NCBI RefSeq assembly: GCF_001687325.1
Contig: NZ_LZRD01000001.1
Span: forward strand, 310,001-374,000
Origin: Streptomyces sp. PTY087I2
GTDB taxonomy: Bacteria > Actinomycetota > Actinomycetes > Streptomycetales > Streptomycetaceae
DNA length: 64,000 nucleotides
Reading direction: 5' to 3'
Made by a program: the position numbers and the translations under genes. The number at the start of each line of letters is the position of its first letter. The first letter of the stretch is position 1. The notes below the pieces were generated by a model, which was not told the origin of the DNA, made no database searches, and worked only from the letters and a program-made list of their open reading frames with translations. Positions 1-64,000 of this stretch are shown one piece after another.

Positions 1-113
1 CACGCGACGCAAGACGAGACGCGCCATGACGGAACTCACAGACACGCAGATCGACCGGATAACCTGAGACCTCAGGTAGGTCAAATGCCACAAAATAGGG
101 GTAAGTCGCAAAT

Positions 114-1139
114 ATGGCACCTGAGCTAGAGCCCGCGCACCGCGCCGTCGAGCCGGACGAGGAAGGTGCGAACCGTCTTATCGACACCACGACCGGGGTC
201 GGGGTAGCTGTCTCCGTGCTGGTCCTCGGGGCACTCCTGATCCAGGGTGGTGCCATCGGCTGGTTGGACCGCCCAGGATTTCGTGCCTGGCAGACGACCT
301 GCGTCGCCATCGCGGTCCAGGCGATGCCGTTCCTCGTGCTGGGCACGCTCATCTCCGGCGCCATCAACGCCTTTGTACCTGCGGAAGCCTTCAGCAAGGC
401 CCTACCTCGGAAACCTCAGCTGGCAGTACCCGTGGCCAGTGCGGCCGGAGTCGTCCTGCCGGGCTGTGAGTGCGCTTCGGTACCCGTGGCCGGAAGCCTC
501 ATCCGGCGCGGCGTCCCGCCCGCCGCGGCCTTCGCCTTTCTCCTGTCCGCTCCAGCCGTGAATCCGATCGTGCTCATCTCCACCGCCATGGCCTTCCCGG
601 GCAGCCCCGAGATGGTGGCTGCGCGGCTGATCGCCTCCCTCGCCGTCTCCATGACCATGGGATGGCTATGGCTTCGGCTCGGCCGCCCGGAGTGGCTCCA
701 ATTGTCGGCAGCAAACCGCGGGCACCGGACAGGGCACAGCCGGTGGTCCGAGTTCCGGCTCGGGTTTCAGCACGACTTCCTCCACGCCGGCGGCTTCCTC
801 GTGCTCGGCGCGATGGCTGCCGCGACCTTCAACACCTCCATGCCACGTTCATGGTTGGAGACGTTCTCCGGCTCGGTATGGCTGTCCGTGCTCTTCCTTT
901 CGGTGCTCGCCATCGTCCTGGCCGTGTGCTCCGAAGCGGACGCATTCGTCGCAGCCTCCCTGACCGGATTCTCACCGACCGCGCGGCTTGCCTTCATGGT
1001 GGTCGGCCCGATGGTCGACGTGAAGCTGGCCGCCCTGCAGGCAGGCACTTTCGGCCGCGCTTTCGCCCTTCGCTTCTCGATGGCCACTGCCGTCGTCGCC
1101 ATCGCCACCAGCACCGTCGTAGGGTGGTGGTTCTTGTGA
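114..1139 (+). CDS. predicted permease, YcgR/DUF318 family
   Basis: This 341-aa polytopic membrane protein has about eight hydrophobic segments and matches the DUF318 predicted permease family (YcgR of Bacillus, YraQ-like). Two pieces look alike in the two halves: a GCECASVPVA motif near residue 117 and a CSEADAFVAASL motif near residue 270. This acidic/cysteine pair is typical of the family. The ATG at 114 follows a purine-rich AGGGGTAAG. It overlaps the next gene by 4 bp (GTGA), so the two are translationally coupled. In Bacillus the equivalent ycgRQ pair is known to be Zur-controlled; here no clear Zur box precedes it, but the zinc importer lies next door. The transported substrate is not visible from the sequence. 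Confidence 0.8.
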   Translation: MAPELEPAHRAVEPDEEGANRLIDTTTGVGVAVSVLVLGALLIQGGAIGWLDRPGFRAWQTTCVAIAVQAMPFLVLGTLISGAINAFVPAEAFSKALPRKPQLAVPVASAAGVVLPGCECASVPVAGSLIRRGVPPAAAFAFLLSAPAVNPIVLISTAMAFPGSPEMVAARLIASLAVSMTMGWLWLRLGRPEWLQLSAANRGHRTGHSRWSEFRLGFQHDFLHAGGFLVLGAMAAATFNTSMPRSWLETFSGSVWLSVLFLSVLAIVLAVCSEADAFVAASLTGFSPTARLAFMVVGPMVDVKLAALQAGTFGRAFALRFSMATAVVAIATSTVVGWWFL

Positions 1140-1915
1140 GGCGCGCGACCCAACCACTCCTGCTTCTACTGACCGGCGTCGGCCTCCTGCGCATCTCGCT
1201 GTTCGACGACATCTATCTGCGCTACGTGAAGGCGGGCCTCCAGCCCTTTCTCGTCATCTCGGGCCTCGTGCTTCTTGCCGCCGGGATGGTCGGCATCGTC
1301 AAGGAGATGCTTCCCGCGCACGTCGGCACCCGATCGACCTCACCGACCGAACATGGCGCCTCGGATGCACTCCCGATGAGCCGTCACTCCGTGGAGCACG
1401 ACCACGGCCATGCCCATAGCCCCCGAGTCGCCTGGTTGCTGCTGCTCCCGACGCTGGCTCTCCTGTTCTTCGCGCCTCCCGCGCTCGGTTCTTACACGGC
1501 GGCCCGCGGCAGCGACAAGGTGGTCGAAGCCCACGGCCGCTTCCGCCCTCTGCCGGAGAGCGGCGATGTCCCGCTCTCCCTCACCGAGTTCACCGCCCGG
1601 GTCCAGCAGGACCGCGGAGGCACCCTCCCCGAGCGCCGTGTCGTCCTGCAAGGGTTCGTCACCCCCCGCGAGGACGGCTCCTGGGACCTGACGCGGCTCT
1701 TGATCGCCTGCTGCGCCGCCGATTCCCAGTCTCTGACAGTGCGCATGCACGGTGTACGACCCCCACCGGCTGACGCATGGGTCCGGGTGACGGGATCCTG
1801 GCACCCGAAGGGCGTCTTCGGCACACCCACTGCCACCGTGGCGTTGGACGTCTCGGATGTACTCCGAATCACCCAGCCCTCCGCCCCGTATATCGACCGG
1901 CCTCCCAGCGACTGA
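1136..1915 (+). CDS. TIGR03943/YcgQ-like permease partner protein
   Basis: This 259-aa protein matches the TIGR03943 (YcgQ/DUF1980) family, which almost always pairs with the DUF318 permease. Two N-terminal membrane helices are followed by a His-rich stretch (HSVEHDHGHAHS), another hydrophobic segment, and a C-terminal extracytoplasmic domain carrying the characteristic IACCAAD cysteine motif. The GTG at 1136 overlaps the stop of the upstream permease, and the same frame stays open upstream without a plausible start. The histidine stretch and the CC motif suggest metal contact. A membrane partner role in metal or cofactor homeostasis is inferred from the family and the zinc-rich neighbourhood. 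Confidence 0.8.
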   Translation: MRRATQPLLLLLTGVGLLRISLFDDIYLRYVKAGLQPFLVISGLVLLAAGMVGIVKEMLPAHVGTRSTSPTEHGASDALPMSRHSVEHDHGHAHSPRVAWLLLLPTLALLFFAPPALGSYTAARGSDKVVEAHGRFRPLPESGDVPLSLTEFTARVQQDRGGTLPERRVVLQGFVTPREDGSWDLTRLLIACCAADSQSLTVRMHGVRPPPADAWVRVTGSWHPKGVFGTPTATVALDVSDVLRITQPSAPYIDRPPSD

Positions 1916-1991
1916 GACTTCACCCCTGAGTGTCGAGTGCAGCGCACCCGTTGCGCCTGAACCGCGCTCTCCGGCACCCGTTGAACCACTC

Positions 1992-2693
1992 CTAGCGGCG
2001 GCGCGGAATCTGCCAGACGTGCTCAATCGCCTCATCAGTGAGAACCGCGTCCGGATGCCCGCTACCGGAAAGCCGCCCATCCTGGAGGAGCAGTACATGG
2101 TCGGCCGCTCTGGCCGCCTGTAGATCATGGGTGGCCTGCACCACCGTGCCCCCGCTCGCCACCACCTCGGCCAGGACGTCCGAGATCAGGCCCTGAGCCG
2201 TCACGTCCAGACCGGTGGTCGGCTCGTCGAGCAGGAGAAGGTCGGCCTCCTGCGCAAGCCCCTGGGCTACCAGCGCACGCTGACGCTGACCACCCGACAG
2301 CTCCCCCAGCTGCCGACGGGAGAGGTCAGCGATGTTCAGCCTTTCCATGCTGGACTCGACAACTGCCCAATCAGCGCTGCTCAACCTGCGCCACGGGCCG
2401 AGGTGGGCCCACCTTCCCATCGCAACCGTTTCCCGCACCGTGAGGGGGAGCACGTCGGAGACCCTGCTCCGCTGGACCACGAAGGCCGCACGCCTGGCCG
2501 AGTGGTGCTCCACCTCTCCGGCCGTGATCTGGTTCACTCCCGCGATCACTCCCAGGAGCGTGGACTTCCCGGAGCCATTGGGCCCGACCACAGCCGTCGT
2601 GGCGAACGCCGGTATCTGCGCGGTCAGTTGCGAAAGGACCCGCCGACCGGGGTATCCGGCGGCGACCCCGGCGAGCACCACTTGTTGACGCAC
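1992..2693 (-). CDS. aztA: zinc ABC transporter ATP-binding protein AztA
   Basis: This 233-aa ABC ATPase has Walker A GPNGSGKST near residue 37, the Q-loop, signature LSGGQRQR near residue 130, and Walker B LLLLDEPT. It resembles ATPases of metal importers (ZnuC/MntB/AztA). It is divergent from the permease gene aztB, and a Zur-like operator lies between them. The GTG start at 2693 is the first in-frame start that keeps the conserved N-terminus. The neighbouring permease, binding lipoprotein and AztD-type proteins give the AztABCD set known from Paracoccus and actinobacteria, so it should energise zinc import. Product family is certain; the azt name rests on context. Confidence 0.87.
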   Translation of the reverse strand: MRQQVVLAGVAAGYPGRRVLSQLTAQIPAFATTAVVGPNGSGKSTLLGVIAGVNQITAGEVEHHSARRAAFVVQRSRVSDVLPLTVRETVAMGRWAHLGPWRRLSSADWAVVESSMERLNIADLSRRQLGELSGGQRQRALVAQGLAQEADLLLLDEPTTGLDVTAQGLISDVLAEVVASGGTVVQATHDLQAARAADHVLLLQDGRLSGSGHPDAVLTDEAIEHVWQIPRRR

Positions 2694-2723
2694 TTCGACT
2701 CATCCCATCACGCTTGTTTGTAG

Positions 2724-2738
2724 TGATAATGATTTTCA
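2724..2738. promoter_or_regulatory. Zur box in the aztA-aztB divergent promoter
   Basis: TGATAATGATTTTCA is a near-perfect 7-1-7 inverted repeat that matches the actinobacterial Zur operator. It lies 18 bp before the aztB ATG and 31 bp before the aztA start, so one repressor dimer could block both promoters. Confidence 0.82.
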
Positions 2739-2755
2739 TTGTAGTGTCCCGCTAC

Positions 2756-3628
2756 ATGGAATGGTTGCTGGGCCCCTTCGAGGTGGCCTTTGTCCAGCGA
2801 GCCCTGTGGGGCGGCATCCTCGTGTCTCTGATCTGCGCTCTTGCCGGAACCTGGGTGGTCCTCCGAGGCATGGCCTTCTTCGGGGACGCCATGTCGCACG
2901 GGATGCTGCCAGGGATCGCGCTCGCCTCCCTCCTCGGAGGGAACCTGCTACTCGGAGCGGCGGTCAGTGCGGCCGTGATGGCCCTCGGCGTCAGCGCTCT
3001 CAGCCGCACCCCACGGCTCTCACAGGACACGAGCATCGGCCTGCTCTTCGTGGGAATGCTGTCGCTCGGGGTCATCATCGTCTCCAGGTCGCAGTCGTTC
3101 GCCGTCGACCTGACCGGGTTCCTCTTCGGCGACGTGCTCGCCGTGCGACCGAGTGACCTTGCCTACCTCGCGATAGCCCTGGTGGCGGCACTGGCAGTCT
3201 CCGCAGTTGGCTACCGGCCCTTCGTCGCTCTCGCTTTCGACGAGCGCAAAGCGCACACGTTGCACATGCGACCACGCGTCGCACACGCGGCCTTGCTCGG
3301 CCTACTCACGCTGGCCATCGTCGCCTCCTTCCACGTTGTGGGGACTCTGCTCGTCTTCGGCCTGCTCATCGCACCTCCCGCAGCGATGCTGCCGTGGGCT
3401 CGACGTATTCCGATGATCATGCTCGGTGCAGGATGCCTCGGGACCACCGCCACCTTTTTCGGGTTGCTGCTCTCGTGGCACCTCCACACGGCTGCCGGAG
3501 CGACGATTGCCGCAACCGCGGTCCTCCAGTTCCTGATCTCCACAGTGGCTTCCGCCCTCCGCGACAGACGCTCCCAGTACGCGCGCCCCGCCTCCCGCCT
3601 AACTCCCCGTACGGAAATGTCCTCATGA
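2756..3628 (+). CDS. aztB: zinc ABC transporter permease AztB
   Basis: This is a 290-aa ABC-3 type metal permease with seven to eight transmembrane segments. The N-terminus MEWLLGPFEVAF and the motif GDAMSHGMLPGIA are typical of ZnuB/AztB/MntC permeases. The ATG at 2756 was chosen because upstream in-frame starts fall inside the Zur box. Its stop overlaps the start of the following lipoprotein gene (ATGA), placing aztB at the head of a four-gene operon aztB-aztD-aztC-aztD. It would form the membrane channel with AztA. Repression by Zur when zinc is sufficient is inferred from the operator. Confidence 0.87.
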   Translation: MEWLLGPFEVAFVQRALWGGILVSLICALAGTWVVLRGMAFFGDAMSHGMLPGIALASLLGGNLLLGAAVSAAVMALGVSALSRTPRLSQDTSIGLLFVGMLSLGVIIVSRSQSFAVDLTGFLFGDVLAVRPSDLAYLAIALVAALAVSAVGYRPFVALAFDERKAHTLHMRPRVAHAALLGLLTLAIVASFHVVGTLLVFGLLIAPPAAMLPWARRIPMIMLGAGCLGTTATFFGLLLSWHLHTAAGATIAATAVLQFLISTVASALRDRRSQYARPASRLTPRTEMSS

Positions 3629-4839
3629 CAACCCTCAGGAAGTCCCGAACCGCCATCGTCCTGCTCGCCGTGCTCGCCGGCGCTGCTCTGCTCTCCGGCT
3701 GCCAAGGTGGTAACGGTGATGCGGCAGACCGAAAGCCCCAGCCCTCAGCCACCCCGCACGGTTATATCGAAGGGGCCGAGGAGGCTGCGGAGCAGCAGTC
3801 TCGCCTCGTGATCGCCGACGCCGGCACCGGCTCGATCCGCACGCTGGATCTCATCACCGGCGACGTCAAGCCGCTCAAACCGGCAACCGGCGTGAAGGCG
3901 ATACGCACCGACGGCCGTTTCGCCTACCTCAGCACCGGAAACGGCACCCGCGTGGTGGACAGCGGCGCATGGATGGTCGACCACGGCGACCATGTTCACT
4001 ACTACCGAGCTGCCATACGTGACGTCGGAACCATTCCGGGAGCCTCACCAAGAGCCATCCACAGCGATCCAGCAGTCACTGCGGTCACCTCATCCAGCGG
4101 CGCGGCCCGACTTCTTGACCGCAAGGTGTCCGAGGGAGGTGCGGTTGGAGACAGCCGCTCCCTTCCCGACGCGGGCTCCGGAGCTGTCGTTCCCTACAAG
4201 GAGCACCTCCTCGTCGCGGGAGCCGGGGCGGCGAACACTTCCGTAGAAGTGCGCGATCGGAAGGGCGCAAGGGTCTCCTCGCTCTCCGAGCAGTGCCCGC
4301 AGCCGCACGGAGAAGCAGTGACGCGCCGAGGCGTGGTGTTCGGCTGCTCGGACGGCGCTCTCCTAGTCAGCGAGAAGAAGGAGACATTCACCGCGGAGAA
4401 GATCCCTTACAACAGCGATGTCGACGCTGGGTACCGCGCGCTGGAGTTCCGCCATCGGCCCGGCAGTACGACCCTGGTGAGCCCGTCCGGCAGGGACGCG
4501 GTGTGGGTGCTCGACGTGACCAAACGCTCGTGGAAGCGCATCAATACGGGTCCCGTCATATCGGCCAACACGGCAGGAGAGGGCTCGCCCCTGCTGGCGC
4601 TCGGTAAGGACGGCGTCCTCGCCGCCTACGACATCTCCACGGGCAAGCGGACCGCCGACAAGCGGGTGCTCACCACACCGCTCGATTCCTCGTCCATACA
4701 GGTGGACACGAGCCGTGCGTACATCAACGACGCCGCTTCGCGGAAGGTCTACGAGGTCGACTACAACGACCAGCTCCGCATGGCTCGGACCTTCAAACTC
4801 GACCTCTCCCCCACACACATGGTGGAGACCGGCCGATGA
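3625..4839 (+). CDS. aztD: AztD-like zinc metallochaperone lipoprotein (copy 1)
   Basis: This 404-aa exported lipoprotein has an N-terminal hydrophobic stretch ending in a lipobox (LLSGC, Cys near residue 27). The remainder is built of repeated beta-propeller-like blades (IADAGTGSIRTLDLITG, VVDSGAWMVDHGDHVHYY and others), as in AztD, the periplasmic zinc chaperone that hands zinc to AztC. The motif HGDHVHYY near residue 120 is a good candidate metal site. Start and stop overlap both neighbours (ATGA at each end), so it is tightly coupled to aztB and aztC. A second AztD-like gene follows aztC. Confidence 0.82.
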   Translation: MTTLRKSRTAIVLLAVLAGAALLSGCQGGNGDAADRKPQPSATPHGYIEGAEEAAEQQSRLVIADAGTGSIRTLDLITGDVKPLKPATGVKAIRTDGRFAYLSTGNGTRVVDSGAWMVDHGDHVHYYRAAIRDVGTIPGASPRAIHSDPAVTAVTSSSGAARLLDRKVSEGGAVGDSRSLPDAGSGAVVPYKEHLLVAGAGAANTSVEVRDRKGARVSSLSEQCPQPHGEAVTRRGVVFGCSDGALLVSEKKETFTAEKIPYNSDVDAGYRALEFRHRPGSTTLVSPSGRDAVWVLDVTKRSWKRINTGPVISANTAGEGSPLLALGKDGVLAAYDISTGKRTADKRVLTTPLDSSSIQVDTSRAYINDAASRKVYEVDYNDQLRMARTFKLDLSPTHMVETGR

Positions 4840-5789
4840 CCGCCCGCACAGGATTCCGCCCGAGCCGCTCTCCCCTGGCACTCATATCTCTCCTGGTCTC
4901 CCTCGCCTGCCTGTCCGTAACACTGGTCGGCTGCTCCACAAATGGTCAGGGGCGCCCCACTGTGGTCGTCACCACCAACATCCTGGGTGACATCACACGC
5001 AATATCGTCGGCGACGAGGCCGATGTCACGGTGCTCATGAAAGCCAACGCCGACCCGCACTCCTTCGGCATCTCCGCCCCGCAGGCCGCAGCCATCGAAC
5101 AGGCCGACCTCGTCGTCTACAACGGTCTCGGCCTGGAGGAGAACGTACTGCGCCATGTGGAGGCCGCGAGGGAATCCGGCGTCCCCACTCTGGCCGTCGG
5201 AGACTCCGTCGCCCCCATCACCTACGTAGCCGGCGAGTCGGCAGACGAGCCCGACCCTCACTTCTGGACAGACCCCAAGAGGGTCTCGGACGCCGTGGAG
5301 CTCATCGCCGAAGACCTCATCGAGCACGTGAAGGGGGCCGACAGGTCAGCGATCGAGCGGAACGCCTCCGCCTACGGTGCGAAGGTTTCCGAACTCACCC
5401 GGTGGATGCGGGAGCGCTTCGATGCGATCCCCGCTGAAAGCCGCCAACTGGTGACCAACCACCACGTGTTCGGATACCTGGCACAGCGCTTCGACTTCCG
5501 AGTGGTCGGCGCTGTGATTCCCAGCGGGACGACTCTTGCCTCACCCAGCGCCTCAGACCTCAAGTCCCTGGCCGGCGCGATCGAGAAGGCGAACGTCAAG
5601 GCCATCTTCGCAGACTCCTCTCAGCCGGACCGGCTCGCCCACGTACTCAAGAACGAGAGCGGGATCGACGTACGCGTCATGAAGCTGTTCTCGGAGTCTC
5701 TTACGGCCGAAGGCAAAGGTGCGGCCACCTACCTGGAAATGATGCGCGCCAACACCACCGCCATCGCTGAGGGCCTCAACCCCCGATAG
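4836..5789 (+). CDS. aztC: zinc ABC transporter substrate-binding lipoprotein AztC
   Basis: This 317-aa cluster A-I metal-binding protein is preceded by a lipoprotein signal (LVGC, Cys near residue 33). The three expected histidine ligands are visible: NADPHSFGIS, DPHFWTDP and TNHHVFGY. An acidic residue late in the protein (FADSSQ region) would be the fourth ligand. There is no long His-rich loop as found in ZnuA, which fits the AztC subtype that depends on AztD. It is coupled to the upstream AztD-like gene by an ATGA overlap. The role is extracytoplasmic zinc capture for AztAB. Confidence 0.88.
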   Translation: MTARTGFRPSRSPLALISLLVSLACLSVTLVGCSTNGQGRPTVVVTTNILGDITRNIVGDEADVTVLMKANADPHSFGISAPQAAAIEQADLVVYNGLGLEENVLRHVEAARESGVPTLAVGDSVAPITYVAGESADEPDPHFWTDPKRVSDAVELIAEDLIEHVKGADRSAIERNASAYGAKVSELTRWMRERFDAIPAESRQLVTNHHVFGYLAQRFDFRVVGAVIPSGTTLASPSASDLKSLAGAIEKANVKAIFADSSQPDRLAHVLKNESGIDVRVMKLFSESLTAEGKGAATYLEMMRANTTAIAEGLNPR

Positions 5790-5839
5790 ACGTGCTGCCG
5801 CCGCTCTTGAGCGGCAGCTTGGAAAGGAAAGATCCTGTA

Positions 5840-7033
5840 ATGAAGCATGGAGTACGCTCCCGGGCGACCGCAGCGACCACGGTCCTGCTGGTGGCATCCG
5901 TCGCGCTCACCGCATGCGGTGGCGACAAGGGATCCCCCACCGCAGAGAAGCCGAGGACCGCGTCCGACGCACCCGCCGCACTGGTCAAGGACCCGCTCGT
6001 GACCACCTACGACGGCGGTCTGTACGTACTCGACGGCTCGACGTTGAAGGTCACGAAGGACATACCCCTGGAGGGGTTCAACCGCGTCAACCCGGCCGGC
6101 GACGACCGCCACGTCATGGTCTCGACCGCTACGGGCTTCCGCGTCATGGACGCGGCGGGCCAGAAGCTGACCGACGTAGAGTTCGCGGGCAGCAAGCCCG
6201 GCCACGTCGTACGCCACGCCGGCAAGACCATCCTCTTCTCCGACGGTACCGGCGAGGTCACGATCTTCGACCCTGCCGATCTCGGCGCGGCCAAGCCCGA
6301 CAGCGAGAAGTACACCTCAGCCGAGCCGCACCACGGCGTTGCGATCGAGCTGGCGAATGGCGAGCTGGTGACCACGCTTGGCACGGAGGAGAAGCGTGTC
6401 GGCATCATGGTCCTGGACAAGGACCGCAAGGAGATCACGCGCAGCGAAGAATGCCCCGGCGTTCACGGCGAGGCCACAGCGAAGAACGAGGCCGTAGTGA
6501 TCGGCTGCGAGGACGGCGTCCTGATCTACAAGGACGGAAAGATCAAGAAGGTGAAGAGCCCCGGCGAGTACGGCAGGATCGGCAACCAGGCCGGATCCGA
6601 CGCGTCGCATGTTGTTCTCGGCGACTTCAAGAAGGACCCGGACGCCGAACTGGAGCGGCCGGAGCAGGTCTCGCTGATCGACACGGAGACGGGCAAGATG
6701 CGCCTCGTCGACATCGGCACCAGCTACACCTTCCGCTCCTTGTCTCGCGGACCGCACGGCGAGGCCCTTGTACTGGGGACCGACGGCAAGATCCATGTCA
6801 TCGATCCGCTCTCCGGCAAGGTGACCAAGCAGATCCCTGCCCTTGGTTCCTGGCAGGAGCCGCTCGACTGGCAGCAGTCTCGCCCGAGCCTGTTCGTGCG
6901 TGACCACACTGCTTACGTCTCCGACCCCGGTGCGAAGAAGATCCTGGCCATCGATCTGGAGACCGGGAAGCAGACCGCCTCGACGGATCTGCCGAAGGCG
7001 CCCAACGAGCTGAGTGGCGTCAAGAAGCACTGA
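5840..7033 (+). CDS. aztD: AztD-like zinc metallochaperone lipoprotein (copy 2)
   Basis: This 397-aa lipoprotein (lipobox VALTAC near residue 25) has a beta-propeller-like body related to the AztD-like protein two genes upstream. Shared elements include the IDTETG/IDLETGK blade repeats, CPGVHGEA versus CPQPHGEA, and VIGCEDGVLIY versus VFGCSDGALLV. A candidate metal motif is EPHHGVAIE. The ATG at 5840 follows GGAAAGGAAAG with good spacing. The 48-bp perfect palindrome just after the stop should terminate the operon. Two AztD paralogues flanking one AztC is unusual and may indicate specialised zinc donors. Confidence 0.8.
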   Translation: MKHGVRSRATAATTVLLVASVALTACGGDKGSPTAEKPRTASDAPAALVKDPLVTTYDGGLYVLDGSTLKVTKDIPLEGFNRVNPAGDDRHVMVSTATGFRVMDAAGQKLTDVEFAGSKPGHVVRHAGKTILFSDGTGEVTIFDPADLGAAKPDSEKYTSAEPHHGVAIELANGELVTTLGTEEKRVGIMVLDKDRKEITRSEECPGVHGEATAKNEAVVIGCEDGVLIYKDGKIKKVKSPGEYGRIGNQAGSDASHVVLGDFKKDPDAELERPEQVSLIDTETGKMRLVDIGTSYTFRSLSRGPHGEALVLGTDGKIHVIDPLSGKVTKQIPALGSWQEPLDWQQSRPSLFVRDHTAYVSDPGAKKILAIDLETGKQTASTDLPKAPNELSGVKKH

Positions 7034-7056
7034 CCGCTCAAGCGGCCGCACGAATA

Positions 7057-7104
7057 ATGGGGAGGGGCGTGTCAACCTGATCAGGTTGACACGCCCCTCC
7101 CCAT
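7057..7104. terminator. perfect 48-bp palindrome, bidirectional terminator
   Basis: Two 24-base arms (ATGGGGAGGGGCGTGTCAAC... and its exact complement) meet with no unpaired loop bases. The element sits between the convergent azt operon and rpsN and can act in both directions. Confidence 0.8.
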
Positions 7105-7131
7105 GTCACAGCTTCCCCCGGTGAGCGGCAC

Positions 7132-7437
7132 TCACCAGGACGACTTGGTCACCCCGGGGAGGAACCCTGCGTGGGCCTGCTCACGCACACGGACACGCGA
7201 GAGTCCGAACTTGCGCAGGTGGCCCCGAGGGCGGCCGTCCACGCTGTCCCTGTTCCGCACACGCGTGGCGCTTGCGTTACGCGGCTGACGCCTCAGCTCC
7301 TCGACCGCAGCGACCCTTTCCCCTTCCGGGGTGCCGGGACGGCGGATGATTTCCTTCAGCTCAGCGCGACGGGCCGCGTACCGCTCGACTGTGGCCTTGC
7401 GCTTCTCGTTCTGCGCGATCTTGCTCTTCTTCGCCAT
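7132..7437 (-). CDS. rpsN: 30S ribosomal protein S14, zinc-independent paralogue
   Basis: This 101-aa S14 is of the long, cysteine-free (C-) form. It starts [13 protein letters not shown] and ends [28 protein letters not shown], with no CxxC zinc ribbon. C- paralogues of this kind replace the zinc-binding S14 when zinc is scarce. Its start overlaps the stop of rpmB (TGATG), so the two form an operon transcribed away from the Zur-like box at 7716. Confidence 0.95.
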
Positions 7438-7673
7438 CAGACCTTTCCTCCCCGAGCGCGGATGCGCGCGACCGCGGCTTCGATGCCGATGTTGTCGATG
7501 GTCTTGATGGCCTTGGCGCTCAATGTCAGACGAACGTGGCGCCCCTCAGCGGGGAGCCAGTAGCGCTTGCGCTGAATGTTCGGATCGAACCGGCGTGAGC
7601 TACGCCGGTGCGAGTGGGAGATGTTGTTGCCGAAGCCCGGCTGTGCGCCGGTCAGTTGGCAGTGGGCGGACAC
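7437..7673 (-). CDS. rpmB: 50S ribosomal protein L28, zinc-independent paralogue
   Basis: This 78-aa L28 starts [20 protein letters not shown]. The zinc-binding type has CxxC at the start and a second cysteine pair; only one cysteine remains here, so this is the C- form. The GTG start at 7673 has AGGCAGG upstream. It is divergent from rpmG and coupled to rpsN. A Zur-like operator lies 43 bp upstream, which predicts induction under zinc starvation. Confidence 0.94.
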
Positions 7674-7715
7674 GGTGTTACCTGCCTCTCATGAGCATGG
7701 CCCCATTCTTGAACA

Positions 7716-7730
7716 TGGAAACCATTCCCA
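7716..7730. promoter_or_regulatory. Zur-like box between rpmB and rpmG
   Basis: TGGAAACCATTCCCA is an inverted repeat (TGGAAA/TTCCCA) that fits the Zur operator less well than the others here. Its position 13 bp before the rpmG ATG and 43 bp before the rpmB GTG, between zinc-independent ribosomal protein genes, supports it. Confidence 0.65.
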
Positions 7731-7742
7731 TATACTAGCCTC

Positions 7743-7907
7743 ATGGCTCGCAACGAGGTACGCCCGATCATCAAGCTCCGCTCCACGGCGGGCACCGGTT
7801 ACACCTACGTGACCCGCAAGAACCGACGGAACAACCCGGACAGGCTCGTCCTGCGGAAGTACGACCCGATGGTCCGCCGACACGTGGACTTCCGCGAAGA
7901 GCGCTGA
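7743..7907 (+). CDS. rpmG: 50S ribosomal protein L33, zinc-independent paralogue
   Basis: This is a 54-aa protein ([20 protein letters not shown] ...) with the L33 core [20 protein letters not shown]. It has no cysteine at all, whereas the zinc form has two CxxC pairs. It heads a run rpmG-rpmE-COG0523-rpsR on the plus strand, and the Zur-like box sits directly upstream. Confidence 0.94.
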
Positions 7908-7933
7908 CCCGCCCAGACACCTAGGACACCCCC

Positions 7934-8188
7934 ATGAAGCCCGCAATCCACCCCTCCTACGGCCCCGTCGTCTTCCGCGACAAGGCCGCCGACTTCGCGT
8001 TCCTGACCCGCTCGACCATGACCAGCGACCGCACCGTCACCTGGGAGGACGGCAACACCTACCCGGTGGTCGACGTGGAGATCTCCTCCGCGAGCCACCC
8101 CTTCTACACGGGCACCGCCCGCGTCCTGGACACCGCCGGACGCGTCGAGCGCTTCGAGCGCCGCTACGGCCCCCGAGCGGATCGGTGA
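7934..8188 (+). CDS. rpmE2: 50S ribosomal protein L31, type B (zinc-independent)
   Basis: This 84-aa L31 type B starts [20 protein letters not shown] and includes the conserved [10 protein letters not shown]. It lacks the CxxC of type A L31. The stop overlaps the start of the COG0523 gene (TGATG), 26 bp after rpmG ends, indicating one transcript. In Streptomyces and other bacteria this paralogue is made when Zur is released. Confidence 0.95.
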
Positions 8189-9342
8189 TGGAGACCAATC
8201 AGAAGCTGCCCGTCATCATCGTCAACGGGCTCCATTCCGACGCTCGGCGAGAAGTGGTGGAAGGGCTGCTCAACAGCGTCCCCGGCAGTGTCGTCCTGCA
8301 CCACGACCTGTCCTCGGCAGTCGAAGGGACCGTACGCCGCACTGTGCGCGACGCGAGCGGAGTGAAGTCAAGCGGTGACGTACCGCTCGTCAACGACTGC
8401 GCCTGCTGCGCGCTGCGCGAGGATCTGATTCCCGAGCTGGAGCGACTGGCCGCTGACGACACCCCCCGGCTGGCAGTCCTCGAGCTCTGGGACTCTGTCG
8501 AACCCTCGGCCATGGCCGAGGTCATCGCCACGCACGGCAGCGGATGGGCGGAAGTGAAAAGCGTCGTTGCCGCCGTCGATCCAGCTCTTGTCCTGCCCTA
8601 CTTGGTGAACGGCGACGACCTGGCAGAAGCAGGGCTTGCGGCAGCCGCCACCGATCAGCGCACCGTCGGGGACACCTGGGCCCGACAGCTGGAGTACTCC
8701 TCCGTGATTGCCCTCGTGGAAAGCGAGGAAGCTGATGAAACAGACCGCGCACTCGTCGGGCAGCTGCACCCGACTGCGTCGCAGGCAGCGGCCGGGTCGG
8801 ACACGCTGACTTCACTGGCCCTCTCCGGCTTCGACGTAGAGGCGGCAGGCGCCGCCCAGCACCCGGCCTGCGCACTTCTTCCCCAGGAAGCGGACGAATG
8901 CGGTGTCAGCACCCTCGTTTGGCGACAGCACCGGCCCTTTCACCCTGAACGCCTTTATGAGGCCCTGGAAGATCTGTGCTGCGCGGCAGCACGCAGCCGC
9001 GGCCGTTTCTGGCTCGCCGACCGGCCCGACACCCTCCTTTCGTGGGATGCCGCCGGCGGCGCTCTGTGCATTGAGGACAACGGCCCCTGGCTGGCTTCCC
9101 TGCCTGACGCCGCCTGGGACATGGTGCCGCCGTTCCGCCGCGCGGCTGCAGCTCTCGACTGGCACCCAGAGCACGGCGACTGCTGCCAGCACCTGGTCTT
9201 CGTCTCCCCTGACCTCGACCGCGAGGGTGTCTCGGCCCTCCTTGAGTCGTGCCTGCTCACCAACGCGGAGTATGCAGCCGGGCGAGAAGCGTGGAAGAGC
9301 CTGCCTCCCGCTTTCGACGACATACTCGATCCAGTCCACTGA
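8188..9342 (+). CDS. COG0523/CobW-family protein lacking a canonical P-loop
   Basis: This 384-aa protein belongs to the CobW/COG0523 metallochaperone family. It has the central CxCC-type motif [15 protein letters not shown] near residue 73 and a CobW C-terminal domain with RPFHPERLY and [11 protein letters not shown]. The N-terminal strand that normally carries GxxxxGKT reads [17 protein letters not shown], so the lysine and serine/threonine that bind nucleotide are missing. An NKxD-like motif is not evident either. It is translationally coupled to L31 and followed by S18. Members of this family act as zinc chaperones or insertases under zinc limitation. Whether this one binds nucleotide is doubtful. 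The ATG at 8188 or the GTG at 8185 may be used. Confidence 0.85.
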
Positions 9343-9370
9343 ATCCACCTCTTCCCCGCGAAGGACCCAG

Positions 9371-9613
9371 ATGGCCCGCCACCCCAATTCCCACAGGCCT
9401 GTGAAGGCCCGCCCGAATCCGCTCGACGCGGCAAAGATCACGTACATCGACTACAAGGACACCAACCTGCTACGGAAGTTCATCTCCGACCGGGGGAAGA
9501 TCCGCAGCCGCCGCGTCACGCGGATCAGCGCCCAGCAACAGCGCCAGGTGGCCGCAGCCATCAAGAACGCCCGCGAGATGGCCCTTCTCCCGTACTCCAG
9601 TTCCAGCAAGTGA
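9371..9613 (+). CDS. rpsR2: 30S ribosomal protein S18, zinc-independent paralogue
   Basis: This 80-aa S18 starts [20 protein letters not shown] and contains the conserved [23 protein letters not shown]. It has no cysteines, while the housekeeping actinobacterial S18 carries a zinc-ligand pair. It is the last ribosomal gene of the plus-strand Zur operon, 28 bp after the COG0523 gene. Confidence 0.95.
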
Positions 9614-9776
9614 TTCCGCTGCGGTGCAGCCGTGATTGCCCGATGGGCAAGGTCTCGCCACCTCGGCGTTTCCCGAAGGGCACCTGATCGAGCAGGGCGA
9701 TATGGTCGGAATATGCCGGAAGTGCGGTTGCGCTTCCGTGGGCCCGACCACGCTCAGTCGAAGAGGAGCATCCAGG

Positions 9777-10079
9777 ATGTCTGCCACGACGGCACACCAC
9801 CCCCACCTCGATCACCCGCACAAGCACACCTCGGGCTGCGGGCATGTCGCGGTACCCCACGGAGACCACGTCGACTACGCACACGACAATCACCTCCACC
9901 GCATGCACGGCGACCACGCGGACGAGTGCGTAAACCCCCAGCACTCGGTCCATGCCGACCATGATCACCAGCACGGTGAGAACTGCGGCCATGTCGCCGT
10001 TCCGCACGATGATCACGTGGACTATGTCCACGATGGCCACCGCCACGCCGAGCACGACGGCCACTGGGACGATCACTGA
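9777..10079 (+). CDS. histidine-rich repeat protein, probable zinc-binding protein
   Basis: This protein is only about 100 aa, and roughly a quarter of its residues are His. It contains two copies of a CGHVAVPHxDHVDYxHDxHxH unit (near residues 23 and 70) separated by an HADHDHQHGENCG linker, and it ends HAEHDGHWDDH. No signal peptide or membrane segment is seen. The ATG at 9777 follows AAGAGGAGC. The preceding in-frame ORF extends upstream to 9636, but that extension has no His repeats and no RBS. Lying directly downstream of the zinc-independent ribosomal genes, it is best read as a cytoplasmic zinc buffer or donor. The function is inferred from composition only. Confidence 0.7.
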   Translation: MSATTAHHPHLDHPHKHTSGCGHVAVPHGDHVDYAHDNHLHRMHGDHADECVNPQHSVHADHDHQHGENCGHVAVPHDDHVDYVHDGHRHAEHDGHWDDH

Positions 10080-10884
10080 CACGCGCACGGCGAGATACGG
10101 GGCACCGCACCATTCAGGGCAGTACCCCGCATCTCGCCTTCGTGCCGTTCAGGGGCGTGTACAAGAAGTGGTGCCAGCGAGTCCAGGCACCAAAGCTGCA
10201 GCTTGTAGCGGAATCGGCGGCAGCGGCCAATGTCCGCTCTGGTTCTGTGTTGGTTGCCTAGCGCCGGCCTCCGCGAGACCATCGGGTGAGAAGACCGCTG
10301 CGGATTTCGTCCACGATGCGAACCTCAGTGACCGGGTCCCCGATCACGATCTCGTGGTGAGTGCCCGCGCCGCCCCGCCCATCACCTCGATCGACATGGG
10401 TTTCCGCCTCGCCCGTGATCGCGAGGCTCGCTGTTCACCCCCCCCTGGCGATTTGCTTGCGAGCCTCGGCCGCATGCCGCTGAGCGCAGATACATGCGGA
10501 ATCGACGTCTGGGGCCCGGGCGATCACACCTCTCGCTCGGCCAAGGGCCCGAGCTGGTCGGCTGCCACCGGGCGGTAGCCCCCTCAGCAGTACGAGGCTC
10601 AGCCGAGGTGCCGACACGCGCCGGAACACCCACAGCCTCCTGCACATCGCCGAGTCCGGCACCAGCTCGGGTCGAGGAGCGGGTCTCCGTACGAAGCCCT
10701 GCTAGGCCAAGTCGTGTTGACGAGCGGAGGCTGCCGTCTGGTCAGTGAATGCGACCTCAGGGATCCCGAAAGCCTGCACAAGCTCATCGGCGATCAGGGT
10801 GGTAGCCCGCATCAACTCGGCGCCCTTATCGGCGAGGTCGTCGACGAAGGCCACGGCTTCGGCGTCCGCGTACGCGCACGACCG
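10080..10884. other. intergenic stretch without convincing gene
   Basis: No reading frame here has a convincing start, RBS and family match. A minus-strand open frame ending near 10703 (residues AEAVAFVDDLADKGAELMRA and following) joins abruptly to the transposase remnant and looks like the 3' end of an interrupted gene I do not recognise. Confidence 0.4.
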
Positions 10885-11270
10885 GGTACTCAGAGTGGAT
10901 CTTCGAGCCGTACTTGCCCCGGTCGACAGTATTCGGACCTGTCAGGTCCCCCTTTTCAGAGCCCGCATGTTCACCGAGTCGATCGCGCACCGCGACCAGT
11001 CCAGCTCGCCGCAGGCGCCGAGTTCGTCGAGGACCAGGCGGTGGAGCTTGGCCCACACCCGGGCCTTCGACCACTCCGAGAACCGCCGGTGGGCGGTCGC
11101 TCAGGACGGTCCGAACGACGCCGAAGGCAACTGCTGCCAGGTACAACCCGACCTGGCCACGAACACGATCGCGGCCAGCACCTCCCGGTCGCCATGCCGA
11201 CGCCGCCCACCACCCTGCGGCCGCGACGGCGCCTCCGGCACCACCCGCTGGAACGGGGGCGAGCCCGGTC
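10885..11270 (-). pseudogene. IS5-family transposase remnant
   Basis: Read on the minus strand, the translation gives HGDREVLAAIVFVARSGCTW, then an in-frame stop near 11103, then ATAHRRFSEWSKARVWAKLH, DSVNMRALKRG, a frameshift, and LTGPNTVDRGKYGSKIH. These are the N-terminal and first catalytic segments of IS5-type (DDE) transposases of Streptomyces. The remaining part is missing. At least one stop and one frameshift show that it is dead. It separates the ribosomal/zinc operon from the surface-protein genes. Confidence 0.72.
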
Positions 11271-11364
11271 ACCGAATATCAACTCCACCCGCTCGCAACA
11301 CAGTTGACATGCCGCCCCACACTCATCGCACTTGACAGGCGCACCACACCTTCCCTTATCGTAT

Positions 11365-11379
11365 TGATAATCATTTTCG
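11365..11379. promoter_or_regulatory. Zur box upstream of surface-protein genes
   Basis: TGATAATCATTTTCG matches the Zur operator at almost every position. The first gene downstream is the anchored-protein gene at 11586, about 200 bp away, so a leader of that length is implied unless a small gene lies between. Confidence 0.72.
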
Positions 11380-11585
11380 TTTGGACCGCCGAGAACCTTC
11401 CCCGGAGTCCGCGCCGACGGCTCCAGAGGCAGTCGAGCACCACCCACGAGGCATGAGGGAGGCCGCTTTGCGGCCACCCTCCGCATGTCTGACAAGGCTT
11501 GCAAATCGTACGCATTACGCATAAATGCAGGCCATCACCCCACTCTCGTCCGGTTCAATCCACTTCACGTGAGGAGAAGTACTCA

Positions 11586-12236
11586 GTGACAGCAGTGAAG
11601 GAAAGATCGACGACCGTCCGGTACCGGTTCGCGACGCCGCTTGCGGCGGTCGTTCTGGCTCTGGCGACGGCGCTGTTCGGGGCCAGTCCCGCCCATGCCG
11701 CGACATGGGCCTCGGGCCACATCGACATCGTGTACGCCGAAGCGACCAGCAGTACGAACCTGACGCTGCGAACCCTGCCGGACCCGGGGCCGTCCGTCTC
11801 AGCCGGCACCTGGGACATCGCGGTGCCCAACACGCCGGAACTCGGCGGCTACGTACTGCCGGAGAGCTACAGCGACTCCGTGACCTACAACGTTCCCTTC
11901 GCGGGCTTCGGAGGAGCCTCGAACCTGATCAGCAGTGGTGCGTTCAGTTCGGGTGACACGCTCGCACTGCTCCTCGACAGCGTCGTGCACACCAACCCCG
12001 ACGGATCGCCGGGCACCGGGACCGTGACTGTGACGCACGGCGGGGCGACCTGGTACGACAGTGCCGGTGACCGCCACGACTTCTCGGTCGGCAGCGGTTC
12101 GTCAGCGATCCACGAGCACGCGAAGTGGGCGTTCTCCGCTCCGGGAACGTACGCGCTGGAGTTCTACGCGTACAACTCGACCACGCTCAACTCCTGGACC
12201 GGGTCGACTTCGACCTACACGTTCCTCGTCTCCTGA
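11586..12236 (+). CDS. choice-of-anchor M (TIGR03769) secreted protein
   Basis: This 216-aa secreted protein has a signal peptide ending in SPAHA-ATW and one choice-of-anchor M/TIGR03769 domain. The family signature is present: WASGHIDIVYAE at the start and the late HEHAKWAFSAPGTYALEF. No sorting signal or C-terminal membrane helix is present, so it is probably released or held by the larger protein next door. The GTG at 11586 follows GTGAGGAGAAG. TIGR03769 proteins commonly neighbour metal ABC transporters in actinobacteria, and the Zur-like box upstream supports a zinc-related surface role. The HIDI and HEHAKW histidines could bind metal. Confidence 0.82.
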   Translation: MTAVKERSTTVRYRFATPLAAVVLALATALFGASPAHAATWASGHIDIVYAEATSSTNLTLRTLPDPGPSVSAGTWDIAVPNTPELGGYVLPESYSDSVTYNVPFAGFGGASNLISSGAFSSGDTLALLLDSVVHTNPDGSPGTGTVTVTHGGATWYDSAGDRHDFSVGSGSSAIHEHAKWAFSAPGTYALEFYAYNSTTLNSWTGSTSTYTFLVS

Positions 12237-12389
12237 CGCAGCCGTTCCGCCGGGGAGGAGCGCGGCTTCCGCCCGCGCCTCCCCGGCAATACGCGAGGAC
12301 CACCCTCGGGCGGTCCTGCCTGCCCGCCGGTCCTTCACCAGACGTGGCGCTCGCCGTCACCGCCCTCGTCACCGACGAATGAGGTCTCC

Positions 12390-15300
12390 GTGCCCCGCTC
12401 GCTCTCCTCACTGCTGGGGATGTTCACCGCCGCCGTGATCGCCGGAGCGTCGCTCAGCGCAGCCACCGCGCACCCGACACTCGCCTCGGTCCGGGACGAG
12501 GCGCCGCCGGTGGTCTTCGATAAGGGCAACCTCATGCTCGCGCCACTCATGGAGGGCGCCGACGGCCGGATCGAGTCGTTCGAGATGGGGTGGATCGACA
12601 AGACCGATCTTTCGGACTACCGCTGGTACGCCCCGGAGGAGGCCGTCCTTCACCTCAGCGAGCGCGAGTTCGACGCATCACCGAACGCGTACCGCACGGC
12701 GAACGCCGACTTCCTCTTCCCACCGACACCGGGCAAGCGAGAGGAATATCTCAAGGGCGAGGACGGGCGGATCCTGTTCGGAACCACCCTGGCCAGCGTG
12801 ACGTCCGCGAACCTCTTCAACGGCGTCGGCCCCAATGCGGCGTACCAGAACGACATCGAGACCACGCCACGTCAACCGCGGTTCACCTTGCGGAACTGCT
12901 CGACCGCGTCGGGCGGCACCCTGCGGGTGCCGGACGGCTCGTCACCCGTCTGGGACTGCGCGTCGGCGCAGGACGGCGTCCCCCAGGAGCCGCTGACCGG
13001 GGCCAAGAACGGCGACACGGTGCACGAACTTCATGCCACTGCACCGGGGATCTACTGCCTCACCGTCGACCTCGACCTGATCTCGGCGAGCAAAGGCACC
13101 GTCTGGGACGCAGCGACCTACACGGTCGTCGTAGGCCAGGCGGTGCCCAACGATCTCCGGCCGTGCACCCAGGTCGGCGTCACACCGCCGGAGGGCGTCG
13201 ACCCGGACCCCGGTGATCCGGGCGACCGCCCCTGGGAGACGATCACAGAAGGGCACCACGACGTACGGGCGGGCATCGTCGACAACGAGTTGTCACTCGG
13301 GCTGGACGCCGAACTGACCCCGTGGCGCGAGGTGGTGATCGCACGCACCCCACCGGGCGCAACCGTGCTCCCACCGACGAACGCGTCGGACCTGACGGCC
13401 ATCGGCCCTGTAGGCACGCCCTACTGGTACTTCCCCACCAGCAGTTCGCGAGAAAACTACGCGTGGCCAGGGTTCAGTACCGAGTCGCTCGACGCCGAAC
13501 ACCTGCGGTCTCCTCTGACCTTCTCCCTCAACGGCTTCACCCGCGACGGCATCGTCAACCCGGAGGATACCGACGTCGCCCTGCTGTCGAATCCATCCTC
13601 CCTTCGCACCAACTCCTGGTTCAACACCCGCCTCGGGACACCGTCCGCGTTCCAGATCGGCACGCACGCGCACGCTCATCCTCTATGGGCATTCACCAGG
13701 CCGGGGGTGTACTGCCTGTCCATCTCGGTGACGGGCCAACTCGCCGACGGCCACTGGTCCGAGGACACCGGCCTGCTGACCATGGTCGTCGGGGACCACG
13801 GCGATCCCAGGTCCGTGGCCCCCTGCACCCAACAGGGCATCACCATCCCTGCCCCCGCGCCACCGGCTGTCCCCGCGCCCGTCTCCCCCGACCGGCACGT
13901 CGTCGACGATCCCCATGCCACCCGAGGCGTCGCACTGGCCGCTCACCTGCGCGGCGAGAACCTCGACGTGGTGGCGGACGTCGCCGGAACCGTGCCGGAA
14001 CCGCACTCCTACGTCGACACGGAGCGGGTGATCTTCCGCCCTGACTCACAACGCGCCGACGGTACGTGGCGGGACGCCACCAGCATGGTCCTGGACACCG
14101 GTGGGATCACATCCGCCGATACAGAGCCCGGTACCGCCGTCACGCTCGGTCTTGGCACGATCGAGGGGCCGGGAACCTTCCGCTACGAGAACGTCTTCGA
14201 TCCGGTCAGTCCCGGGGGGCTGTCCTCGGCCGACCCAGCGCTTACCTCCACCACGCTCCCCGTCTCCTCCCGCGCAGGGAGCACCTGGTGGGACTTCTCA
14301 GCCGCAGGCGTGTACTGCGTTCCGCTCACCTGGACCGCGACGCTTCCCGATGGGCGGAACGCCTCGGTCACCAAGACCCTGACCTTCGCGGTCGGTTCCG
14401 ATGACAGTTCCTCGCCCGACCACATCGCCGGCGAAGAGATCGTCCCCTGCGCCGACGGGGGCAAGGCGACACCGCCCGGCGGAGGCGACCCGGGCCCCGG
14501 AACACCTGACTGGGACGTCCCGAACGGGTCGCGAACCGACTCGGGGGCGACCATCCTCAACAACGGACACATCGATATCGCCTCCACGATCGAGAACGGC
14601 TCTCTGCGCACCACGGTGAAGGACGCCACTTCGAACGGCGCACCCGTTTTCCGGGCCATGAAGGAGACCGTTCTCCAACTCCTGCCGCAGTCGCGGTCAG
14701 AGGTGCCGGCCGAGCCCGCCTACGAGTTCCTGGGGGCGCCCGGTGAACCCGTCTGGGAGGTGACGCAGGTCCAGCAGACCGAACTCGGGCTGCTCTGGCC
14801 CGGCTGGTCCACTGAGGAGATCCCGGTCGAGGCGACCCGGACCGGCGTCCGGTGGGCCCTTACGGGCCTGACCGGGCCAGGCAGGTTCGCGCTGTATCAG
14901 ACCGACTTCACCGGCGTACCAAACGTGCTGTTCGACACGGGCGACGGAATCACCGGCGCGGATTCGTTCGAGATCGCCAAGAACACGCACGCGCACGGTT
15001 CCTGGGCCTTCTCCGCGGAGGGGGTGTACTGCCTCTCCTTCGAACGGTCGACCACGCTTTCCGGTGGCCATGACACGTCGGACGCGTTCACGCTCGGCGT
15101 CGTCGTCGGCCGGACCGACCCCACCTCCGTGAATCCGGCCGACTGTTCCGGAACCGATCCCCAGGCGACCGTCCCAACGGCGCCCGCCGCACCAAAGGCC
15201 CTGGCGGACGGGTCCACCGTCTCGGCGTCCTGGAAGGTCCCCGCCGACGGCGGTTCCCCCATCACCCGCTACCACGTGACTCTCACCCCCGATTCAGGTC

Positions 15301-15701
15301 GGCGGATGACCCGGACGGTGGGCGGAGGAGTGGCGTCCGCCGACTTCACCCGAGTACCGGCCGGCAGGTGGACGGCCACAGTCACCGCGGTGAACGCGAT
15401 AGGGCCGTCCGAGACCTCCGCGCCTTCAGCCCCGGTGACGGTGGTCTCTCCGTCCCCTGTCCCCTCCCCCGCGCTCCCGCCGGACCCTGCACCTCACCCG
15501 GGTTCGGCGCTTCCCGGGGCGGTTCCGAGTACGGCCGGAACCAGCAATGGTTCAGACGTGGGCAAGGTATCGGTGACGGACGGCGGTACCCTCGCCCGGA
15601 CCGGCACAGAGGTCTGCCGGCTCCTCGCTGTGGCAGCGCTCATGTCAGCTGTCGGCGCCGGTCTGGTGTTCTGGCGGCGCAGCCGGCGGCACCGTTTCTG
15701 A
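12390..15701 (+). CDS. LAxTG-anchored multidomain choice-of-anchor M surface protein
   Basis: This is an 1103-aa wall protein. The signal peptide runs to about residue 30. Four choice-of-anchor M-type repeats follow, each ending in a W-F/H...GVYCL-like signature: GIYCLTV near 219, HAHAHPLWAF...GVYCLSI near 426, WWDFSAAGVYCVPL near 637, and HAHGSWAF...GVYCLSF near 864. Next come an Fn3-like domain (about 930-1020), a Pro-rich spacer and the C-terminal signal LARTG, a hydrophobic helix and RRSRRHRF, a class E sortase target. Repeats contain conserved histidine clusters. The GTG at 12390 follows GAGG. It probably shares the Zur box at 11365 with the preceding gene and may present zinc or zincophore at the wall. 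Confidence 0.82.
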   Translation: MPRSLSSLLGMFTAAVIAGASLSAATAHPTLASVRDEAPPVVFDKGNLMLAPLMEGADGRIESFEMGWIDKTDLSDYRWYAPEEAVLHLSEREFDASPNAYRTANADFLFPPTPGKREEYLKGEDGRILFGTTLASVTSANLFNGVGPNAAYQNDIETTPRQPRFTLRNCSTASGGTLRVPDGSSPVWDCASAQDGVPQEPLTGAKNGDTVHELHATAPGIYCLTVDLDLISASKGTVWDAATYTVVVGQAVPNDLRPCTQVGVTPPEGVDPDPGDPGDRPWETITEGHHDVRAGIVDNELSLGLDAELTPWREVVIARTPPGATVLPPTNASDLTAIGPVGTPYWYFPTSSSRENYAWPGFSTESLDAEHLRSPLTFSLNGFTRDGIVNPEDTDVALLSNPSSLRTNSWFNTRLGTPSAFQIGTHAHAHPLWAFTRPGVYCLSISVTGQLADGHWSEDTGLLTMVVGDHGDPRSVAPCTQQGITIPAPAPPAVPAPVSPDRHVVDDPHATRGVALAAHLRGENLDVVADVAGTVPEPHSYVDTERVIFRPDSQRADGTWRDATSMVLDTGGITSADTEPGTAVTLGLGTIEGPGTFRYENVFDPVSPGGLSSADPALTSTTLPVSSRAGSTWWDFSAAGVYCVPLTWTATLPDGRNASVTKTLTFAVGSDDSSSPDHIAGEEIVPCADGGKATPPGGGDPGPGTPDWDVPNGSRTDSGATILNNGHIDIASTIENGSLRTTVKDATSNGAPVFRAMKETVLQLLPQSRSEVPAEPAYEFLGAPGEPVWEVTQVQQTELGLLWPGWSTEEIPVEATRTGVRWALTGLTGPGRFALYQTDFTGVPNVLFDTGDGITGADSFEIAKNTHAHGSWAFSAEGVYCLSFERSTTLSGGHDTSDAFTLGVVVGRTDPTSVNPADCSGTDPQATVPTAPAAPKALADGSTVSASWKVPADGGSPITRYHVTLTPDSGRRMTRTVGGGVASADFTRVPAGRWTATVTAVNAIGPSETSAPSAPVTVVSPSPVPSPALPPDPAPHPGSALPGAVPSTAGTSNGSDVGKVSVTDGGTLARTGTEVCRLLAVAALMSAVGAGLVFWRRSRRHRF

Positions 15702-15773
15702 GCGGCGTCGCAAACCGCCGGGACTCCGGTTGCTACTGCGGGGACAAGCATCCTGGCTCGGGCACCCAATGCG

Positions 15774-15822
15774 ACGGCCCTGCGCCTTGACACGCTTCAG
15801 AGCGGTCAAAGCGCAGGGCCGT
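15774..15822. terminator. hairpin between convergent genes
   Basis: ACGGCCCTGCGC and TTGAC pair with GTCAA and GCGCAGGGCCGT across a short loop (one base bulged on each side). The element lies between the convergent surface-protein and oxidoreductase genes and would work in both directions. Confidence 0.7.
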
Positions 15823-15889
15823 ATCGGCGGCAAGTCCGTCCGGGGACCGAACCGATCCGTGAACACGCCGGCCGATCCCTCCAGCGTGT

Positions 15890-17539
15890 TCAGCCGGTTC
15901 GTCGGGTGGCACGCAGCACGACGTCACTGACATGGTGGGTGCTGGCCGCGCCGGGCGGGCGCTGCCGGGTTTCGTGGGTCTCGACGTGCCAGGTCTCGGG
16001 GTCGGCGGCGAGCGCGTCAGCAATCTCGTCAACCCCGACGAACGCCTCCGGGTCGTACATCCGGGTCTGGACCGCCACGTCCACCGGGTCGCTCAGGGGA
16101 GTGAGGTCGTGATGCACGACGAGGAGAGTGCCGCCGGGGGCGACGGCGGCGAGCAGACTGCGCAAGCCGCGCTGGTCGGGGGTGCGCTTGAACGACCCGT
16201 ACTGGAGGGAGACCAGGTCGAAGACCTCGGTGCCGAAGGGGGCCGGGTCGTTGGCGTCGCTGCGGACGAGCTGGACGGCGAGCCCGCGCTGTTCCGCCTC
16301 GGCTCGTACCCGGGCGAGCGCGTTGCCGGAGATGTCGGTGGCGGTCACCTTCCAGCCGTGCTCGGCCAGCCAGAGAGCGTCGGCGCCCTCGCCGGTGCCC
16401 ACGTCGAGCGCGCGGCCCGGGGCCAGGGAGGTGGCCTCGTGGACCAGCGTGCCGTTGGGGTTGCCGCTCCAGGCGCGGTCGGTGCCCCCGTAGCGGTGGT
16501 CCCAGTCGGCTTCCTCGCCCGAGTGCCGGACGGCGGCGCGCACGTCCTCCTCCGCGAGACTGAAGGCGATCATGGCGCCGACCTGGCTGCCTTGGGCCGC
16601 CGACGGCAGCACCTGCAGGCTCGGGTCTGTGACGTTGCCGGCCGCGTAGAGCCCCGGTACAGCGGTCTCACCGCGCGGGTCGACCGCGACGAAGTCACCG
16701 GCACCGGTCGGGTGCGGGGTCGTGGTGAGCCCAACCCCGGCCAGCACGTCGGCGCGTACACGGAAGCGTGAACTGACCACCACGGCGTCGGCCTCAATCA
16801 TGCGACCGTCGGCGAACTCGACCCCGGACACTTCACCGCCCGGCCTGGTAACGACTCGGCTGACCTCGCCACGCTCGACGGTGACGCCTGAGGCGGCGAG
16901 AGCTTCTACTCCACTCTCGTCGAGCCCGGTCGGGTCGTGCAGCACCACGGTGAGCCGGCCGCTCAGATGCCGGTACAGCGGGGTCGGGTGAAGGCCCAGC
17001 GGGTGTGTGACGATCTGCACCAGGCGCTGATCGCGGACCTCGAAGCCATGACAGAAGGGGCAATGGATCACGCCACGCCCCCAGCCTTCGGCGAGGCCGT
17101 CGATCGCAGGGAGCTCGTCGGACAGGCCGGTCGCAGCAAGAACGCGACGGGCCACCAGCGTGTGTCCACCGGTGAGGTCGAGTCGGAACCGGCCGTCATC
17201 GCGACGGTACACCCCCACGACTCGCCCGGGGAGCACCTCCCCACCGTACATGCGTACTTCCGCGCGCCCGGCCTCCGCGAGCTCTCCGGGCGCGGCCCCC
17301 TCACATCCCAGGTATCCGTGCATGTGCGCGGCCGGGGCGTTGCGTGGGGTGCCGTCGTCGACCACGACAACGCCGCGCCGCTGACGGGAAAGCTGCAGGG
17401 CCGCCGCGAGACCGGCGGCCGAACCGCCGATCACCGCGACGTCGCAATGGCGTTCCAGGGTGGGATACGGGATGCGGCCGACCTGCTCGGTGGGCTCGGA
17501 CGAGGCCGAGTGCGCCTTGTGTGTGGGGTGCTCGCTCAT
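15890..17539 (-). CDS. thioredoxin-reductase-like flavoprotein fused to SAM methyltransferase
   Basis: This is a 549-aa fusion. Residues about 30-335 form a thioredoxin-reductase-like FAD/NAD(P)H oxidoreductase: FAD motif VIGGSAAGLAA near 37, redox pair CPFC at 160-163 followed by HGFEVRD, and the C-terminal GLYAAGNVTDP motif. Residues about 342-549 form a class I methyltransferase with SAM motif ALDVGTGEGADALWLAEHG near 377. The chosen ATG at 17539 gives the MSEHPTHKAH N-terminus; the frame is open further upstream but would overlap the divergent promoter. The divergently transcribed XRE-cupin gene probably regulates it. Similar fusions occur in actinobacteria and may detoxify small thiol- or metalloid-containing compounds; the substrate is not known. 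Confidence 0.85.
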   Translation of the reverse strand: MSEHPTHKAHSASSEPTEQVGRIPYPTLERHCDVAVIGGSAAGLAAALQLSRQRRGVVVVDDGTPRNAPAAHMHGYLGCEGAAPGELAEAGRAEVRMYGGEVLPGRVVGVYRRDDGRFRLDLTGGHTLVARRVLAATGLSDELPAIDGLAEGWGRGVIHCPFCHGFEVRDQRLVQIVTHPLGLHPTPLYRHLSGRLTVVLHDPTGLDESGVEALAASGVTVERGEVSRVVTRPGGEVSGVEFADGRMIEADAVVVSSRFRVRADVLAGVGLTTTPHPTGAGDFVAVDPRGETAVPGLYAAGNVTDPSLQVLPSAAQGSQVGAMIAFSLAEEDVRAAVRHSGEEADWDHRYGGTDRAWSGNPNGTLVHEATSLAPGRALDVGTGEGADALWLAEHGWKVTATDISGNALARVRAEAEQRGLAVQLVRSDANDPAPFGTEVFDLVSLQYGSFKRTPDQRGLRSLLAAVAPGGTLLVVHHDLTPLSDPVDVAVQTRMYDPEAFVGVDEIADALAADPETWHVETHETRQRPPGAASTHHVSDVVLRATRRTG

Positions 17540-17614
17540 GAACTCGACGGTACAACCGCTGGCATTTTCCGCAAGCAACCTTGCACAATCAGCAAGACAC
17601 ACCACCATGGACGG

Positions 17615-18172
17615 ATGAACGAAGTCGCCGACATCGAAGCCCTGGCCCGGTCCCGCCTGCGCAGCATGCGCATCACCCTCGGGTATTCCCTCGATGAACT
17701 GGCCGAACGCACCAACCTCAGCCCGTCAACCATCAGCCGTGTGGAGACTGGAAAGCGCACGCTGAGTCTCGATGTGCTCGTTCCGCTGGCCAACGCCCTT
17801 CAGCTGAGTCTCGGCGCACTCTTCGAGGTGCCCGCCGATGACGACGTCGTCATTCGTCCGGTCGCACACAGCAGCGGCACATGGACGACATGGCCGCTGA
17901 GCCGTCCGGACGGGCGTACGGTCGCGGTGAAGATCCGCCTTGAGCCGTCCCAGGAGTCGCCCGGCCGGCGGGTGCACCCAGGTCATGACTGGTTCCTCGT
18001 ACTGGAAGGGTGCGTACGGCTGTGGCTGGGAGACCGGCGTATCGATGTCGCCACAGGAGAGGCAGCGGAGTTCGCGACGATGGTCCCGCACGCGATCACC
18101 GCCCTGGACGGCCCGGCCGAGCTGATCATGGTCTTCGACCGTGCCGGACAGCGTGCCCATGTACATCAGTAA
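17615..18172 (+). CDS. XRE-family regulator with C-terminal cupin domain
   Basis: This 185-aa regulator has an N-terminal helix-turn-helix (LRSMRITLGYSLDELAERTNLSPSTISRVETGKRTLS, residues 12-50) and a C-terminal cupin barrel (VHPGHDWFLVLEG... and ...MVPHAITAL). The cupin His/Glu positions suggest ligand or metal sensing. The ATG at 17615 lies 75 bp from the divergent flavoprotein-methyltransferase start, so the shared promoter is the likely target. No Zur box is seen here. Confidence 0.9.
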   Translation: MNEVADIEALARSRLRSMRITLGYSLDELAERTNLSPSTISRVETGKRTLSLDVLVPLANALQLSLGALFEVPADDDVVIRPVAHSSGTWTTWPLSRPDGRTVAVKIRLEPSQESPGRRVHPGHDWFLVLEGCVRLWLGDRRIDVATGEAAEFATMVPHAITALDGPAELIMVFDRAGQRAHVHQ

Positions 18173-18454
18173 CTCGACGCCCCTTGGAAATGCCCGGCAA
18201 CCCCGAGGGCTATGGGGCAGGTCGGGCCGGACTACAGCGCGCAGCGGCGGGACCACGATCACCTCGCGCGACCGCGGGGTCGTTGACCAGACTGAGCCAG
18301 ACGGGCCGACCCCCATTGCGGCGGCCTTCGGTGGGGGCTGGACGACGATGACGTTGACGCGTTCGCGGGCGTCGAGGCAGTCGTTGGCGCGTATGGTCCA
18401 GGCGCCCTGAGGACCGACGGAGGACGTGGAGCGATACGGCGGATGCGTTGGCAC
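18173..18454. other. intergenic stretch, no gene seen
   Basis: No reading frame in this stretch has a recognisable product or a good start. It separates the XRE-cupin gene from the 3' end of the P-type ATPase remnant. Confidence 0.4.
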
Positions 18455-18464
18455 TCACGCAGTG

Positions 18465-18775
18465 TCATTGGTCAGGCGGGGCCGGGCGGCTTCGCGCAGC
18501 AGGCGCAGGCCGTTGAGGCCGACGATGACAGTGGAGTCCTCGTGCCCAGCGAACTGAGCCGGCCCTGCCCAGCGCGTTACCGGAGTGCGCGGCGGCAAGG
18601 GCGGGGGCGTCGTTGACGCCGTCGCCGACCACCAGCACCCGCCGTCCTTCCGCCTCCCACGCCTTGACCGCGGCGACCTTGTCCTGGGGGAGGAGTCGGG
18701 CGCGGACGTCGGTGATGCCGACCTGGGCGGCCAGGTACCGGGCCGCGCGCTCGTTGTCGCCGGTAAGCAATCACA
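18465..18775 (-). pseudogene. heavy-metal P-type ATPase fragment
   Basis: The minus-strand translation shows the HAD-domain signatures of a ZntA/CadA-type P1B ATPase: MLTGDNERAARYLAAQVGI, LLPQDKVAAVKAWE, then VVGDGVNDAPALAAAHSG. The frame then shifts, and HEDSTVIVGLNGLRLLREA is read in another frame. Only the C-terminal third remains, with no transmembrane region, phosphorylation DKTGT or start. A metal efflux pump gene once stood here; loss of an efflux pump is interesting beside a metal uptake island. Confidence 0.8.
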
Positions 18776-18965
18776 TTTGGAAGGCCAAACACCTTCCACG
18801 TACCGGTCCTTCGGGCAGAATGCCCGTGGCCGCAGCGGACGGAAAATTTGAGTGCTTCGGCGGCGATATCCTGGAGGCGGGCGTCACACGCCCTCCTCCT
18901 GAGCGTCGAAGAGGTGGGCCTCTAAACCGGTCGGTCGCCGAACCACCTTGGGAGGACTCAGCGCC

Positions 18966-19412
18966 ATGCCATATCTGCTGCTGCCGCCGCATCCCATGTC
19001 CGTGAGCGCCGCTAGGCGATGGGCGGCCCCGCTGCTGCCGGCCGACGTCCGCGACCCGGTCGTACTCGCCGTCTCCGAGCTGGTGACGAACGCGGTTGTC
19101 GCCGACGAGGCCATCGCCGCAACTGACGACAACGAAGTGGAGCTGATCGTCGACCCGTCGTACGGTCACGTTGTGCTTGCCGTCACCGACGCCAGCGACC
19201 GGCCCCTTCCCCCAAGCCCCGCCCGTGTCCCCGGCTACGAGGACGGCGGCCGCGGTCTGCTCCTACTGGACATCCCGGCCGACGACCACGGATGGGTCCC
19301 GCGCCCGTGCGGCGGGAAGTGCGTCTGGGCCCGGCTCCGATGCCCCCCCTGCGCACTTGCCCGTCATACCTCAGCGGCTGAAGTGCACGGACGCTGCCTA
19401 ATGCTCGAGTGA
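18966..19412 (+). CDS. RsbW-like ATP-binding regulatory protein
   Basis: This 148-aa protein is of the HATPase_c anti-sigma-factor kinase-like family that is abundant in Streptomyces. The N box is AVSELVTNAVVAD near residue 37 and the G box is YEDGGRGLLLLD near residue 90. The ATG at 18966 follows GGGAGGA. Such proteins bind or phosphorylate anti-sigma antagonists; the partner is not encoded nearby. No specific link to zinc is visible. Confidence 0.8.
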   Translation: MPYLLLPPHPMSVSAARRWAAPLLPADVRDPVVLAVSELVTNAVVADEAIAATDDNEVELIVDPSYGHVVLAVTDASDRPLPPSPARVPGYEDGGRGLLLLDIPADDHGWVPRPCGGKCVWARLRCPPCALARHTSAAEVHGRCLMLE

Positions 19413-19773
19413 CCTCGGGGGCGTGCTGCCGGAGCCCGGGTGGCGTCGATGGCAACCCCGAGGTGGCCCAGCGCAAGAGCGCGGAGAGCGGGCCGGGTCG
19501 ACGAAAAGGGAAGGCGGCGCGCTGGAACCGGACCTTGGCACCGGGCTCATTGTCCCGCAGAAGTGCCGGACCCACACTCCTGGGCGGCCACGGGAAACGA
19601 CGTCGAGCACCGGCACATACACGCCCGTGCCGAGCACACCTTCGCCCGCGCGTCGTCCAACCCGTCGCCACCATGCGCAACCTCGCCATAGCACCGTGAA
19701 CTCCCAGGTCAACACCACCTGGGTCTTCTGCACCGGCTCGCGGGTGCGCTGCAGCCTTCTCCGGCATGAAACG
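19413..19773. other. intergenic stretch, possible decayed minus-strand ORF
   Basis: No gene is supported. A minus-strand frame reads QVVLTWEFTVLWRG and continues into low-complexity Arg-rich sequence, without a start or a family I recognise; it could be a degenerate mobile-element fragment. Confidence 0.3.
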
Positions 19774-20454
19774 ATGAACGCCATGACACAGGAGGCGAAC
19801 GCACAGGGGCGCTACGGTCGGCGTCGACCCCGACCAGGCCTGACGCCCGAGTCCGTAGTGGCAGCCGGCCGAGCGCTCATCGAGCGAGAGGGACTGGACG
19901 CGCTGACCATGCGAGGAGTCGCACGAGAACTCGACACTGCGGCCACCTCCCTCTACCGGCACGTAGCCGATCGCGAGGCCCTCCTGGTGGCGATTCTGGA
20001 GCAGGTGGCGTCTGGCCTGCCAGTCGAGGTGCGAGGAGAAGCACCCCAAGAACGGCTGCTGGAACGCCTGGTCGAAGCCCACGACTATATGGCCCACCAT
20101 GTCTGGGTACTGCACGTTCTCATCCGCGGTGAACTCGTCGCCGAAACGGCCTTTCACTTCGCCGAAGCCTGTGTAGCCGACTTCATCGCCGCCGGCCTCT
20201 CTGCGAGGGAAGCTCTCAGCGCGTTTCAAGCCTGCTGGCACCTCATCCTTGGTGAGCTGCTGGCACAGCACCCACTCACTCCTCCACAACCACCTACCCA
20301 GCGCAAGGAGGCGGTGAGACGGATTGACGCGTATCGCTTCCCCTCCCTGGCAGCTGCCGCAACTGCTGCCAACGGGAATGCGCGGGACGAGTTCGCGGAG
20401 ACAGTCAAGCCTCTCCTGACCGCGCTGATCAGCAACAGCGGCACACCGGCTTGA
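19774..20454 (+). CDS. TetR/AcrR-family transcriptional regulator
   Basis: This 226-aa regulator has an N-terminal HTH (ESVVAAGRALIEREGLDALTMRGVARELDTAATSLYRHV..., residues about 27-70) and an all-helical ligand domain. The start could be ATG 19774 or ATG 19783. It lies just upstream of the Zur-box-headed methyltransferase gene on the same strand, 190 bp apart. It may be a pathway-level regulator of the metallophore cluster, but its targets and ligand cannot be read from the sequence. Confidence 0.87.
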   Translation: MNAMTQEANAQGRYGRRRPRPGLTPESVVAAGRALIEREGLDALTMRGVARELDTAATSLYRHVADREALLVAILEQVASGLPVEVRGEAPQERLLERLVEAHDYMAHHVWVLHVLIRGELVAETAFHFAEACVADFIAAGLSAREALSAFQACWHLILGELLAQHPLTPPQPPTQRKEAVRRIDAYRFPSLAAAATAANGNARDEFAETVKPLLTALISNSGTPA

Positions 20455-20491
20455 CCGCTGCCTCCAAGAGTCGGCCGCGCCCATCTGTTGA

Positions 20492-20506
20492 TGATTATCA
20501 TTTTCG
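20492..20506. promoter_or_regulatory. Zur box before methyltransferase gene
   Basis: TGATTATCATTTTCG fits the Zur operator; with the flanking TTGATGA it forms an extended repeat. It lies about 140 bp before the methyltransferase start at 20648 and marks the left edge of the metallophore cluster. Confidence 0.75.
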
Positions 20507-20647
20507 CTCTAGGATGGGCTGCAGGGTTGAGACGCTCGCCCCGCTGCGAATTCGCCAGGCAGACTCGAATAAGTACAGCCCTTGTGTGCGGCACCGGGCC
20601 TCTCCCTCGACAAGCCTGCCGAAATCCTCGGGTCTTCTGGAGACGAC

Positions 20648-21391
20648 ATGCACGCGAACACTGGGCAGCACTTCTACGACAGGACAGCTGAGTACGTGGC
20701 TCTCCTGCTTCCGGGCGCATGGAAGGATCTCGGTCCAGCCCTCGGCCGAGCACTCGATGGCACTGACACCACAGCAGGCCCCATAGTGGACATCGGCGCC
20801 GGCACCGGTGGAGGCACCGTCACCATAGCCACTGCCCTCCCGACGGCCGAGATCCTCGCGGTGGAGCCCCATCCTTCCTTGCGTACCGCGCTGCTGGCCA
20901 GGACCGTCGCCGATCGCGACCTGGCCACTCGCGTCACGGTGCTGGATGAGGACATCCTGTCGGCGCCCTTGCCCGAACAGGTTTCGGGGTTCGTGGCGAT
21001 GAACGTCATCGGGCACCTGACACCCGATGAGCGCGGCGCCCTCTGGGCCCTGCTGGCTCGACACCTGGCTCCGCGTGGCCGGGCCGTACTGAATATTTAC
21101 CCGCCGACCCGGCCGGAAGCCGTCCCCTCGACGCCGATGGATGAGGTGAAGGTCGGGCGCCGCGTCTATGCTGCATCCGCCTCAGCCGAGCCCTCCGGCG
21201 AGAGTTCCGTGACGTGGAGTATGACGTACAGAGTCACGGAGAACGGCACTACGCTCAATGAGTTCACCGCCTCCGATCTGTGGCACGTATTCACCACCGA
21301 CCAGTTGTCGGCAGAACTCCAGGCACACGGTCTGGTGGTCTCCTCAGTGGACGCGGCCCACGGGTTGCACACCATCACTCGCCAGAAGTAG
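20648..21391 (+). CDS. class I SAM-dependent methyltransferase (metallophore cluster)
   Basis: This 247-aa methyltransferase has motif I IVDIGAGTGGGTV near residue 42, followed by ILAVEPHPSLRTALLAR and a motif IV region with MNVIGHLTPDERGALWALLA. It is a clear paralogue of the methyltransferase at 28045 and of the C-terminal domain of the reductase at 31000, sharing the GHLTxxERxxLW and VTVxxE patterns. The ATG at 20648 is preceded by TGGAGACG. Its Zur-like promoter ties it to the metallophore. The acceptor (O or N on a thiazolidine or phenol) is not known. Confidence 0.82.
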   Translation: MHANTGQHFYDRTAEYVALLLPGAWKDLGPALGRALDGTDTTAGPIVDIGAGTGGGTVTIATALPTAEILAVEPHPSLRTALLARTVADRDLATRVTVLDEDILSAPLPEQVSGFVAMNVIGHLTPDERGALWALLARHLAPRGRAVLNIYPPTRPEAVPSTPMDEVKVGRRVYAASASAEPSGESSVTWSMTYRVTENGTTLNEFTASDLWHVFTTDQLSAELQAHGLVVSSVDAAHGLHTITRQK

Positions 21392-21469
21392 AACTGACGA
21401 ACTGGTGCACGGTTGGCGGTGAGACGCCGAGGCCCACGCGCTTCACTGCCTACCGTGCACGAGACTTCG

Positions 21470-23224
21470 TCACGCTGAGGCGCTGTTCACCTTCCACCGG
21501 CGTACACCGGTTTGAGCCTTCCACATGTCCGCGTACCGGCCTCCAGACTGCAGCAGCTCGTCGTGGCCACCTCTCTCCACGATTCTGCCGTCGTCGACTA
21601 CGAGAATCTGGTCCGCTCGTACCACGGTCGACAGGCGGTGCGCGATGACCAGCACGGTCTTGTCCGCGACAAGTGCGTCGATGGCTTCCTGAACGGCGAC
21701 TTCGCTCTCGCTGTCCAGCGCGGCAGTTGGTTCGTCGAGCAGTACGATCGGAGCGTCCTTCAGTATGGCCCTGGCGATGGAGATCCGCTGGCGCTCGCCC
21801 CCGGAGAGGGCGCCCCCAATCTCGCCCACTCTCGTCTCGTAGCCGTGCGGAAGTCTCGTGACGAAGCCGTGCACATTCGCCGCACGGGCCGCGGCCTCCA
21901 CCTCTGCGTCCGAGGCGTCGGGGCGAGCCATGGCGATGTTGGCTCGGATCGTGTCGTCGAAGAGATAGACGTCCTGGAAGACGACGGCGACGGACCGGTA
22001 GATTTCCTTGGGGTCGACGTCCCTGAGGTTTCTTCCCCCTATGAGCACGGCGCCGGATTCCGGGTCGGCGTATCGGGTAATGAGCCTTGAGATCGTGGTC
22101 TTGCCTGAGCCCGAGGGACCCACAAGCGCCGTCAGCGACCGCGCGGGCGACCTGAAGGAAGCGTCGTTCAGGACAGGTTCGGCAGCTGCTGCGTGGTAGT
22201 GAAAGGTGACGTCCCGGAACTCGATGTCGAAGCGATCGAGGCGGGCCTCCGGGTCACCGACCGGTAGAGGCTCGCTGTCCATCACCTCAGCGATGCGCTC
22301 CAATGACGCGTCCGCCAGATCGAAGACTGCGATCATGGACGCCACATTGGCGAGCGGCTCGGCAAGCTTCACTGCGGCCACCGTCAGGGCCACGAGAAGC
22401 GGCGCGGACATGTCGGCCTTGAGCACGAGCGACGCGCCCACGGCCACCGCTGCGACGATGGCCACCTGCATAGCTGTCGTCGCGACAATGCTCGGCAGCG
22501 TGAGCGACTTCTGCGTATCGCTCATGACATGCGTCTGCCGCTTCAACGCGTGCTCCAGACGCTTGGATGACGGGCCCGCCTGCCCTGTCGCCCGCAGCAC
22601 CGGCAGCCCCTGGACGTACTCGACAATCCTCGAAGCGGTTTCCGCGTCGGTGGTGTTGACTAGCCTGAGTCCTTCTCCCGAGCGCCGCTGGATTCTGCGG
22701 ACGAACGGCACTGCGGCCGGGAGGGTCACCAGGAGCACCAGGCCGATGCGCCAGTCCACTACCAGGAGCACACCGACAAGAACCACCGGTACGACTGCGG
22801 CTTGGACGAAGAGGAAGGCAACCTGGGAGGCTCCCATCGAAGCAGTCGCGACGTTCCCCCCTACCAGTGCCCCGAGATCGCCGGCCGCACGTTGTTCCAG
22901 GTCACGCAGCGGCATGGCGCGAAGCTTCTCACCCAGCCCAAGCCTCAGATCGGACATCACCCGCGCCCACTCTTCGTAGTGGAAACGCAGCTCGGACAGA
23001 CGACAGACCGCTTCGACAGCGTAGAGGGCGCCGAATGCCGCGAACCAGGACCACGCCGCAGTCCTGTCCACCTCGGGCTGGGCCAGTTCGTTGATGAGAC
23101 CAATCAGCACGCCATAGGCGGCCGCCTGGGCGACCGATCCGACGACGGACGCTCTCAGGGCGGCAAAGAACTGTCGCCCTCGTGATCCGGCAGCGAGCAT
23201 CATCAGTCGAACGAGGCGCTTCAT
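21470..23224 (-). CDS. ABC transporter, YbtQ/IrtB-like half-transporter
   Basis: This 584-aa half-transporter has an N-terminal six-helix transmembrane domain (about 20-310) and a C-terminal ATPase with Walker A GPSGSGKTT near residue 375, signature LSGGERQR and Walker B IVLLDEPTAALD. It is translationally coupled (ATGA) to the preceding half-transporter gene, so they form a heterodimer. Pairs like this (YbtP/YbtQ, IrtA/IrtB) move siderophores and, although built like exporters, often import the metal-loaded form. The ATG at 23224 was chosen for the overlap. A metallophore substrate is inferred from the cluster. Confidence 0.87.
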   Translation of the reverse strand: MKRLVRLMMLAAGSRGRQFFAALRASVVGSVAQAAAYGVLIGLINELAQPEVDRTAAWSWFAAFGALYAVEAVCRLSELRFHYEEWARVMSDLRLGLGEKLRAMPLRDLEQRAAGDLGALVGGNVATASMGASQVAFLFVQAAVVPVVLVGVLLVVDWRIGLVLLVTLPAAVPFVRRIQRRSGEGLRLVNTTDAETASRIVEYVQGLPVLRATGQAGPSSKRLEHALKRQTHVMSDTQKSLTLPSIVATTAMQVAIVAAVAVGASLVLKADMSAPLLVALTVAAVKLAEPLANVASMIAVFDLADASLERIAEVMDSEPLPVGDPEARLDRFDIEFRDVTFHYHAAAAEPVLNDASFRSPARSLTALVGPSGSGKTTISRLITRYADPESGAVLIGGRNLRDVDPKEIYRSVAVVFQDVYLFDDTIRANIAMARPDASDAEVEAAARAANVHGFVTRLPHGYETRVGEIGGALSGGERQRISIARAILKDAPIVLLDEPTAALDSESEVAVQEAIDALVADKTVLVIAHRLSTVVRADQILVVDDGRIVERGGHDELLQSGGRYADMWKAQTGVRRWKVNSASA

Positions 23225-25083
23225 ATCGGTATCTCCGTGGTCTTGTCGGCGGAGGAGGCGACCGGTCGGTGGCTGTCCAGGCCCCACTCGTCGGCCCGGA
23301 TGTGCTGTCGCCACATCGCCGCGTATCGTCCGTCGGTTCGCAGGAGTGCGTCATGCGTGCCACTCTCGGCCACCCGCCCCCGCTCCAGGACGACGATCTG
23401 ATCAGCGTCGACAATCGAGTTCAGCCGATGCGCGATCACAACGACAGTACGGTTCCGCGTCAGTTCGGCCAGGCCGCGCTGGATAGCCGCTTCGTTTTCC
23501 GGGTCGGCGAAAGCTGTCGCCTCGTCCAGCACGATGATCGGGGAGTCAGCGAGTAGCGCCCGCGCGATGGTGATCCGCTGGCGTTGGCCCCCGGAAAGCA
23601 GGCTGCCTCGTTCGCCGACCCGCGTGGTGTACCCGTCGGGAAGCTCGGTGCGGATGAACTCGTCTGCTTGAGCAGCCCGAGCAGCTGCTTCCACCTCTTC
23701 ATCGGTGGCATCCGGCCGGGAAAGCCTGATGTTCTCCGCCACGGTGTCGTCGAGGAGAAACGGTTCCTGGAAAACCATGCCCACGTGCTTCAGGAGCATC
23801 TCCGAGCTGATGTCTCGAACGTCGACACCACCGACGCTCACAGATCCGGCGTCCACGTCCCAGAACCGGGGAACAAGTCGCGCGATCGTCGACTTGCCGG
23901 ATCCTGATACGCCGACGAGCGCGCATACCGTGCCGGCGGGGACGTGCAGGTCCACTCCGTCCAAGGCCTTACGAGGGTTCGGTCCGTCACTGTCGTAGGA
24001 GAAGACGACATTGGAGAAGACGACGGATCCGTCGACCGGTCGCTGCGGCGCCTTCGCCTCAGGCAGCGGCCGTAGGGCGAGGATCTCGTTGATTCGCACC
24101 GCACCGGCGCGGGACTCGGTGATGAAGTTACTGAGGTACATCAGGGGGACCACCGACTCGATCGGCATGGTGCCGAGCAGCACCGCCAGGACAAGGCTCA
24201 TGATCGACATGGAGCCGGTGGAGACAAGCCACGTACCGACCGCGAGGACGATGACCAACGTGGGCAGGGGGGTCATCGCCGCACGCGTCAGCACTCCGGC
24301 GGTCTTCCCCTGGCGCTGCCATAGTTCAGTGGCCCGGTTGAAGTTCTCCACCCTCTCCGCGAAGCGCGCGAAGGAGGTGGTTCCATCGTCGAAGGTACGG
24401 ACAACCGGCATGCCCTGGACGAACTCGACCACTGCCTCGTTGACGGCCTCATTCGCTTCGTCATAGGCGCGGCGATGTTCCGCATAGTCGCGGGTGACCA
24501 GGCTGAAGCCGATCGCCACGGCAGGAACCACCGCGAGAACCGCGAGCAGAAGTCGCCAGTCCACGAACGCTAGCGCGACGAGGGCCGCGACCGGCTGGGC
24601 CAGCCCGGCTCCGACCATCGGCGTCGCGTCGGCGACAGCGGAGTGCAGAGCCCTCACATCGTCCTGGACGATCTTCTTCAAGGCGCCGGAACCCAGGGAT
24701 TGGACCCGGCCCAAGGGTACGACAGCGAGGTGCTTCGCCAGGTCACCTCGAAGGGTGGCCTCCAGCGAGAAGGAGGCCAGGTGAGAAAGGTCGAACGCCC
24801 ACTTCCTCAGGGCGAACCGGCCGATCATGGCGAGGCCGGCGAAGATCAGCAACCAGGCGATCGCAGCACTCGAAGGCTCCCCTCTGAACAACTCCTCAAG
24901 TGCAAGCCCCACCAGTACGAGACCCACAACGCCTAGTACACCCGCGGCCGCGCCCACAGCGAGAGCGAGGATCAGCCGGCCACGAACGCTACCGAGCAGG
25001 GACATCAGGGGATCTCGGCTGCCCGGTCGTTTCTCCCCCGACTCGGTCGATTGAGGATCCGTGAGGGATCTCGCTTGCACCAT
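23221..25083 (-). CDS. ABC transporter, YbtP/IrtA-like half-transporter
   Basis: This 620-aa half-transporter has a transmembrane domain (about 35-340) and an ATPase with Walker A GVSGSGKST near residue 405, signature LLSGGQRQR, and Walker B IIVLDEATAFADPENE. The ATAFADPENE sequence is a hallmark of the siderophore YbtP/IrtA group rather than of multidrug pumps. The ATG at 25083 has an excellent RBS (AAGGAGGAG). It heads a two-gene operon with the downstream half-transporter. A palindrome at 25158 sits in its promoter region. Confidence 0.87.
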   Translation of the reverse strand: MVQARSLTDPQSTESGEKRPGSRDPLMSLLGSVRGRLILALAVGAAAGVLGVVGLVLVGLALEELFRGEPSSAAIAWLLIFAGLAMIGRFALRKWAFDLSHLASFSLEATLRGDLAKHLAVVPLGRVQSLGSGALKKIVQDDVRALHSAVADATPMVGAGLAQPVAALVALAFVDWRLLLAVLAVVPAVAIGFSLVTRDYAEHRRAYDEANEAVNEAVVEFVQGMPVVRTFDDGTTSFARFAERVENFNRATELWQRQGKTAGVLTRAAMTPLPTLVIVLAVGTWLVSTGSMSIMSLVLAVLLGTMPIESVVPLMYLSNFITESRAGAVRINEILALRPLPEAKAPQRPVDGSVVFSNVVFSYDSDGPNPRKALDGVDLHVPAGTVCALVGVSGSGKSTIARLVPRFWDVDAGSVSVGGVDVRDISSEMLLKHVGMVFQEPFLLDDTVAENIRLSRPDATDEEVEAAARAAQADEFIRTELPDGYTTRVGERGSLLSGGQRQRITIARALLADSPIIVLDEATAFADPENEAAIQRGLAELTRNRTVVVIAHRLNSIVDADQIVVLERGRVAESGTHDALLRTDGRYAAMWRQHIRADEWGLDSHRPVASSADKTTEIPI

Positions 25084-25157
25084 GTCTCCTCCTTGCCATT
25101 GATGGCTCAGGCCGCGCCGCGGCACGCCAAGGGTTCGCAGCCGTACGCCGACCCCTA

Positions 25158-25173
25158 ATAAGGGTGACCTTAT
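25158..25173. promoter_or_regulatory. palindromic operator candidate upstream of ABC pair
   Basis: ATAAGGGTGACCTTAT is an inverted repeat with 6-bp arms and a 4-bp centre, 75 bp before the half-transporter ATG. It resembles one half of the IdeR/DmdR iron box (TTAGGCTAACCTAA) more than the Zur box. The stretch 25084-25374 otherwise holds no gene. Confidence 0.4.
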
Positions 25174-25374
25174 GCGAACACTGTACGCGTCTGCTGTGCT
25201 GGGCCGTTAAGAGTCGGTGGGGGCGGAGGACTCACGTCCCCGTAGCTACGCCGCACCTGAAACTCGCGGGTAGCCGTGACATCGTTCCGTGCAGCTCCCT
25301 CCACACGGCTGCCCGCCTGATGGGCCAAAGTTCGACACTCACGTCTGGGAGCGACAGGCCATCTCTCACCCTGC

Positions 25375-25818
25375 TCAATCACTGTCAGGATTGAGCGCCG
25401 TCGTACACCCTGAGCACGTGCCCGTCGCACTCACCGCGTGCCGCACGTCCAGGAACCCGTAGCGCTGCCCGAGGGTTTCGACCCATGCCTCAAACTCTGC
25501 CGAGGCGAAAAGTACGCCGTGGCCACATTCCCTGCACGTGAGGTGGTGGGCGTGAACTTGCGGCAGATGCCGGTAGGCGCGAGCTCCCCCGTCTTGCCGA
25601 ACCGCCTCCAGCAGCCCCTCACGCTCGGCCCTGGCAAGAGCCCGGTAGACCGTTGTGAGCCCGATAGTGTTGCCGCTCCGCACCATGGTTGCGTGCAGCT
25701 CGGAGGCGGTGAGGAAGCCGGCGTTCTCCTTGAGTGCCGCAATGACATCGGCCCGTCGCTCAGCAACGCGCTCTCGTCCGCGCCGTCGGCGTTGCGGTTT
25801 CGGCCTCACCCGTCTCAC
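25375..25818 (-). CDS. Fur/Zur-family metal-dependent regulator
   Basis: This is a 147-aa Fur-superfamily repressor. The DNA-binding helix region is GFLTASELHATMVRSGNTIGLTTVYRALARAEREG (about 34-68). The dimerisation domain carries the metal-site sequence VHAHHLTCRECGH and the second structural cysteine pair CSGC near the C-terminus. The layout (HAHHLxCRxCG ... CxxC) matches Zur. The N-terminus is unusually Arg-rich (RRVRPKPQRRRRGRERVAERR). It lies inside the metallophore cluster rather than in the usual zur locus, so it is probably a cluster-specific Zur paralogue. Its target could be the ten Zur-like boxes or only a subset. Confidence 0.85.
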   Translation of the reverse strand: MRRVRPKPQRRRRGRERVAERRADVIAALKENAGFLTASELHATMVRSGNTIGLTTVYRALARAEREGLLEAVRQDGGARAYRHLPQVHAHHLTCRECGHGVLFASAEFEAWVETLGQRYGFLDVRHAVSATGTCSGCTTALNPDSD

Positions 25819-25996
25819 TGTCTCAACTCCCCCGCCGCTACCGGAAGATCACTCCCCGGGCCCACCTGTTGATCGACGCACGATCCCGTGTAAGCAGCCG
25901 GGCCGATGCGACTGAGGCAAGAGCCGGTTCCGGGTTCCACCACCGCTGGCCGTGATCCGAGAACTGGCGGTTCGGGTGGGCAAACTCCAGCCATCT

Positions 25997-26566
25997 CTAC
26001 TGCTCCTCCGCCCTGTCCGTGCCGCGAACACGGTCCACTCGGGTTTCCCGACGCCCGGAGTGCCACACCACGGTCCCGGCCACGGCGGCCACCACGGTTG
26101 CCACGCCTACCCCCCACCAGAGCGGTGCGGCACTTTCGTGGGATGCCGCGGTTCCTTCTCCGACCGACTTCGTTACCTTGCCGTTCGACAAGACGGCGTC
26201 GCCCCGCGCGGGCCGGGGCGGGCCCACCCAGCAGTCAAAGCACCGCATTCCCCCAGCCTCGGGACCAAAGATGCCGCCCTCCGTTCCCGCTAGGTCCAGG
26301 ACAGCGTTCTTCGAGTCCCGGTCGGCGGCAAGGGTCATCGCGTCATCACGAGTCCGTACGACCGTGGAGCCACGGGAAGGCAGCAGGCCCACGACGAAAC
26401 GAACGTCACCAGGCCCGGCACCCCCGCGACAGGGTTGCTCAACGGCGCGCCTTTCTTCGACGAGCTGCGGGTTCCCGGACATGAGAGCAGGCACGGCAAG
26501 CGAGATTGCCAGCAGTGGCGGCGCCGCGGTGGCACAGGCTCTCTTACGCAACAGGTTGACGTTCAC
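25997..26566 (-). CDS. secreted or membrane-anchored protein of unknown function
   Basis: I do not recognise this 189-aa protein. The GTG at 26566, ten bases after GGAG, gives an N-terminal signal sequence (RKRACATAAPPLLAISLAVPAL). The extracytoplasmic part has a pair of cysteines in MRCFDCWVG, and a C-terminal helix (LWWGVGVATVVAAVAGTVVW) is followed by HSGRRETR, so it is anchored with a short basic tail. It sits next to the Fur-family gene, and the Zur box at 27033 is about 470 bp upstream on the other side. A surface role in metal uptake is possible but not shown. Confidence 0.55.
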   Translation of the reverse strand: MNVNLLRKRACATAAPPLLAISLAVPALMSGNPQLVEERRAVEQPCRGGAGPGDVRFVVGLLPSRGSTVVRTRDDAMTLAADRDSKNAVLDLAGTEGGIFGPEAGGMRCFDCWVGPPRPARGDAVLSNGKVTKSVGEGTAASHESAAPLWWGVGVATVVAAVAGTVVWHSGRRETRVDRVRGTDRAEEQ

Positions 26567-27150
26567 GTCTTGACACTCCGAGACAGGCGCGTAATTCGTC
26601 TTGGATGGCACCGGAGGCGGCGCAGGCGTATTGCGGCCCATGGGCCGACCCGGAACGCCCGCAACCAGGACCTTCCGACAGGCGAGGGGTGGGTCGGCGC
26701 CGGGTGAGGAGGGTGCCCGGCGCCGACCTGCGGAAGGGTGCCTGCAACTGGTGAAGGGGAGCTGCGGACACCCTGTTCGAAGCAACTGGGTCGCAGGAGC
26801 CTAGGCCGACGGCAGGAAGCCGGCACCGTCTGCGTCTCCTTCCGCAGCCAGCACCCGCAGGAGGAGGCCCGGCGACGAACGGACCATCACTCCAGCTGTG
26901 CGCGCCGACCGTGCAGAAGTTCGGATCATTCCCCACCTGCCTCTCTGGCTCCCCCCGCTTGCACACGACCGGCTGAGCGAAAACGGCCTGACGCCGGTCT
27001 GACCAAGCGACTGGCACTACGCTATGCGAGATGGTAATCATTTTCAATACCAAGGCCTGAAGCGGCCCGGCGTGTCGGCGGGCGTCTACGAACCGAACAC
27101 CGCCTCACCAGAAAGATCATTAACAGCAACTCCCGGAAAGGGGAGGCCGC
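26567..27150. other. intergenic region carrying a Zur box
   Basis: This 584-bp gap between divergent genes contains no convincing gene. Its only clear element is the Zur-like box at 27033 in front of the methyltransferase gene. Confidence 0.5.
27033..27047. promoter_or_regulatory. Zur box before methyltransferase gene at 27151
   Basis: TGGTAATCATTTTCA differs from the best site in this window by one base. It lies about 100 bp upstream of the methyltransferase ATG, leaving room for a short leader with the GGAAAGGGGAGG ribosome site. Confidence 0.8.
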
Positions 27151-27996
27151 ATGACTGACATCCGGCAGACCGGACTCGTCTCCTACCTACTGAGCAACCG
27201 CGCCTTCATGGCGCAGGCAGTACAGCAGGCTGTCGACACACTGGATTTGGCGGGACGGCGACGGCTCCTGGACGCGGGCACCGGGGCGGGTGGCGCGCTC
27301 CCGCCGCTGGCACTCGCAGGGGGACCGGACGCACTGGTTCTGGGCGTCGACGCCCATCACGATGCCCTGACCTTGGCGGACACGCATGCAACCGAGAAGG
27401 GCGTAGCATCCCAAGTGAGCTTCAAGGAAGCTGACTTGTTGGACGTACTCGGAGAAGCAGGTGCCGCTGGAGGTACTTTCGACGCGATCTGGGCCAGCGA
27501 TGTCGTCTGGCCGGGAAACTTCGAGGACCCTGCGGAGGCAGTAGCGCTGATGGCACAAGCGTTGGCTCCCGATGGCACCCTCGCGATCTTCACCAGCAAC
27601 TACTACCAATCGATGTTCCTGCCGGGGCACTCACAGCTCCAGAACAAGCTCCGGATGGCGTCTGAGCTCAACTGGGGCATTCCCGGAAGCGGGCCGACCC
27701 ACTACGAACGCCATGTCCACTGGGTGCTGGCGTCCGGGCTGCGCGAAGTGGGTCTGCGCGTGATCCCTCGAATCGGGTTCCCGGCCGACAGCGACCCCTC
27801 CGTACGCCCCTACCTGGAGAAGGTCGTCTTCCCTGAACTACTCGAAGCCGCCAGGTCGGCCGGGCAAAAGGCCGGGATGAGCGCGGAAGAAGTCCGTGAG
27901 GCCGAAGAGCTCATGTCGCCGGGGCCCCGTTACGTACTCGATGACCCCGGCTACTACGTCGTCCATCCCACGCTTCTGGTAACGGGCGTGCGCTGA
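27151..27996 (+). CDS. class I SAM-dependent methyltransferase, distinct subtype
   Basis: This 281-aa methyltransferase has motif I LLDAGTGAGGALPPLALAGG near residue 38, VLGVDAHHDAL in motif II, and FDAIWASDVVWPGNFEDPAEAVAL in the motif IV region. It is not closely similar to the three paralogous methyltransferases of the cluster. Start ATG 27151 follows a strong GGAAAGGGGAGG. It is convergent with the methyltransferase at 28045, with a terminator between. The Zur box makes it a zinc-starvation gene. It may tailor the metallophore or act on another small molecule. Confidence 0.82.
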   Translation: MTDIRQTGLVSYLLSNRAFMAQAVQQAVDTLDLAGRRRLLDAGTGAGGALPPLALAGGPDALVLGVDAHHDALTLADTHATEKGVASQVSFKEADLLDVLGEAGAAGGTFDAIWASDVVWPGNFEDPAEAVALMAQALAPDGTLAIFTSNYYQSMFLPGHSQLQNKLRMASELNWGIPGSGPTHYERHVHWVLASGLREVGLRVIPRIGFPADSDPSVRPYLEKVVFPELLEAARSAGQKAGMSAEEVREAEELMSPGPRYVLDDPGYYVVHPTLLVTGVR

Positions 27997-28010
27997 CTCG
28001 TGGTTGGACT

Positions 28011-28049
28011 GCTGACCCTTTGTCGAACTGTGATCGACAAAGGGTCAGC
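28011..28049. terminator. bidirectional hairpin between convergent methyltransferases
   Basis: GCTGACCCTTTGTCGA pairs perfectly with TCGACAAAGGGTCAGC around a 7-base loop. It overlaps the last codons of the minus-strand gene. Confidence 0.85.
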
Positions 28050-28776
28050 GGTAGAGTTTGCCGATCTCCGGAGCGCCCGGCACTCCTCCGGCGCTGATAA
28101 GGCTGCTACTCATGCCCGCCTCCTCCGCGAGCTGTTCCAGCGTGAGGTTCTCCCAGTCATAGCTGTCGGTGGTGCTGCGTACCAATTCGCCGTCCCGCAG
28201 GACCTTCCACGAGGTGCGCCACCGCATCACCTGCCCCTTGAGTGGCTCCGCCTCGGTCCACCATTCGTACGTCTGGTCCCCTATGGTCTCCCGGAGCATC
28301 CTGAACGGGGGCACGTGGCGGGCGGTCCCCACCCCCATGAGCTCGACCACGATCGGAGCACCGGCGGGAAGCCTGGCCCCCAGCTCACGCCAGAGGTCTC
28401 TGCGCTCGGCCTGGGTCAAATGGCCTACCACACCGAAGATCACCACTGCGCTGATCCGTTGGGGCAAGGCGAGTCGTTGAGCCGGCTCCGCAGCGATCGT
28501 CACACGCTTGCGCAGATCGGCATCGTTGAAGACCCGGCTGGTGAGCATCGCACGCATGGGCACGGACGGCTCGGCGGCAATGATGGGCACTGAGGGAAGG
28601 GCCCGGGCGATGACTTCGGTGATCCGGCCAGTGCCTGCCCCTATCTCGACGACGGGCCCGCCTTCCGTGCACACGGAGGAGAGCGCAGTCGTCAGTGGCC
28701 CGGCGCTGGTGTGGGCGTGCCGGGCAGCGACCATCTCGTAGAACTCGGCGGACTTCGTGTAGTAGTCGGCAACCAT
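28045..28776 (-). CDS. class I SAM-dependent methyltransferase (metallophore cluster)
   Basis: This 243-aa methyltransferase begins MVADYYTKSAEFYEMVAARH and has motif I VVEIGAGTGRITEVIARALP near residue 39. Residues such as MRAMLTSRVFNDADLRKRVTI, LPAGAPIVVELMG and YEWWTEAEP match almost word for word the C-terminal domain of the reductase-methyltransferase at 31000, so the two arose by duplication. It lies 18 bp downstream of the thioesterase gene on the same strand. It probably methylates a metallophore intermediate. Confidence 0.85.
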   Translation of the reverse strand: MVADYYTKSAEFYEMVAARHAHTSAGPLTTALSSVCTEGGPVVEIGAGTGRITEVIARALPSVPIIAAEPSVPMRAMLTSRVFNDADLRKRVTIAAEPAQRLALPQRISAVVIFGVVGHLTQAERRDLWRELGARLPAGAPIVVELMGVGTARHVPPFRMLRETIGDQTYEWWTEAEPLKGQVMRWRTSWKVLRDGELVRSTTDSYDWENLTLEQLAEEAGMSSSLISAGGVPGAPEIGKLYR

Positions 28777-28794
28777 GAATGATCCTCTCTCGCG

Positions 28795-29589
28795 CTAGGG
28801 GGTGCTGGGCCAAGCGGACGTGGTGGTGGTGTCGACGACCCCGAGTTCTCTGCAAATGGTCTCGACAAGCCTCGTGCGCTGAGGCACGAGGAAGAAGTGA
28901 CCTCCGTCGAACGCTGTGATGGTCAGCGATCCGGCCGTGACACTTCCCCACGTCTTCGCCTCAACCTCCCCGCACTCGGGGTCCTCAGTTCCGACCAGCA
29001 CACTGATCGGACAGTCGAGAGGGTCGACAGCCTGACGGGGCTTGTACGTCTCGATGAGGCGGTAGTCGTTCCGGACGCAGCGCAGCACGGTGGCACGCAG
29101 TTCCGGGTCGGACAGCACCTCGACAGGGGTGCTGCCGTATCGCATCAACTCGGCAGTGACCGCCGCGTCCTTCTGAAGATGAATGTCGCCAACTGCAGCA
29201 TGGTGCGGCGACGGCCTGCCGGAAGCCAGAAGTCGGACGGGCTCCGGCAGGGACCGTCGGCGAAGTTCCAGAGCGACCTCGTAGGCAATGGCACTGCCCA
29301 TGCTGTGGCCGAAGAGAGCCAAAGGTCGGTCCAACAGCGGGACCAAGCCGTCGACGACCGCATGGACGACGTCGTCCATCGATCCCACGAACGGGTCCGC
29401 GAACCGGTCCTCTCTGCCCGGGTATTGCACCGATACAGGTTCTATGCCGGCGGGGAGGAGACGCTGCCATGGCCTGAAGGACGACGCGGCGCCTCCCGCG
29501 TGAGGAAAACAGATCAGGCGCACTTGGGCATCAGGACGCTTGACGGGTCGGCGGAACCAGCCGCTCAGGTCTTGATGGGCGATGGACAT
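28795..29589 (-). CDS. type II thioesterase
   Basis: This 264-aa alpha/beta hydrolase is of the editing thioesterase family: FPHAGGAASSFRPW near residue 30, nucleophile motif GHSMGS (Ser near 97), and the late DGGHFFL histidine. Such enzymes remove wrongly primed groups from carrier proteins (YbtT, PchC, SCO7687-like). The ATG at 29589 gives MSIAHQDLSGWFRRP, the usual family start; a frame extension to 29658 lacks a better RBS. It is followed closely by the methyltransferase gene. The P450 gene on the opposite strand starts 183 bp away. Confidence 0.88.
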   Translation of the reverse strand: MSIAHQDLSGWFRRPVKRPDAQVRLICFPHAGGAASSFRPWQRLLPAGIEPVSVQYPGREDRFADPFVGSMDDVVHAVVDGLVPLLDRPLALFGHSMGSAIAYEVALELRRRSLPEPVRLLASGRPSPHHAAVGDIHLQKDAAVTAELMRYGSTPVEVLSDPELRATVLRCVRNDYRLIETYKPRQAVDPLDCPISVLVGTEDPECGEVEAKTWGSVTAGSLTITAFDGGHFFLVPQRTRLVETICRELGVVDTTTTSAWPSTP

Positions 29590-29771
29590 CAGGGCCCCGT
29601 TCTTGATTTTTTTCAACGACTTCGGACGGCTGACTTCCAGCATTATGCTTGACTTCAACCCCAGCAGACAAACAAGTCATGCGCAACCCTGAAGACTTGC
29701 ATCTTTGCTCTAGCTATGCACCAGTTCCACGGATACCTTAGTGACACCATTGCAGGGAGGATGCATCACTC

Positions 29772-30998
29772 ATGACAAACAACACAGGCGATCAAACCGC
29801 CCCGCACCCTTTCCCGATCCCGCGCTCGTGCCCATTTTCCGCACCTGACGCGTATGCGGATCTCCACGCGAAGGCCCCGGTCTCCAGGGTGCTCCTGCCC
29901 ACCGGACGTCCCGCCTGGGTCGTGACCGGATACCAGGAGGTCCGCGCTCTCCTGGCTGACCCGCGGATCAGCGCGGACATCCGCCACCCAAACTTTCCCG
30001 CGCTCACAGAAGGAGAGCAGGAAGTCGGCGCGAGGACCCGCCCGTTCATCAGGATGGATCCCCCCGAGCACACTCGGTTCCGACGGATGCTGCTCGCCGA
30101 GATGACGGTGCGCAAGGCTCGGCGCATGCGCCGGAGTATCCAGCGGATCGTGGACGAGCGGATCGACGAGATGCTTGACGGAGGTCCGCCGGTGGACCTT
30201 GTCACCCAGTTCGCTCATACCGTGTCCAGCACGGTGATGTGCGAGCTGGTCGGCATCCCTCGTAGCGACCCCTGGTTCCGGCGCGTGACAGGGACACTCG
30301 GGTCCCAGGTCTTCGGCGGCGGCGCGAGCACCGCAGAGGTGGCGAGCGAAGGCATCGGCGCCCTGTCGGACGTAATGGACAAGGTGGTAAGCGACCGCGA
30401 GACCCGTCTCGGCGAGGACCTACTCAGTCGGCTCATCGTCGAACAGCTGAAGGAGGGCAAAGTCACCCGGCAGGAGTTGATCACCACCATCGCCATCCTG
30501 ATCGTGGCCGGCTGGGAGACCACGACGAACCAGATAGCACTCAGCGTTTTGGCCCTCCTGGAAAATCCTCACCTGATTGAAGAATTGCGCCAGGACCACA
30601 CCCGGCTCCCTGCTGCGGTCGAGGAGCTTCTCCGGGTGCTCTCCGTGGGTGACTCAATCGCACTCCGCACCGCCACCGAAGACATAGAAATCGGTGGCCA
30701 AGTAATCCCCGCAGGCGACGGAATAATTCCATTGTTGGCAGCAGCAAATCACGACAGCGCTGTCTTCCCTGATTCTCGTCAGATAGATTTTGAGCGGCAG
30801 GGAAGACAGCACGTCGCTTTTAGCTATGGAATCCACCAGTGCGTCGGGCAAAATATCGCGCGCCTGGAACTCGGCATCGCGATCGGCACGCTTCTGGACC
30901 GCGTCCCGACACTGCGCTCCGTCGCACCGCTGCAGGAGATCCGGTTCCGGCACGAAGGGATCGCCTTCGGGCCGGAACAGGTTCTCGTGACCTGGTGA
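29772..30998 (+). CDS. cytochrome P450 of the metallophore cluster
   Basis: This 408-aa bacterial class I P450 has the I-helix oxygen motif VAGWETTTN near residue 240, ExxR in VEELLRVLS, and the heme loop FSYGIHQCVGQNIA with ligand Cys 357. The RBS GGGAGG precedes ATG 29772. It is convergent with the reductase operon, meeting it almost stop to stop. The ferredoxin at 47987 is the obvious electron donor. A P450 at this place matches the coelibactin cluster of S. coelicolor, where a hydroxylation or ring oxidation is assumed; the site is not known. Confidence 0.9.
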   Translation: MTNNTGDQTAPHPFPIPRSCPFSAPDAYADLHAKAPVSRVLLPTGRPAWVVTGYQEVRALLADPRISADIRHPNFPALTEGEQEVGARTRPFIRMDPPEHTRFRRMLLAEMTVRKARRMRRSIQRIVDERIDEMLDGGPPVDLVTQFAHTVSSTVMCELVGIPRSDPWFRRVTGTLGSQVFGGGASTAEVASEGIGALSDVMDKVVSDRETRLGEDLLSRLIVEQLKEGKVTRQELITTIAILIVAGWETTTNQIALSVLALLENPHLIEELRQDHTRLPAAVEELLRVLSVGDSIALRTATEDIEIGGQVIPAGDGIIPLLAAANHDSAVFPDSRQIDFERQGRQHVAFSYGIHQCVGQNIARLELGIAIGTLLDRVPTLRSVAPLQEIRFRHEGIAFGPEQVLVTW

Positions 30999-30999
30999 C

Positions 31000-32931
31000 C
31001 TACCGCCGTCCCGTGCTTCGCAGTACGCCGAGGTGCGGGACGGCGATGTCGTGGGGCGCCGGGGGCCTCTCCAAGTCCAAGCCGCTCTCCTCCGCAACTC
31101 CGGCCAAGTCCACCGTGTGCCAGTGGTAGTGGTCCTTCACCTCCCGCACCAGTTCGGTGCCGGAGAAGACCTGCCACGTGGTATCCAGACGCATGAGGTC
31201 CTCGCCCGCCGGCTCACCGGCCATCCACCACTCGTAGCGCAGCCCGCCAAGCTCGGCCTGCCTGAGCCGAGTCGATGGCATCACCACCGGGGTGTGAAAT
31301 CCCATCAACTCGACGACGATCGGCGCACCGGCGGGCAGACGCGCGGCGAGTTCTCTCAGCAGCTCTCGCCGCCGGACGGGGGCGATGTGCCCGAGCACAC
31401 CGCAGGCCACCACAGCACTGACCTTGTCGGGCAGAGCCAGGTCGTTGGCGGCCGCCGCGCGCACCGTGACCCGCCTTGCGAGATCGGGGTCGTCCGCCAC
31501 TCTGCTGGTGAGGATCGCTCGCATTCCGGCCGACGGCTCCGTCGCCAGGATGCGAGCGTCCGGGAAGGCCTCCGCCACCTGCCTGGTGACCAGGCCTGTT
31601 CCGGCCCCGATGTCGAGCAGCGGCCCCGCGCCGACGTCGATGCCCCTGAGCGAGGCGATCACAGCCGGTCCCGTGCGTGCGGTGTGCTCCCGTGCGCCGA
31701 GGTCGAAGAACTCAGCTGGATTGGTGTAGCCCGCGCCTCCCTCCTCCCTCTCGTGCACCGCGTGCGTGGCAGCGACAGCACGATGCTTTCGCACCGTCTT
31801 GGCCTCGACGCCGGTCGCCGCGAATCCCAGGTCAGCCGCGGAGAGTGGCACGGGCGTTGCGGGCCGGATGAGCTCAGGCGGGCCGAGCCTGGCCATCAGG
31901 TCCCGCCAGATCTGGAAGACCGTCAAGTCGCCCTGTGCGGTACGCAAAGGATCGGATCCTGCTGCAATCGCCTCCGCGAATCCGCTCAGCGCGGCATCCA
32001 CAGCAGAGGGCCAGCCCTGGGTGAACAGCCCTTCGAAGGTGAGTTGCTCGTCCTGCGGGGCGGCAAGAACGGTAGATGTCGGCAGCCTCAGAGCTTCGGC
32101 CCCGGGGCCTGCCTCGAAGACCAGACGGTGATCGGCGTCCCGTGGGGAGTGCATCCGCGGATGCCAGAGGACCGGTCCATGAGTGTCTGCCAGGGTGAGG
32201 ACCCCTCCCTCGGTTCCGATCGAGACACGGTGCCAGAAAAGCGCGTGGTTGTCGCGGTCACCTGGATGGATCTGATTCTGGACCCTCAACGTCAACGGGG
32301 CCCCCGCGACGACGCCGTGGAGAAGACGAACCGGCACTCCTCCGTTCGAGGCAGTGCGGACCTCCTCGGAAACCTGGACCGGATCGTCGAAACGCCAGGG
32401 CCTCATCCCTCCGAGTGCCTTGCCCAGGATGTCCACCAGAGGAGCGAGGACATGCACCGGTGCCGTGGCGTCGACGAACAGCACCTTCTGCTTCTTGCGC
32501 AGTTCGCGGGCGGCCTCGATGAAACGGCGGACCGGTTCGACGTGGATGTAGTGAGTGTTGACTCGGAACTGGACGCTCTTCTTTCGCGCCAGCCGCAGGG
32601 ATTCCGTCAGCTCCTCCGGGTGTACTGGATGCTCCTGAAGCACGTGCACGCCGCGGTCCAGGAGAACCTGGCTCAACTCCGTGCCCGTTCCGCCCATCAC
32701 CGCGGCGGGAACCGCGACGCAGGCGGCATCGAGGTCGGCCGGGATCTGGTCGATCCCGACGTGGCAGGGGACTCCAAGCCGTTCGGCGAGGGCTGCCGAG
32801 TGGCCACTGCCCCTGGAGAGGATGCCGACGAGTTCGAAGGCCGGGTGGTTACGAACCGCATCGATATAGAAACGGCCGAAGTTCGTGCCGGCCACCACCG
32901 TGCGCAGCGGTCGGTTCGACGACGGGTTCAC
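31000..32931 (-). CDS. thiazolinyl imide reductase fused to SAM methyltransferase
   Basis: This 643-aa protein has two parts. Residues 1-370 match thiazolinyl imide reductases (PchG, YbtU/Irp3): NADPH-binding VVAGTNFGRFY at 12-22, the LQEHPVHPEE segment near 98, and the THYIHVEP region near 126. Residues about 400-643 are a class I methyltransferase (LLDIGAGTG at 438-446) closely related to the stand-alone enzyme at 28045. Known reductases of this family are single-domain proteins of about 350-370 aa. The GTG start overlaps the upstream stop. It would reduce an enzyme-bound thiazoline to thiazolidine and possibly methylate it, as the last gene of the NRPS operon. Confidence 0.88.
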   Translation of the reverse strand: MNPSSNRPLRTVVAGTNFGRFYIDAVRNHPAFELVGILSRGSGHSAALAERLGVPCHVGIDQIPADLDAACVAVPAAVMGGTGTELSQVLLDRGVHVLQEHPVHPEELTESLRLARKKSVQFRVNTHYIHVEPVRRFIEAARELRKKQKVLFVDATAPVHVLAPLVDILGKALGGMRPWRFDDPVQVSEEVRTASNGGVPVRLLHGVVAGAPLTLRVQNQIHPGDRDNHALFWHRVSIGTEGGVLTLADTHGPVLWHPRMHSPRDADHRLVFEAGPGAEALRLPTSTVLAAPQDEQLTFEGLFTQGWPSAVDAALSGFAEAIAAGSDPLRTAQGDLTVFQIWRDLMARLGPPELIRPATPVPLSAADLGFAATGVEAKTVRKHRAVAATHAVHEREEGGAGYTNPAEFFDLGAREHTARTGPAVIASLRGIDVGAGPLLDIGAGTGLVTRQVAEAFPDARILATEPSAGMRAILTSRVADDPDLARRVTVRAAAANDLALPDKVSAVVACGVLGHIAPVRRRELLRELAARLPAGAPIVVELMGFHTPVVMPSTRLRQAELGGLRYEWWMAGEPAGEDLMRLDTTWQVFSGTELVREVKDHYHWHTVDLAGVAEESGLDLERPPAPHDIAVPHLGVLRSTGRR

Positions 32932-34067
32932 AGCTCACCGTCCTCGAAGCCCATTCCATCCCGCTCCCCGCTGCCTGCAGCGCCCTCATAGACCGAGAAG
33001 TCCGCAGCCTTGGTCAGCACAAGGTCGTCGATGAGATTCCGCGGCTTCAGAACGTCGGCGGCGAAGTGCAGCCCTGGCGGTATCCGGCCATCAAGGAGGG
33101 CGCGGACGGTATGGGCGGCGGTGGCGCCGGTGAGCCTGTAGCTGTCGTCGGTGCTCACCACGCCGGTACGGGACCAGTCTTCACCGGACAGCGTCATCAC
33201 CAGACGGTAGTAGGGCTCTGCACCGGCGAGATCGATCTGCCCCGCTGTGAGGATGCGAGCTATCACAGCCTCCCGCTCCTCGGGAGTATCCACCGGCAGG
33301 GTCGGAAGTGCGGTGAACAGTGAACGTATCTGCTGACCGGGGAAAACGTTGTACCACTCCGCCTCGCGGAGCCCCATCGCTGCCGCGAGGCGTTCGACCT
33401 CGGCCGTCAGCAGGGGCTGAAGTGCTACCTGCCGCGGGTGGAAGGGAATTTCGGCGTTTTCCTCGACGCGCAGGGCCCGCTGCTCACGACGGCCGTGTCG
33501 CCAGGCTGCGAGGGGAAGGCCGAACGGCTCACCGTTGGCACCGCCGACATCGAGGGAGAGCAGGATGTCAGCGGCAACCGTGGGCGTAGCGCGTTCCAGT
33601 CCACCCGCATAGGCGACCAGGCGCTCGGGGGGAGAGGTACCAGCGCCGCCTTCCATGAGCACGTAGGGCACGAGCGCCGACAGTCCGGGCACGGTGCCTG
33701 CGGACAGGACCACGGTGCGTTCAGTGGCGGGCTCGCCTGCGGCCGACAGTGCCTCGCGTGCGGGATCGTCGCCGAGCACATCGACGTAGTCGGCTCCTGC
33801 CCGCAGCGCGGCCCGGGCCACTGAGTCCTTGAGCAGATAGCTGGGGCCGGCGCAGTTGAGGACGACCTGGGTTCCGTCGCAGAACGCGGCGAGGGAGGCC
33901 TCCTCGGTGGCATCGACCGCACGTGTCTCCACCGCTTGCGTCAAGAACTCCGCGGAGAGGGCTTCGGGCTTTCGGGCTCCGAGTCGCAACGGGCCGCATC
34001 CGGACGCGATGAGCGCCTCTACAGCGTGCCGCCCCACGGCGCCGGACGCCCCCAGTACGCCGATCAC
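32928..34067 (-). CDS. saccharopine dehydrogenase-like NAD(P)-binding protein
   Basis: This 379-aa protein begins with a Rossmann motif VIGVLGASGAVGRHAVEAL and carries the family segment VVLNCAGPSYLLKDSVARAALRAGADYVD (about 68-96). It matches saccharopine dehydrogenase NADP-binding (trans-acting reductase) proteins. GTG start and stop overlap both neighbours by 4 bp, so it is made together with NRPS2 and the reductase. Related genes sit in other thiazoline siderophore clusters of coelibactin type. It might act in reduction or cyclisation; the exact step is unknown. Confidence 0.8.
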   Translation of the reverse strand: MIGVLGASGAVGRHAVEALIASGCGPLRLGARKPEALSAEFLTQAVETRAVDATEEASLAAFCDGTQVVLNCAGPSYLLKDSVARAALRAGADYVDVLGDDPAREALSAAGEPATERTVVLSAGTVPGLSALVPYVLMEGGAGTSPPERLVAYAGGLERATPTVAADILLSLDVGGANGEPFGLPLAAWRHGRREQRALRVEENAEIPFHPRQVALQPLLTAEVERLAAAMGLREAEWYNVFPGQQIRSLFTALPTLPVDTPEEREAVIARILTAGQIDLAGAEPYYRLVMTLSGEDWSRTGVVSTDDSYRLTGATAAHTVRALLDGRIPPGLHFAADVLKPRNLIDDLVLTKAADFSVYEGAAGSGERDGMGFEDGEL

Positions 34068-37000
34068 GAGGCCGCCCCTTCGATGATGTCGCTCAGGTGA
34101 CCGAAGACGGTCGGAAGGTGCTCGCCCGTCATACAGGTGAAGTGCTGGCCGGGTATGTCACGGCTGGTGAGCTCACCGAGACAGATCTTCGCCCAGTGAT
34201 CGGTGATGGTGTCGGCACTGCCCGGAAACGGGTAGGCACCGTTGTGCCGCAGGAACGTGATGTCGCCGGCGTACGGCTCGGCCCGGTGCCGACTCAGGGC
34301 GAAGGTGCTCTGCTGGTAAGTCCGCAGTGCTCGGAGCAGCCCCTCCGGCTGGTATGTGCCGGCCAGCTCCGGCGGCAGCGCCTCACACATGCGCGAGACA
34401 CGGCGCATCCGGGGGGATGTCTCCAGCGCGGAGAACGCGGCGGCGATGTCAGCGAATTCCCCGTCGAGTTCGGCAACGGCTCCGTCATGGACCGCTTCGG
34501 GTGACCTCTCCAGCACAGCGCCGACAGTGGCGCCCACGCGATTCTGGTCAGCTGGGAATCCGATCTGCTCCAGGTCCATGCCCATCATGAGGGCGAACGA
34601 GTACTCCGAGAGGAGTTCATCGTCCAGGCGGAACGTGGGGCTGTGACTGCTGATGACTGTGAGAGACCGTACCTCCGCACCCGACTCCGACAGCACCCGA
34701 GCGACTTCGGTCGCGATGACGCCGCCCACGCAGTAGCCGACGATGTCGAAGCGGGTGTGCCCGGCGTCGAGCAGGGCGTGGGCGTATCGCGCGGCGAGCC
34801 GGTCGATCAGTCCGTTCGGGTCGGCGCCGAGGAAGGAGTCGAGCTCGGGGATCTCCAGCCCGACGAGACCGTTACGGCCTGTGGAATGAGCACGGAGTTC
34901 GGTGATCAGCGGACGGTACGGCAGGAGGGTGCCGGTGCCCGCGTGTACCAGTACCGTGACAGGTCCGCCGTCCGACTCCTCGAGCGTCACAATGGGCGAC
35001 GCCTCACCTTGCGCAGCCTGGTCAGGGTCAGCGGAAACGCTGCGCAGGTAGGTGGCCAGGCCGGCGACCGTAGGCTTGCGCAGCAGATGACGCAGGACGA
35101 CCTCCCATTCAAGGTCCCACTCGACGCCTTCCATCCCGTCGAGCCCGTCCCGCAGCCTGCCGACAATGCGAGCCACGAGGAGCGAGTCCCCGCCCAGGGC
35201 GAACAGGTCGTCGTCCCGGCCCACATGGTCATGCTCCAACAGCTCGCCCCAGAGCGCGGCGAGCGCCCGCTCCAGCTCGTCCTGAGGCTGACTCGAAACC
35301 GGTGCCTCGAGCTGCTGGTCGGCCATGCCGGCCCACTTTTCCAGCGTCGCCCTGTCCTGCTTGCCGTTGGCCGTCAGAGGCAGCTTGTCCAGCACTTGCC
35401 ACCGCGTGGGCACCGCGTATTCGGGCAGCAGTTCGGCACTGCGACGGGTCAGTTCCGCCACGGAGACCGGTTCCCGCGCAGGCTTCGGCTGTGCGAAGTA
35501 GAGACGCTGCCCGAAGGCTGTCGCTGCCCGGGAGTCGGTGGGGAACTCCGAGACGACCCTGCCTGCTCGGCTGGTCAGGTGTTCCGTCCACTGTTCCGCG
35601 CTGAGGAACGACTGTTCGCTGTCTGCGCGCACATCGGTGAAAGGCCCGGAGTGTTCGGGCAGGAACTCGGTGGAGATGCGGAGAGCGTGATCGTCATCGT
35701 CGGCATTGCTCAGCAGTACGAGCCAGCCTCCGGGAGAGATCAGTGTCTCCAGTTCCGCGAGTGCCGCGTTCACGTCCGGCAGGTTGTCCAGCACCCCGAC
35801 GCAGACCAGAACGTCGACGGAGTTCGGGAGGAACCCCTGGGCTCGGGCGTTGGCGGACGGGTCGAAACTCCGACAGCGCACGCGTGGATCCTCTGCCCAC
35901 CGCTTCTCGACCGCAGCCCTGTTCTGTGCCGAGGAGTCTGTGGCCACGTACTCGATCTCATGCGTCTCCAGGGCAGGGAGGAGATCGGAGACGATCCCAC
36001 CCCCGCGGAGGCCGACTTCCATGACGCGAAGTGGAGCGTCTCCCCGGTGCTCCCTGGCAATCTCGGTCACACCTGCGATCAGGACCTTCATGAGGCTGCT
36101 GGCAGCCGCGTTGTCCTTATAGGCGGCGGCGAGGGCTCCTGCGGTCTCACCCGAGAACGGCAACTCGCCTGTACCGGCCCGGCCCGTGAGCAGGCGAGGA
36201 AGGTTGCGAGAACAGTCCCGCACCACGCTGAAGAGCTCGGTGCTCCAGGCGGCGGCCCGTTCAAGCTCAGCCGCGTATTCCCATGCACGTTCAACTGCCC
36301 CGGGCTTGGGGGCGGCCAGTCCGTGATATCGGCCGCCGGGGTAGGCGCGCAGGCGGCCCATGGAGGCGAGTCCGCGCAGCCATCGGCGGACGAGCCGGTG
36401 ATGCGGTTCGTCGACAGCCAGTGCCTCGCACACCTCAGCAGCGGTCGGCCTCCTGGCCGCATCGGTGAAGGCTGGTTCCACTGCTTCGGCGATGGAAAGC
36501 AGAGCTGCCTCGCTCAGCGCCGCGCGGAACGCGTCCAGCGCCGGGACGTCCACCGCGGCGACCGCAGTTTGTCCGGCCTTCTCCACGGCGGCGAGGAAAG
36601 ACTCCGGAAGCGGCAGCATCGTGTCCCGGTAGGCCGGTTCGACGAAAGCTGACAGAGCACGGGAGGAACCGGTACTCGCGTCCCCTCGGCCATTGGCGAC
36701 GACCACGGTCGCGGCACCGACCGACGGCTGGGCCTCCAGGACGGACTGGATCTCGCCGAGCTCGATCCGGTAGCCACGAATCTTGACCTGGTGGTCCTCA
36801 CGGCCGAGGAATTCGATGACGCCGTCCGGGTTGTAGCGCCCCAGGTCACCGGTGCGATAGAGCCTCTCTCCGGTGTGAGGCTGGAGCACGAACCTCGCAT
36901 CTGTCCGGTCCTTGTCCCCGAGATATCCCTGGGCAAGTCCGAGGCCGCCGATGTAGAGCTCGCCGGTCACGTGGTCGGGGCAGGGCCGCATCCGCTCGTC

Positions 37001-39541
37001 CAGGACGTGGAAGGTCTGGTTGGTGAGGGGCTTGCCGTAGGGCACGCTCCGCCAGGAGGGGTCGACCTCGACGATGGGGTGGTGAATGGACCAGATCGAT
37101 GCCTCGGTGGCACCGCCCAGGCTGTGGATCTCTGCTGCCGGGGCCCAGCGGCGTGCCGATGCCGGGAGAGCGAGGGGTATCCAGTCGCCGGAGAGCATTG
37201 CCAGTCGGATCGAAGGCAGCGGCGGGTCGTCGGCACGAAGGTAGTCATTGAGCATCTGGAGCTGTCCGGGTACCGAGTTCCAGAGGGTGACGCCCTCCTT
37301 CCGGACAATCTCGGCCCAGCTGGACGGATCCCCACGGCGCGCCGGGTCGGGCAGCACGATCGTCGCTCCCACCGACAGGGGGCCGAAGATGTCGTAGACG
37401 GAGAGGTCGAACCCGAGTTGCGCCAGCGCGAACACACGATCCTCTTGCGTGACGTTGAACCGGCGGTTGACGTCGACGATGGTGTTCAGAGCGGCGAGGT
37501 GGCTGATCATGACGCCCTTGGGGGCCCCTGTGGACCCCGAGGTGTAGATCACGTAAGCCAGCGAGTCGGGCTCGACGTGCACGGCGGTAGGCGCGGGAGC
37601 GTCTGTCTCGGGAAGGGTGTCCACCGCGATGACCGAAAGATGTTCCTCCCACTCCCCCTCCGCGGCCAGCCAGGACTGGGTCAGGACCGTGCGGGCGTCG
37701 GCGTCCGACAGGATCGTGTTACGGCGCCGCAGGGGCTGTGTGGTGTCCAACGGCAGGTAGGCGGCACCGGCTAGGAGCGTACCCAGCACGCCGGCCACTT
37801 GCTCCCACCCCTTGTCCATCGTGATCGCAACCACGTCCCCGGCTCCCACTCCGGAAGCTGTCAGGGCCCGGGCGACACTGGTGGACCTCGCCACGAGTTC
37901 TCGATAAGTGACCGATTGCTCGCCGTCGCGTACGGCCACCCGATCCGGCTCGCGTCGAGCGGCAGCGAGGACCGGGTCCTGGAGCAACGCGGGGGTCAGA
38001 GGAGAGTTGGTGTCGTTGACGCTCCGGCGAACCTCAAGTGTGGCCTCGGGCAGTTCGACCAGGGCGGGTTCGCCCCATGCCGACGGCTCTGCGGCCAGTC
38101 GTGAAAGCAGCGTGGTGTAGGCACTGAAGAGGTGCTCCGCTGTGTCGCCGGCGAGCACGCCTTCTCGTACGTCCCAGCTGATGGCCAGGCCTTCCCCCCG
38201 CTCCATTACCTGACAGTCGAGCCACACCTGGGGCGTCTGGGTCTGTGCATGTCGGACTGTCGCCGCCGGTTGCCGAGTGGTCGCCGAGCCCAGGGTGCTG
38301 GTGAACACGACGGGCATGAGGAGGGTGTCCGACGGGCTGAGCCTGGTCATCTCGGACAGGACCTGGCTGCCCGTGAACAGCGAGTGCGACAGGTCTTCCA
38401 TCAAGTTCGCCCGCAAGGTGGTGGCGCGTTCGGTGAAGCTCTGCTGTGGCCTGAGGTCCACCGCGAGCAGTTCCACCGCGGTGAAGTCCCCCACCAGTCG
38501 ATCGACTTCTTCGTGCAGGGGAAGGCGGGTGAAGGTGGGAACGTTGAGCATGAAGCGCTGGTTGCGACTCCACCGGCCGATGACCTCCGCATAGGCGGTC
38601 AGTGCGGCTGCGGAAGAGGTGACACCGTGGGCTGCCGCGTTCGCCTCGAACGCCTTGCGGTCCTTGGCACTCATCACCGTCTCGAACCGGCGGAACGGGC
38701 CCACCTCGTCAGGGTTGGCCGAGAGGGGGAGGTCCGGGGCCAGTGGCAGGTCCGGCAGGCGCTGCATCCAGTACTCACGGTGCCGAACGTAGTCACCGGT
38801 GAGCGTCTGCTTGCGCCGGGTCAGCACATAGTCGCGGAACCGGGCTTCCAGTGGTGCCAGGGTGGCGCCCTGGTAGATGTCCTCCAACTCGGCCAAAAGC
38901 AGAAGAAGGCTCGCGAAGTCGACGATCAGCTGGTCGATCGACAGATGCAGAATGAGTTCGTCGTCGCAGCGGGTCATACGCAGTTCGAAGAGAGGGGGCT
39001 CGTCGGTCCGCGGGACACGTGCGGCCAGCTCTTCACGAACCCCGGCGACGTGGTCATGCACCTGCCGCTTCCCTGCGCCCCGCAGGTCGGCCACGGGCGT
39101 GGGGTGCTGCGGGATCTCCGGCAGGACCTCCTGGAATCCGTCCGGGTGAACGATGGCGCGCAGCATGTCGTGGCGCTGGACGAGCTGCCGCCACGCGTCG
39201 TCCAGACGATCCGGGTCGGTATCGGCGGGATGGGAGAGCTCGACGTAGACATGGCAGGCAACTCCGCCGTAGCCGTAGGCGCCTCCGCGTCCTACCAGGT
39301 AGGCGGCCTGGATGTCCGTCAGCGGGAACGGCTGGTTCGCGGCAGCGGGGTCCGGCGTCAGCTGCGTCGCCTGGGCCCTCTCCGCCAGATACGACAGAAC
39401 CTCTTCCCGGTTCCCGCGCAACAGTGCGCGGCGCTCCTCGGTCAGCGCGCCCTGCGGTGCACGAAAGCGCAGCTGCCCCTCTTCTTCCCAGAGGCGGATG
39501 CCATCCTTCTCCAGATCCGTAACGATCCGTTGGGCGTTCAT
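34064..39541 (-). CDS. NRPS 2: docking-Cy-A(MT)-PCP-TE
   Basis: This is an 1825-aa terminal NRPS. Residues 1-55 form a TubC-like docking domain. A heterocyclisation domain (about 72-500) carries the DxxxxDxxS motif with D203, D208 and S211. The adenylation domain (about 520-950) has YVIYTSGSTGAPKG at 663-676 and FDLSVYDIFG at 711, typical of cysteine-activating siderophore domains. A methyltransferase-like insertion (about 970-1370; VMEVGLRGGG from 1173) splits the A domain before LPLTANGKQDR. A carrier domain has LGGDSL with Ser 1453. The C-terminal thioesterase has GYCVGG with Cys 1604 in place of the usual serine. It should add and cyclise the last cysteine and release the product. Confidence 0.92.
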   Translation of the reverse strand: MNAQRIVTDLEKDGIRLWEEEGQLRFRAPQGALTEERRALLRGNREEVLSYLAERAQATQLTPDPAAANQPFPLTDIQAAYLVGRGGAYGYGGVACHVYVELSHPADTDPDRLDDAWRQLVQRHDMLRAIVHPDGFQEVLPEIPQHPTPVADLRGAGKRQVHDHVAGVREELAARVPRTDEPPLFELRMTRCDDELILHLSIDQLIVDFASLLLLLAELEDIYQGATLAPLEARFRDYVLTRRKQTLTGDYVRHREYWMQRLPDLPLAPDLPLSANPDEVGPFRRFETVMSAKDRKAFEANAAAHGVTSSAAALTAYAEVIGRWSRNQRFMLNVPTFTRLPLHEEVDRLVGDFTAVELLAVDLRPQQSFTERATTLRANLMEDLSHSLFTGSQVLSEMTRLSPSDTLLMPVVFTSTLGSATTRQPAATVRHAQTQTPQVWLDCQVMERGEGLAISWDVREGVLAGDTAEHLFSAYTTLLSRLAAEPSAWGEPALVELPEATLEVRRSVNDTNSPLTPALLQDPVLAAARREPDRVAVRDGEQSVTYRELVARSTSVARALTASGVGAGDVVAITMDKGWEQVAGVLGTLLAGAAYLPLDTTQPLRRRNTILSDADARTVLTQSWLAAEGEWEEHLSVIAVDTLPETDAPAPTAVHVEPDSLAYVIYTSGSTGAPKGVMISHLAALNTIVDVNRRFNVTQEDRVFALAQLGFDLSVYDIFGPLSVGATIVLPDPARRGDPSSWAEIVRKEGVTLWNSVPGQLQMLNDYLRADDPPLPSIRLAMLSGDWIPLALPASARRWAPAAEIHSLGGATEASIWSIHHPIVEVDPSWRSVPYGKPLTNQTFHVLDERMRPCPDHVTGELYIGGLGLAQGYLGDKDRTDARFVLQPHTGERLYRTGDLGRYNPDGVIEFLGREDHQVKIRGYRIELGEIQSVLEAQPSVGAATVVVANGRGDASTGSSRALSAFVEPAYRDTMLPLPESFLAAVEKAGQTAVAAVDVPALDAFRAALSEAALLSIAEAVEPAFTDAARRPTAAEVCEALAVDEPHHRLVRRWLRGLASMGRLRAYPGGRYHGLAAPKPGAVERAWEYAAELERAAAWSTELFSVVRDCSRNLPRLLTGRAGTGELPFSGETAGALAAAYKDNAAASSLMKVLIAGVTEIAREHRGDAPLRVMEVGLRGGGIVSDLLPALETHEIEYVATDSSAQNRAAVEKRWAEDPRVRCRSFDPSANARAQGFLPNSVDVLVCVGVLDNLPDVNAALAELETLISPGGWLVLLSNADDDDHALRISTEFLPEHSGPFTDVRADSEQSFLSAEQWTEHLTSRAGRVVSEFPTDSRAATAFGQRLYFAQPKPAREPVSVAELTRRSAELLPEYAVPTRWQVLDKLPLTANGKQDRATLEKWAGMADQQLEAPVSSQPQDELERALAALWGELLEHDHVGRDDDLFALGGDSLLVARIVGRLRDGLDGMEGVEWDLEWEVVLRHLLRKPTVAGLATYLRSVSADPDQAAQGEASPIVTLEESDGGPVTVLVHAGTGTLLPYRPLITELRAHSTGRNGLVGLEIPELDSFLGADPNGLIDRLAARYAHALLDAGHTRFDIVGYCVGGVIATEVARVLSESGAEVRSLTVISSHSPTFRLDDELLSEYSFALMMGMDLEQIGFPADQNRVGATVGAVLERSPEAVHDGAVAELDGEFADIAAAFSALETSPRMRRVSRMCEALPPELAGTYQPEGLLRALRTYQQSTFALSRHRAEPYAGDITFLRHNGAYPFPGSADTITDHWAKICLGELTSRDIPGQHFTCMTGEHLPTVFGHLSDIIEGAAS

Positions 39542-42500
39542 ATGACTCCACTTTCTTCAGTCGTGCGAATGCTGTCCGCGATCTCGACCTGTGCGGCAAG
39601 GTCGGCCAGCGTTGAGGCAGCGAGGAACGAGCGAACGGGGACTTCCACACCGAAGGCCTCGTTGACCGCCGCGACCAGTCGAAGCGCTGTCAGGCTGTCT
39701 CCGCCCTCGCCGAAGAAGTTGACGTGCCGGTCCGTTACCTGGGTGCCGAGCAGGTCGGCCCACACGGCGGCGATCTTCTTCTCGACCGGACCGCTCGGTT
39801 CGGTGCCGGCACCAGGCTGGTCGGCGACGTACGCGGCCAGTGCCGGACGGTCGATGCGTCCGTCGGTGTCCAGAGGCAGACGCTCCACAGCCGTGAAACC
39901 GCCCGGCAGAGCGTGAGGAGGCAACAGAGCCGCCACATGGCGCGTGAGATCGGCTGGCAACCCGAAGGGTGCTACCACAACCGCGTGCAGCCTGGGGTCC
40001 TTCTGTTCCCCGACGGTCAGCGCCACGGCCCGGACGATGCCCGGATGCGTCTCCATAGCGGCTTCGAGCTCAGCGAGTTCGACACGTCGCCCGCGGATCT
40101 TCACCTGCCGGTCAGCGGACCCCAGCACTTCCAGAGTGCCGTCGGTCCGGTAGCGAGCCCGGACTCCGGTGCGGTGCCACTGGTCCGCTCCGGCCCCACC
40201 ACTGTTCTCACCGAACGAGTCCGGGCTGTCCTCGCTGCCGACCCACAACTCCCCTGGAACCCACACGGGGCAGTCGTGGCCCAGAACGTGAACGACCCGA
40301 TGGCGCCTTCCTGCCAACGGTTCCCCGTAGGGAAGCGACGAGCGGTCCTCGGGCACCGCGTCGCCCGCCTCGTACGCGGCCGCCCAGATACCCACTGCCG
40401 GCTCATGGCCAAGCGAGATAAAGCGGCATGGATGCGCGGTGGTGGCACGGAGCCGGGCCGGCAGATCGGCGCTCACCCGGTCACCGGAGACCAGTGCCAA
40501 ACGCAGCCCGGTGGGGACCAGGGCCTCACCAGAGGTAAGCGCGTCGGCGGTCAGCAGGTCGTCGAGTACCGCCGAGGGGCCGTTCCAGACCGTGATCCCG
40601 TGTTCGGTCGCCTTCCGCCCCCAGGTCTCGGGAGCTGTCACCCGGATGGTGTCCGACAGGACAAGGGTCCCGCCTGCGCCCAGCAGACCGAACACATCGA
40701 ACACGAAGAGGTCCGACTCCAGTCCGGTCAGGGCGAGCATCCGGTCGTTCTCGGCGAGGCCGGACCGGTTACGGACATCCGCAACCGCACTGCTCGCGGC
40801 ATGGTGACTTATAGCTGTCGCCCGTAGGGGGCCGTCCTCCTGCCCTGTGAGCACGATGACGTAAGCAGGTGAGGCCGGATCGCACACGACAGGGAATCCC
40901 TGCGCCGGGGCCTCGGCGAGTTGGGCCAAGCTCGTCGAGATGATTCCTTCGGCCGCGTCCGGCGCCGGCGTGTCCTCAATGACGAGCCGGGCGTCCACAG
41001 CTCGGAAAAACTGGGTCGTCGGTCCCGTCAGATCATCGGCAGGCACGGCGGCGAAGGCTGCGCCTGTACGCAGAGTGCCGAGCGCGGCGACGACCTGCCC
41101 AGGGCCTCGTGGCAGCGAGATCGCGACCACGTTGCCGGGCCCGACGCCTTGGCGGATGAGCCCCGAAGCCACTCGGGCACTGTTCTCTTCCAGCTCCCCG
41201 TAGGTCATCGAGCCGCCCGGCCACCGCAAGGCCGTCAGGTCAGGTGCTTCCTGCATCTTGCGCAGGACGTCCGCGTGCAGCGTCCCAGCAAGGCAAGGGG
41301 CCTTAGCCGAAGGCCGGGGAGAGCGGTCGAGCGCAGGGAACGACGGCTGCTCAAACGATGGAGGTTCGTGCTCCCAGTCGTGATCGACGAGGTGGTCCAG
41401 GAGGGCGTTGTAGGCATGGAACATGGCGTCGAGCACCCCGGGGCGGAAAAGGTCCTCCACCGCGTCCCAGCTGACCATGATGCCGCCGCGCGACTCAGTC
41501 ACCTGATTGTCGAGCATCACCTGAGGAGTCTGCGAGATGGTGTGGACCTTCGCCGGGAAGGTCTCCGAGAGGTCTTTCACCCCGATGTCGCCCACACCGA
41601 CGGAGCTGCTGAACACCACCGGCATCGCTGCCTCGACCGTGCCGGTGCGCCGGGCCAACTCCTGCATGAGCCAGATCGCGGAAGCCTCCCGGTGATCGAG
41701 GTCCTCCCCCATGACACGTTGGAGACGGTGGGCGGCCTCCAGCCAGGTCTCCCCCGCCTGTGGCGCATGACCGACCAGGGATACCGAAGTGAAGTCGCCC
41801 ACCACCCGGTAGATATGCGGATGCACCGGCAGGCGGTTGAAAAGGGTGAGGTTCACGGTGACGCCGGCCTGGTCGCTCCACGCGCTCAGGACATCCACGT
41901 AGCAGATCAGGAGAACGGCTGAGGGCGTCAGCCCGTGGTGCCGTGCCTTGGCCCGCAGCGTTTCCCAGCGCTCCGCCTCCAGTGGACGACTGCGACGGGT
42001 GAACCAGGGGCGGGACACGGTCGAGGGATCGACGGCCAGGGGGAGAGCGGGGGCGGGCGGGAGTTCGTCCAGCCGACGCAACCAGTGGGCGCGGGCCCGC
42101 TCGACGTCGTCCTTCTCGGGCACGATCTCAAGGACGTAGTCGCGGAAGGAGACATCGATGGGCGGCAGAGGGGTGTTGAGGTCGGAATAGAGCGCGTCCA
42201 GTTCTCCGTGGAGAGCGATGATGGAGGCACCATCGAGAACGATGTAGTCCAGACCAAGAGCAACCCTGGTCCTGGTGCCACCGCCCTGGGGATAGCGCAC
42301 CGCTTGAAGATCGAACAGCGGCCATTGGGTCACGTCCAGCCGCGCGTGGGATGCACTAGTCCGCAGCCGCTCCAGAGCTTCGACCGCCTCGGTCTCGGTT
42401 GCGACGTCGGTCACGCTGATGACGAAGTCGGGGACTTCCGGAAGAATTCGCTGCTGACCCTCGGCATCGAAGACCGCCCGCAGCATTTCATGGCGCTCGA

Positions 42501-45500
42501 TGAGGACACGCCACGCCTGTTGGAGACGGTCGATGTCAACGTCCGCCCCGTCGAACTCGCTGTAGTGATAAGTCCCCACGCCCCCCAGCGGGAGGCGATC
42601 ATCACGTCCGATCAGGAACGCACGTTGTACGTCCGTGGGCGGGAAAGGCTCGTGGCGCCGTTCCGGGTCGCCGGGCCCCAAGGCTTGCGCCCCGGCCTGG
42701 TCCTCCCGGAAGAGCCCTTCGGCGAACTCGGCGAGCCCCGGGTTCGCGAAAAGCCGCGTCGCCTTGGCTCCGCCGACCCCGCGGGCTCGGAGGGCCGCGA
42801 TGAGCCGAGTGGCCAGCAGGGAATCTCCACCGAGGCCGAAGAAGTTGTCCCCCCTCCGGATGTCGGAAACTCCGAGGAGTTCGGACCACACCTGTGCGAG
42901 TACTGACTCAGCCCAGCCCAGGGGTGTCTCTCCGCGCTCTTCGTCCCCTCCGTCGCTTGCGCGGGCCTCAGCGAGAGCCGCGACCTTGGCGCGATCGGGT
43001 TTCCCGTTGGCAGTCAGCGGCAGGGAATCGAGAACCAGTACGTGAGAAGGCACCATGAAGGGCGGCAACAGGCGCGCCAACTCCTCCAGAACGACATCAG
43101 GTGAGAGGGTGGGTGATGCCATGCTGGCGACAGCGAGTACCAGTCGCCGCGGTGCTCCCATGACCTGCGCCACGCAGGCGGACACCCCGTCTATGCCCGA
43201 GGCGGCCGCTTCCACTTCGCCGAGTTCGATCCGGTGACCTCGGAGCTTGACCTGGTGGTCGATGCGGCCGAGGAATTCCAGGACACCGTCGGAGCGGTAG
43301 CGGGCTCGGTCTCCTGTCCGATACCAGCGGCGTCCTTCGTGCTCGACGAACCTTTCCGCGGTGCGCTTCTCGTCACCGCGGTATCCGGCGGCCAGCCCCG
43401 CGCCGCTGACCCATAGCTCGCCGGGTACCCAGTCGGGGGCGTCCCTGCCACGGAAGTCAGCCACCCTCGTCCGCATATTGTCGAGCGGCACCCCCCAGGG
43501 GACGGAGGACCATCGCGGGTCAACCTCATCGACTTCGAAGACGGTCGAGTGCACTGCGGCTTCCGTCATGCCTCCCAGCGCGACGAACCGCGCCTCCGGG
43601 ACCAGACGGCGCAGGCGCCCGGGGAGGTCCAGCCCCACCCAGTCACCGCCCAGGAGTGTCAGTCTCAGTGACTCCCCCATGACCGCCGCAGAGGATTCGG
43701 CGGCAGTCACGATCATCTCCAGTAGTGCGGGAACACAGTTGACCACTGTCACGCCATGTTCGCGGATGAGGCGAACCCAGTGGTCCGCGTCACGCCGGGA
43801 GCCCTCACCGATCAGGACGACAGAACCTCCGGCGGACAGCGGACCGAACAGGTCGTAGACCGACATGTCGAAGTCCAGCCCCGCCAGAGCCAGGCTGCGA
43901 TCGCCGTGGTTCACGTCGAACTTCTTGTTGATCGCCACGATGGTGTTCATCGCCGCGCCGTGGGAGACCTCTACGCCCTTGGGTATACCGGTGGACCCAG
44001 ACGTGAAGATGACATAAGCAATCGATTCGACCGGCTGGTCGAGGAAAGGAGGAGCGGGTCGCAGTCCTTCTGCCTGCTCCACCGACAGGATCTTGGCCGT
44101 GGTTCCCCTCTCCGCGTCCAGATGCGGGGCATCAGTCAGCAACGCGGCAACGGAGGCCACATCGAGGATGCGTGTGACGCGTTCTGCCGGCTGGTCGAGC
44201 CCGATGGGCACGTATGTCGCGCCGGCACCGAGGACACCCAGCACGGCTGCTACCTGCCCCACGCCTCGCGGCAGCGAGATGGCTACTGAGTCTCCAGGAC
44301 GCACCCCTTCAGCGGTGAGGAGCGCTGTCAGCCGACCGGCTCGTTCGGCGAGTTCCCCGTAGGTCACCTGCCGTCCGGACTCGTCGATGATCGCGACGCG
44401 TTCCCCGGAGCGGGACGCCGCCCGGTGGAAACCCTGGTGGAGAAGCTCCTCGACTCCTTCGGCGTCGGTGTCATTGGCCTGTGCGCGGGTACTGCGCTGC
44501 GTCTCGGAGATGTGTACCGGAGCTGGCAGGGACCATGCCCCCTCGTCGTCAAGGAGCGTTTCCAGGAGGCGCCGGTACGCGTCGAACGCGGCCTCCGGGA
44601 CGCCTGGTTCGAACAAGGCATCCCGCACATCCCAGTTGAGCAGCAGTCCCTCGTCGAGTTCCGTGACCTGCGCGTCGAGCCACACCTGCGGGCCTTGCGA
44701 GATGATCCACGTCGGCTCACCGAATGTGTGCCGAACCTCGTGGTCGTAGACTTCGCCGAGTCCGAGCGCACTCGTGTAGACGACTGGGGCGAGGACGGGT
44801 GTCCCGCCGGCCGCACGGGTGAGATCACGCAGCACTTCCACGCCGGAGTAGGCGCCCCGTGCGATGACTGTCCGCAGGCTGGTCTGAATCTCGTTCGCAA
44901 CAGCGGCGAAGGACTTCTCGCCGGTGAGGTCCACATCGAGCAGGACCGAACTGCTGAAGTCGCCGACCATGTCCGCGGCTCCGGGATAGCCCAGATCGCG
45001 GTGGAACAGGGGGAGGTTGAGGAGGAAGCGGGGTTCCGCACTCCATGCCGCGATCACCTCTGCGAAGGCGGCAGCCAGTACTGCGGTAGGAGTCAACCGG
45101 TGTCGCCTTGCCCGTTCCAGGAGGACTTGCTTGCGGCTGGCGTCGAGTCGGTGGAACAGCCGGGTGGTGTGGTGGTAGGCGCTGCCGGCGGCGGCCGGGC
45201 TCAGTGGGTCCTCCACGGTGGGCAGTTGTGGCGGAGCGCTGAGCTCGGGTAGCCGTTGCTGCCACCACTTACGTGCGTCGGCCCGGTCCCCCTCCCGGCT
45301 CGACCGCACAGTCTCCAAGTAGTCGCGGTAGCTGCCGCTGATCTCGGGCAACGGCGCGTTGGGGCGGGCGTAGAGATGCCGCAGATCCCGCAGGAGCACG
45401 CGCATGCTCGCGGCGTCCGCGGCGACCATGTCGAGGTCGATGTGAAGTCGGGTCGCACCGTCGGGGAGCAGGCTGAGAGCAACGTCGAAGACCTGCCCCT

Positions 45501-46161
45501 TCTCCACGTCCATACGGCGGTGGGTGTAGAGGTCCCTGAGCCGGCCGAGTTCCTCGTTGAGTTCTTCTCCGCTCCGGCCGGTCAGATCGTGGATCACGAC
45601 GCTGGGGCCGGACACGGACTCGCGGATCCGTTGGTGCCCGTCATCAAGCACGGTCACACGCAGCATCTCGTGGCGTCGGCGCAGTTGGGCCACGGCCCGA
45701 TCGAGCCGCTCCGGATCCACACCCGCCCCATCGAGTTCGGCATAGAAGTGTGCCCCCACCCCACCGAGGGGCTGGTCGTCCTGACGTCCGATCCAGTAGG
45801 CGTGCTGCATGACGCCCAAAGGGAAGCCTTCGTCCGTGGAGGCCGGCTCCTGCTCCCTGGTCTTCCTGTGCACCTCGTTCTGGGCAGTTGCCGACGTAGC
45901 TGTTCCCGCGTCGCGCAGGATCTCGATCCACCGGCGCAGGGTGGAGGCCTCGGCAAGCTCTTCGAAGGTGACCTTCAGCCCTCGCCGGCGCCAATCGGCC
46001 GTGAGTCGGATCAGGCCCAACGAGTCCAGCCCCAGCTCGAAGAGGTCCACATCGAGCGCTATGTCCTCGGCGGGCACTTCGAGAACGGCGCAGACCGCCG
46101 CCACGACCTCAGACTCGCCCGGCGTCCCGGCTTCCGGTTGTGAAATCTCTGCCACGAACAT
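39538..46161 (-). CDS. NRPS 1: ArCP-Cy-A-PCP-Cy-A(degenerate)-PCP
   Basis: This is a 2207-aa NRPS. An aryl carrier domain (Ser 47 in LGLDSLGL) is followed by Cy1 (D244, D249, S252), A1 (YVIFTSGSTGIPKG 716-729, FDMSVYDLFG 764, YRTGD 947, catalytic NGK with Lys 1054), PCP1 (Ser 1114), Cy2 (D1305, D1310, S1313), a second A-like domain (1630-2110) and PCP2 (Ser 2156). The second A domain has VIVLTGQEDGPLRA instead of the ATP-binding loop, RTGV for RTGD, and DGR for NGK, so it looks inactive. Salicylate is presumably loaded on the ArCP by the ligase at 46261. It is the first gene of a four-gene operon with 4-bp overlaps and has a strong RBS (GAGGAGGG) and a Zur box upstream. Confidence 0.93.
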   Translation of the reverse strand: MFVAEISQPEAGTPGESEVVAAVCAVLEVPAEDIALDVDLFELGLDSLGLIRLTADWRRRGLKVTFEELAEASTLRRWIEILRDAGTATSATAQNEVHRKTREQEPASTDEGFPLGVMQHAYWIGRQDDQPLGGVGAHFYAELDGAGVDPERLDRAVAQLRRRHEMLRVTVLDDGHQRIRESVSGPSVVIHDLTGRSGEELNEELGRLRDLYTHRRMDVEKGQVFDVALSLLPDGATRLHIDLDMVAADAASMRVLLRDLRHLYARPNAPLPEISGSYRDYLETVRSSREGDRADARKWWQQRLPELSAPPQLPTVEDPLSPAAAGSAYHHTTRLFHRLDASRKQVLLERARRHRLTPTAVLAAAFAEVIAAWSAEPRFLLNLPLFHRDLGYPGAADMVGDFSSSVLLDVDLTGEKSFAAVANEIQTSLRTVIARGAYSGVEVLRDLTRAAGGTPVLAPVVYTSALGLGEVYDHEVRHTFGEPTWIISQGPQVWLDAQVTELDEGLLLNWDVRDALFEPGVPEAAFDAYRRLLETLLDDEGAWSLPAPVHISETQRSTRAQANDTDAEGVEELLHQGFHRAASRSGERVAIIDESGRQVTYGELAERAGRLTALLTAEGVRPGDSVAISLPRGVGQVAAVLGVLGAGATYVPIGLDQPAERVTRILDVASVAALLTDAPHLDAERGTTAKILSVEQAEGLRPAPPFLDQPVESIAYVIFTSGSTGIPKGVEVSHGAAMNTIVAINKKFDVNHGDRSLALAGLDFDMSVYDLFGPLSAGGSVVLIGEGSRRDADHWVRLIREHGVTVVNCVPALLEMIVTAAESSAAVMGESLRLTLLGGDWVGLDLPGRLRRLVPEARFVALGGMTEAAVHSTVFEVDEVDPRWSSVPWGVPLDNMRTRVADFRGRDAPDWVPGELWVSGAGLAAGYRGDEKRTAERFVEHEGRRWYRTGDRARYRSDGVLEFLGRIDHQVKLRGHRIELGEVEAAASGIDGVSACVAQVMGAPRRLVLAVASMASPTLSPDVVLEELARLLPPFMVPSHVLVLDSLPLTANGKPDRAKVAALAEARASDGGDEERGETPLGWAESVLAQVWSELLGVSDIRRGDNFFGLGGDSLLATRLIAALRARGVGGAKATRLFANPGLAEFAEGLFREDQAGAQALGPGDPERRHEPFPPTDVQRAFLIGRDDRLPLGGVGTYHYSEFDGADVDIDRLQQAWRVLIERHEMLRAVFDAEGQQRILPEVPDFVISVTDVATETEAVEALERLRTSASHARLDVTQWPLFDLQAVRYPQGGGTRTRVALGLDYIVLDGASIIALHGELDALYSDLNTPLPPIDVSFRDYVLEIVPEKDDVERARAHWLRRLDELPPAPALPLAVDPSTVSRPWFTRRSRPLEAERWETLRAKARHHGLTPSAVLLICYVDVLSAWSDQAGVTVNLTLFNRLPVHPHIYRVVGDFTSVSLVGHAPQAGETWLEAAHRLQRVMGEDLDHREASAIWLMQELARRTGTVEAAMPVVFSSSVGVGDIGVKDLSETFPAKVHTISQTPQVMLDNQVTESRGGIMVSWDAVEDLFRPGVLDAMFHAYNALLDHLVDHDWEHEPPSFEQPSFPALDRSPRPSAKAPCLAGTLHADVLRKMQEAPDLTALRWPGGSMTYGELEENSARVASGLIRQGVGPGNVVAISLPRGPGQVVAALGTLRTGAAFAAVPADDLTGPTTQFFRAVDARLVIEDTPAPDAAEGIISTSLAQLAEAPAQGFPVVCDPASPAYVIVLTGQEDGPLRATAISHHAASSAVADVRNRSGLAENDRMLALTGLESDLFVFDVFGLLGAGGTLVLSDTIRVTAPETWGRKATEHGITVWNGPSAVLDDLLTADALTSGEALVPTGLRLALVSGDRVSADLPARLRATTAHPCRFISLGHEPAVGIWAAAYEAGDAVPEDRSSLPYGEPLAGRRHRVVHVLGHDCPVWVPGELWVGSEDSPDSFGENSGGAGADQWHRTGVRARYRTDGTLEVLGSADRQVKIRGRRVELAELEAAMETHPGIVRAVALTVGEQKDPRLHAVVVAPFGLPADLTRHVAALLPPHALPGGFTAVERLPLDTDGRIDRPALAAYVADQPGAGTEPSGPVEKKIAAVWADLLGTQVTDRHVNFFGEGGDSLTALRLVAAVNEAFGVEVPVRSFLAASTLADLAAQVEIADSIRTTEESGVI

Positions 46162-46184
46162 GCCCTCCTCGCACTAGTTAAGAA

Positions 46185-46199
46185 TGATAATCATATTCA
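46185..46199. promoter_or_regulatory. Zur box between NRPS and salicylate ligase genes
   Basis: TGATAATCATATTCA sits in a longer palindrome GAATGATAATCATATTC. It lies 24 bp from the NRPS1 start and 62 bp from the ligase start, so one operator should control both arms of the biosynthetic cluster. Confidence 0.85.
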
Positions 46200-46260
46200 A
46201 GTACCTTAGCCCAGGCCTCCGGCGCGATGAACAGCGCTGCAACAGCAGGGAGATGCACCC

Positions 46261-47934
46261 ATGACGAACCCCCGACCGGCACCCGGAACCCTCCAACCAG
46301 CCGATTGGCCCGATTGGCCCGAGGCGGCGCAGCAGCGCTATCGAGCCGCGGGGTACTGGAAGGAAGAGGTCTTCGGCGCGCTCCCTGCCACCCAGGCGAT
46401 AGAGCGGCCGAACGACATCGCCTTGGTGGACGGGCACCGACGATGGACCTACAGTGCGCTGGAAGCCGAGGTGGGCGCCGTCTACCGCGCGCTGTACCGC
46501 TTGGGCCTCCGCAAGGGTGATCGCGTCATCGTGCAGCTGCCCAACTGTGCCGAGTTCGTCACGACCTGGTTTGCGCTACAACGCTTGGGGGCTGTCCCCG
46601 TACACGCCATGCCGGGGCACCGCCGGTACGAAATCTCCCATCTGGCCACCGTCACCGAAGCGGTGGCTTACGTCATCCCTGATCGGCACGCTCGCTTCGA
46701 CCACCGAGAGTTGGCCATTGACGTGCGTGCGGCGCACCCATCGCTACGCCACGTAATCGTTGTCGGAGAAGTGGCCAGTGATTCAGGTTTTACTACGTAC
46801 GAAGAGCTGCGCTCCTCGAAGGTGCCTGAGGCGGAAGCACCTCGCCCAGACGTGGCTGCCAGCGAACTCGCCCTGCTGCTGCTCTCGGGCGGAACCACAG
46901 GGACGCCCAAACTGATACCGCGGACGCACCAGGACTACCTCTACAACGCACGAGCCGCGGCCGAGGCCTGCGAGATGGGGCCGGATACCGTCTACCTGGC
47001 CATTCTCCCCATCGCCTTCAACTTCACGATGAGCTGCCCAGGTATCCTGGGCACTCTGCAGGCCGGGGGCAGGGTCGTCATCGCTCCCAGTCCGAGCCCC
47101 AGCACAGCCTTCGAGCTGATTGAGCGGGAGCGGGTAACGATCACTGCCGTCAACCCCTCTCTCGTTCCCTACTGGCTGACTGAGTTCGAGACGAGCGAGG
47201 CGGATCTCAGTAGCCTTCAGGTCCTCCAGGTCGGCGGTGCGAGGCTCGCCGATGATCTGGCTCGGCGCGTCAGTCCTACGCTGGGATGCCGTCTGCAACA
47301 GGTGTTCGGCATGGCTGAGGGTCTGCTCAACCTGACCGCGCTCGACGATCCCGAGGACCTCGTGTGCTCCACTCAAGGCCATCCCGTCTCCCCGGCGGAC
47401 GAGGTCATCATCGTCGATGGGACCGACAGGCAGGTTCCGGACGGTGAGGTGGGTGAGCTGCTGACCCGCGGCCCGTACACGCTACGCGGGTACTACCGCT
47501 CCCCCGAGCACAACACCACCCACTTCACCGAAGACGGTTTCTACCGGACCGGAGACCTCGTGCGCCGTCTGCCCAGCGGTCACTTGAATGTCGTGGGCCG
47601 GGTGAAGGACCAGATCAACCGCGGCGGCGAGAAGATCGCCGCCACAGAGGTAGAGGATCACCTTCTGGCGCATCCGGACATCCTCGCCGTGGCAATGGTC
47701 CCGGCCACAGACATCGCCCTCGGTGAACGCTCCGTGGCATTCGTCGTCTGCCGCGGAGAGGAGCCCACACCTCGCGAGCTCGCCGCGTTCCTACGGGACC
47801 GCGGCCTCGCCCCCTACAAGACGCCCGACTCTGTACGGAAGATCGCCCACCTGCCGCTCACCCCCGTGGGAAAGACCGACAAGAAGGCACTCCGAGCGCT
47901 CTTCGAGAACGGATCCAGCAGCCAGACTCAGTGA
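46261..47934 (+). CDS. salicylate/2,3-DHB-AMP ligase
   Basis: This 557-aa stand-alone aryl acid adenylating enzyme (DhbE/YbtE/SCO7681-like) has LLLSGGTTGTPKLIPRTHQDY near residue 205, ending in the aryl-ligase signature RTHQDY, followed by YRTGDLVR and the catalytic GKTDKKAL lysine. It activates an aryl acid and loads it on the ArCP of NRPS1. Because a salicylate synthase is the next enzyme gene and no 2,3-dihydroxybenzoate genes are present, salicylate is the expected substrate. It is divergent from NRPS1 under a shared Zur box and 52 bp from the ferredoxin. Confidence 0.9.
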   Translation: MTNPRPAPGTLQPADWPDWPEAAQQRYRAAGYWKEEVFGALPATQAIERPNDIALVDGHRRWTYSALEAEVGAVYRALYRLGLRKGDRVIVQLPNCAEFVTTWFALQRLGAVPVHAMPGHRRYEISHLATVTEAVAYVIPDRHARFDHRELAIDVRAAHPSLRHVIVVGEVASDSGFTTYEELRSSKVPEAEAPRPDVAASELALLLLSGGTTGTPKLIPRTHQDYLYNARAAAEACEMGPDTVYLAILPIAFNFTMSCPGILGTLQAGGRVVIAPSPSPSTAFELIERERVTITAVNPSLVPYWLTEFETSEADLSSLQVLQVGGARLADDLARRVSPTLGCRLQQVFGMAEGLLNLTALDDPEDLVCSTQGHPVSPADEVIIVDGTDRQVPDGEVGELLTRGPYTLRGYYRSPEHNTTHFTEDGFYRTGDLVRRLPSGHLNVVGRVKDQINRGGEKIAATEVEDHLLAHPDILAVAMVPATDIALGERSVAFVVCRGEEPTPRELAAFLRDRGLAPYKTPDSVRKIAHLPLTPVGKTDKKALRALFENGSSSQTQ

Positions 47935-47986
47935 TCAGTACGCCGCCCCGGTCGACGAGCCGGGCAGAGCAGCAGAAGGGAGAGTC

Positions 47987-48184
47987 ATGCGTATCCAGGT
48001 GAATCAGGATGTCTGCGTAGGAGCCGGGCAGTGCGTGATAGCCGCCAGAACGGTGTTCGACCAGGACGAACACGATGGTCTCGTCGTGCTCCTGCATGCA
48101 GAGCCGCCACACACTGAACTCGAATCGGTGCGGGAGGCTGTGCACCGGTGCCCGGCCGGCGCGATCGAGCTGTTCGAGGACTGA
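47987..48184 (+). CDS. 3Fe-4S ferredoxin, P450 partner
   Basis: This 65-aa ferredoxin is of the P450-partner type: CVGAGQCV followed by a late RCPAGAI, giving three cysteine ligands (3Fe-4S) with Ala/Gly in the fourth position. The ATG at 47987 follows AAGGGAGAG. It is downstream of the ligase and probably co-transcribed. It should deliver electrons to the P450 at 29772; a ferredoxin in this position is also known from the coelibactin cluster. Confidence 0.9.
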   Translation: MRIQVNQDVCVGAGQCVIAARTVFDQDEHDGLVVLLHAEPPHTELESVREAVHRCPAGAIELFED

Positions 48185-48243
48185 AGGGCCACCGCCTCGC
48201 TGTCCGGCACCCGCCCGGGTTCGGACAGCGAGGCCCCGTCGGC

Positions 48244-49584
48244 TCAGGAAGCGGAATGCACCGGTTCAACGGCAGGCACCAGGAAGCGGCCTACGCTGCG
48301 GAGCTTCTCTCGTGTCTCCTCCAGCTCCCGCTCCGGATCGGACTGTGCCACGACTCCGGCACCCGCCCGCAGCCACGTACGGCCGGCGCGCCGATACACG
48401 CTGCGGAGCACAAGCGCCGCGTCCAGAGTCCCGTCGCCGTCGACCATGATCACGGCGCCGCTGTACAGCCCCCGACTGGTCTTCTCAGAGAGGCGAATCC
48501 GTTCACACGCCTCCTTCTTGGGGATGCCGGACGCGGTGATCGCGGGGAAGAGCGTGGCGAACGCATCCCAACTGGTGGCTCCTTCCCGCAGGCTGCCTAC
48601 CAGATATGAGGCGAGATGCTGAACGCTGCCGCGTTCACGGACTGACATGAATTCGGCCACTCGGACCGTGCCGTCCTCGCAGACCTCGGCAAGCTCCTCG
48701 GCAGCCAGCCGCACCGAGATGGCATGCTCGAAGACCTCTTTCGCATCCCGCAGCAACTCCTTTCGTGCTGCGTCATCCACGGCGGGTTCGCCCACGAGGG
48801 CACGGGTACCCGCCAGCGGTTGCGCATTGACCTCGCCCTCGGCGGTCACCCGGGCTACGATCTCCGGGCTGAACCCTGCCGCCTCCCATTCCCCGAGACG
48901 GAGGAGGAATGACCGGGCCGGATCGTTGTTCCTCCGCCCCGTCACGTAGGTGGCCGGCAGATCGATCTCCCCGGGCACAGGCACCTCTCTGGAGAGAATG
49001 ACCTTGTCCAGGGCCCCCTGACGGATTTCTCGTACGGCCTCGGCCACCGCTTGGCGATACGCATCGGCGCCGTGGAAATCTACATCGGCCTCAATCCGGC
49101 CTTCAGAGATAGCAGGTCGGCTCTCCGCCCCCGCCAGTCGAAGCACCATGGCGTCCAGAGCCTTCTCGTCCTGGGCTCGCAGGACCGCGACTCCGTCTCC
49201 GAACCGTATCTCCGCCCTGGGCAGGAAAAGCCGCGCCAGCGGCCCAGGCGACTTACCGGCGTCGCTACAGGAAGTGGCCAGCTCGAACGTTGCCCACCCG
49301 TAAGCCCGCCAGTCGGCTCCGCCCATCTCAGCCAGCGCCTGTCCGGCAGCGGCCAGCGGTCGTAGGTCCGTATCCAGAGGGCTGCGCTCGCCTCCGCATT
49401 CGAGCCAGACCCCCGTGGCATCGACTTCCACGGCTGCGGCCTCGCCCTCCGCCCAGCAGACCTCCTCTCGGTTCTCGTACAGCACGTAGGCGTCCGTCGA
49501 CTCCGCGGCGAGCGCGGCCGCCACCGCGATGACGTCACGATCAAACGGAACTCGCCGTTCTACGCATGCCAGAGAAGGTTTCAC
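48244..49584 (-). CDS. salicylate synthase (MbtI/Irp9 type)
   Basis: This chorismate-using enzyme of about 446 aa belongs to the anthranilate synthase component I superfamily. The C-terminal half carries SGIPKKEACERIRLSEKTSRGLYSG and LRAGAGVVAQSDPERELEETREKL, which place it with the Irp9/MbtI/YbtS salicylate synthases rather than with isochorismate synthases. Such enzymes make salicylate directly, so no separate pyruvate lyase is needed, and none is present. GTG 49584 fits the family length; a TTG at 49665 overlapping the upstream stop is the alternative. It is the last gene of the minus-strand transport operon. Confidence 0.85.
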   Translation of the reverse strand: MKPSLACVERRVPFDRDVIAVAAALAAESTDAYVLYENREEVCWAEGEAAAVEVDATGVWLECGGERSPLDTDLRPLAAAGQALAEMGGADWRAYGWATFELATSCSDAGKSPGPLARLFLPRAEIRFGDGVAVLRAQDEKALDAMVLRLAGAESRPAISEGRIEADVDFHGADAYRQAVAEAVREIRQGALDKVILSREVPVPGEIDLPATYVTGRRNNDPARSFLLRLGEWEAAGFSPEIVARVTAEGEVNAQPLAGTRALVGEPAVDDAARKELLRDAKEVFEHAISVRLAAEELAEVCEDGTVRVAEFMSVRERGSVQHLASYLVGSLREGATSWDAFATLFPAITASGIPKKEACERIRLSEKTSRGLYSGAVIMVDGDGTLDAALVLRSVYRRAGRTWLRAGAGVVAQSDPERELEETREKLRSVGRFLVPAVEPVHSAS

Positions 49585-49661
49585 TGCAGTTGTCTCGCTT
49601 TCGGATATCCGTCGGCGGCTGCCGCCTGGAGCGTCCTCGCAGCCTTGGCCGACCCTGCGGA

Positions 49662-51170
49662 TCAATAAGGGGTAGAGCGATCAATCGCACCGGAGATAGG
49701 GTCACCGGCGACGTAAGGGGTGAGAGTCCCGCCCGCGAGCAGGTAGGTCCGGTCAGCCACCGCTGCGACTTGCCGACGATGCGTGATGAGCAGCACTGAC
49801 AGGCCCTGGGCCGCCCGCAAAGTAGCCAGATTCTCGAGGACCTTCTGTTCGGTCCTCAGGTCGAGCGCCGAAGTTGCCTCGTCGCACACCAGCACCCGCG
49901 GCCCTGAGGCCAATGAACGGGCCAGATTGACACGCTGCCGTTCACCGCCACTGAGCTCGCTCGGAAGCCGGGCCGCCGCGTAGTCGGGGAGTTCGACGAC
50001 TTGCAGGAGCTCGGCCACCGACAGCGGCGCGCCGCCTCCTCGGCTCGCGGCAGAGCGCGCCCTCTCCAGAGCCGGCCCCACGCGTTCCCGAGGGTTGAGC
50101 GCCGCCCTGCTGTCCTGGTCCACATGGGCGACGAAGAGCTTTCCAGCCCTCGTGCGGCGGGAAGTCAGCCACGGCTGAGCTTTCCCTTCGAACCACAAGG
50201 TTCCGCTGGTCGGAGCCAATGTCCCAGCCAGAGCACACGCCAGCGTGCTCTTACCGACCCCCGATCCTCCTACGATCGCCACGCACTCGCCCGCTACCAG
50301 GCTCAACGAAGTGCCCCTCAGGACGGGTGGCCGGTCGGAGATGCCACCGACGTTCTGAGCGCTCAGTAGGGGTTGTCCCCCTTCCGGGACAGGACTGCTC
50401 CCATTCGCCGCGACGTTGCCGAGCATCGGGGACGCCTTCCGCGCAGCGCCTGAGAGGCCCGACCCCTGGCTGACTACCGGGCGGGCCCCTGGCCTGCCGG
50501 ATTCGACCAGTCGTCCTTCCTCCATACTCAGCCGGCGCTCAGTGAGGCGGGAAACGACCTCCAGGTCGTGACTCACCACCAGCAAGGCGATGTCGGCCGG
50601 GATGGTACGGAGGAGTCGTACTGTCTCATCAACCAGCTTCGGGTCGAGACCGCTGGTCGGTTCGTCGAGAATCAGCAGCTTCGCTCCCGCCGTCAGGGCG
50701 GCGGCCAAGGCAACACGCTGAGCCTGCCCACCGGACAGTTCATGGGGAAAGGCGCGTTCCAAACTGGCGGGCAACCGCATGCGCTCCAGCGCTTGAGCGC
50801 GAAGAACCCGCCTGTGCGCCTGCGGAGTGCCGGCCCGCCGTGCCGCTCGGTCAAGCACCCATGCGATGCGGTGTTCGGCAGGGAGTGCACTAGAGCTGTC
50901 CTGGGACAGGTAGTTCACCGTGGTGCCTCGTAGGGCCTTCGCTGCTACCGGATCAAACGGGTCGCGACCGGTGACCCGTACGGTTCCTGCTGAGCGAGAA
51001 ATGCCTCGCCTTGTGTATCCCAGCAAGGCATGGGCGAGTGCAGTCTTGCCGGATCCGGACTCCCCTGTCAGACCGATCCGCTCTCCCTGCCGCACGCTCA
51101 ATGAGCAGTCGGTCAGCACGGGTCGCTCTGCCGCGACAAGACTCAGCCCTGACATCTCGATCAGGTTCAC
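49662..51170 (-). CDS. dual-ATPase ABC protein, oligopeptide/nickel type
   Basis: This 502-aa protein contains two ABC ATPase domains in tandem. The first has GESGSGKT near residue 37, LSGGQAQR and LLILDEPTSGLD; the second has GGSGVGKST near residue 310, LSGGERQR and VLVCDEATSALD. It is the DppD-DppF/NikDE type fused into one chain. The start overlaps the permease stop by 4 bp. It should power the importer encoded upstream; the equivalent set in the coelibactin cluster (SCO7677-7680) has the same content. Confidence 0.9.
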   Translation of the reverse strand: MNLIEMSGLSLVAAERPVLTDCSLSVRQGERIGLTGESGSGKTALAHALLGYTRRGISRSAGTVRVTGRDPFDPVAAKALRGTTVNYLSQDSSSALPAEHRIAWVLDRAARRAGTPQAHRRVLRAQALERMRLPASLERAFPHELSGGQAQRVALAAALTAGAKLLILDEPTSGLDPKLVDETVRLLRTIPADIALLVVSHDLEVVSRLTERRLSMEEGRLVESGRPGARPVVSQGSGLSGAARKASPMLGNVAANGSSPVPEGGQPLLSAQNVGGISDRPPVLRGTSLSLVAGECVAIVGGSGVGKSTLACALAGTLAPTSGTLWFEGKAQPWLTSRRTRAGKLFVAHVDQDSRAALNPRERVGPALERARSAASRGGGAPLSVAELLQVVELPDYAAARLPSELSGGERQRVNLARSLASGPRVLVCDEATSALDLRTEQKVLENLATLRAAQGLSVLLITHRRQVAAVADRTYLLAGGTLTPYVAGDPISGAIDRSTPY

Positions 51171-51988
51171 TGCGCTTCGCTCCGTTCATGCCTGGCAGGC
51201 CCCCGGAAGGGGGTCAGACGGTCCACCGCGAGAGTGGCTCCCAGTGCGAGGATCACAAGCAAGACGGCGGGGGCAAGGGCGGGCCAGGGACTGAAGGTCG
51301 CACCTGGAAGGTTCTCGCGCACCAAGCGGCCCCAGTTGGCTGCCGGAGCCGGGGATCCCAGCCCTAGGAATCCCGCTGTTGCCGCGAGCTGGGTGGCCGC
51401 GATGAATCGGATGCCCGCCTCGGCAAGGGCCTCCCGTGCGATGTTCGGCAGGATGTCGTATCGGATGACGCGCAGCCTGCCGTCTCCTCGCGCCAGCGCC
51501 GTGCGTACATAGGAGAGGTGAGCCAGTCGCGCGGTCGCCCCCCCGATGACACGTATGGAGAAGGGCAGGCTGACTGCTGTGACAGCGACCATCACGGCCC
51601 AGTCGCTGCCGGGCCGTCCGGCGGCGACCAGCAGCATGACGAGCAGCGGGGGCACGGCGGCCAGCGTGTCCACCATTCTCATGAGGCCGACGAGCGGGCC
51701 GCGGTCGGCCAGACCGGCCAGAGTTCCGACAGCCAGGCCCACGACACTTCCCAGGGCCGTGGCCACCAGGGCCTGCAGAACGAGAATCCGGCCTCCGTGC
51801 AGCGTTCTTGTGAGGGCATCGCGACCAAGGAGGTCCGTGCCGAACGGCCTATCGGCACCTGCTGACTCAAACGGGATGCCCACCTGCTGCGTGGGTGACG
51901 GCAGGGGAAGCCACGGGCCGAGCAGGGCGACCACTACCACCAGCCCCAGGACTGCTATCGGAAGTGATCTCAGAATGGGGCGGATCAT
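51167..51988 (-). CDS. ABC permease, DppC/NikC type
   Basis: This 273-aa inner-membrane permease starts MIRPILRSLPIAVLG. It has the OppC-type segment PFGTDLLGRDALTRTLHGGR near residue 45 and the EAA-like loop region ALARGDGRLRVIRYDILPNI. ATG 51988 overlaps the previous permease stop (ATGA), and its own stop overlaps the ATPase start. It forms the importer channel with the DppB-type permease. Confidence 0.88.
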   Translation of the reverse strand: MIRPILRSLPIAVLGLVVVVALLGPWLPLPSPTQQVGIPFESAGADRPFGTDLLGRDALTRTLHGGRILVLQALVATALGSVVGLAVGTLAGLADRGPLVGLMRMVDTLAAVPPLLVMLLVAAGRPGSDWAVMVAVTAVSLPFSIRVIGGATARLAHLSYVRTALARGDGRLRVIRYDILPNIAREALAEAGIRFIAATQLAATAGFLGLGSPAPAANWGRLVRENLPGATFSPWPALAPAVLLVILALGATLAVDRLTPFRGPARHERSEAQ

Positions 51989-52965
51989 GGCGCTCCCCCC
52001 GCTATCGGATCTCGCCGCGTGCCCGGCCGCGACCGCACGTCCAAGAGTCTCCCGAGCAGGTCGCCCAAAAAGAGAACGACTAGTACGGCTGCGGCCAGAG
52101 CCAGCCCGAAACCCTGCACGACCGGCACATCGCGGTAGGCGACGGCGCGGGCCAGCTCGGCGCCTACACCTGGGTAGTTGAAGAGCGCTTCGACGACCAG
52201 ACTTCCTCCAAGAAGTCCGGAGACCATGACGGCCATGCCCTGAACCGCAGGGCCAGCCGCAGCGGGCAGCACATACCACACCGCCAGTGCCCAACCCGAC
52301 TCCCCATCCAGACGAGCCTGCTCGACGGCAGGGCTGTCGGCTACGGCCGCCGTGGCAGCCCGCACCAGCCGGGTGGCCACTCCCAGCCCACCGAGAACGA
52401 GGCTTGTCACCGGCAGGACAAGCAAATCGGGGTGGGCCCAGGGTGCGTCCCCGGGCGGCACCATCGAGACTGCGGGGAGAAGTCGCCAGTGCTGTGCCAG
52501 CACCATCAACAGGGCACTGGCAAGCAGAAACTCGGGCACCGCGATCAATGTGACGGTCCCGGCCGACAGCAGCCGATCAAGCCTGCTGTCGACCCTCATC
52601 CCCGCGGCAAGGCCCAGTACGACGGCGAGCACGACTACAGCAGCGGCAGCCAGAAGGATAAGTACCAGCGAATAGCCAAACCGTGAACTCAGCATGTCAC
52701 CGACCGCCCGTCCACTCGACAGCGACCGTCCCAGGTCCCCCCGAAGGAGCTGTGTCAGCCATTCCAAGTAGCGGCTCATAGCGGGCTGGTCCAAGCCCAG
52801 GCGCTCTCGTATCTCAGCGCGTTCAGCCTCCGTGGCGTCGTTGCCGGCCGCCACGCCGACGGCGTCCCCGGGTAGCAACTCGGTGGCGAAGAACCTCACC
52901 ACCGAGAGCACCAGCAGGGTGACAAGGGCCGCCAAGACCCGAGAAACTACCTCCCTCCCCTTCAC
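51985..52965 (-). CDS. ABC permease, DppB/NikB type
   Basis: This 326-aa permease has the family start RVLAALVTLLVLSVVRFFATELLPGD, a segment RLGLDQPAMSRYLEWLTQLLRGDLGRSLSSGRAV, and the C-terminal LVVEALFNYPGVGAELARAV that identify DppB/OppB types. It overlaps the binding-protein stop by 4 bp and the second permease start by 4 bp. It is part of the four-gene importer operon headed by the Zur box at 54578. Confidence 0.9.
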   Translation of the reverse strand: MKGREVVSRVLAALVTLLVLSVVRFFATELLPGDAVGVAAGNDATEAERAEIRERLGLDQPAMSRYLEWLTQLLRGDLGRSLSSGRAVGDMLSSRFGYSLVLILLAAAAVVVLAVVLGLAAGMRVDSRLDRLLSAGTVTLIAVPEFLLASALLMVLAQHWRLLPAVSMVPPGDAPWAHPDLLVLPVTSLVLGGLGVATRLVRAATAAVADSPAVEQARLDGESGWALAVWYVLPAAAGPAVQGMAVMVSGLLGGSLVVEALFNYPGVGAELARAVAYRDVPVVQGFGLALAAAVLVVLFLGDLLGRLLDVRSRPGTRRDPIAGGAP

Positions 52966-54479
52966 ACCGATTCGATCTCCACAGCGGAGAGGTCGGGGAA
53001 CTGCAGGTGGCGTACGCCGCTCATCGTCTCGACGTGGACATCAACCGTGGGTACGAATACCGGAATGATCTCGTTGCCCTTCTCCCACAGGAGACGCTGG
53101 GCGTCTGCCGACGCTGATGCCCGTTCGGCTTGCTCGGTGGCGCTGCGCGCGGTAGCCACCAGCTTGTCGACATCGGGGAAATTGCCAGGGACATGGTTGG
53201 GCTCGAAAGGCGCCGGCGGGTTGTACCCAGCGGCGAACGGAAGCTTCTGGTACGCCTCAAAATCCGCGTAGAGCTGTCCTGCCGGCAACTCCTTGAGGGA
53301 CGCATCGACGCCGATGGACCGAAGATTCTCGATGATCAGCGTCGCCGTCTCCACCATGCCGGTCAGTTCGGGACCCACCGTCAGCTCAATGGACATGCCG
53401 TCATAGCCGGCCTCACGAAGGAGCGCTTTGGCCCGTTCCACATCTTGAGCACGCTGCTCCAGGTCCTTGTTGTAGGTCGCGAACCCGAGCGCCGGAACGT
53501 CGTTGCCAAGGTAGGCGCGGCCGAAGTAGACCGAACGGACGATGGCCTCACGGTCGACCGCCAGTCGGAACGCGCTCCGAACCCGTTCGTCCTTGAAGGG
53601 CTTGTGCTGAAGGTTCATCACATAGCGCAGGTTCGACACGTACGGAGGCTTGCCTGCCGAGACCTCAAAGCCCTTGGCCTTGGCCAATGTGCGGGCGGCG
53701 GTGGGCGAAACAGCGTTGACGAACTCCACCTGCCCACCGCGCAACGCGTTGACGCGAGCCTCGGCGTCTCCGATGGAAAGCAGCTGGATCTCCTTGAGGC
53801 TGATGGCCTCAGCGTCAGGCGCCGCGTACTTGGGGTTCCGACGAAGCACAGTCTGCCGACCAGGCTCGTACGAGTGGATGACGAACGGCCCGCACGACGG
53901 GGTGTCCGGGGTGAAGTCGGTAGTGCCGTCCTTGATCGCCAACATGCTCTGGCACAGCAGCAGTCGCCCGTCCGCGATCGGGGTCCGGGCCGGGAGACGG
54001 ACAGTCAGCTCGTCCTCAACCTTGGCGGACTTGAGGTCAAAGCTTCGGCCCACGATGCGGGTGAAGGGGAGCCCCTGCAAAGTGTCCGGCGCAGAGAGTG
54101 AGTACAGCAAGTCGGCCGAGGTCAGCGGGGAACCGTCCGTGAAGGTGAGGCCGTCCCGCAAGCGCAGCGTGTAGGTGGTCAGGTCGTCGCTGACGTCGAT
54201 CGTTTCGAGAACGCCGTACTCGACGCCGTCGGGGCGCTTGGGATCGACGGCGCCGAGCGCCCCGTGCACAAGTCGGGCGCGGACGAAGTCCAGGGCAGTA
54301 GGCCCGACGAAGTAGTTGAGGGTTTCGCTGGAACCGCCTCCGGCGAAGGCGGCACGGACAGTCCCCCCCTCCCCCTGCCCCCCGGAGGATCCGGATGAGC
54401 ATGCTGCCAGAAATCCCGTCAGCCCTGCTGCGGTGAGGGCGCCGAGCCCCAGGAAGGATCGACGATTGAAAGAGCTCAC
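52962..54479 (-). CDS. extracellular solute-binding lipoprotein, family 5
   Basis: This 505-aa DppA/NikA-type binding protein has a signal peptide NRRSFLGLGALTAAGLTGFLAAC with twin arginines and a lipobox (FLAAC). The family-5 body includes DGLTFTDGSPLTSADLLYSL. The GTG at 54479 is preceded by AAAAGGACAC, and the longer frame upstream would run into the Zur box. It lies 98 bp downstream of that box. It should bind the metal-loaded metallophore or a metal complex at the surface and hand it to the permeases. Specificity cannot be read from sequence. Confidence 0.88.
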   Translation of the reverse strand: MSSFNRRSFLGLGALTAAGLTGFLAACSSGSSGGQGEGGTVRAAFAGGGSSETLNYFVGPTALDFVRARLVHGALGAVDPKRPDGVEYGVLETIDVSDDLTTYTLRLRDGLTFTDGSPLTSADLLYSLSAPDTLQGLPFTRIVGRSFDLKSAKVEDELTVRLPARTPIADGRLLLCQSMLAIKDGTTDFTPDTPSCGPFVIHSYEPGRQTVLRRNPKYAAPDAEAISLKEIQLLSIGDAEARVNALRGGQVEFVNAVSPTAARTLAKAKGFEVSAGKPPYVSNLRYVMNLQHKPFKDERVRSAFRLAVDREAIVRSVYFGRAYLGNDVPALGFATYNKDLEQRAQDVERAKALLREAGYDGMSIELTVGPELTGMVETATLIIENLRSIGVDASLKELPAGQLYADFEAYQKLPFAAGYNPPAPFEPNHVPGNFPDVDKLVATARSATEQAERASASADAQRLLWEKGNEIIPVFVPTVDVHVETMSGVRHLQFPDLSAVEIESV

Positions 54480-54799
54480 TTTGCGTGTCCTTTTGCTTAC
54501 TCGAATCGCTCCATCAGGGAGCGAGCAGCCCGACGACCCTCCCGACAGGAGGCTCACGGGAGGAGAGGAACAATGACTGAAAATGATTATCATTTATTTT
54601 AAGGGCTGACAATGCTCCCCGGTAACGACTCGACCGCAAGGCACCCCTGTTCGCCACACCTTGGGGCGACAACCAGGCCGGCGAAGGCGAGGACGCCAAC
54701 CGGCCAATCGCACCCACCGGGACGCACCCTGCAGGGCACGGCCTTGCCGGAACAGCAAGAACGATTGCGCCACCGGCCCGGCGGACGCATGGTGAAGCC
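54480..54799. other. divergent promoter region with Zur box
   Basis: This region of about 320 bp contains the Zur box at 54578 in front of the binding-protein gene and the leader of the disrupted flavoprotein on the plus strand. No gene was seen in it. Confidence 0.5.
54578..54592. promoter_or_regulatory. Zur box of the importer operon
   Basis: TGAAAATGATTATCA is the strongest Zur-type palindrome in the window, flanked by TGAC and TTTA. It controls the binding protein, two permeases, ATPase and salicylate synthase, and could also affect the flavoprotein at 54800. Confidence 0.88.
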
Positions 54800-55920
54800 A
54801 TGAGGGAGATCGAGCAGTTGAGCTTTGATGGACGCGTGTGGGATGCGGTCGTGGTCGGTGGCGGGGTTGCCGGGATCTCGGCAGCGTTGACCTTGGCACG
54901 ACTGCGAAGGTCGGTTCTCGTCATCGACGCGGGGGAGTCGCCCGCCGCCCCGGACAGCGACGCTTTCAACATGCACGGCCTCCTGGGCCGTCGAACAACC
55001 TCCTACACGAAGTTGCTGAGAATGGGGCGCGAGCAGGCCTCCCGGCATAAGGTCCCACCCTTGGAAGCCGAGTAGCGCAGGTGCACCGGGACGGACAAGA
55101 GCTTTCAGTCGTGACAGAGGATTGGCAACGGATACAGTCCCGTCGCGTACTGGTGGCCGCTGGACTCGCGGCCGAGCTGCCCGATGTGCCAGGCCTCAAG
55201 GAGCGGTGGGGTCACGAAGTGCTGCACTGGCGTCACACCCACCGCTGGGAAGCCCGCGACTTGGCGATTGCCGTGGTGGGCAGCTTCCGTCAGGCGCTGC
55301 TGTTTCGCCAGCTCACGGAGAAGCTGACTCTGATCTTGCGCGGAGCAGACGATCTCTCGATGGGTCAACGAGCGCAGCTGACTGGACTAGGAGTTCGAAT
55401 CTTGGAAGGCGAGATCGGCGGACTGGAGATCGACAGCCACGGGCAACTAGCCGGTGCGCACCTGACCTCGAACACGCAGGTACCCGCACAGAGACTCGTG
55501 ATCTCACCTCGCGTCATGGCGTGTGTTGATTTCTTGAACGGCCTCGGCGTCTCGATTCGCCCACACCCCACGGAGGCCAGCGAGCAGGTCGCAGTGGACT
55601 CGTCCGGCTTCACAGGTGTCAGCGGCGTGTGGGCGGCCGGAAGCGTCAGCGATGTACTGGCCAGCGCACCGGTAGCGGCTGCGGCCGGATCCGCTGCTGC
55701 AACAGCAATCAACCTGGACCTTCTGGTCTGCGACCACACCTCGATCGCCGCGGCCCCACCGACCACAGGCGGCTTCAGTGGAGCAATGGAAGCCGAGGTG
55801 ACACGACGCGTTCTGGGCCCACGTATCCATGGCCTGGAGACCATCCTCAGCCGAGGTAATGGCAGCCCAACACTCCCAGCCGACCTGCACAAAGGCGACC
55901 AGCCCGAACTTCCCGGCTGA
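54800..55920 (+). pseudogene. frameshifted thioredoxin-reductase-like flavoprotein without CxxC
   Basis: The first 91 codons (54800-55075) give an N-terminal FAD domain, AVVVGGGVAGISAALTLARL, and stop at TAG 55073. The same protein continues in another frame from near 55060 to 55920 with VAQVHRDGQ, LVAAGLAAELPDVPGL, and a C-terminal GVWAAGSVSDVLASAP. One frameshift near 55045-55075 explains both parts. Where related enzymes have CPxCHGWE, this protein has WRHTHRWEARD, so the redox pair is absent regardless of the frameshift. It could be a dead gene or a base-calling error in a CxxC-less subtype. It is divergent from the importer operon, next to its Zur box. Confidence 0.72.
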
Positions 55921-56495
55921 AAGCCCCACACCGAACGGCACACTTCGCCGCACTATCGGAGCCCACCAGCGGGCACCCACCGCGTCCGCTCTTCCCGCGA
56001 AGCAACAGCCGAGCATCGGTTCGCGGCCCGCACTCAGCCTCACCAGGCACTTAATCGAGCCCAGCTCCCAGCCATCACACCCGACTGTCATTCATCGAGC
56101 GCTACATACCGCAGCCACCCTTCGCGAAGAGAGTCGGCTGCGTGCGGCACTCCCCCGGCAAACCCCCCTAGGCTGCCGAAGAAGCGCCACGCGCAGCCTC
56201 CCAGGCGAGAATAAGCGCAATGGTAATCGTTTTCAATAGCCGCGTGATCGCAAGTCGCTGCTCGCGGTCACTGGGAGCTCCTATCGACGCAGTGGGGCGC
56301 CTGCCGGGCCGCGGCTCCGGTTGACAGAGGCGTGGCGGACTGGACTGGGCGCGGCGATACCTGAACGAACGCGCTCCCGGCGTGTCGGCGACCGCCCTCG
56401 CCGACCGGCGCCGCCTCCGGTTCCTCGCCGTGTTGGTTCAATTCAGCGGCGCCGCCCCAGGCTTTGAGGGACCTCCATCAACCCCAGGTCGCTTA
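55921..56495. other. intergenic region with Zur box and ORF debris
   Basis: No intact gene was seen. A Zur-like box lies at 56221. A plus-strand frame around 56360-56455 reads RYLNERAPGVSATALADRRR and looks like part of a lost protein I cannot name. Confidence 0.4.
56221..56235. promoter_or_regulatory. Zur box without an intact downstream gene
   Basis: TGGTAATCGTTTTCA differs from the site at 27033 by one base. Neither side has a functional gene close by: upstream is the 3' end of the disrupted flavoprotein, and downstream is ORF debris, then a gene on the opposite strand. Confidence 0.7.
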
Positions 56496-57353
56496 CTACT
56501 CTGTCTTGCTCGCATTTGAGTCCAGAGCAAACAGGTTCAGTCGATAGGCCTTCGTCTGCGGAAGTGCACCCATCACCGGCAGCAAAGCGCGCATGTGCAA
56601 GGGGAGTGCTGTTCGGACAGCGCGCGGTGGCGTTGCGAGGGTGTGACTGGCAGTCAACGTGATGCCGGGGTGCCACGACTCGATCTCGCGGGGATCGTCG
56701 CATGCCCACTCAAGCGTGGCGGACATCTTTCTCAGAGGGTCGCGCCGCCGCTGAACACGGCGCCGCTGGTTGCGCAGGATCCATTCACCCCAGGTGTCGA
56801 AGGCCAACGTGGAGTCGGGGAAGCTGCCTGCGATCCGGCCAGCTGCCCTGCGTGCATCGGCCTCGGTGAGGTAGATCAGTACCGCTTCAGCGACGAAAAA
56901 GTACGGACCAGGGTACTCACGCACTTGAGCCACCCATGCGTCGTCCACGACCGAGGCCGCAATCATGGAACGTCGATCGCTCTCCTCGAACAGTTTCCTC
57001 CGCAGGTCCATCGAGTCGGGCAGGTCAAGTTCAACCCAGTGGCAAGAACCGTTATCAAGCCGCTCAAACCGCGTGTTCAGTCCTGCGCCGATCTCCACCA
57101 CCGTGCCGCACGGATGCGCACGCAAAAAGCCGGCAACCCAGTGATCAAAGATCAATCCACGCAGGACCGAACCTGCCAGGCTCCGGTCGCCGTCGAACTT
57201 GGCGAAGTCGTAGTCGATCGCCTCTACGATCTCCACGGCGCGGGGGTCGATCGCCATCGGATGACGCTTACGAGTCTCGACGGCTCGCCCATAGAGCGGA
57301 ATTAGCAACGTCTCCTGCGCCGGCCCCAACACGATCTGATGTCTGTGCACCAT
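56496..57353 (-). CDS. leucine carboxyl methyltransferase-type SAM methyltransferase
   Basis: This 285-aa protein is of the LCM/TcmP-like O-methyltransferase family: N-terminal LGPAQETLLIPLYGRAVETRK, AIDYDF, motif I TVVEIGAGLNTRFERLDNG near residue 84, and the motif YFFVAEAVLIYLTEADAR. ATG 57353 fits the family. It lies 93 bp after the small SRPBCC-like gene on the same strand, so both may share the Zur-like promoter at 57912. Substrates of this family are small carboxylic acids or natural products; here it is unknown. Confidence 0.85.
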   Translation of the reverse strand: MVHRHQIVLGPAQETLLIPLYGRAVETRKRHPMAIDPRAVEIVEAIDYDFAKFDGDRSLAGSVLRGLIFDHWVAGFLRAHPCGTVVEIGAGLNTRFERLDNGSCHWVELDLPDSMDLRRKLFEESDRRSMIAASVVDDAWVAQVREYPGPYFFVAEAVLIYLTEADARRAAGRIAGSFPDSTLAFDTWGEWILRNQRRRVQRRRDPLRKMSATLEWACDDPREIESWHPGITLTASHTLATPPRAVRTALPLHMRALLPVMGALPQTKAYRLNLFALDSNASKTE

Positions 57354-57446
57354 CGCCAGTTCCTCTCCGATGCCGTATGCACCCTGCTGCGTGTGCCAAC
57401 TGAGGACGCTCTGGATCGCTACAGGGTTGGTGATCGCGCGGTGAGT

Positions 57447-57884
57447 TCAGTTCACCATGCGGGCCAGTCGATGCCACCGTTGGTGACGGTGACGGAACAT
57501 GAGCCGGATGAACAGCCGTACCGGCGCTCCGCGCCAGCCGTCCTCGGTCTCGACCTCGTCCGTATAGCGGCACCGGCGCTCTCCGAGGGGGACGAACGTG
57601 AGGCGGTGCCGCCAGATGCGCACGGGCCCACCGCGCTCTTCGGTGCAGATCTCCAACGAGTCGAGCCCTCGCACAATGATGTGGTGGGTCCATCCAGGGA
57701 TCACGCCGAACCACCACAGGCGCGCTCTGCCGTGTGCCCCCACTTCGACGTGCCGGGGCACGTCCATGCGGTACAGCTGCAGCACGGGGCTCATGACGAA
57801 GGCCATCACCTCCGGATTCCGCGCCAGCCGTGCCGCAACGTCGGCTGCAAGAGGCAGCTCGGTGGTGCGTTTCGTCTTGGCCAT
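57447..57884 (-). CDS. SRPBCC-like small protein of unknown function
   Basis: This 145-aa protein has a pattern of alternating strands and a final helix (RHVEVGAHGRARLWWFGVIP, RIWRHRLTFVPLGERRCRYTDEVET, FIRLMFRHRHQRWHRLARM) that suggests a START/SRPBCC ligand-binding fold. I do not recognise a specific family. The C-terminal HRHQRWH is rich in basic residues. ATG 57884 lies 28 bp from the Zur-like box. It is probably co-transcribed with the methyltransferase downstream and may bind a small molecule that the latter modifies. Confidence 0.6.
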   Translation of the reverse strand: MAKTKRTTELPLAADVAARLARNPEVMAFVMSPVLQLYRMDVPRHVEVGAHGRARLWWFGVIPGWTHHIIVRGLDSLEICTEERGGPVRIWRHRLTFVPLGERRCRYTDEVETEDGWRGAPVRLFIRLMFRHRHQRWHRLARMVN

Positions 57885-57911
57885 GTCTCACCCTCCCGAC
57901 ACCACCGCATC

Positions 57912-57926
57912 TGACAATCGTTATCA
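57912..57926. promoter_or_regulatory. Zur box before the SRPBCC-like gene
   Basis: TGACAATCGTTATCA is a good inverted repeat that matches the consensus at most positions. It is 28 bp from the start of the minus-strand gene. Confidence 0.7.
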
Positions 57927-57929
57927 TAT

Positions 57930-58388
57930 CCATATTGGGCATGGTGCGCGGGGTCTGGACTCGACCACCAAGGGAGACACTGCCCCAGCCCCGCCGCTCA
58001 GCGCTCTCCACGTCGCGAGCCAGGCCGCCAGGGCCTGACCGACACGCCGCAAGTACTGATCGCGGCGGACGCCGAAGCCGTTCCACACTGCCGCTACGCC
58101 CCGGGAGCGAGGCCGCGAGTCACGGGGCGACTCCCGGGCCGCCTCTTTGCTCAGAAACCAAGGCGCTGCCTCACGTGACGGTCAGCATGCAGGCCGGGCG
58201 GCTCCCGACATGTCGGGAGCCGCCCGCTCGACCCGGCCAACGACCACTGGCGGCTGGGGGATTTCAGGAACAAGACCCACCCCGGCCGCAGGCAGCAAGG
58301 GCCTGGCGTCAACTTGGCTCCGGTGCCAGCGAGTTGAGGAAGACCGGATTTGACAGAGGCGCAACCACCCCAGTAGACCTAACTCACA
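57930..58388. other. intergenic region between divergent Zur-type promoters
   Basis: No gene is supported. The region contains a perfect 32-bp palindrome at 58195 and ends at the box before the CooC-like gene. Confidence 0.4.
58195..58226. terminator. perfect 32-bp palindrome
   Basis: CGGGCGGCTCCCGACA is followed directly by its exact complement. It could be a terminator left from a lost gene, since both flanking genes start, rather than end, near here. Confidence 0.55.
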
Positions 58389-58403
58389 TGACATTCATTT
58401 TCA
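58389..58403. promoter_or_regulatory. Zur-like box before CooC-like gene
   Basis: TGACATTCATTTTCA matches the consensus half-sites (TGA...TTTTCA). It lies 17 bp before the GTG start of the ATPase, where a repressor would block transcription or translation initiation. Confidence 0.68.
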
Positions 58404-58419
58404 ATAGGGGTGGTTAGTC

Positions 58420-59379
58420 GTGCGCGTCGCGTTTGTCGGGAAGGGCGGTAGTGGCAAGACCACACTGTCGGCTCTCTTCGCTCGTCAGCTGGCACGCTCG
58501 GGCGCACCCGTCGTAGCCATAGACGGTGACATCAACCAGCATCTGGCCGAGGCCCTCAGCCTCGGCAGGGACGAGCCGTTCACTGCGCCGCCGCTCAGCG
58601 ACAACCTGCGTGAGATCAAGGACTACCTGCGCGGCTCGAATCCGCGCATCGCATCCGGCCAAAGCATGGTCAAGACCACTCCGCCAGGCCGGGGTTCCAA
58701 GCTGCTGCGCCCGCTAGGCGACGACGAGATCCATACACGGCACGTCCAGAGCGTGGGAGGCGTCCCTCTGATGGCGACTGGCACGTTCGAGGAGAGGGAC
58801 CTGGGAGTGGCCTGCTACCACTCCAAGCTCGGTGCGGTCGAGCTGTATCTCAACCATCTCGTCGACGGCCCTGGCGAGTACATCGTTGTCGACATGACAG
58901 CCGGAGCGGATGCTTTCGCATCCGGACTTTTCACCCGCTTCGACATGACGTTTCTCGTGGCCGAACCCACCCGCAAAGGCGTTTCGGTCTACCAGCAGTA
59001 TCGCGACCACGCACATGAGTTCGGTATCCCGATCGCTGTGATCGGCAACAAGGTCACCGGGGAAGACGACCTGCTTTACCTCAAGGAGCACGTCGGCGAC
59101 GACCTGCTGGCCTACTGTCAGCACTCGCCCTGGGTGCGGTCCCTGGAACAGGGTCGCCTTCAGGGCGATCTGGAGCCGCACAACCAGCACACTCTGGCCC
59201 AGTTGCGTACAGCGGTAGACGAGCGGACCAAAGACTGGGCCGCCTTCCAGAAACATGCCGTCGAGTTCCACCTGCGCAACGCCGCCGCCTGGGCCAACCA
59301 GGCCACGGGCATTGACCTGGCAGAGCAGGTCGACCCGGACTTCAAGCACGGTCCGGCCGCGCTCGAGGCACATACCTGA
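58420..59379 (+). CDS. CooC/MinD-like P-loop ATPase
   Basis: This 319-aa SIMIBI-class ATPase has a deviant Walker A FVGKGGSGKTTLSALFARQL at residues 5-24, a switch region IDGDINQHLAEALS, Walker B-like YIVVDMTAGADAFASG, and NKVTGEDD near residue 210. It groups by motif with CooC-type metal-insertion ATPases rather than chromosome-partitioning ParA. The GTG at 58420 follows AGGGGTGG. No ParB or Ni-enzyme gene is nearby. With a Zur-like box directly upstream, it may be a zinc-starvation metal-insertion or metal-protein remodelling factor; this is inference. Confidence 0.78.
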   Translation: MRVAFVGKGGSGKTTLSALFARQLARSGAPVVAIDGDINQHLAEALSLGRDEPFTAPPLSDNLREIKDYLRGSNPRIASGQSMVKTTPPGRGSKLLRPLGDDEIHTRHVQSVGGVPLMATGTFEERDLGVACYHSKLGAVELYLNHLVDGPGEYIVVDMTAGADAFASGLFTRFDMTFLVAEPTRKGVSVYQQYRDHAHEFGIPIAVIGNKVTGEDDLLYLKEHVGDDLLAYCQHSPWVRSLEQGRLQGDLEPHNQHTLAQLRTAVDERTKDWAAFQKHAVEFHLRNAAAWANQATGIDLAEQVDPDFKHGPAALEAHT

Positions 59380-59463
59380 CGCAGATACCCAGCCGGGCCA
59401 GTTCCCACTGCATCCACCGCGATACCCCAAAGGACTGACTCGTGGCCTTGTTCCGACGGGTTC

Positions 59464-59746
59464 GTGCAGACCGCGGCACCAGCTTGGTCTTGGGCGTACT
59501 CGTACCAGAGGGCAGAGGTCGGCTCGGCTGGCTCAATGGCAGTCGGCGCCCTGGCCGAGGTCCTCGGCGGCTCCCCGGAGCAGGTGGAGAACGCCGCCCG
59601 GGTCGCCACGGAACACAGCCCGGGCCTGACCTGCCACATGGTCGGCGGCCCGGATGGTGCTACGGGACGACGGCAGCCACAAGGTCTCCCTCGACGAGGT
59701 CTTCAAGGCCATGAAGGAGACCAGGGCCCACATGAGCGTGAAGTAA
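59464..59746 (+). pseudogene. L-serine dehydratase (SdaA) remnant
   Basis: The sequence [45 protein letters not shown] is followed, after a frameshift near 59655, by [20 protein letters not shown]. These match the C-terminal region of iron-sulphur L-serine dehydratases, including the LGLTCDPVGG-like segment. The N-terminal two thirds, the start and the last residues are missing. It is a decayed fragment with no expected product. Confidence 0.72.
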
Positions 59747-59986
59747 GGAGACCGCGCGGGGCGGGCTCTCGGTGAACATCATCGAGTGCTTTGAACGAGG
59801 CCCTGCCCAGCGCCTTCGTGTCTTTCGGCGGTGTCCGGGCCTTCCCTGCTTACGCGACGGAAGATCCCCGAAAAGTCCTTGGGATGTCCCAGTTCCTTCT
59901 CGTTCATCGATGGTTCTGGTGCCTTCTTGGCCGGCCCGGTGTCCTCGGAGCGTCACCAGGTGCGGCCACAGCGTCGGCCTCAGCGA
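59747..59986. other. short gap before the pPIWI-RE gene end
   Basis: Nothing recognisable was seen in these 240 bases. Confidence 0.3.
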
Positions 59987-62653
59987 TCAGGAGGCATCCT
60001 CGCCGGGCTCGTCGGTCTCGGCTTCAAAGCTGGAGCCCCGGTACTCGGGGTGGTTTCGGTCCACCGCACCGGCGACGTGGAGCGGGACGGGATGGCGGGT
60101 TCGCGCGTCCCAGGCGAGGGACTGATGGCACAGCGCCGCCGCCAGCGCGGCGAGGTCCTTCGGCCGATGCGCGCCCGGCTGCGGCACAGTGATCTGGGTC
60201 GCGGTGAAGCTGTGCCAGTCCTTGCGTAGCAGAGTCTCTTTGAGGTCCTCGGGGATCGTGAAGCGGGTGTACGTACTTCCGTTGACGGCGGTTTGGCCGA
60301 AGCCGTCGTAGCTACGTGATTTCTGGGCGAAGTACCAGCTGGATACTCCTGTGGAGCTGGTTCGTTCGTGCAGCCAGGCGTCCGGGGCCTGTGGCCGCGC
60401 CGGGTCGCGTCGCCCCCGGGCGTCGGCACGGTCCACAGGCGTGGGGACCTCGCCGTACGAGGTGTTGATGCTGACCACGGCAACCGAGCGGTCGTTGTCG
60501 TCGAGCCCCTCACTGGGGAGCGTTCCTTCGCCGAGTTGGGCATGCTGCAGTCCCGGCCAGATGGTCCGGCACGCTTCTGTGTCCACGAAGATGACGAGGG
60601 GCGACTGTCCGGGCAGGATCCGTAGCGCGGCTTTGATGTGCTCGCGGACAAGCGCGGCTCCTTCTTTGTGACGGGCGTGCTGGTCCACACCGATCGGGCC
60701 GGAGCCGAAGGCTGCTTCTCCCAGCGGAAGGGGTAGCCAGGCGTGGTCGCGACGGCTGTACATCTCCAGTCGCCAGGGCTTGCTCGGGTCCGGATCGGTG
60801 TGGAGTGCCGTGAGGACCTCCACCATCTGGGTCTTGTCAGCAGAACCGAACTTCGCGCTGACCCGCTGCTGACGTAGATGCAGGCCAACCAGGATCGTGG
60901 GGCGATCCAGTGTTACGCCCTCGGCCAGGCGTCCGTCGACCGCTCCGAGGCGGAACATCAGGTCACGCAGTCCGTTAATGGCCGGGTAGTCCAGGCGCGG
61001 GCGCTTCCCCTTGGGCTTCTTTACCTCCTCGCCTACCTGAAGCTCTGCATCAAGGTCACCCACCATTGCCTGAAGGTCAGCGTTCAACGCCGAGTCCTGG
61101 GACAGCCCGTTTTCGTCTTCAAGCTTCGGCGGCTTCGGCCGAGGGCGCTGAGCAATGAACTGGGAGACAGCGCCGCGCCGATGGAAGTGCCTGCGGAGAT
61201 CCTGCTTCGGGTCGTAGACGTCCGGTTGCCCCCTTCGTGGGGTTCGCTTCTTCGGATTCCAGATCGTCTCGACCCACACGCCAGTGAGCATGGTGCTCGA
61301 GAGTGGTGCGAGGAAGGAGAGCTCGCGATTCCAGTCGGGCGGCGCCGACGAGGTCAAAGCGGGCAAGCGCCGCAGCTGTACGCACAGCCGCTCGGTAAGA
61401 CGGTGATCGCGGTTGTCCCCCCACTCCTCCGTCTGTTCCGGTTCCTCAAGGTATGGAGTAAGAGCGGTGATCATGCGCTCCCGCGTGTACTCGTCGTCGT
61501 ACAGGGCGAGGACCCGCACCTGGTCTCGGCCCGTGCCGCTCAGAGCGTGGTCGAGATCTTCCCGCGCGACAGGGCCCTTTGTGTAACGGACGACCTCGAC
61601 GTCGGTCCGTTCGTACACAACCTGTTCGACCTTCAGCTTCGCCGCAACCTCCTTCACGTGGTTGGCGAGATAGAGGTTGAAGCGCGTACCTGTGCCCTTG
61701 CCCAGAGGATGGTCGGTGGGGCCAGGGACCAAGGCCCTCACCGATGACTCCTTCACCTCAGCGAGAGCCTCGTTGGTCCCAAGTTTGATGGCTTCCAGGT
61801 TGCAGGCAGCGACGACTTGGGCGGCGAAGTTGCGAGCGTACGGCTCCCATCCTTCGCCTACGCGGCGATGGCCGACAGGCAGGCGAAGCACGGTGTTGTT
61901 CTTGCCTCGTTCGACGAATGCGGTGCGCGTGCCGGCCCAGTGTGTGGCCATCCTGCTGAAGGTGGGCAGAACGTGGATACCGATCCGTGGCTCGCCGGGC
62001 AGCGTGATGACGCGGAAGTCGAGCTTGTGCATCGCGTAGCCGATCCTCGCCGGCCGTTCCGTTTTGCCTTTCAGAACGTGATCCCAGGCGAGCAGGCTGC
62101 CTCTGGTATCCATCAGCCATTCGAGGCGACGGCCTGCGTCCGTAGTGCCGGCAGGAAGGTGGAGCGGCTCGCGCGCGAGTGCGGCGGCGAAGTTCCACGC
62201 GGCGACTCGGTAGAACCACTGTGGGGCACGCGGCCGGCCAGAGGCCGCGTGGCGGATGAAGGATCCGAGCTTGGGCTTGTCCATCTCGCTCTGCGCCAGA
62301 AGCGGGGAGAGGGTGTTGGCGTCTGTGCCACCGTGGATGAGCTGTTCCCAGCTGCGGACGGCCCTGGTGAGCAGACGTGGCGCAATGGGCTTGGTGGTAG
62401 CCAGGACGGTGGGAAGTGCGCGGTCGTCGTCGGGCATGGTGTCGATGTCCGGCATGATCACGATGGGCTGGTTGGTCACCGCGGAAAGTGCTGTGGCGAG
62501 TCCTGCGTATGCGGGCCGGATCGGCCTGGAGGTGTAGTTGTCGCGAAAGCGAGGCAGCTGGCTCCATGCCTCGGCGAAGTCCTCGTTCAGTCGGTAGAGG
62601 ACTACGGTGCCGAGACGCTCGGGGGCTAGGAGGTAGGCCAGGGTGGTCAGCAT
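59987..62653 (-). CDS. pPIWI-RE module PIWI-like protein
   Basis: This 888-aa protein has the layout of pPIWI-RE proteins (DUF3962/DUF3893): an N-terminal X/MID-like region and a C-terminal RNase H-like PIWI domain. The segment LVIFVDTEACRTIWPGLQH (Asp 691, Glu 693, Arg 696) and the late LCHQSLAWDARTRHPVPLHVAG contain the conserved Asp/Arg/Glu-type residues that name the family. The start overlaps the end of the helicase gene by 7 bp. In published analyses this module, with a DinG-like helicase and a REase-fold protein, is predicted to target invading nucleic acid. There is no guide-processing gene in view; the REase partner, if present, is beyond the window. Confidence 0.8.
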   Translation of the reverse strand: MLTTLAYLLAPERLGTVVLYRLNEDFAEAWSQLPRFRDNYTSRPIRPAYAGLATALSAVTNQPIVIMPDIDTMPDDDRALPTVLATTKPIAPRLLTRAVRSWEQLIHGGTDANTLSPLLAQSEMDKPKLGSFIRHAASGRPRAPQWFYRVAAWNFAAALAREPLHLPAGTTDAGRRLEWLMDTRGSLLAWDHVLKGKTERPARIGYAMHKLDFRVITLPGEPRIGIHVLPTFSRMATHWAGTRTAFVERGKNNTVLRLPVGHRRVGEGWEPYARNFAAQVVAACNLEAIKLGTNEALAEVKESSVRALVPGPTDHPLGKGTGTRFNLYLANHVKEVAAKLKVEQVVYERTDVEVVRYTKGPVAREDLDHALSGTGRDQVRVLALYDDEYTRERMITALTPYLEEPEQTEEWGDNRDHRLTERLCVQLRRLPALTSSAPPDWNRELSFLAPLSSTMLTGVWVETIWNPKKRTPRRGQPDVYDPKQDLRRHFHRRGAVSQFIAQRPRPKPPKLEDENGLSQDSALNADLQAMVGDLDAELQVGEEVKKPKGKRPRLDYPAINGLRDLMFRLGAVDGRLAEGVTLDRPTILVGLHLRQQRVSAKFGSADKTQMVEVLTALHTDPDPSKPWRLEMYSRRDHAWLPLPLGEAAFGSGPIGVDQHARHKEGAALVREHIKAALRILPGQSPLVIFVDTEACRTIWPGLQHAQLGEGTLPSEGLDDNDRSVAVVSINTSYGEVPTPVDRADARGRRDPARPQAPDAWLHERTSSTGVSSWYFAQKSRSYDGFGQTAVNGSTYTRFTIPEDLKETLLRKDWHSFTATQITVPQPGAHRPKDLAALAAALCHQSLAWDARTRHPVPLHVAGAVDRNHPEYRGSSFEAETDEPGEDAS

Positions 62654-63999
62654 GCGGTGTCCAATGAGTCTGTGGTGACTTTGTGGTTGTCGGCGAAGGT
62701 GAAGAAGGCCCGGAGCGCCTCGCCGTTGGTCGTGAGCATGGTGCCGAGTTCACCGGAGCGGGCCCAGTCGGCCCGGAGTTGGCGGATGAGACTGGGCAGG
62801 TCGGAGTTGCCCTTGGGGTCGAGGAAGGCATAGTCGACGAGGCGAATACGCCCTGGTGTCCCACCCCGGCGCGCACGGCCGACCAACTGGATGATGGAGG
62901 CGATGAGCTCAGCGGCGATAGCCTTCTTGGCCCGGCGAGGCAACGCACTGAAGTAACGCTCGCTGCTCAGCAGTTCGTCGAAGTACTGACCGGCCGTCTT
63001 CTTGGAGCGCGCGAGTTCGAGCCAGGGTTTGTCGCAGGAACGGCGGTCGTCGAGGGCCCTGGCGCCCACGTGGGCGAGCAGCTCGTCGGGGTCGTCAACG
63101 ATGGACATGGGGCGCACCGCAAGCCAGATGGAACCGATCCGGGATCGGCGCTCACCCGGTGTGAGGATGTTGAGGCTGCGCTCGGCTCGCTTGAGAGGAG
63201 CAATGAGGATCCGTGCGTGCGCTCGGGAGCCGAAGTCCTCCAGTTGGTCTCCCGCGATCTCGATCCAAGGCCGGTCCTCGGGCTCCAGTTCCGTCGCGGA
63301 GTCAGCATCCGCGTCGGGCCGTACTGCGACCGCGATCAGCCCGGGTGGAGCACCGGCGGCGCGCATTCCTTCGGCTAGGTCACGGCAGCTTTGGTAGGAG
63401 GTCGTGGCGAGCAAGATCGCGTCCTGAACGCCGGGGACGTCCTGTGTTGCGAGGTCTTCTAGCTCTCGCGAGAGCTCACTCCACAGCTTCATCCCGAGCT
63501 GTCGCGTGGCTTCCCGTCTCCGCTTTCCGGAAAGCCCCGAGATCCTGATCATTTCGCCCGCCAGGTCCGGGATGGCCCGGGCATCAATGACCACGGTCGA
63601 TGCCTCGTCCGGCACGATGAACTCGGGGCGGATGTGAATGTGGTGCCGGTGGGCCCCCGGCATGTAAGCGGTCGCCGAGAGCCCCAGGACTACTCTCGGG
63701 TGCCCCGAGTGAGCGAGCGCCGTGATCTGTCCCAGCGAGGTGATGTACCGGTGGGGGTCACCGCCGAACGCAGCAGCGCTCAGTTTGGTCTCATGAGGCG
63801 ACTTGGGGTTGTGGTCCTCGGTAAAGGCGAACACTAGCCGTCCGAGCGGACCATGCGGAATTGCTCTCCAGATCTCGTAGCCGCCCAGAGCCTGGGTGAT
63901 TTCCTCTGCCGCGGGAACGCCGGCGAGTTTGAGCTGCGGTGCGTCGTGCACGAAGCTATACAGCATGCCCCTCAGCGGGACAAGGAACATCCTGCGCAC
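62647..63999 (-). CDS. pPIWI-RE-associated DinG-like helicase, C-terminal part
   Basis: The frame is open to the right edge, so only the C-terminal part (about 450 aa) is seen and the true start lies outside. Helicase motifs of the second RecA-like domain are visible: ILLATTSYQSCRDLAEGM and IIQLVGRARRGGTPGRI (motif VI, QxxGRxxR). Walker A and B motifs must lie beyond the edge. It overlaps the pPIWI-RE gene by 7 bp, so both are expressed together. The product would unwind nucleic acid for the PIWI-like protein. Confidence 0.78.
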   Translation of the reverse strand: MRRMFLVPLRGMLYSFVHDAPQLKLAGVPAAEEITQALGGYEIWRAIPHGPLGRLVFAFTEDHNPKSPHETKLSAAAFGGDPHRYITSLGQITALAHSGHPRVVLGLSATAYMPGAHRHHIHIRPEFIVPDEASTVVIDARAIPDLAGEMIRISGLSGKRRREATRQLGMKLWSELSRELEDLATQDVPGVQDAILLATTSYQSCRDLAEGMRAAGAPPGLIAVAVRPDADADSATELEPEDRPWIEIAGDQLEDFGSRAHARILIAPLKRAERSLNILTPGERRSRIGSIWLAVRPMSIVDDPDELLAHVGARALDDRRSCDKPWLELARSKKTAGQYFDELLSSERYFSALPRRAKKAIAAELIASIIQLVGRARRGGTPGRIRLVDYAFLDPKGNSDLPSLIRQLRADWARSGELGTMLTTNGEALRAFFTFADNHKVTTDSLDTAC

Positions 64000-64000
64000 G

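What the first reader, a model, noticed from the sequence alone, without database searches (positions are those of the whole stretch)
39832..41274. Second adenylation domain of NRPS1 has lost its catalytic motifs
The ATP-binding loop (YVIFTSGSTG in A1) reads YVIVLTGQEDGPLRA, RTGD is RTGV, and NGK is DGR. The Cy2 and PCP2 domains around it keep all their key residues. The module therefore cannot self-load; A1, or the A domain of NRPS2, must charge PCP2 in trans, as the single A domain of yersiniabactin HMWP2 does. This looks like an intermediate stage between one-A and two-A assembly lines.
Basis: partly seen in the sequence, partly recalled or inferred. Interest (0 to 1): 0.7.

Follow-up and report, generated by a model that had tools for sequence, protein, structure and literature searches.

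The report
Catalytically dead domain in zincophore synthetase
In a Streptomyces enzyme that probably builds a metal-scavenging molecule, the domain that should load one amino acid has lost the residues it needs, the same loss is shared by six related genomes, and another loading domain (most likely the one on the partner protein) must do the job, which is an unusual variant of a known trick.

Summary
The second adenylation (A) domain of NRPS1 (39832-41274, minus strand, residues 1630-2110) has lost the ATP loop, A5 Thr-Glu, A7 Asp and A10 Lys; Cy2 and PCP2 keep their motifs. It is not a sequencing error or frameshift: six other genomes of the genus have orthologous NRPS1s with the same sites lost and different residues in their place. 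The seven dead A2s form one clade, most simply one old loss. They evolve faster than A1 and Cy2 but still under purifying selection, so the domain is kept as a pseudo-enzyme. Sixteen intact-A2 relatives examined have a cysteine-type A2. The cluster is coelibactin-like, with Zur-box-like sites in a zinc-uptake neighbourhood. Loading of PCP2 with Cys in trans by NRPS2 is favoured (about 0.5; A1 about 0.25); no loading was shown. Dead A domains served by another A domain are known or proposed (bleomycin, albicidin, Sib1), so this is a new variant of a known kind.

The parts
39538..46161 (-). NRPS1, 2207 aa: ArCP-Cy1-A1-PCP1-Cy2-pseudoA2-PCP2
   Evidence: ORF; Pfam AMP-binding x2, Condensation x2, PP-binding x3
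42982..44439 (-). A1, intact A domain, code DMYNLGLVHK (not the Cys code)
   Evidence: motifs; code, same in 7 of 7 members
41302..42624 (-). Cy2, heterocyclization motif kept (LDYIVLDGASI); most conserved domain of the clade (mean 77.8% pairwise)
39832..41274 (-). A2, catalytically degenerate adenylation domain (pseudo-A); pocket residues still spell the Cys code DLFNLSLIW
40819..40863 (-). A2: degenerate A3 (ATP) loop YVIVLTGQEDGPLRA
40162..40164 (-). A2: A7 Asp position, Val2000 (RTGV); V,A,E,T,T,S,S in the seven members
39856..39858 (-). A2: A10 Lys position, Arg2102 (DGR); no Lys in any of seven
39577..39789 (-). PCP2, GGDSL attachment motif kept
34064..39541 (-). NRPS2, 1825 aa: TubC_N docking-Cy-A-MT-PCP-TE; TE nucleophile motif GYCVG
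36683..37972 (-). A domain (core) of NRPS2: intact motifs, Cys code DLYNMSLIW; proposed trans loader of PCP2
32928..34067 (-). saccharopine-dehydrogenase-like oxidoreductase (same Pfam domain as SrbE of sorangibactin)
31000..32931 (-). thiazolinyl imine reductase (Irp3-like) fused to a methyltransferase
29772..30998 (+). cytochrome P450
46261..47934 (+). stand-alone aryl-acid AMP ligase (salicylate presumed)
   Evidence: the syntenic genes are annotated (2,3-dihydroxybenzoyl)adenylate synthase
48244..49665 (-). salicylate synthase
   Evidence: TIGR03494 450.7 bits, cut-off 325.15
49662..54593 (-). ABC importer genes, Opp/Nik type (ATPase, two permeases, binding protein); below the curated cut-offs of single NCBIfam models
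46185..46199 (+). Zur-box-like site in the divergent promoter region between NRPS1 and the AMP ligase
   Evidence: 2 mismatches to a recalled consensus

Best explanation
A2 of NRPS1 is a pseudo-adenylation domain. It descends from a cysteine-activating A domain like that of coelibactin-type synthetases, and lost its ATP-handling residues most simply once, before the seven lineages split. It is kept as a folded Cy-A structural platform. PCP2 stays in use and is aminoacylated from outside its module, most likely with L-cysteine in trans by the A domain of the downstream partner NRPS2, the only intact Cys-code A domain found in the cluster. Cy2 then forms the second ring as in coelibactin/sorangibactin-type metallophores. 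Shown: the motif loss, the seven-genome conservation, the relaxed but purifying selection, the codes, the cluster type. Inferred: inactivity of the protein, trans loading, the identity of the loader and of the amino acid, the structural role.
For: Catalytic motifs lost in 7 of 7 while the Cy2 and PCP2 motifs are intact. The seven A2s form one clade (100/100) whose branching agrees with that of A1 and of the NRPS2 A except for the unsettled place of the window itself. dN/dS of A2 is 0.39-0.65 in six degenerate pairs, every bootstrap interval below 1; A1 is 0.20-0.30 and Cy2 0.19-0.23 in the same pairs, and A2 is 0.19-0.26 in three intact pairs. The window's A2 still reads DLFNLSLIW, at eight positions the PchE Cys code (table in PMC3672683). 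The 11 coelibactin-type intact A2s read DLYNLSM[IV]WK. The A1 code is non-Cys in 7 of 7; the NRPS2 A is Cys-type with TSGSTG, RTGD and NGK present. The dehydrogenase and imine reductase-MT genes, and the P450 where the fetched loci reach it, are shared with the coelibactin-type intact-A2 clusters, so module 2 probably still installs Cys. A Cys A domain that loads carriers in cis and in trans is documented for HMWP2 (PMC9547227 passage).
Against: No biochemical data. The substrate of A1 is inferred from its code and from the equivalent position in related clusters (Ser in sorangibactin, Thr predicted in mupirochelin), not measured. PCP2 is not more like the NRPS2 PCP in the degenerate clade than in the intact clade, so there is no sign that PCP2 adapted to the NRPS2 A. 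In one pair (L043-L055) PCP2 has dN/dS 0.90, though over 71 codons. In the precedents that I know (Sib1, albicidin, and bleomycin from recall) the loader lies upstream or stands alone, not downstream. The AF2 model of A2 is only of middling confidence (pLDDT 67.2). An A domain encoded elsewhere in the genome could also serve.
Confidence: 0.5

Rival explanations
1. A1 loads both PCP1 and PCP2 in cis, as the single A domain of HMWP2 does, giving two rings from the same amino acid.
For: Same polypeptide; precedents: HMWP2 and fungal Sib1, where the first A domain is proposed to replace a degenerate second one (PMC2644324). A1 has Y239 and N278 as in the Cys code.
Against: The A1 code (G301, H331) is not a Cys code, and A1 is sister to coelibactin-type A1. 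Relatives use Ser (sorangibactin) or predicted Thr (mupirochelin) at the equivalent position. The code shows no shift towards Cys peculiar to this clade: Y239/N278 also occur in 4 of 5 of the more distant intact clusters (the fifth has F239/N278). Keeping the reductase-MT gene argues for an unchanged Cys at module 2.
Confidence: 0.25
2. A stand-alone or foreign A domain (another cluster in this NRPS-rich genome) loads PCP2, as proposed for albicidin.
For: Albicidin, ramoplanin and enduracidin (PMC8949500 section 14). The genome has many A domains (88 matches of NRPS1).
Against: Inside the window range of contig C1 the search matched only NRPS1 and NRPS2, and the Pfam/NCBIfam scans of selected ORFs added only the aryl-AMP ligase. 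This is not exhaustive: one search did not list the ligase itself, and not every ORF was scanned.
Confidence: 0.1
3. Module 2 is skipped: PCP2 is never loaded and the chain passes from PCP1 to NRPS2.
For: A2 is dead; module skipping is known in NRPSs (recalled). PCP2 dN/dS is 0.90 in one of five degenerate pairs.
Against: Cy2 is the most conserved domain of the clade (77.8% mean identity, dN/dS about 0.2); PCP2 is as conserved as PCP1 (68.5 and 69.9%) and keeps GGDS in 7 of 7.
Confidence: 0.07
4. A2 keeps some non-canonical activity (cysteine binding, or a partial reaction).
For: In the window the specificity pocket is still an exact Cys code and purifying selection persists in the clade.
Against: The other six members have altered pockets (HPFN.., DRFD.., PPFN.., AGLN.., VRFN.. 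twice), so no shared pocket function is conserved.
Confidence: 0.05

Closest known systems
Coelibactin / sorangibactin NRPS clusters (SCO7681-7683 in PMC5932044; Srb, PMC10127202)
   Same: ArCP-Cy-A-PCP-Cy-A-PCP plus Cy-A-MT-PCP-TE, Cys-nucleophile TE, saccharopine-DH-like protein, imine reductase, P450; salicylate synthase as in sorangibactin
   Different: A2 is intact and Cys-type in coelibactin-type clusters (11 of 11 examined) and annotated A(cys) in PMC5932044; here it is dead
Yersiniabactin HMWP2/HMWP1
   Same: One functional A domain in the first synthetase for two aminoacyl carriers (PMC9547227 passage)
   Different: HMWP2 has a single A domain and it is Cys-specific; here a pseudo-A2 is retained, A1 is not Cys-coded, and NRPS2 has its own Cys A
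Bleomycin BlmIII/BlmIV (Du 2003; only the title seen, as a reference; content recalled)
   Same: Cys loading in cis and in trans (title); an A domain without function (recalled)
   Different: Loader is the upstream BlmIV A (recalled); here the favoured loader is on the downstream protein
Albicidin, ramoplanin, enduracidin inactive A domains
   Same: Inactive A in the assembly line complemented in trans, proposed for albicidin (PMC8949500 section 14)
   Different: Complemented by a dedicated stand-alone A-T protein
S. pombe Sib1 / fungal ferrichrome synthetases
   Same: Degenerate second A domain lacking core motifs, retained in the protein (PMC2644324 passages)
   Different: Fungal, A-T-C modules, upstream A proposed as loader in cis

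Membership tests
Coelibactin-type NRPS cluster | NRPS1 ArCP-Cy-A-PCP-Cy-A-PCP with NRPS2 Cy-A-MT-PCP-TE | tested here: met
   Pfam domains
Coelibactin-type NRPS cluster | TE with Cys nucleophile | tested here: met
   GYCVG in 6 of 7 members (the seventh, L078, is cut by the locus end); GYCLG in 8 of 11 coelibactin-type intact ones (three cut); not found in the 5 more distant ones
Coelibactin-type NRPS cluster | imine reductase, saccharopine-DH-like protein, P450, aryl-AMP ligase | tested here: met
   present in the window; relatives compared as far as the loci reach
Coelibactin-type NRPS cluster | functional Cys-specific A2 | tested here: not met
   motifs lost
Coelibactin-type NRPS cluster | Zur (zinc) control | tested here: inconclusive
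   Zur-box-like sites at 46185 and 54578; 9 in window against 0.15 expected; consensus recalled
Yersiniabactin (HMWP2) single-A assembly line | single functional A in the first synthetase | tested here: met
   only A1 has intact motifs in NRPS1
Yersiniabactin (HMWP2) single-A assembly line | that A is Cys-specific and loads all aminoacyl carriers | tested here: not met
   A1 code DMYNLGLVHK is not the Cys code; loading itself not testable
Module with inactive A complemented by another A | A domain with core motifs lost | tested here: met
Module with inactive A complemented by another A | carrier charged by another A | not testable with these tools
   needs a loading assay

The most novel reading that the evidence does not exclude
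A stable pseudo-A domain under selection as a Cy-A structural platform, with division of labour reversed between the two proteins: the downstream synthetase's cysteine A domain charges a carrier of the upstream synthetase. The seven genomes form a decay series, from an intact Cys pocket to an erased pocket, that records how a two-A line gives up one A without losing the domain.
Probability: 0.4. Interest if true: 0.6.

Novelty: new variant of a known kind. Interest (0 to 1): 0.45.

Why it matters
NRPS products are predicted from A domains in order. A conserved dead A domain breaks this rule and would mislead such predictions (either a Cys call at A2 from the remnant code, or a missing call). 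The seven-genome series with intact sister clusters makes it directly testable why a dead A domain is kept and which neighbour charges its carrier, which is useful for engineering NRPSs with fewer A domains.

Tried and rejected
Sequencing error or paired frameshift: rejected (six further genomes). Repeated independent loss: not favoured (A2 monophyletic, branching congruent with A1 and NRPS2 A), though the long branches (window A2 1.04, L056 A2 1.3) warrant caution. PCP2 likeness to PCP1 or to the NRPS2 PCP as a clue to its loader: inconclusive, the coelibactin-type intact clusters show the same pattern. Cy2 acceptor-type positions: only two columns separate Cy1 from Cy2/Cy3 in the intact clusters; the degenerate Cy2s have the Cys type in 14 of 14 cells, too few to weigh. 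A-less relatives: none seen; the six closest NRPS1s all have A2, but only part of the genus was sampled, and of the single-module ORFs of 1168-1257 aa only two were fetched (L079, L080). Structure model: A-domain fold found (Foldseek top SyAstC, then PchE), but at pLDDT 67.2 from seven sequences it adds little. Iron-box search: 0 matches, but 0.00 expected, so uninformative.

Sampling and rows left out. In one search, 60 of 295 genomes matched A2 at E<=1e-60; stretches of 20 of these 60 were fetched, chosen mainly for two-A ORFs of about 2200-2340 aa, so the other 40 were not examined. Left out of the comparison of 7 degenerate and 16 intact NRPS1s: L009-L012, L057-L062, L067, L079, L080 (other architectures or incomplete). 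Of these, L012, L057-L062 and L067 show intact A3-A8 motifs; for L079 and L080 only codes were printed; L009-L011 were not in those tables. G693 and G705 were not fetched.

Full report
What is there. The window lies in a genome whose genus is Streptomyces by inference: the best named full-length hits of NRPS1 are Streptomyces plasmids, and a same-genus genome, G147, holds a contig of the same length and matches as a named Streptomyces record. NRPS1 (39538-46161, minus strand, 2207 aa) reads ArCP-Cy1-A1-PCP1-Cy2-A2-PCP2. NRPS2 (34064-39541) follows with a TubC_N docking domain, then Cy-A-MT-PCP-TE. Next come a saccharopine-dehydrogenase-like gene and an Irp3-like thiazolinyl imine reductase fused to a methyltransferase. 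A P450, a salicylate synthase and an Opp/Nik-type ABC importer lie near. A divergent aryl-AMP ligase starts at 46261. Annotated clusters on plasmids of S. clavifer, Streptomyces sp. SAT1 and NBC_01320 have the same order of ligase, NRPS1, NRPS2, dehydrogenase and reductase. The NRPS2 TE carries a Cys nucleophile motif GYCVG, a trait that the sorangibactin paper (PMC10127202; abstract, sections 3, 5, 7 and passages read) gives for both of the clusters it compares. I therefore call the cluster coelibactin-like.

The observation. The finding's stretch is residues 1630-2110, and the motifs it quotes are correct. A5 (GGxTE to GHEPA) and the A4 Phe are lost as well. In PchE the A4 Phe (F741) gates the pantetheine tunnel and the A10 Lys contacts Cys-AMP (PMC8807600 passages; F741 aligns with Ser1816 of NRPS1), so both half-reactions should be affected. 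Cy2 and PCP2 keep their motifs.

It is shared. Searches found six further genomes of the genus whose A1 is 66-70% identical to the window's. In one search, 15 of 392 genomes had an A1 hit at E<=1e-165: 7 (own included) are of the degenerate kind, 6 were examined and have an intact A2, and 2 (G693, G705) were not fetched. All seven degenerate NRPS1s (window, L043, L078, L055, L056, L092, L093) have lost A3, A5, A7 Asp and A10 Lys, with different residues in their place. The comparison set of 16 intact NRPS1s is 11 coelibactin-type ones and 5 of a more distant type. Of 191 columns invariant in the 16 intact A2s, 36 are lost in all seven and 48 kept in all seven. Controls: A1, 14 lost and 138 kept of 178; Cy2, 16 lost and 111 kept of 147.

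Selection and history. Mean pairwise identity in the degenerate clade is 46.5% for the A2 core against 72.4% for A1, 77.8% for Cy2, 69.9% for PCP1 and 68.5% for PCP2; in the 11 coelibactin-type intact ones the A2 core is 85.0% and A1 88.0%. Pairwise dN/dS (Nei-Gojobori, codon bootstrap, 6 of 21 possible pairs) is 0.39-0.65 for A2 with every interval below 1. A1 is 0.20-0.30, and the A1 and A2 intervals do not overlap in 5 of 6 pairs (they do for L092-L093, the closest). Three intact pairs give 0.19-0.26 for A2. Against a clean contrast: the C-terminal subdomain of intact A2 reaches 0.56 and 0.90 in two very close intact pairs, and PCP2 reaches 0.90 in the degenerate pair L043-L055, all over few codons. 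dS is near or above 1 for the pairs that include the window, so those values are rough. A maximum-likelihood tree of 68 A domains puts the seven A2s in one clade (100/100) and A1 of this clade next to coelibactin-type A1 (99/94). The branching inside the clade agrees between A1, A2 and the NRPS2 A except for the place of the window. The long branches of the A2s are a caveat. The simplest reading is one old loss, vertical inheritance, and continued selection on the fold.

Specificity codes. A1 is DMYNLGLVHK in 7 of 7. Coelibactin-type A1 is DLWQLGLVHK in 11 of 11 and coelibactin-type A2 is DLYNLSM[IV]WK in 11 of 11. The window's dead A2 reads DLFNLSLIW plus Arg for Lys, which at the eight tabulated positions is the PchE Cys code (table in PMC3672683, passage seen). 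The other six A2s have lost parts of the pocket (HPFNLSLGW, DRFDVSLLW, PPFNLHLLD, AGLNASLLW, and VRFNMSLLW twice). So the window holds the least decayed pocket of the seven. The NRPS2 A is DLYNMSLIW, Cys-type, with TSGSTG, RTGD and NGK present. The substrate of A1 is not known: the equivalent A domain in sorangibactin takes Ser by feeding although predicted as Cys, and that of mupirochelin is predicted Thr (PMC10080011 passages). The resemblance of N..G..H to the canonical Thr code is recalled.

Mechanism. Cy2 and PCP2 are conserved and therefore presumably used; A2 should not charge PCP2 by known chemistry; so another A domain does. The dehydrogenase and imine reductase-MT genes, and the P450 where the fetched loci reach it, are shared with coelibactin-type intact-A2 clusters; in the more distant type the reductase match is only about 360 residues, without the MT part. 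So module 2 probably still installs Cys. The only intact Cys-code A found in the cluster is on NRPS2, so I favour loading in trans by NRPS2 (0.5), with A1 loading second (0.25). HMWP2 shows that one Cys A can serve carriers in cis and in trans (PMC9547227 passage). Why the dead domain stays: in PchE and FmoA3 the Cy-Acore didomain is a stable unit and makes the whole dimer interface (PMC8807600 passages); a pseudo-A2 may keep that platform. This is inference. Tests that did not help: PCP similarity, Cy acceptor positions, and the structure model (pLDDT 67.2, pTM 0.64; A-domain fold in Foldseek).

Relation to known systems. Dead A domains served by others are known or proposed: albicidin and others (PMC8949500 section 14), the degenerate A2 of Sib1 (PMC2644324 passages), and bleomycin BlmIII/BlmIV (title as cited reference, content recalled). 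HMWP2 has a single A domain (PMC3672683 passage). I found no paper describing a degenerate A2 in coelibactin-type synthetases in the searches (listings, of an open-licence library only; subscription journals are mostly missing). I rate it a new variant of a known kind. The claim of an 'intermediate between one-A and two-A lines' holds only as a decay series: the state is shared by seven genomes, and no A-less form was seen in the sample.

Setting. Nine sites like the Streptomyces Zur box (consensus recalled) lie in the window against 0.15 expected (none of 100 shuffles reached nine), one between NRPS1 and the AMP ligase and one at the start of the binding-protein gene. The recalled iron box gave none, but none was expected. 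With ZnuA-, ABC-3- and CobW-type genes nearby, the product is more likely a zincophore than an iron siderophore, in line with the zinc control of the coelibactin cluster cited in PMC3707159 (passages).

Noticed in passing
window 2724, 11365, 20492, 27032, 46185, 54578, 56221, 57912, 58389: Nine Zur-box-like sites (up to 3 mismatches to a recalled consensus) against 0.15 expected by shuffling: the whole window looks like a zinc-regulated island.
   Followed up: partly
window 2714-3628, 4836-5789, 8185-9342: Zinc uptake genes: ABC-3 permease, ZnuA-type binding protein, CobW family protein, on the low-coordinate side of the metallophore cluster.
   Followed up: partly
window 59987-62653: pPIWI_RE protein (PF13032, PF13111), to my recollection the mark of a candidate anti-phage defence module, beside the zinc island.
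   Followed up: no
window 15890-17608: Pyridine-nucleotide oxidoreductase and methyltransferase domains in one ORF.
   Followed up: no
window 21470-25125: Two neighbouring ABC transporter ORFs with fused membrane and ATPase domains, same strand, ends overlapping.
   Followed up: no
   Followed up: no
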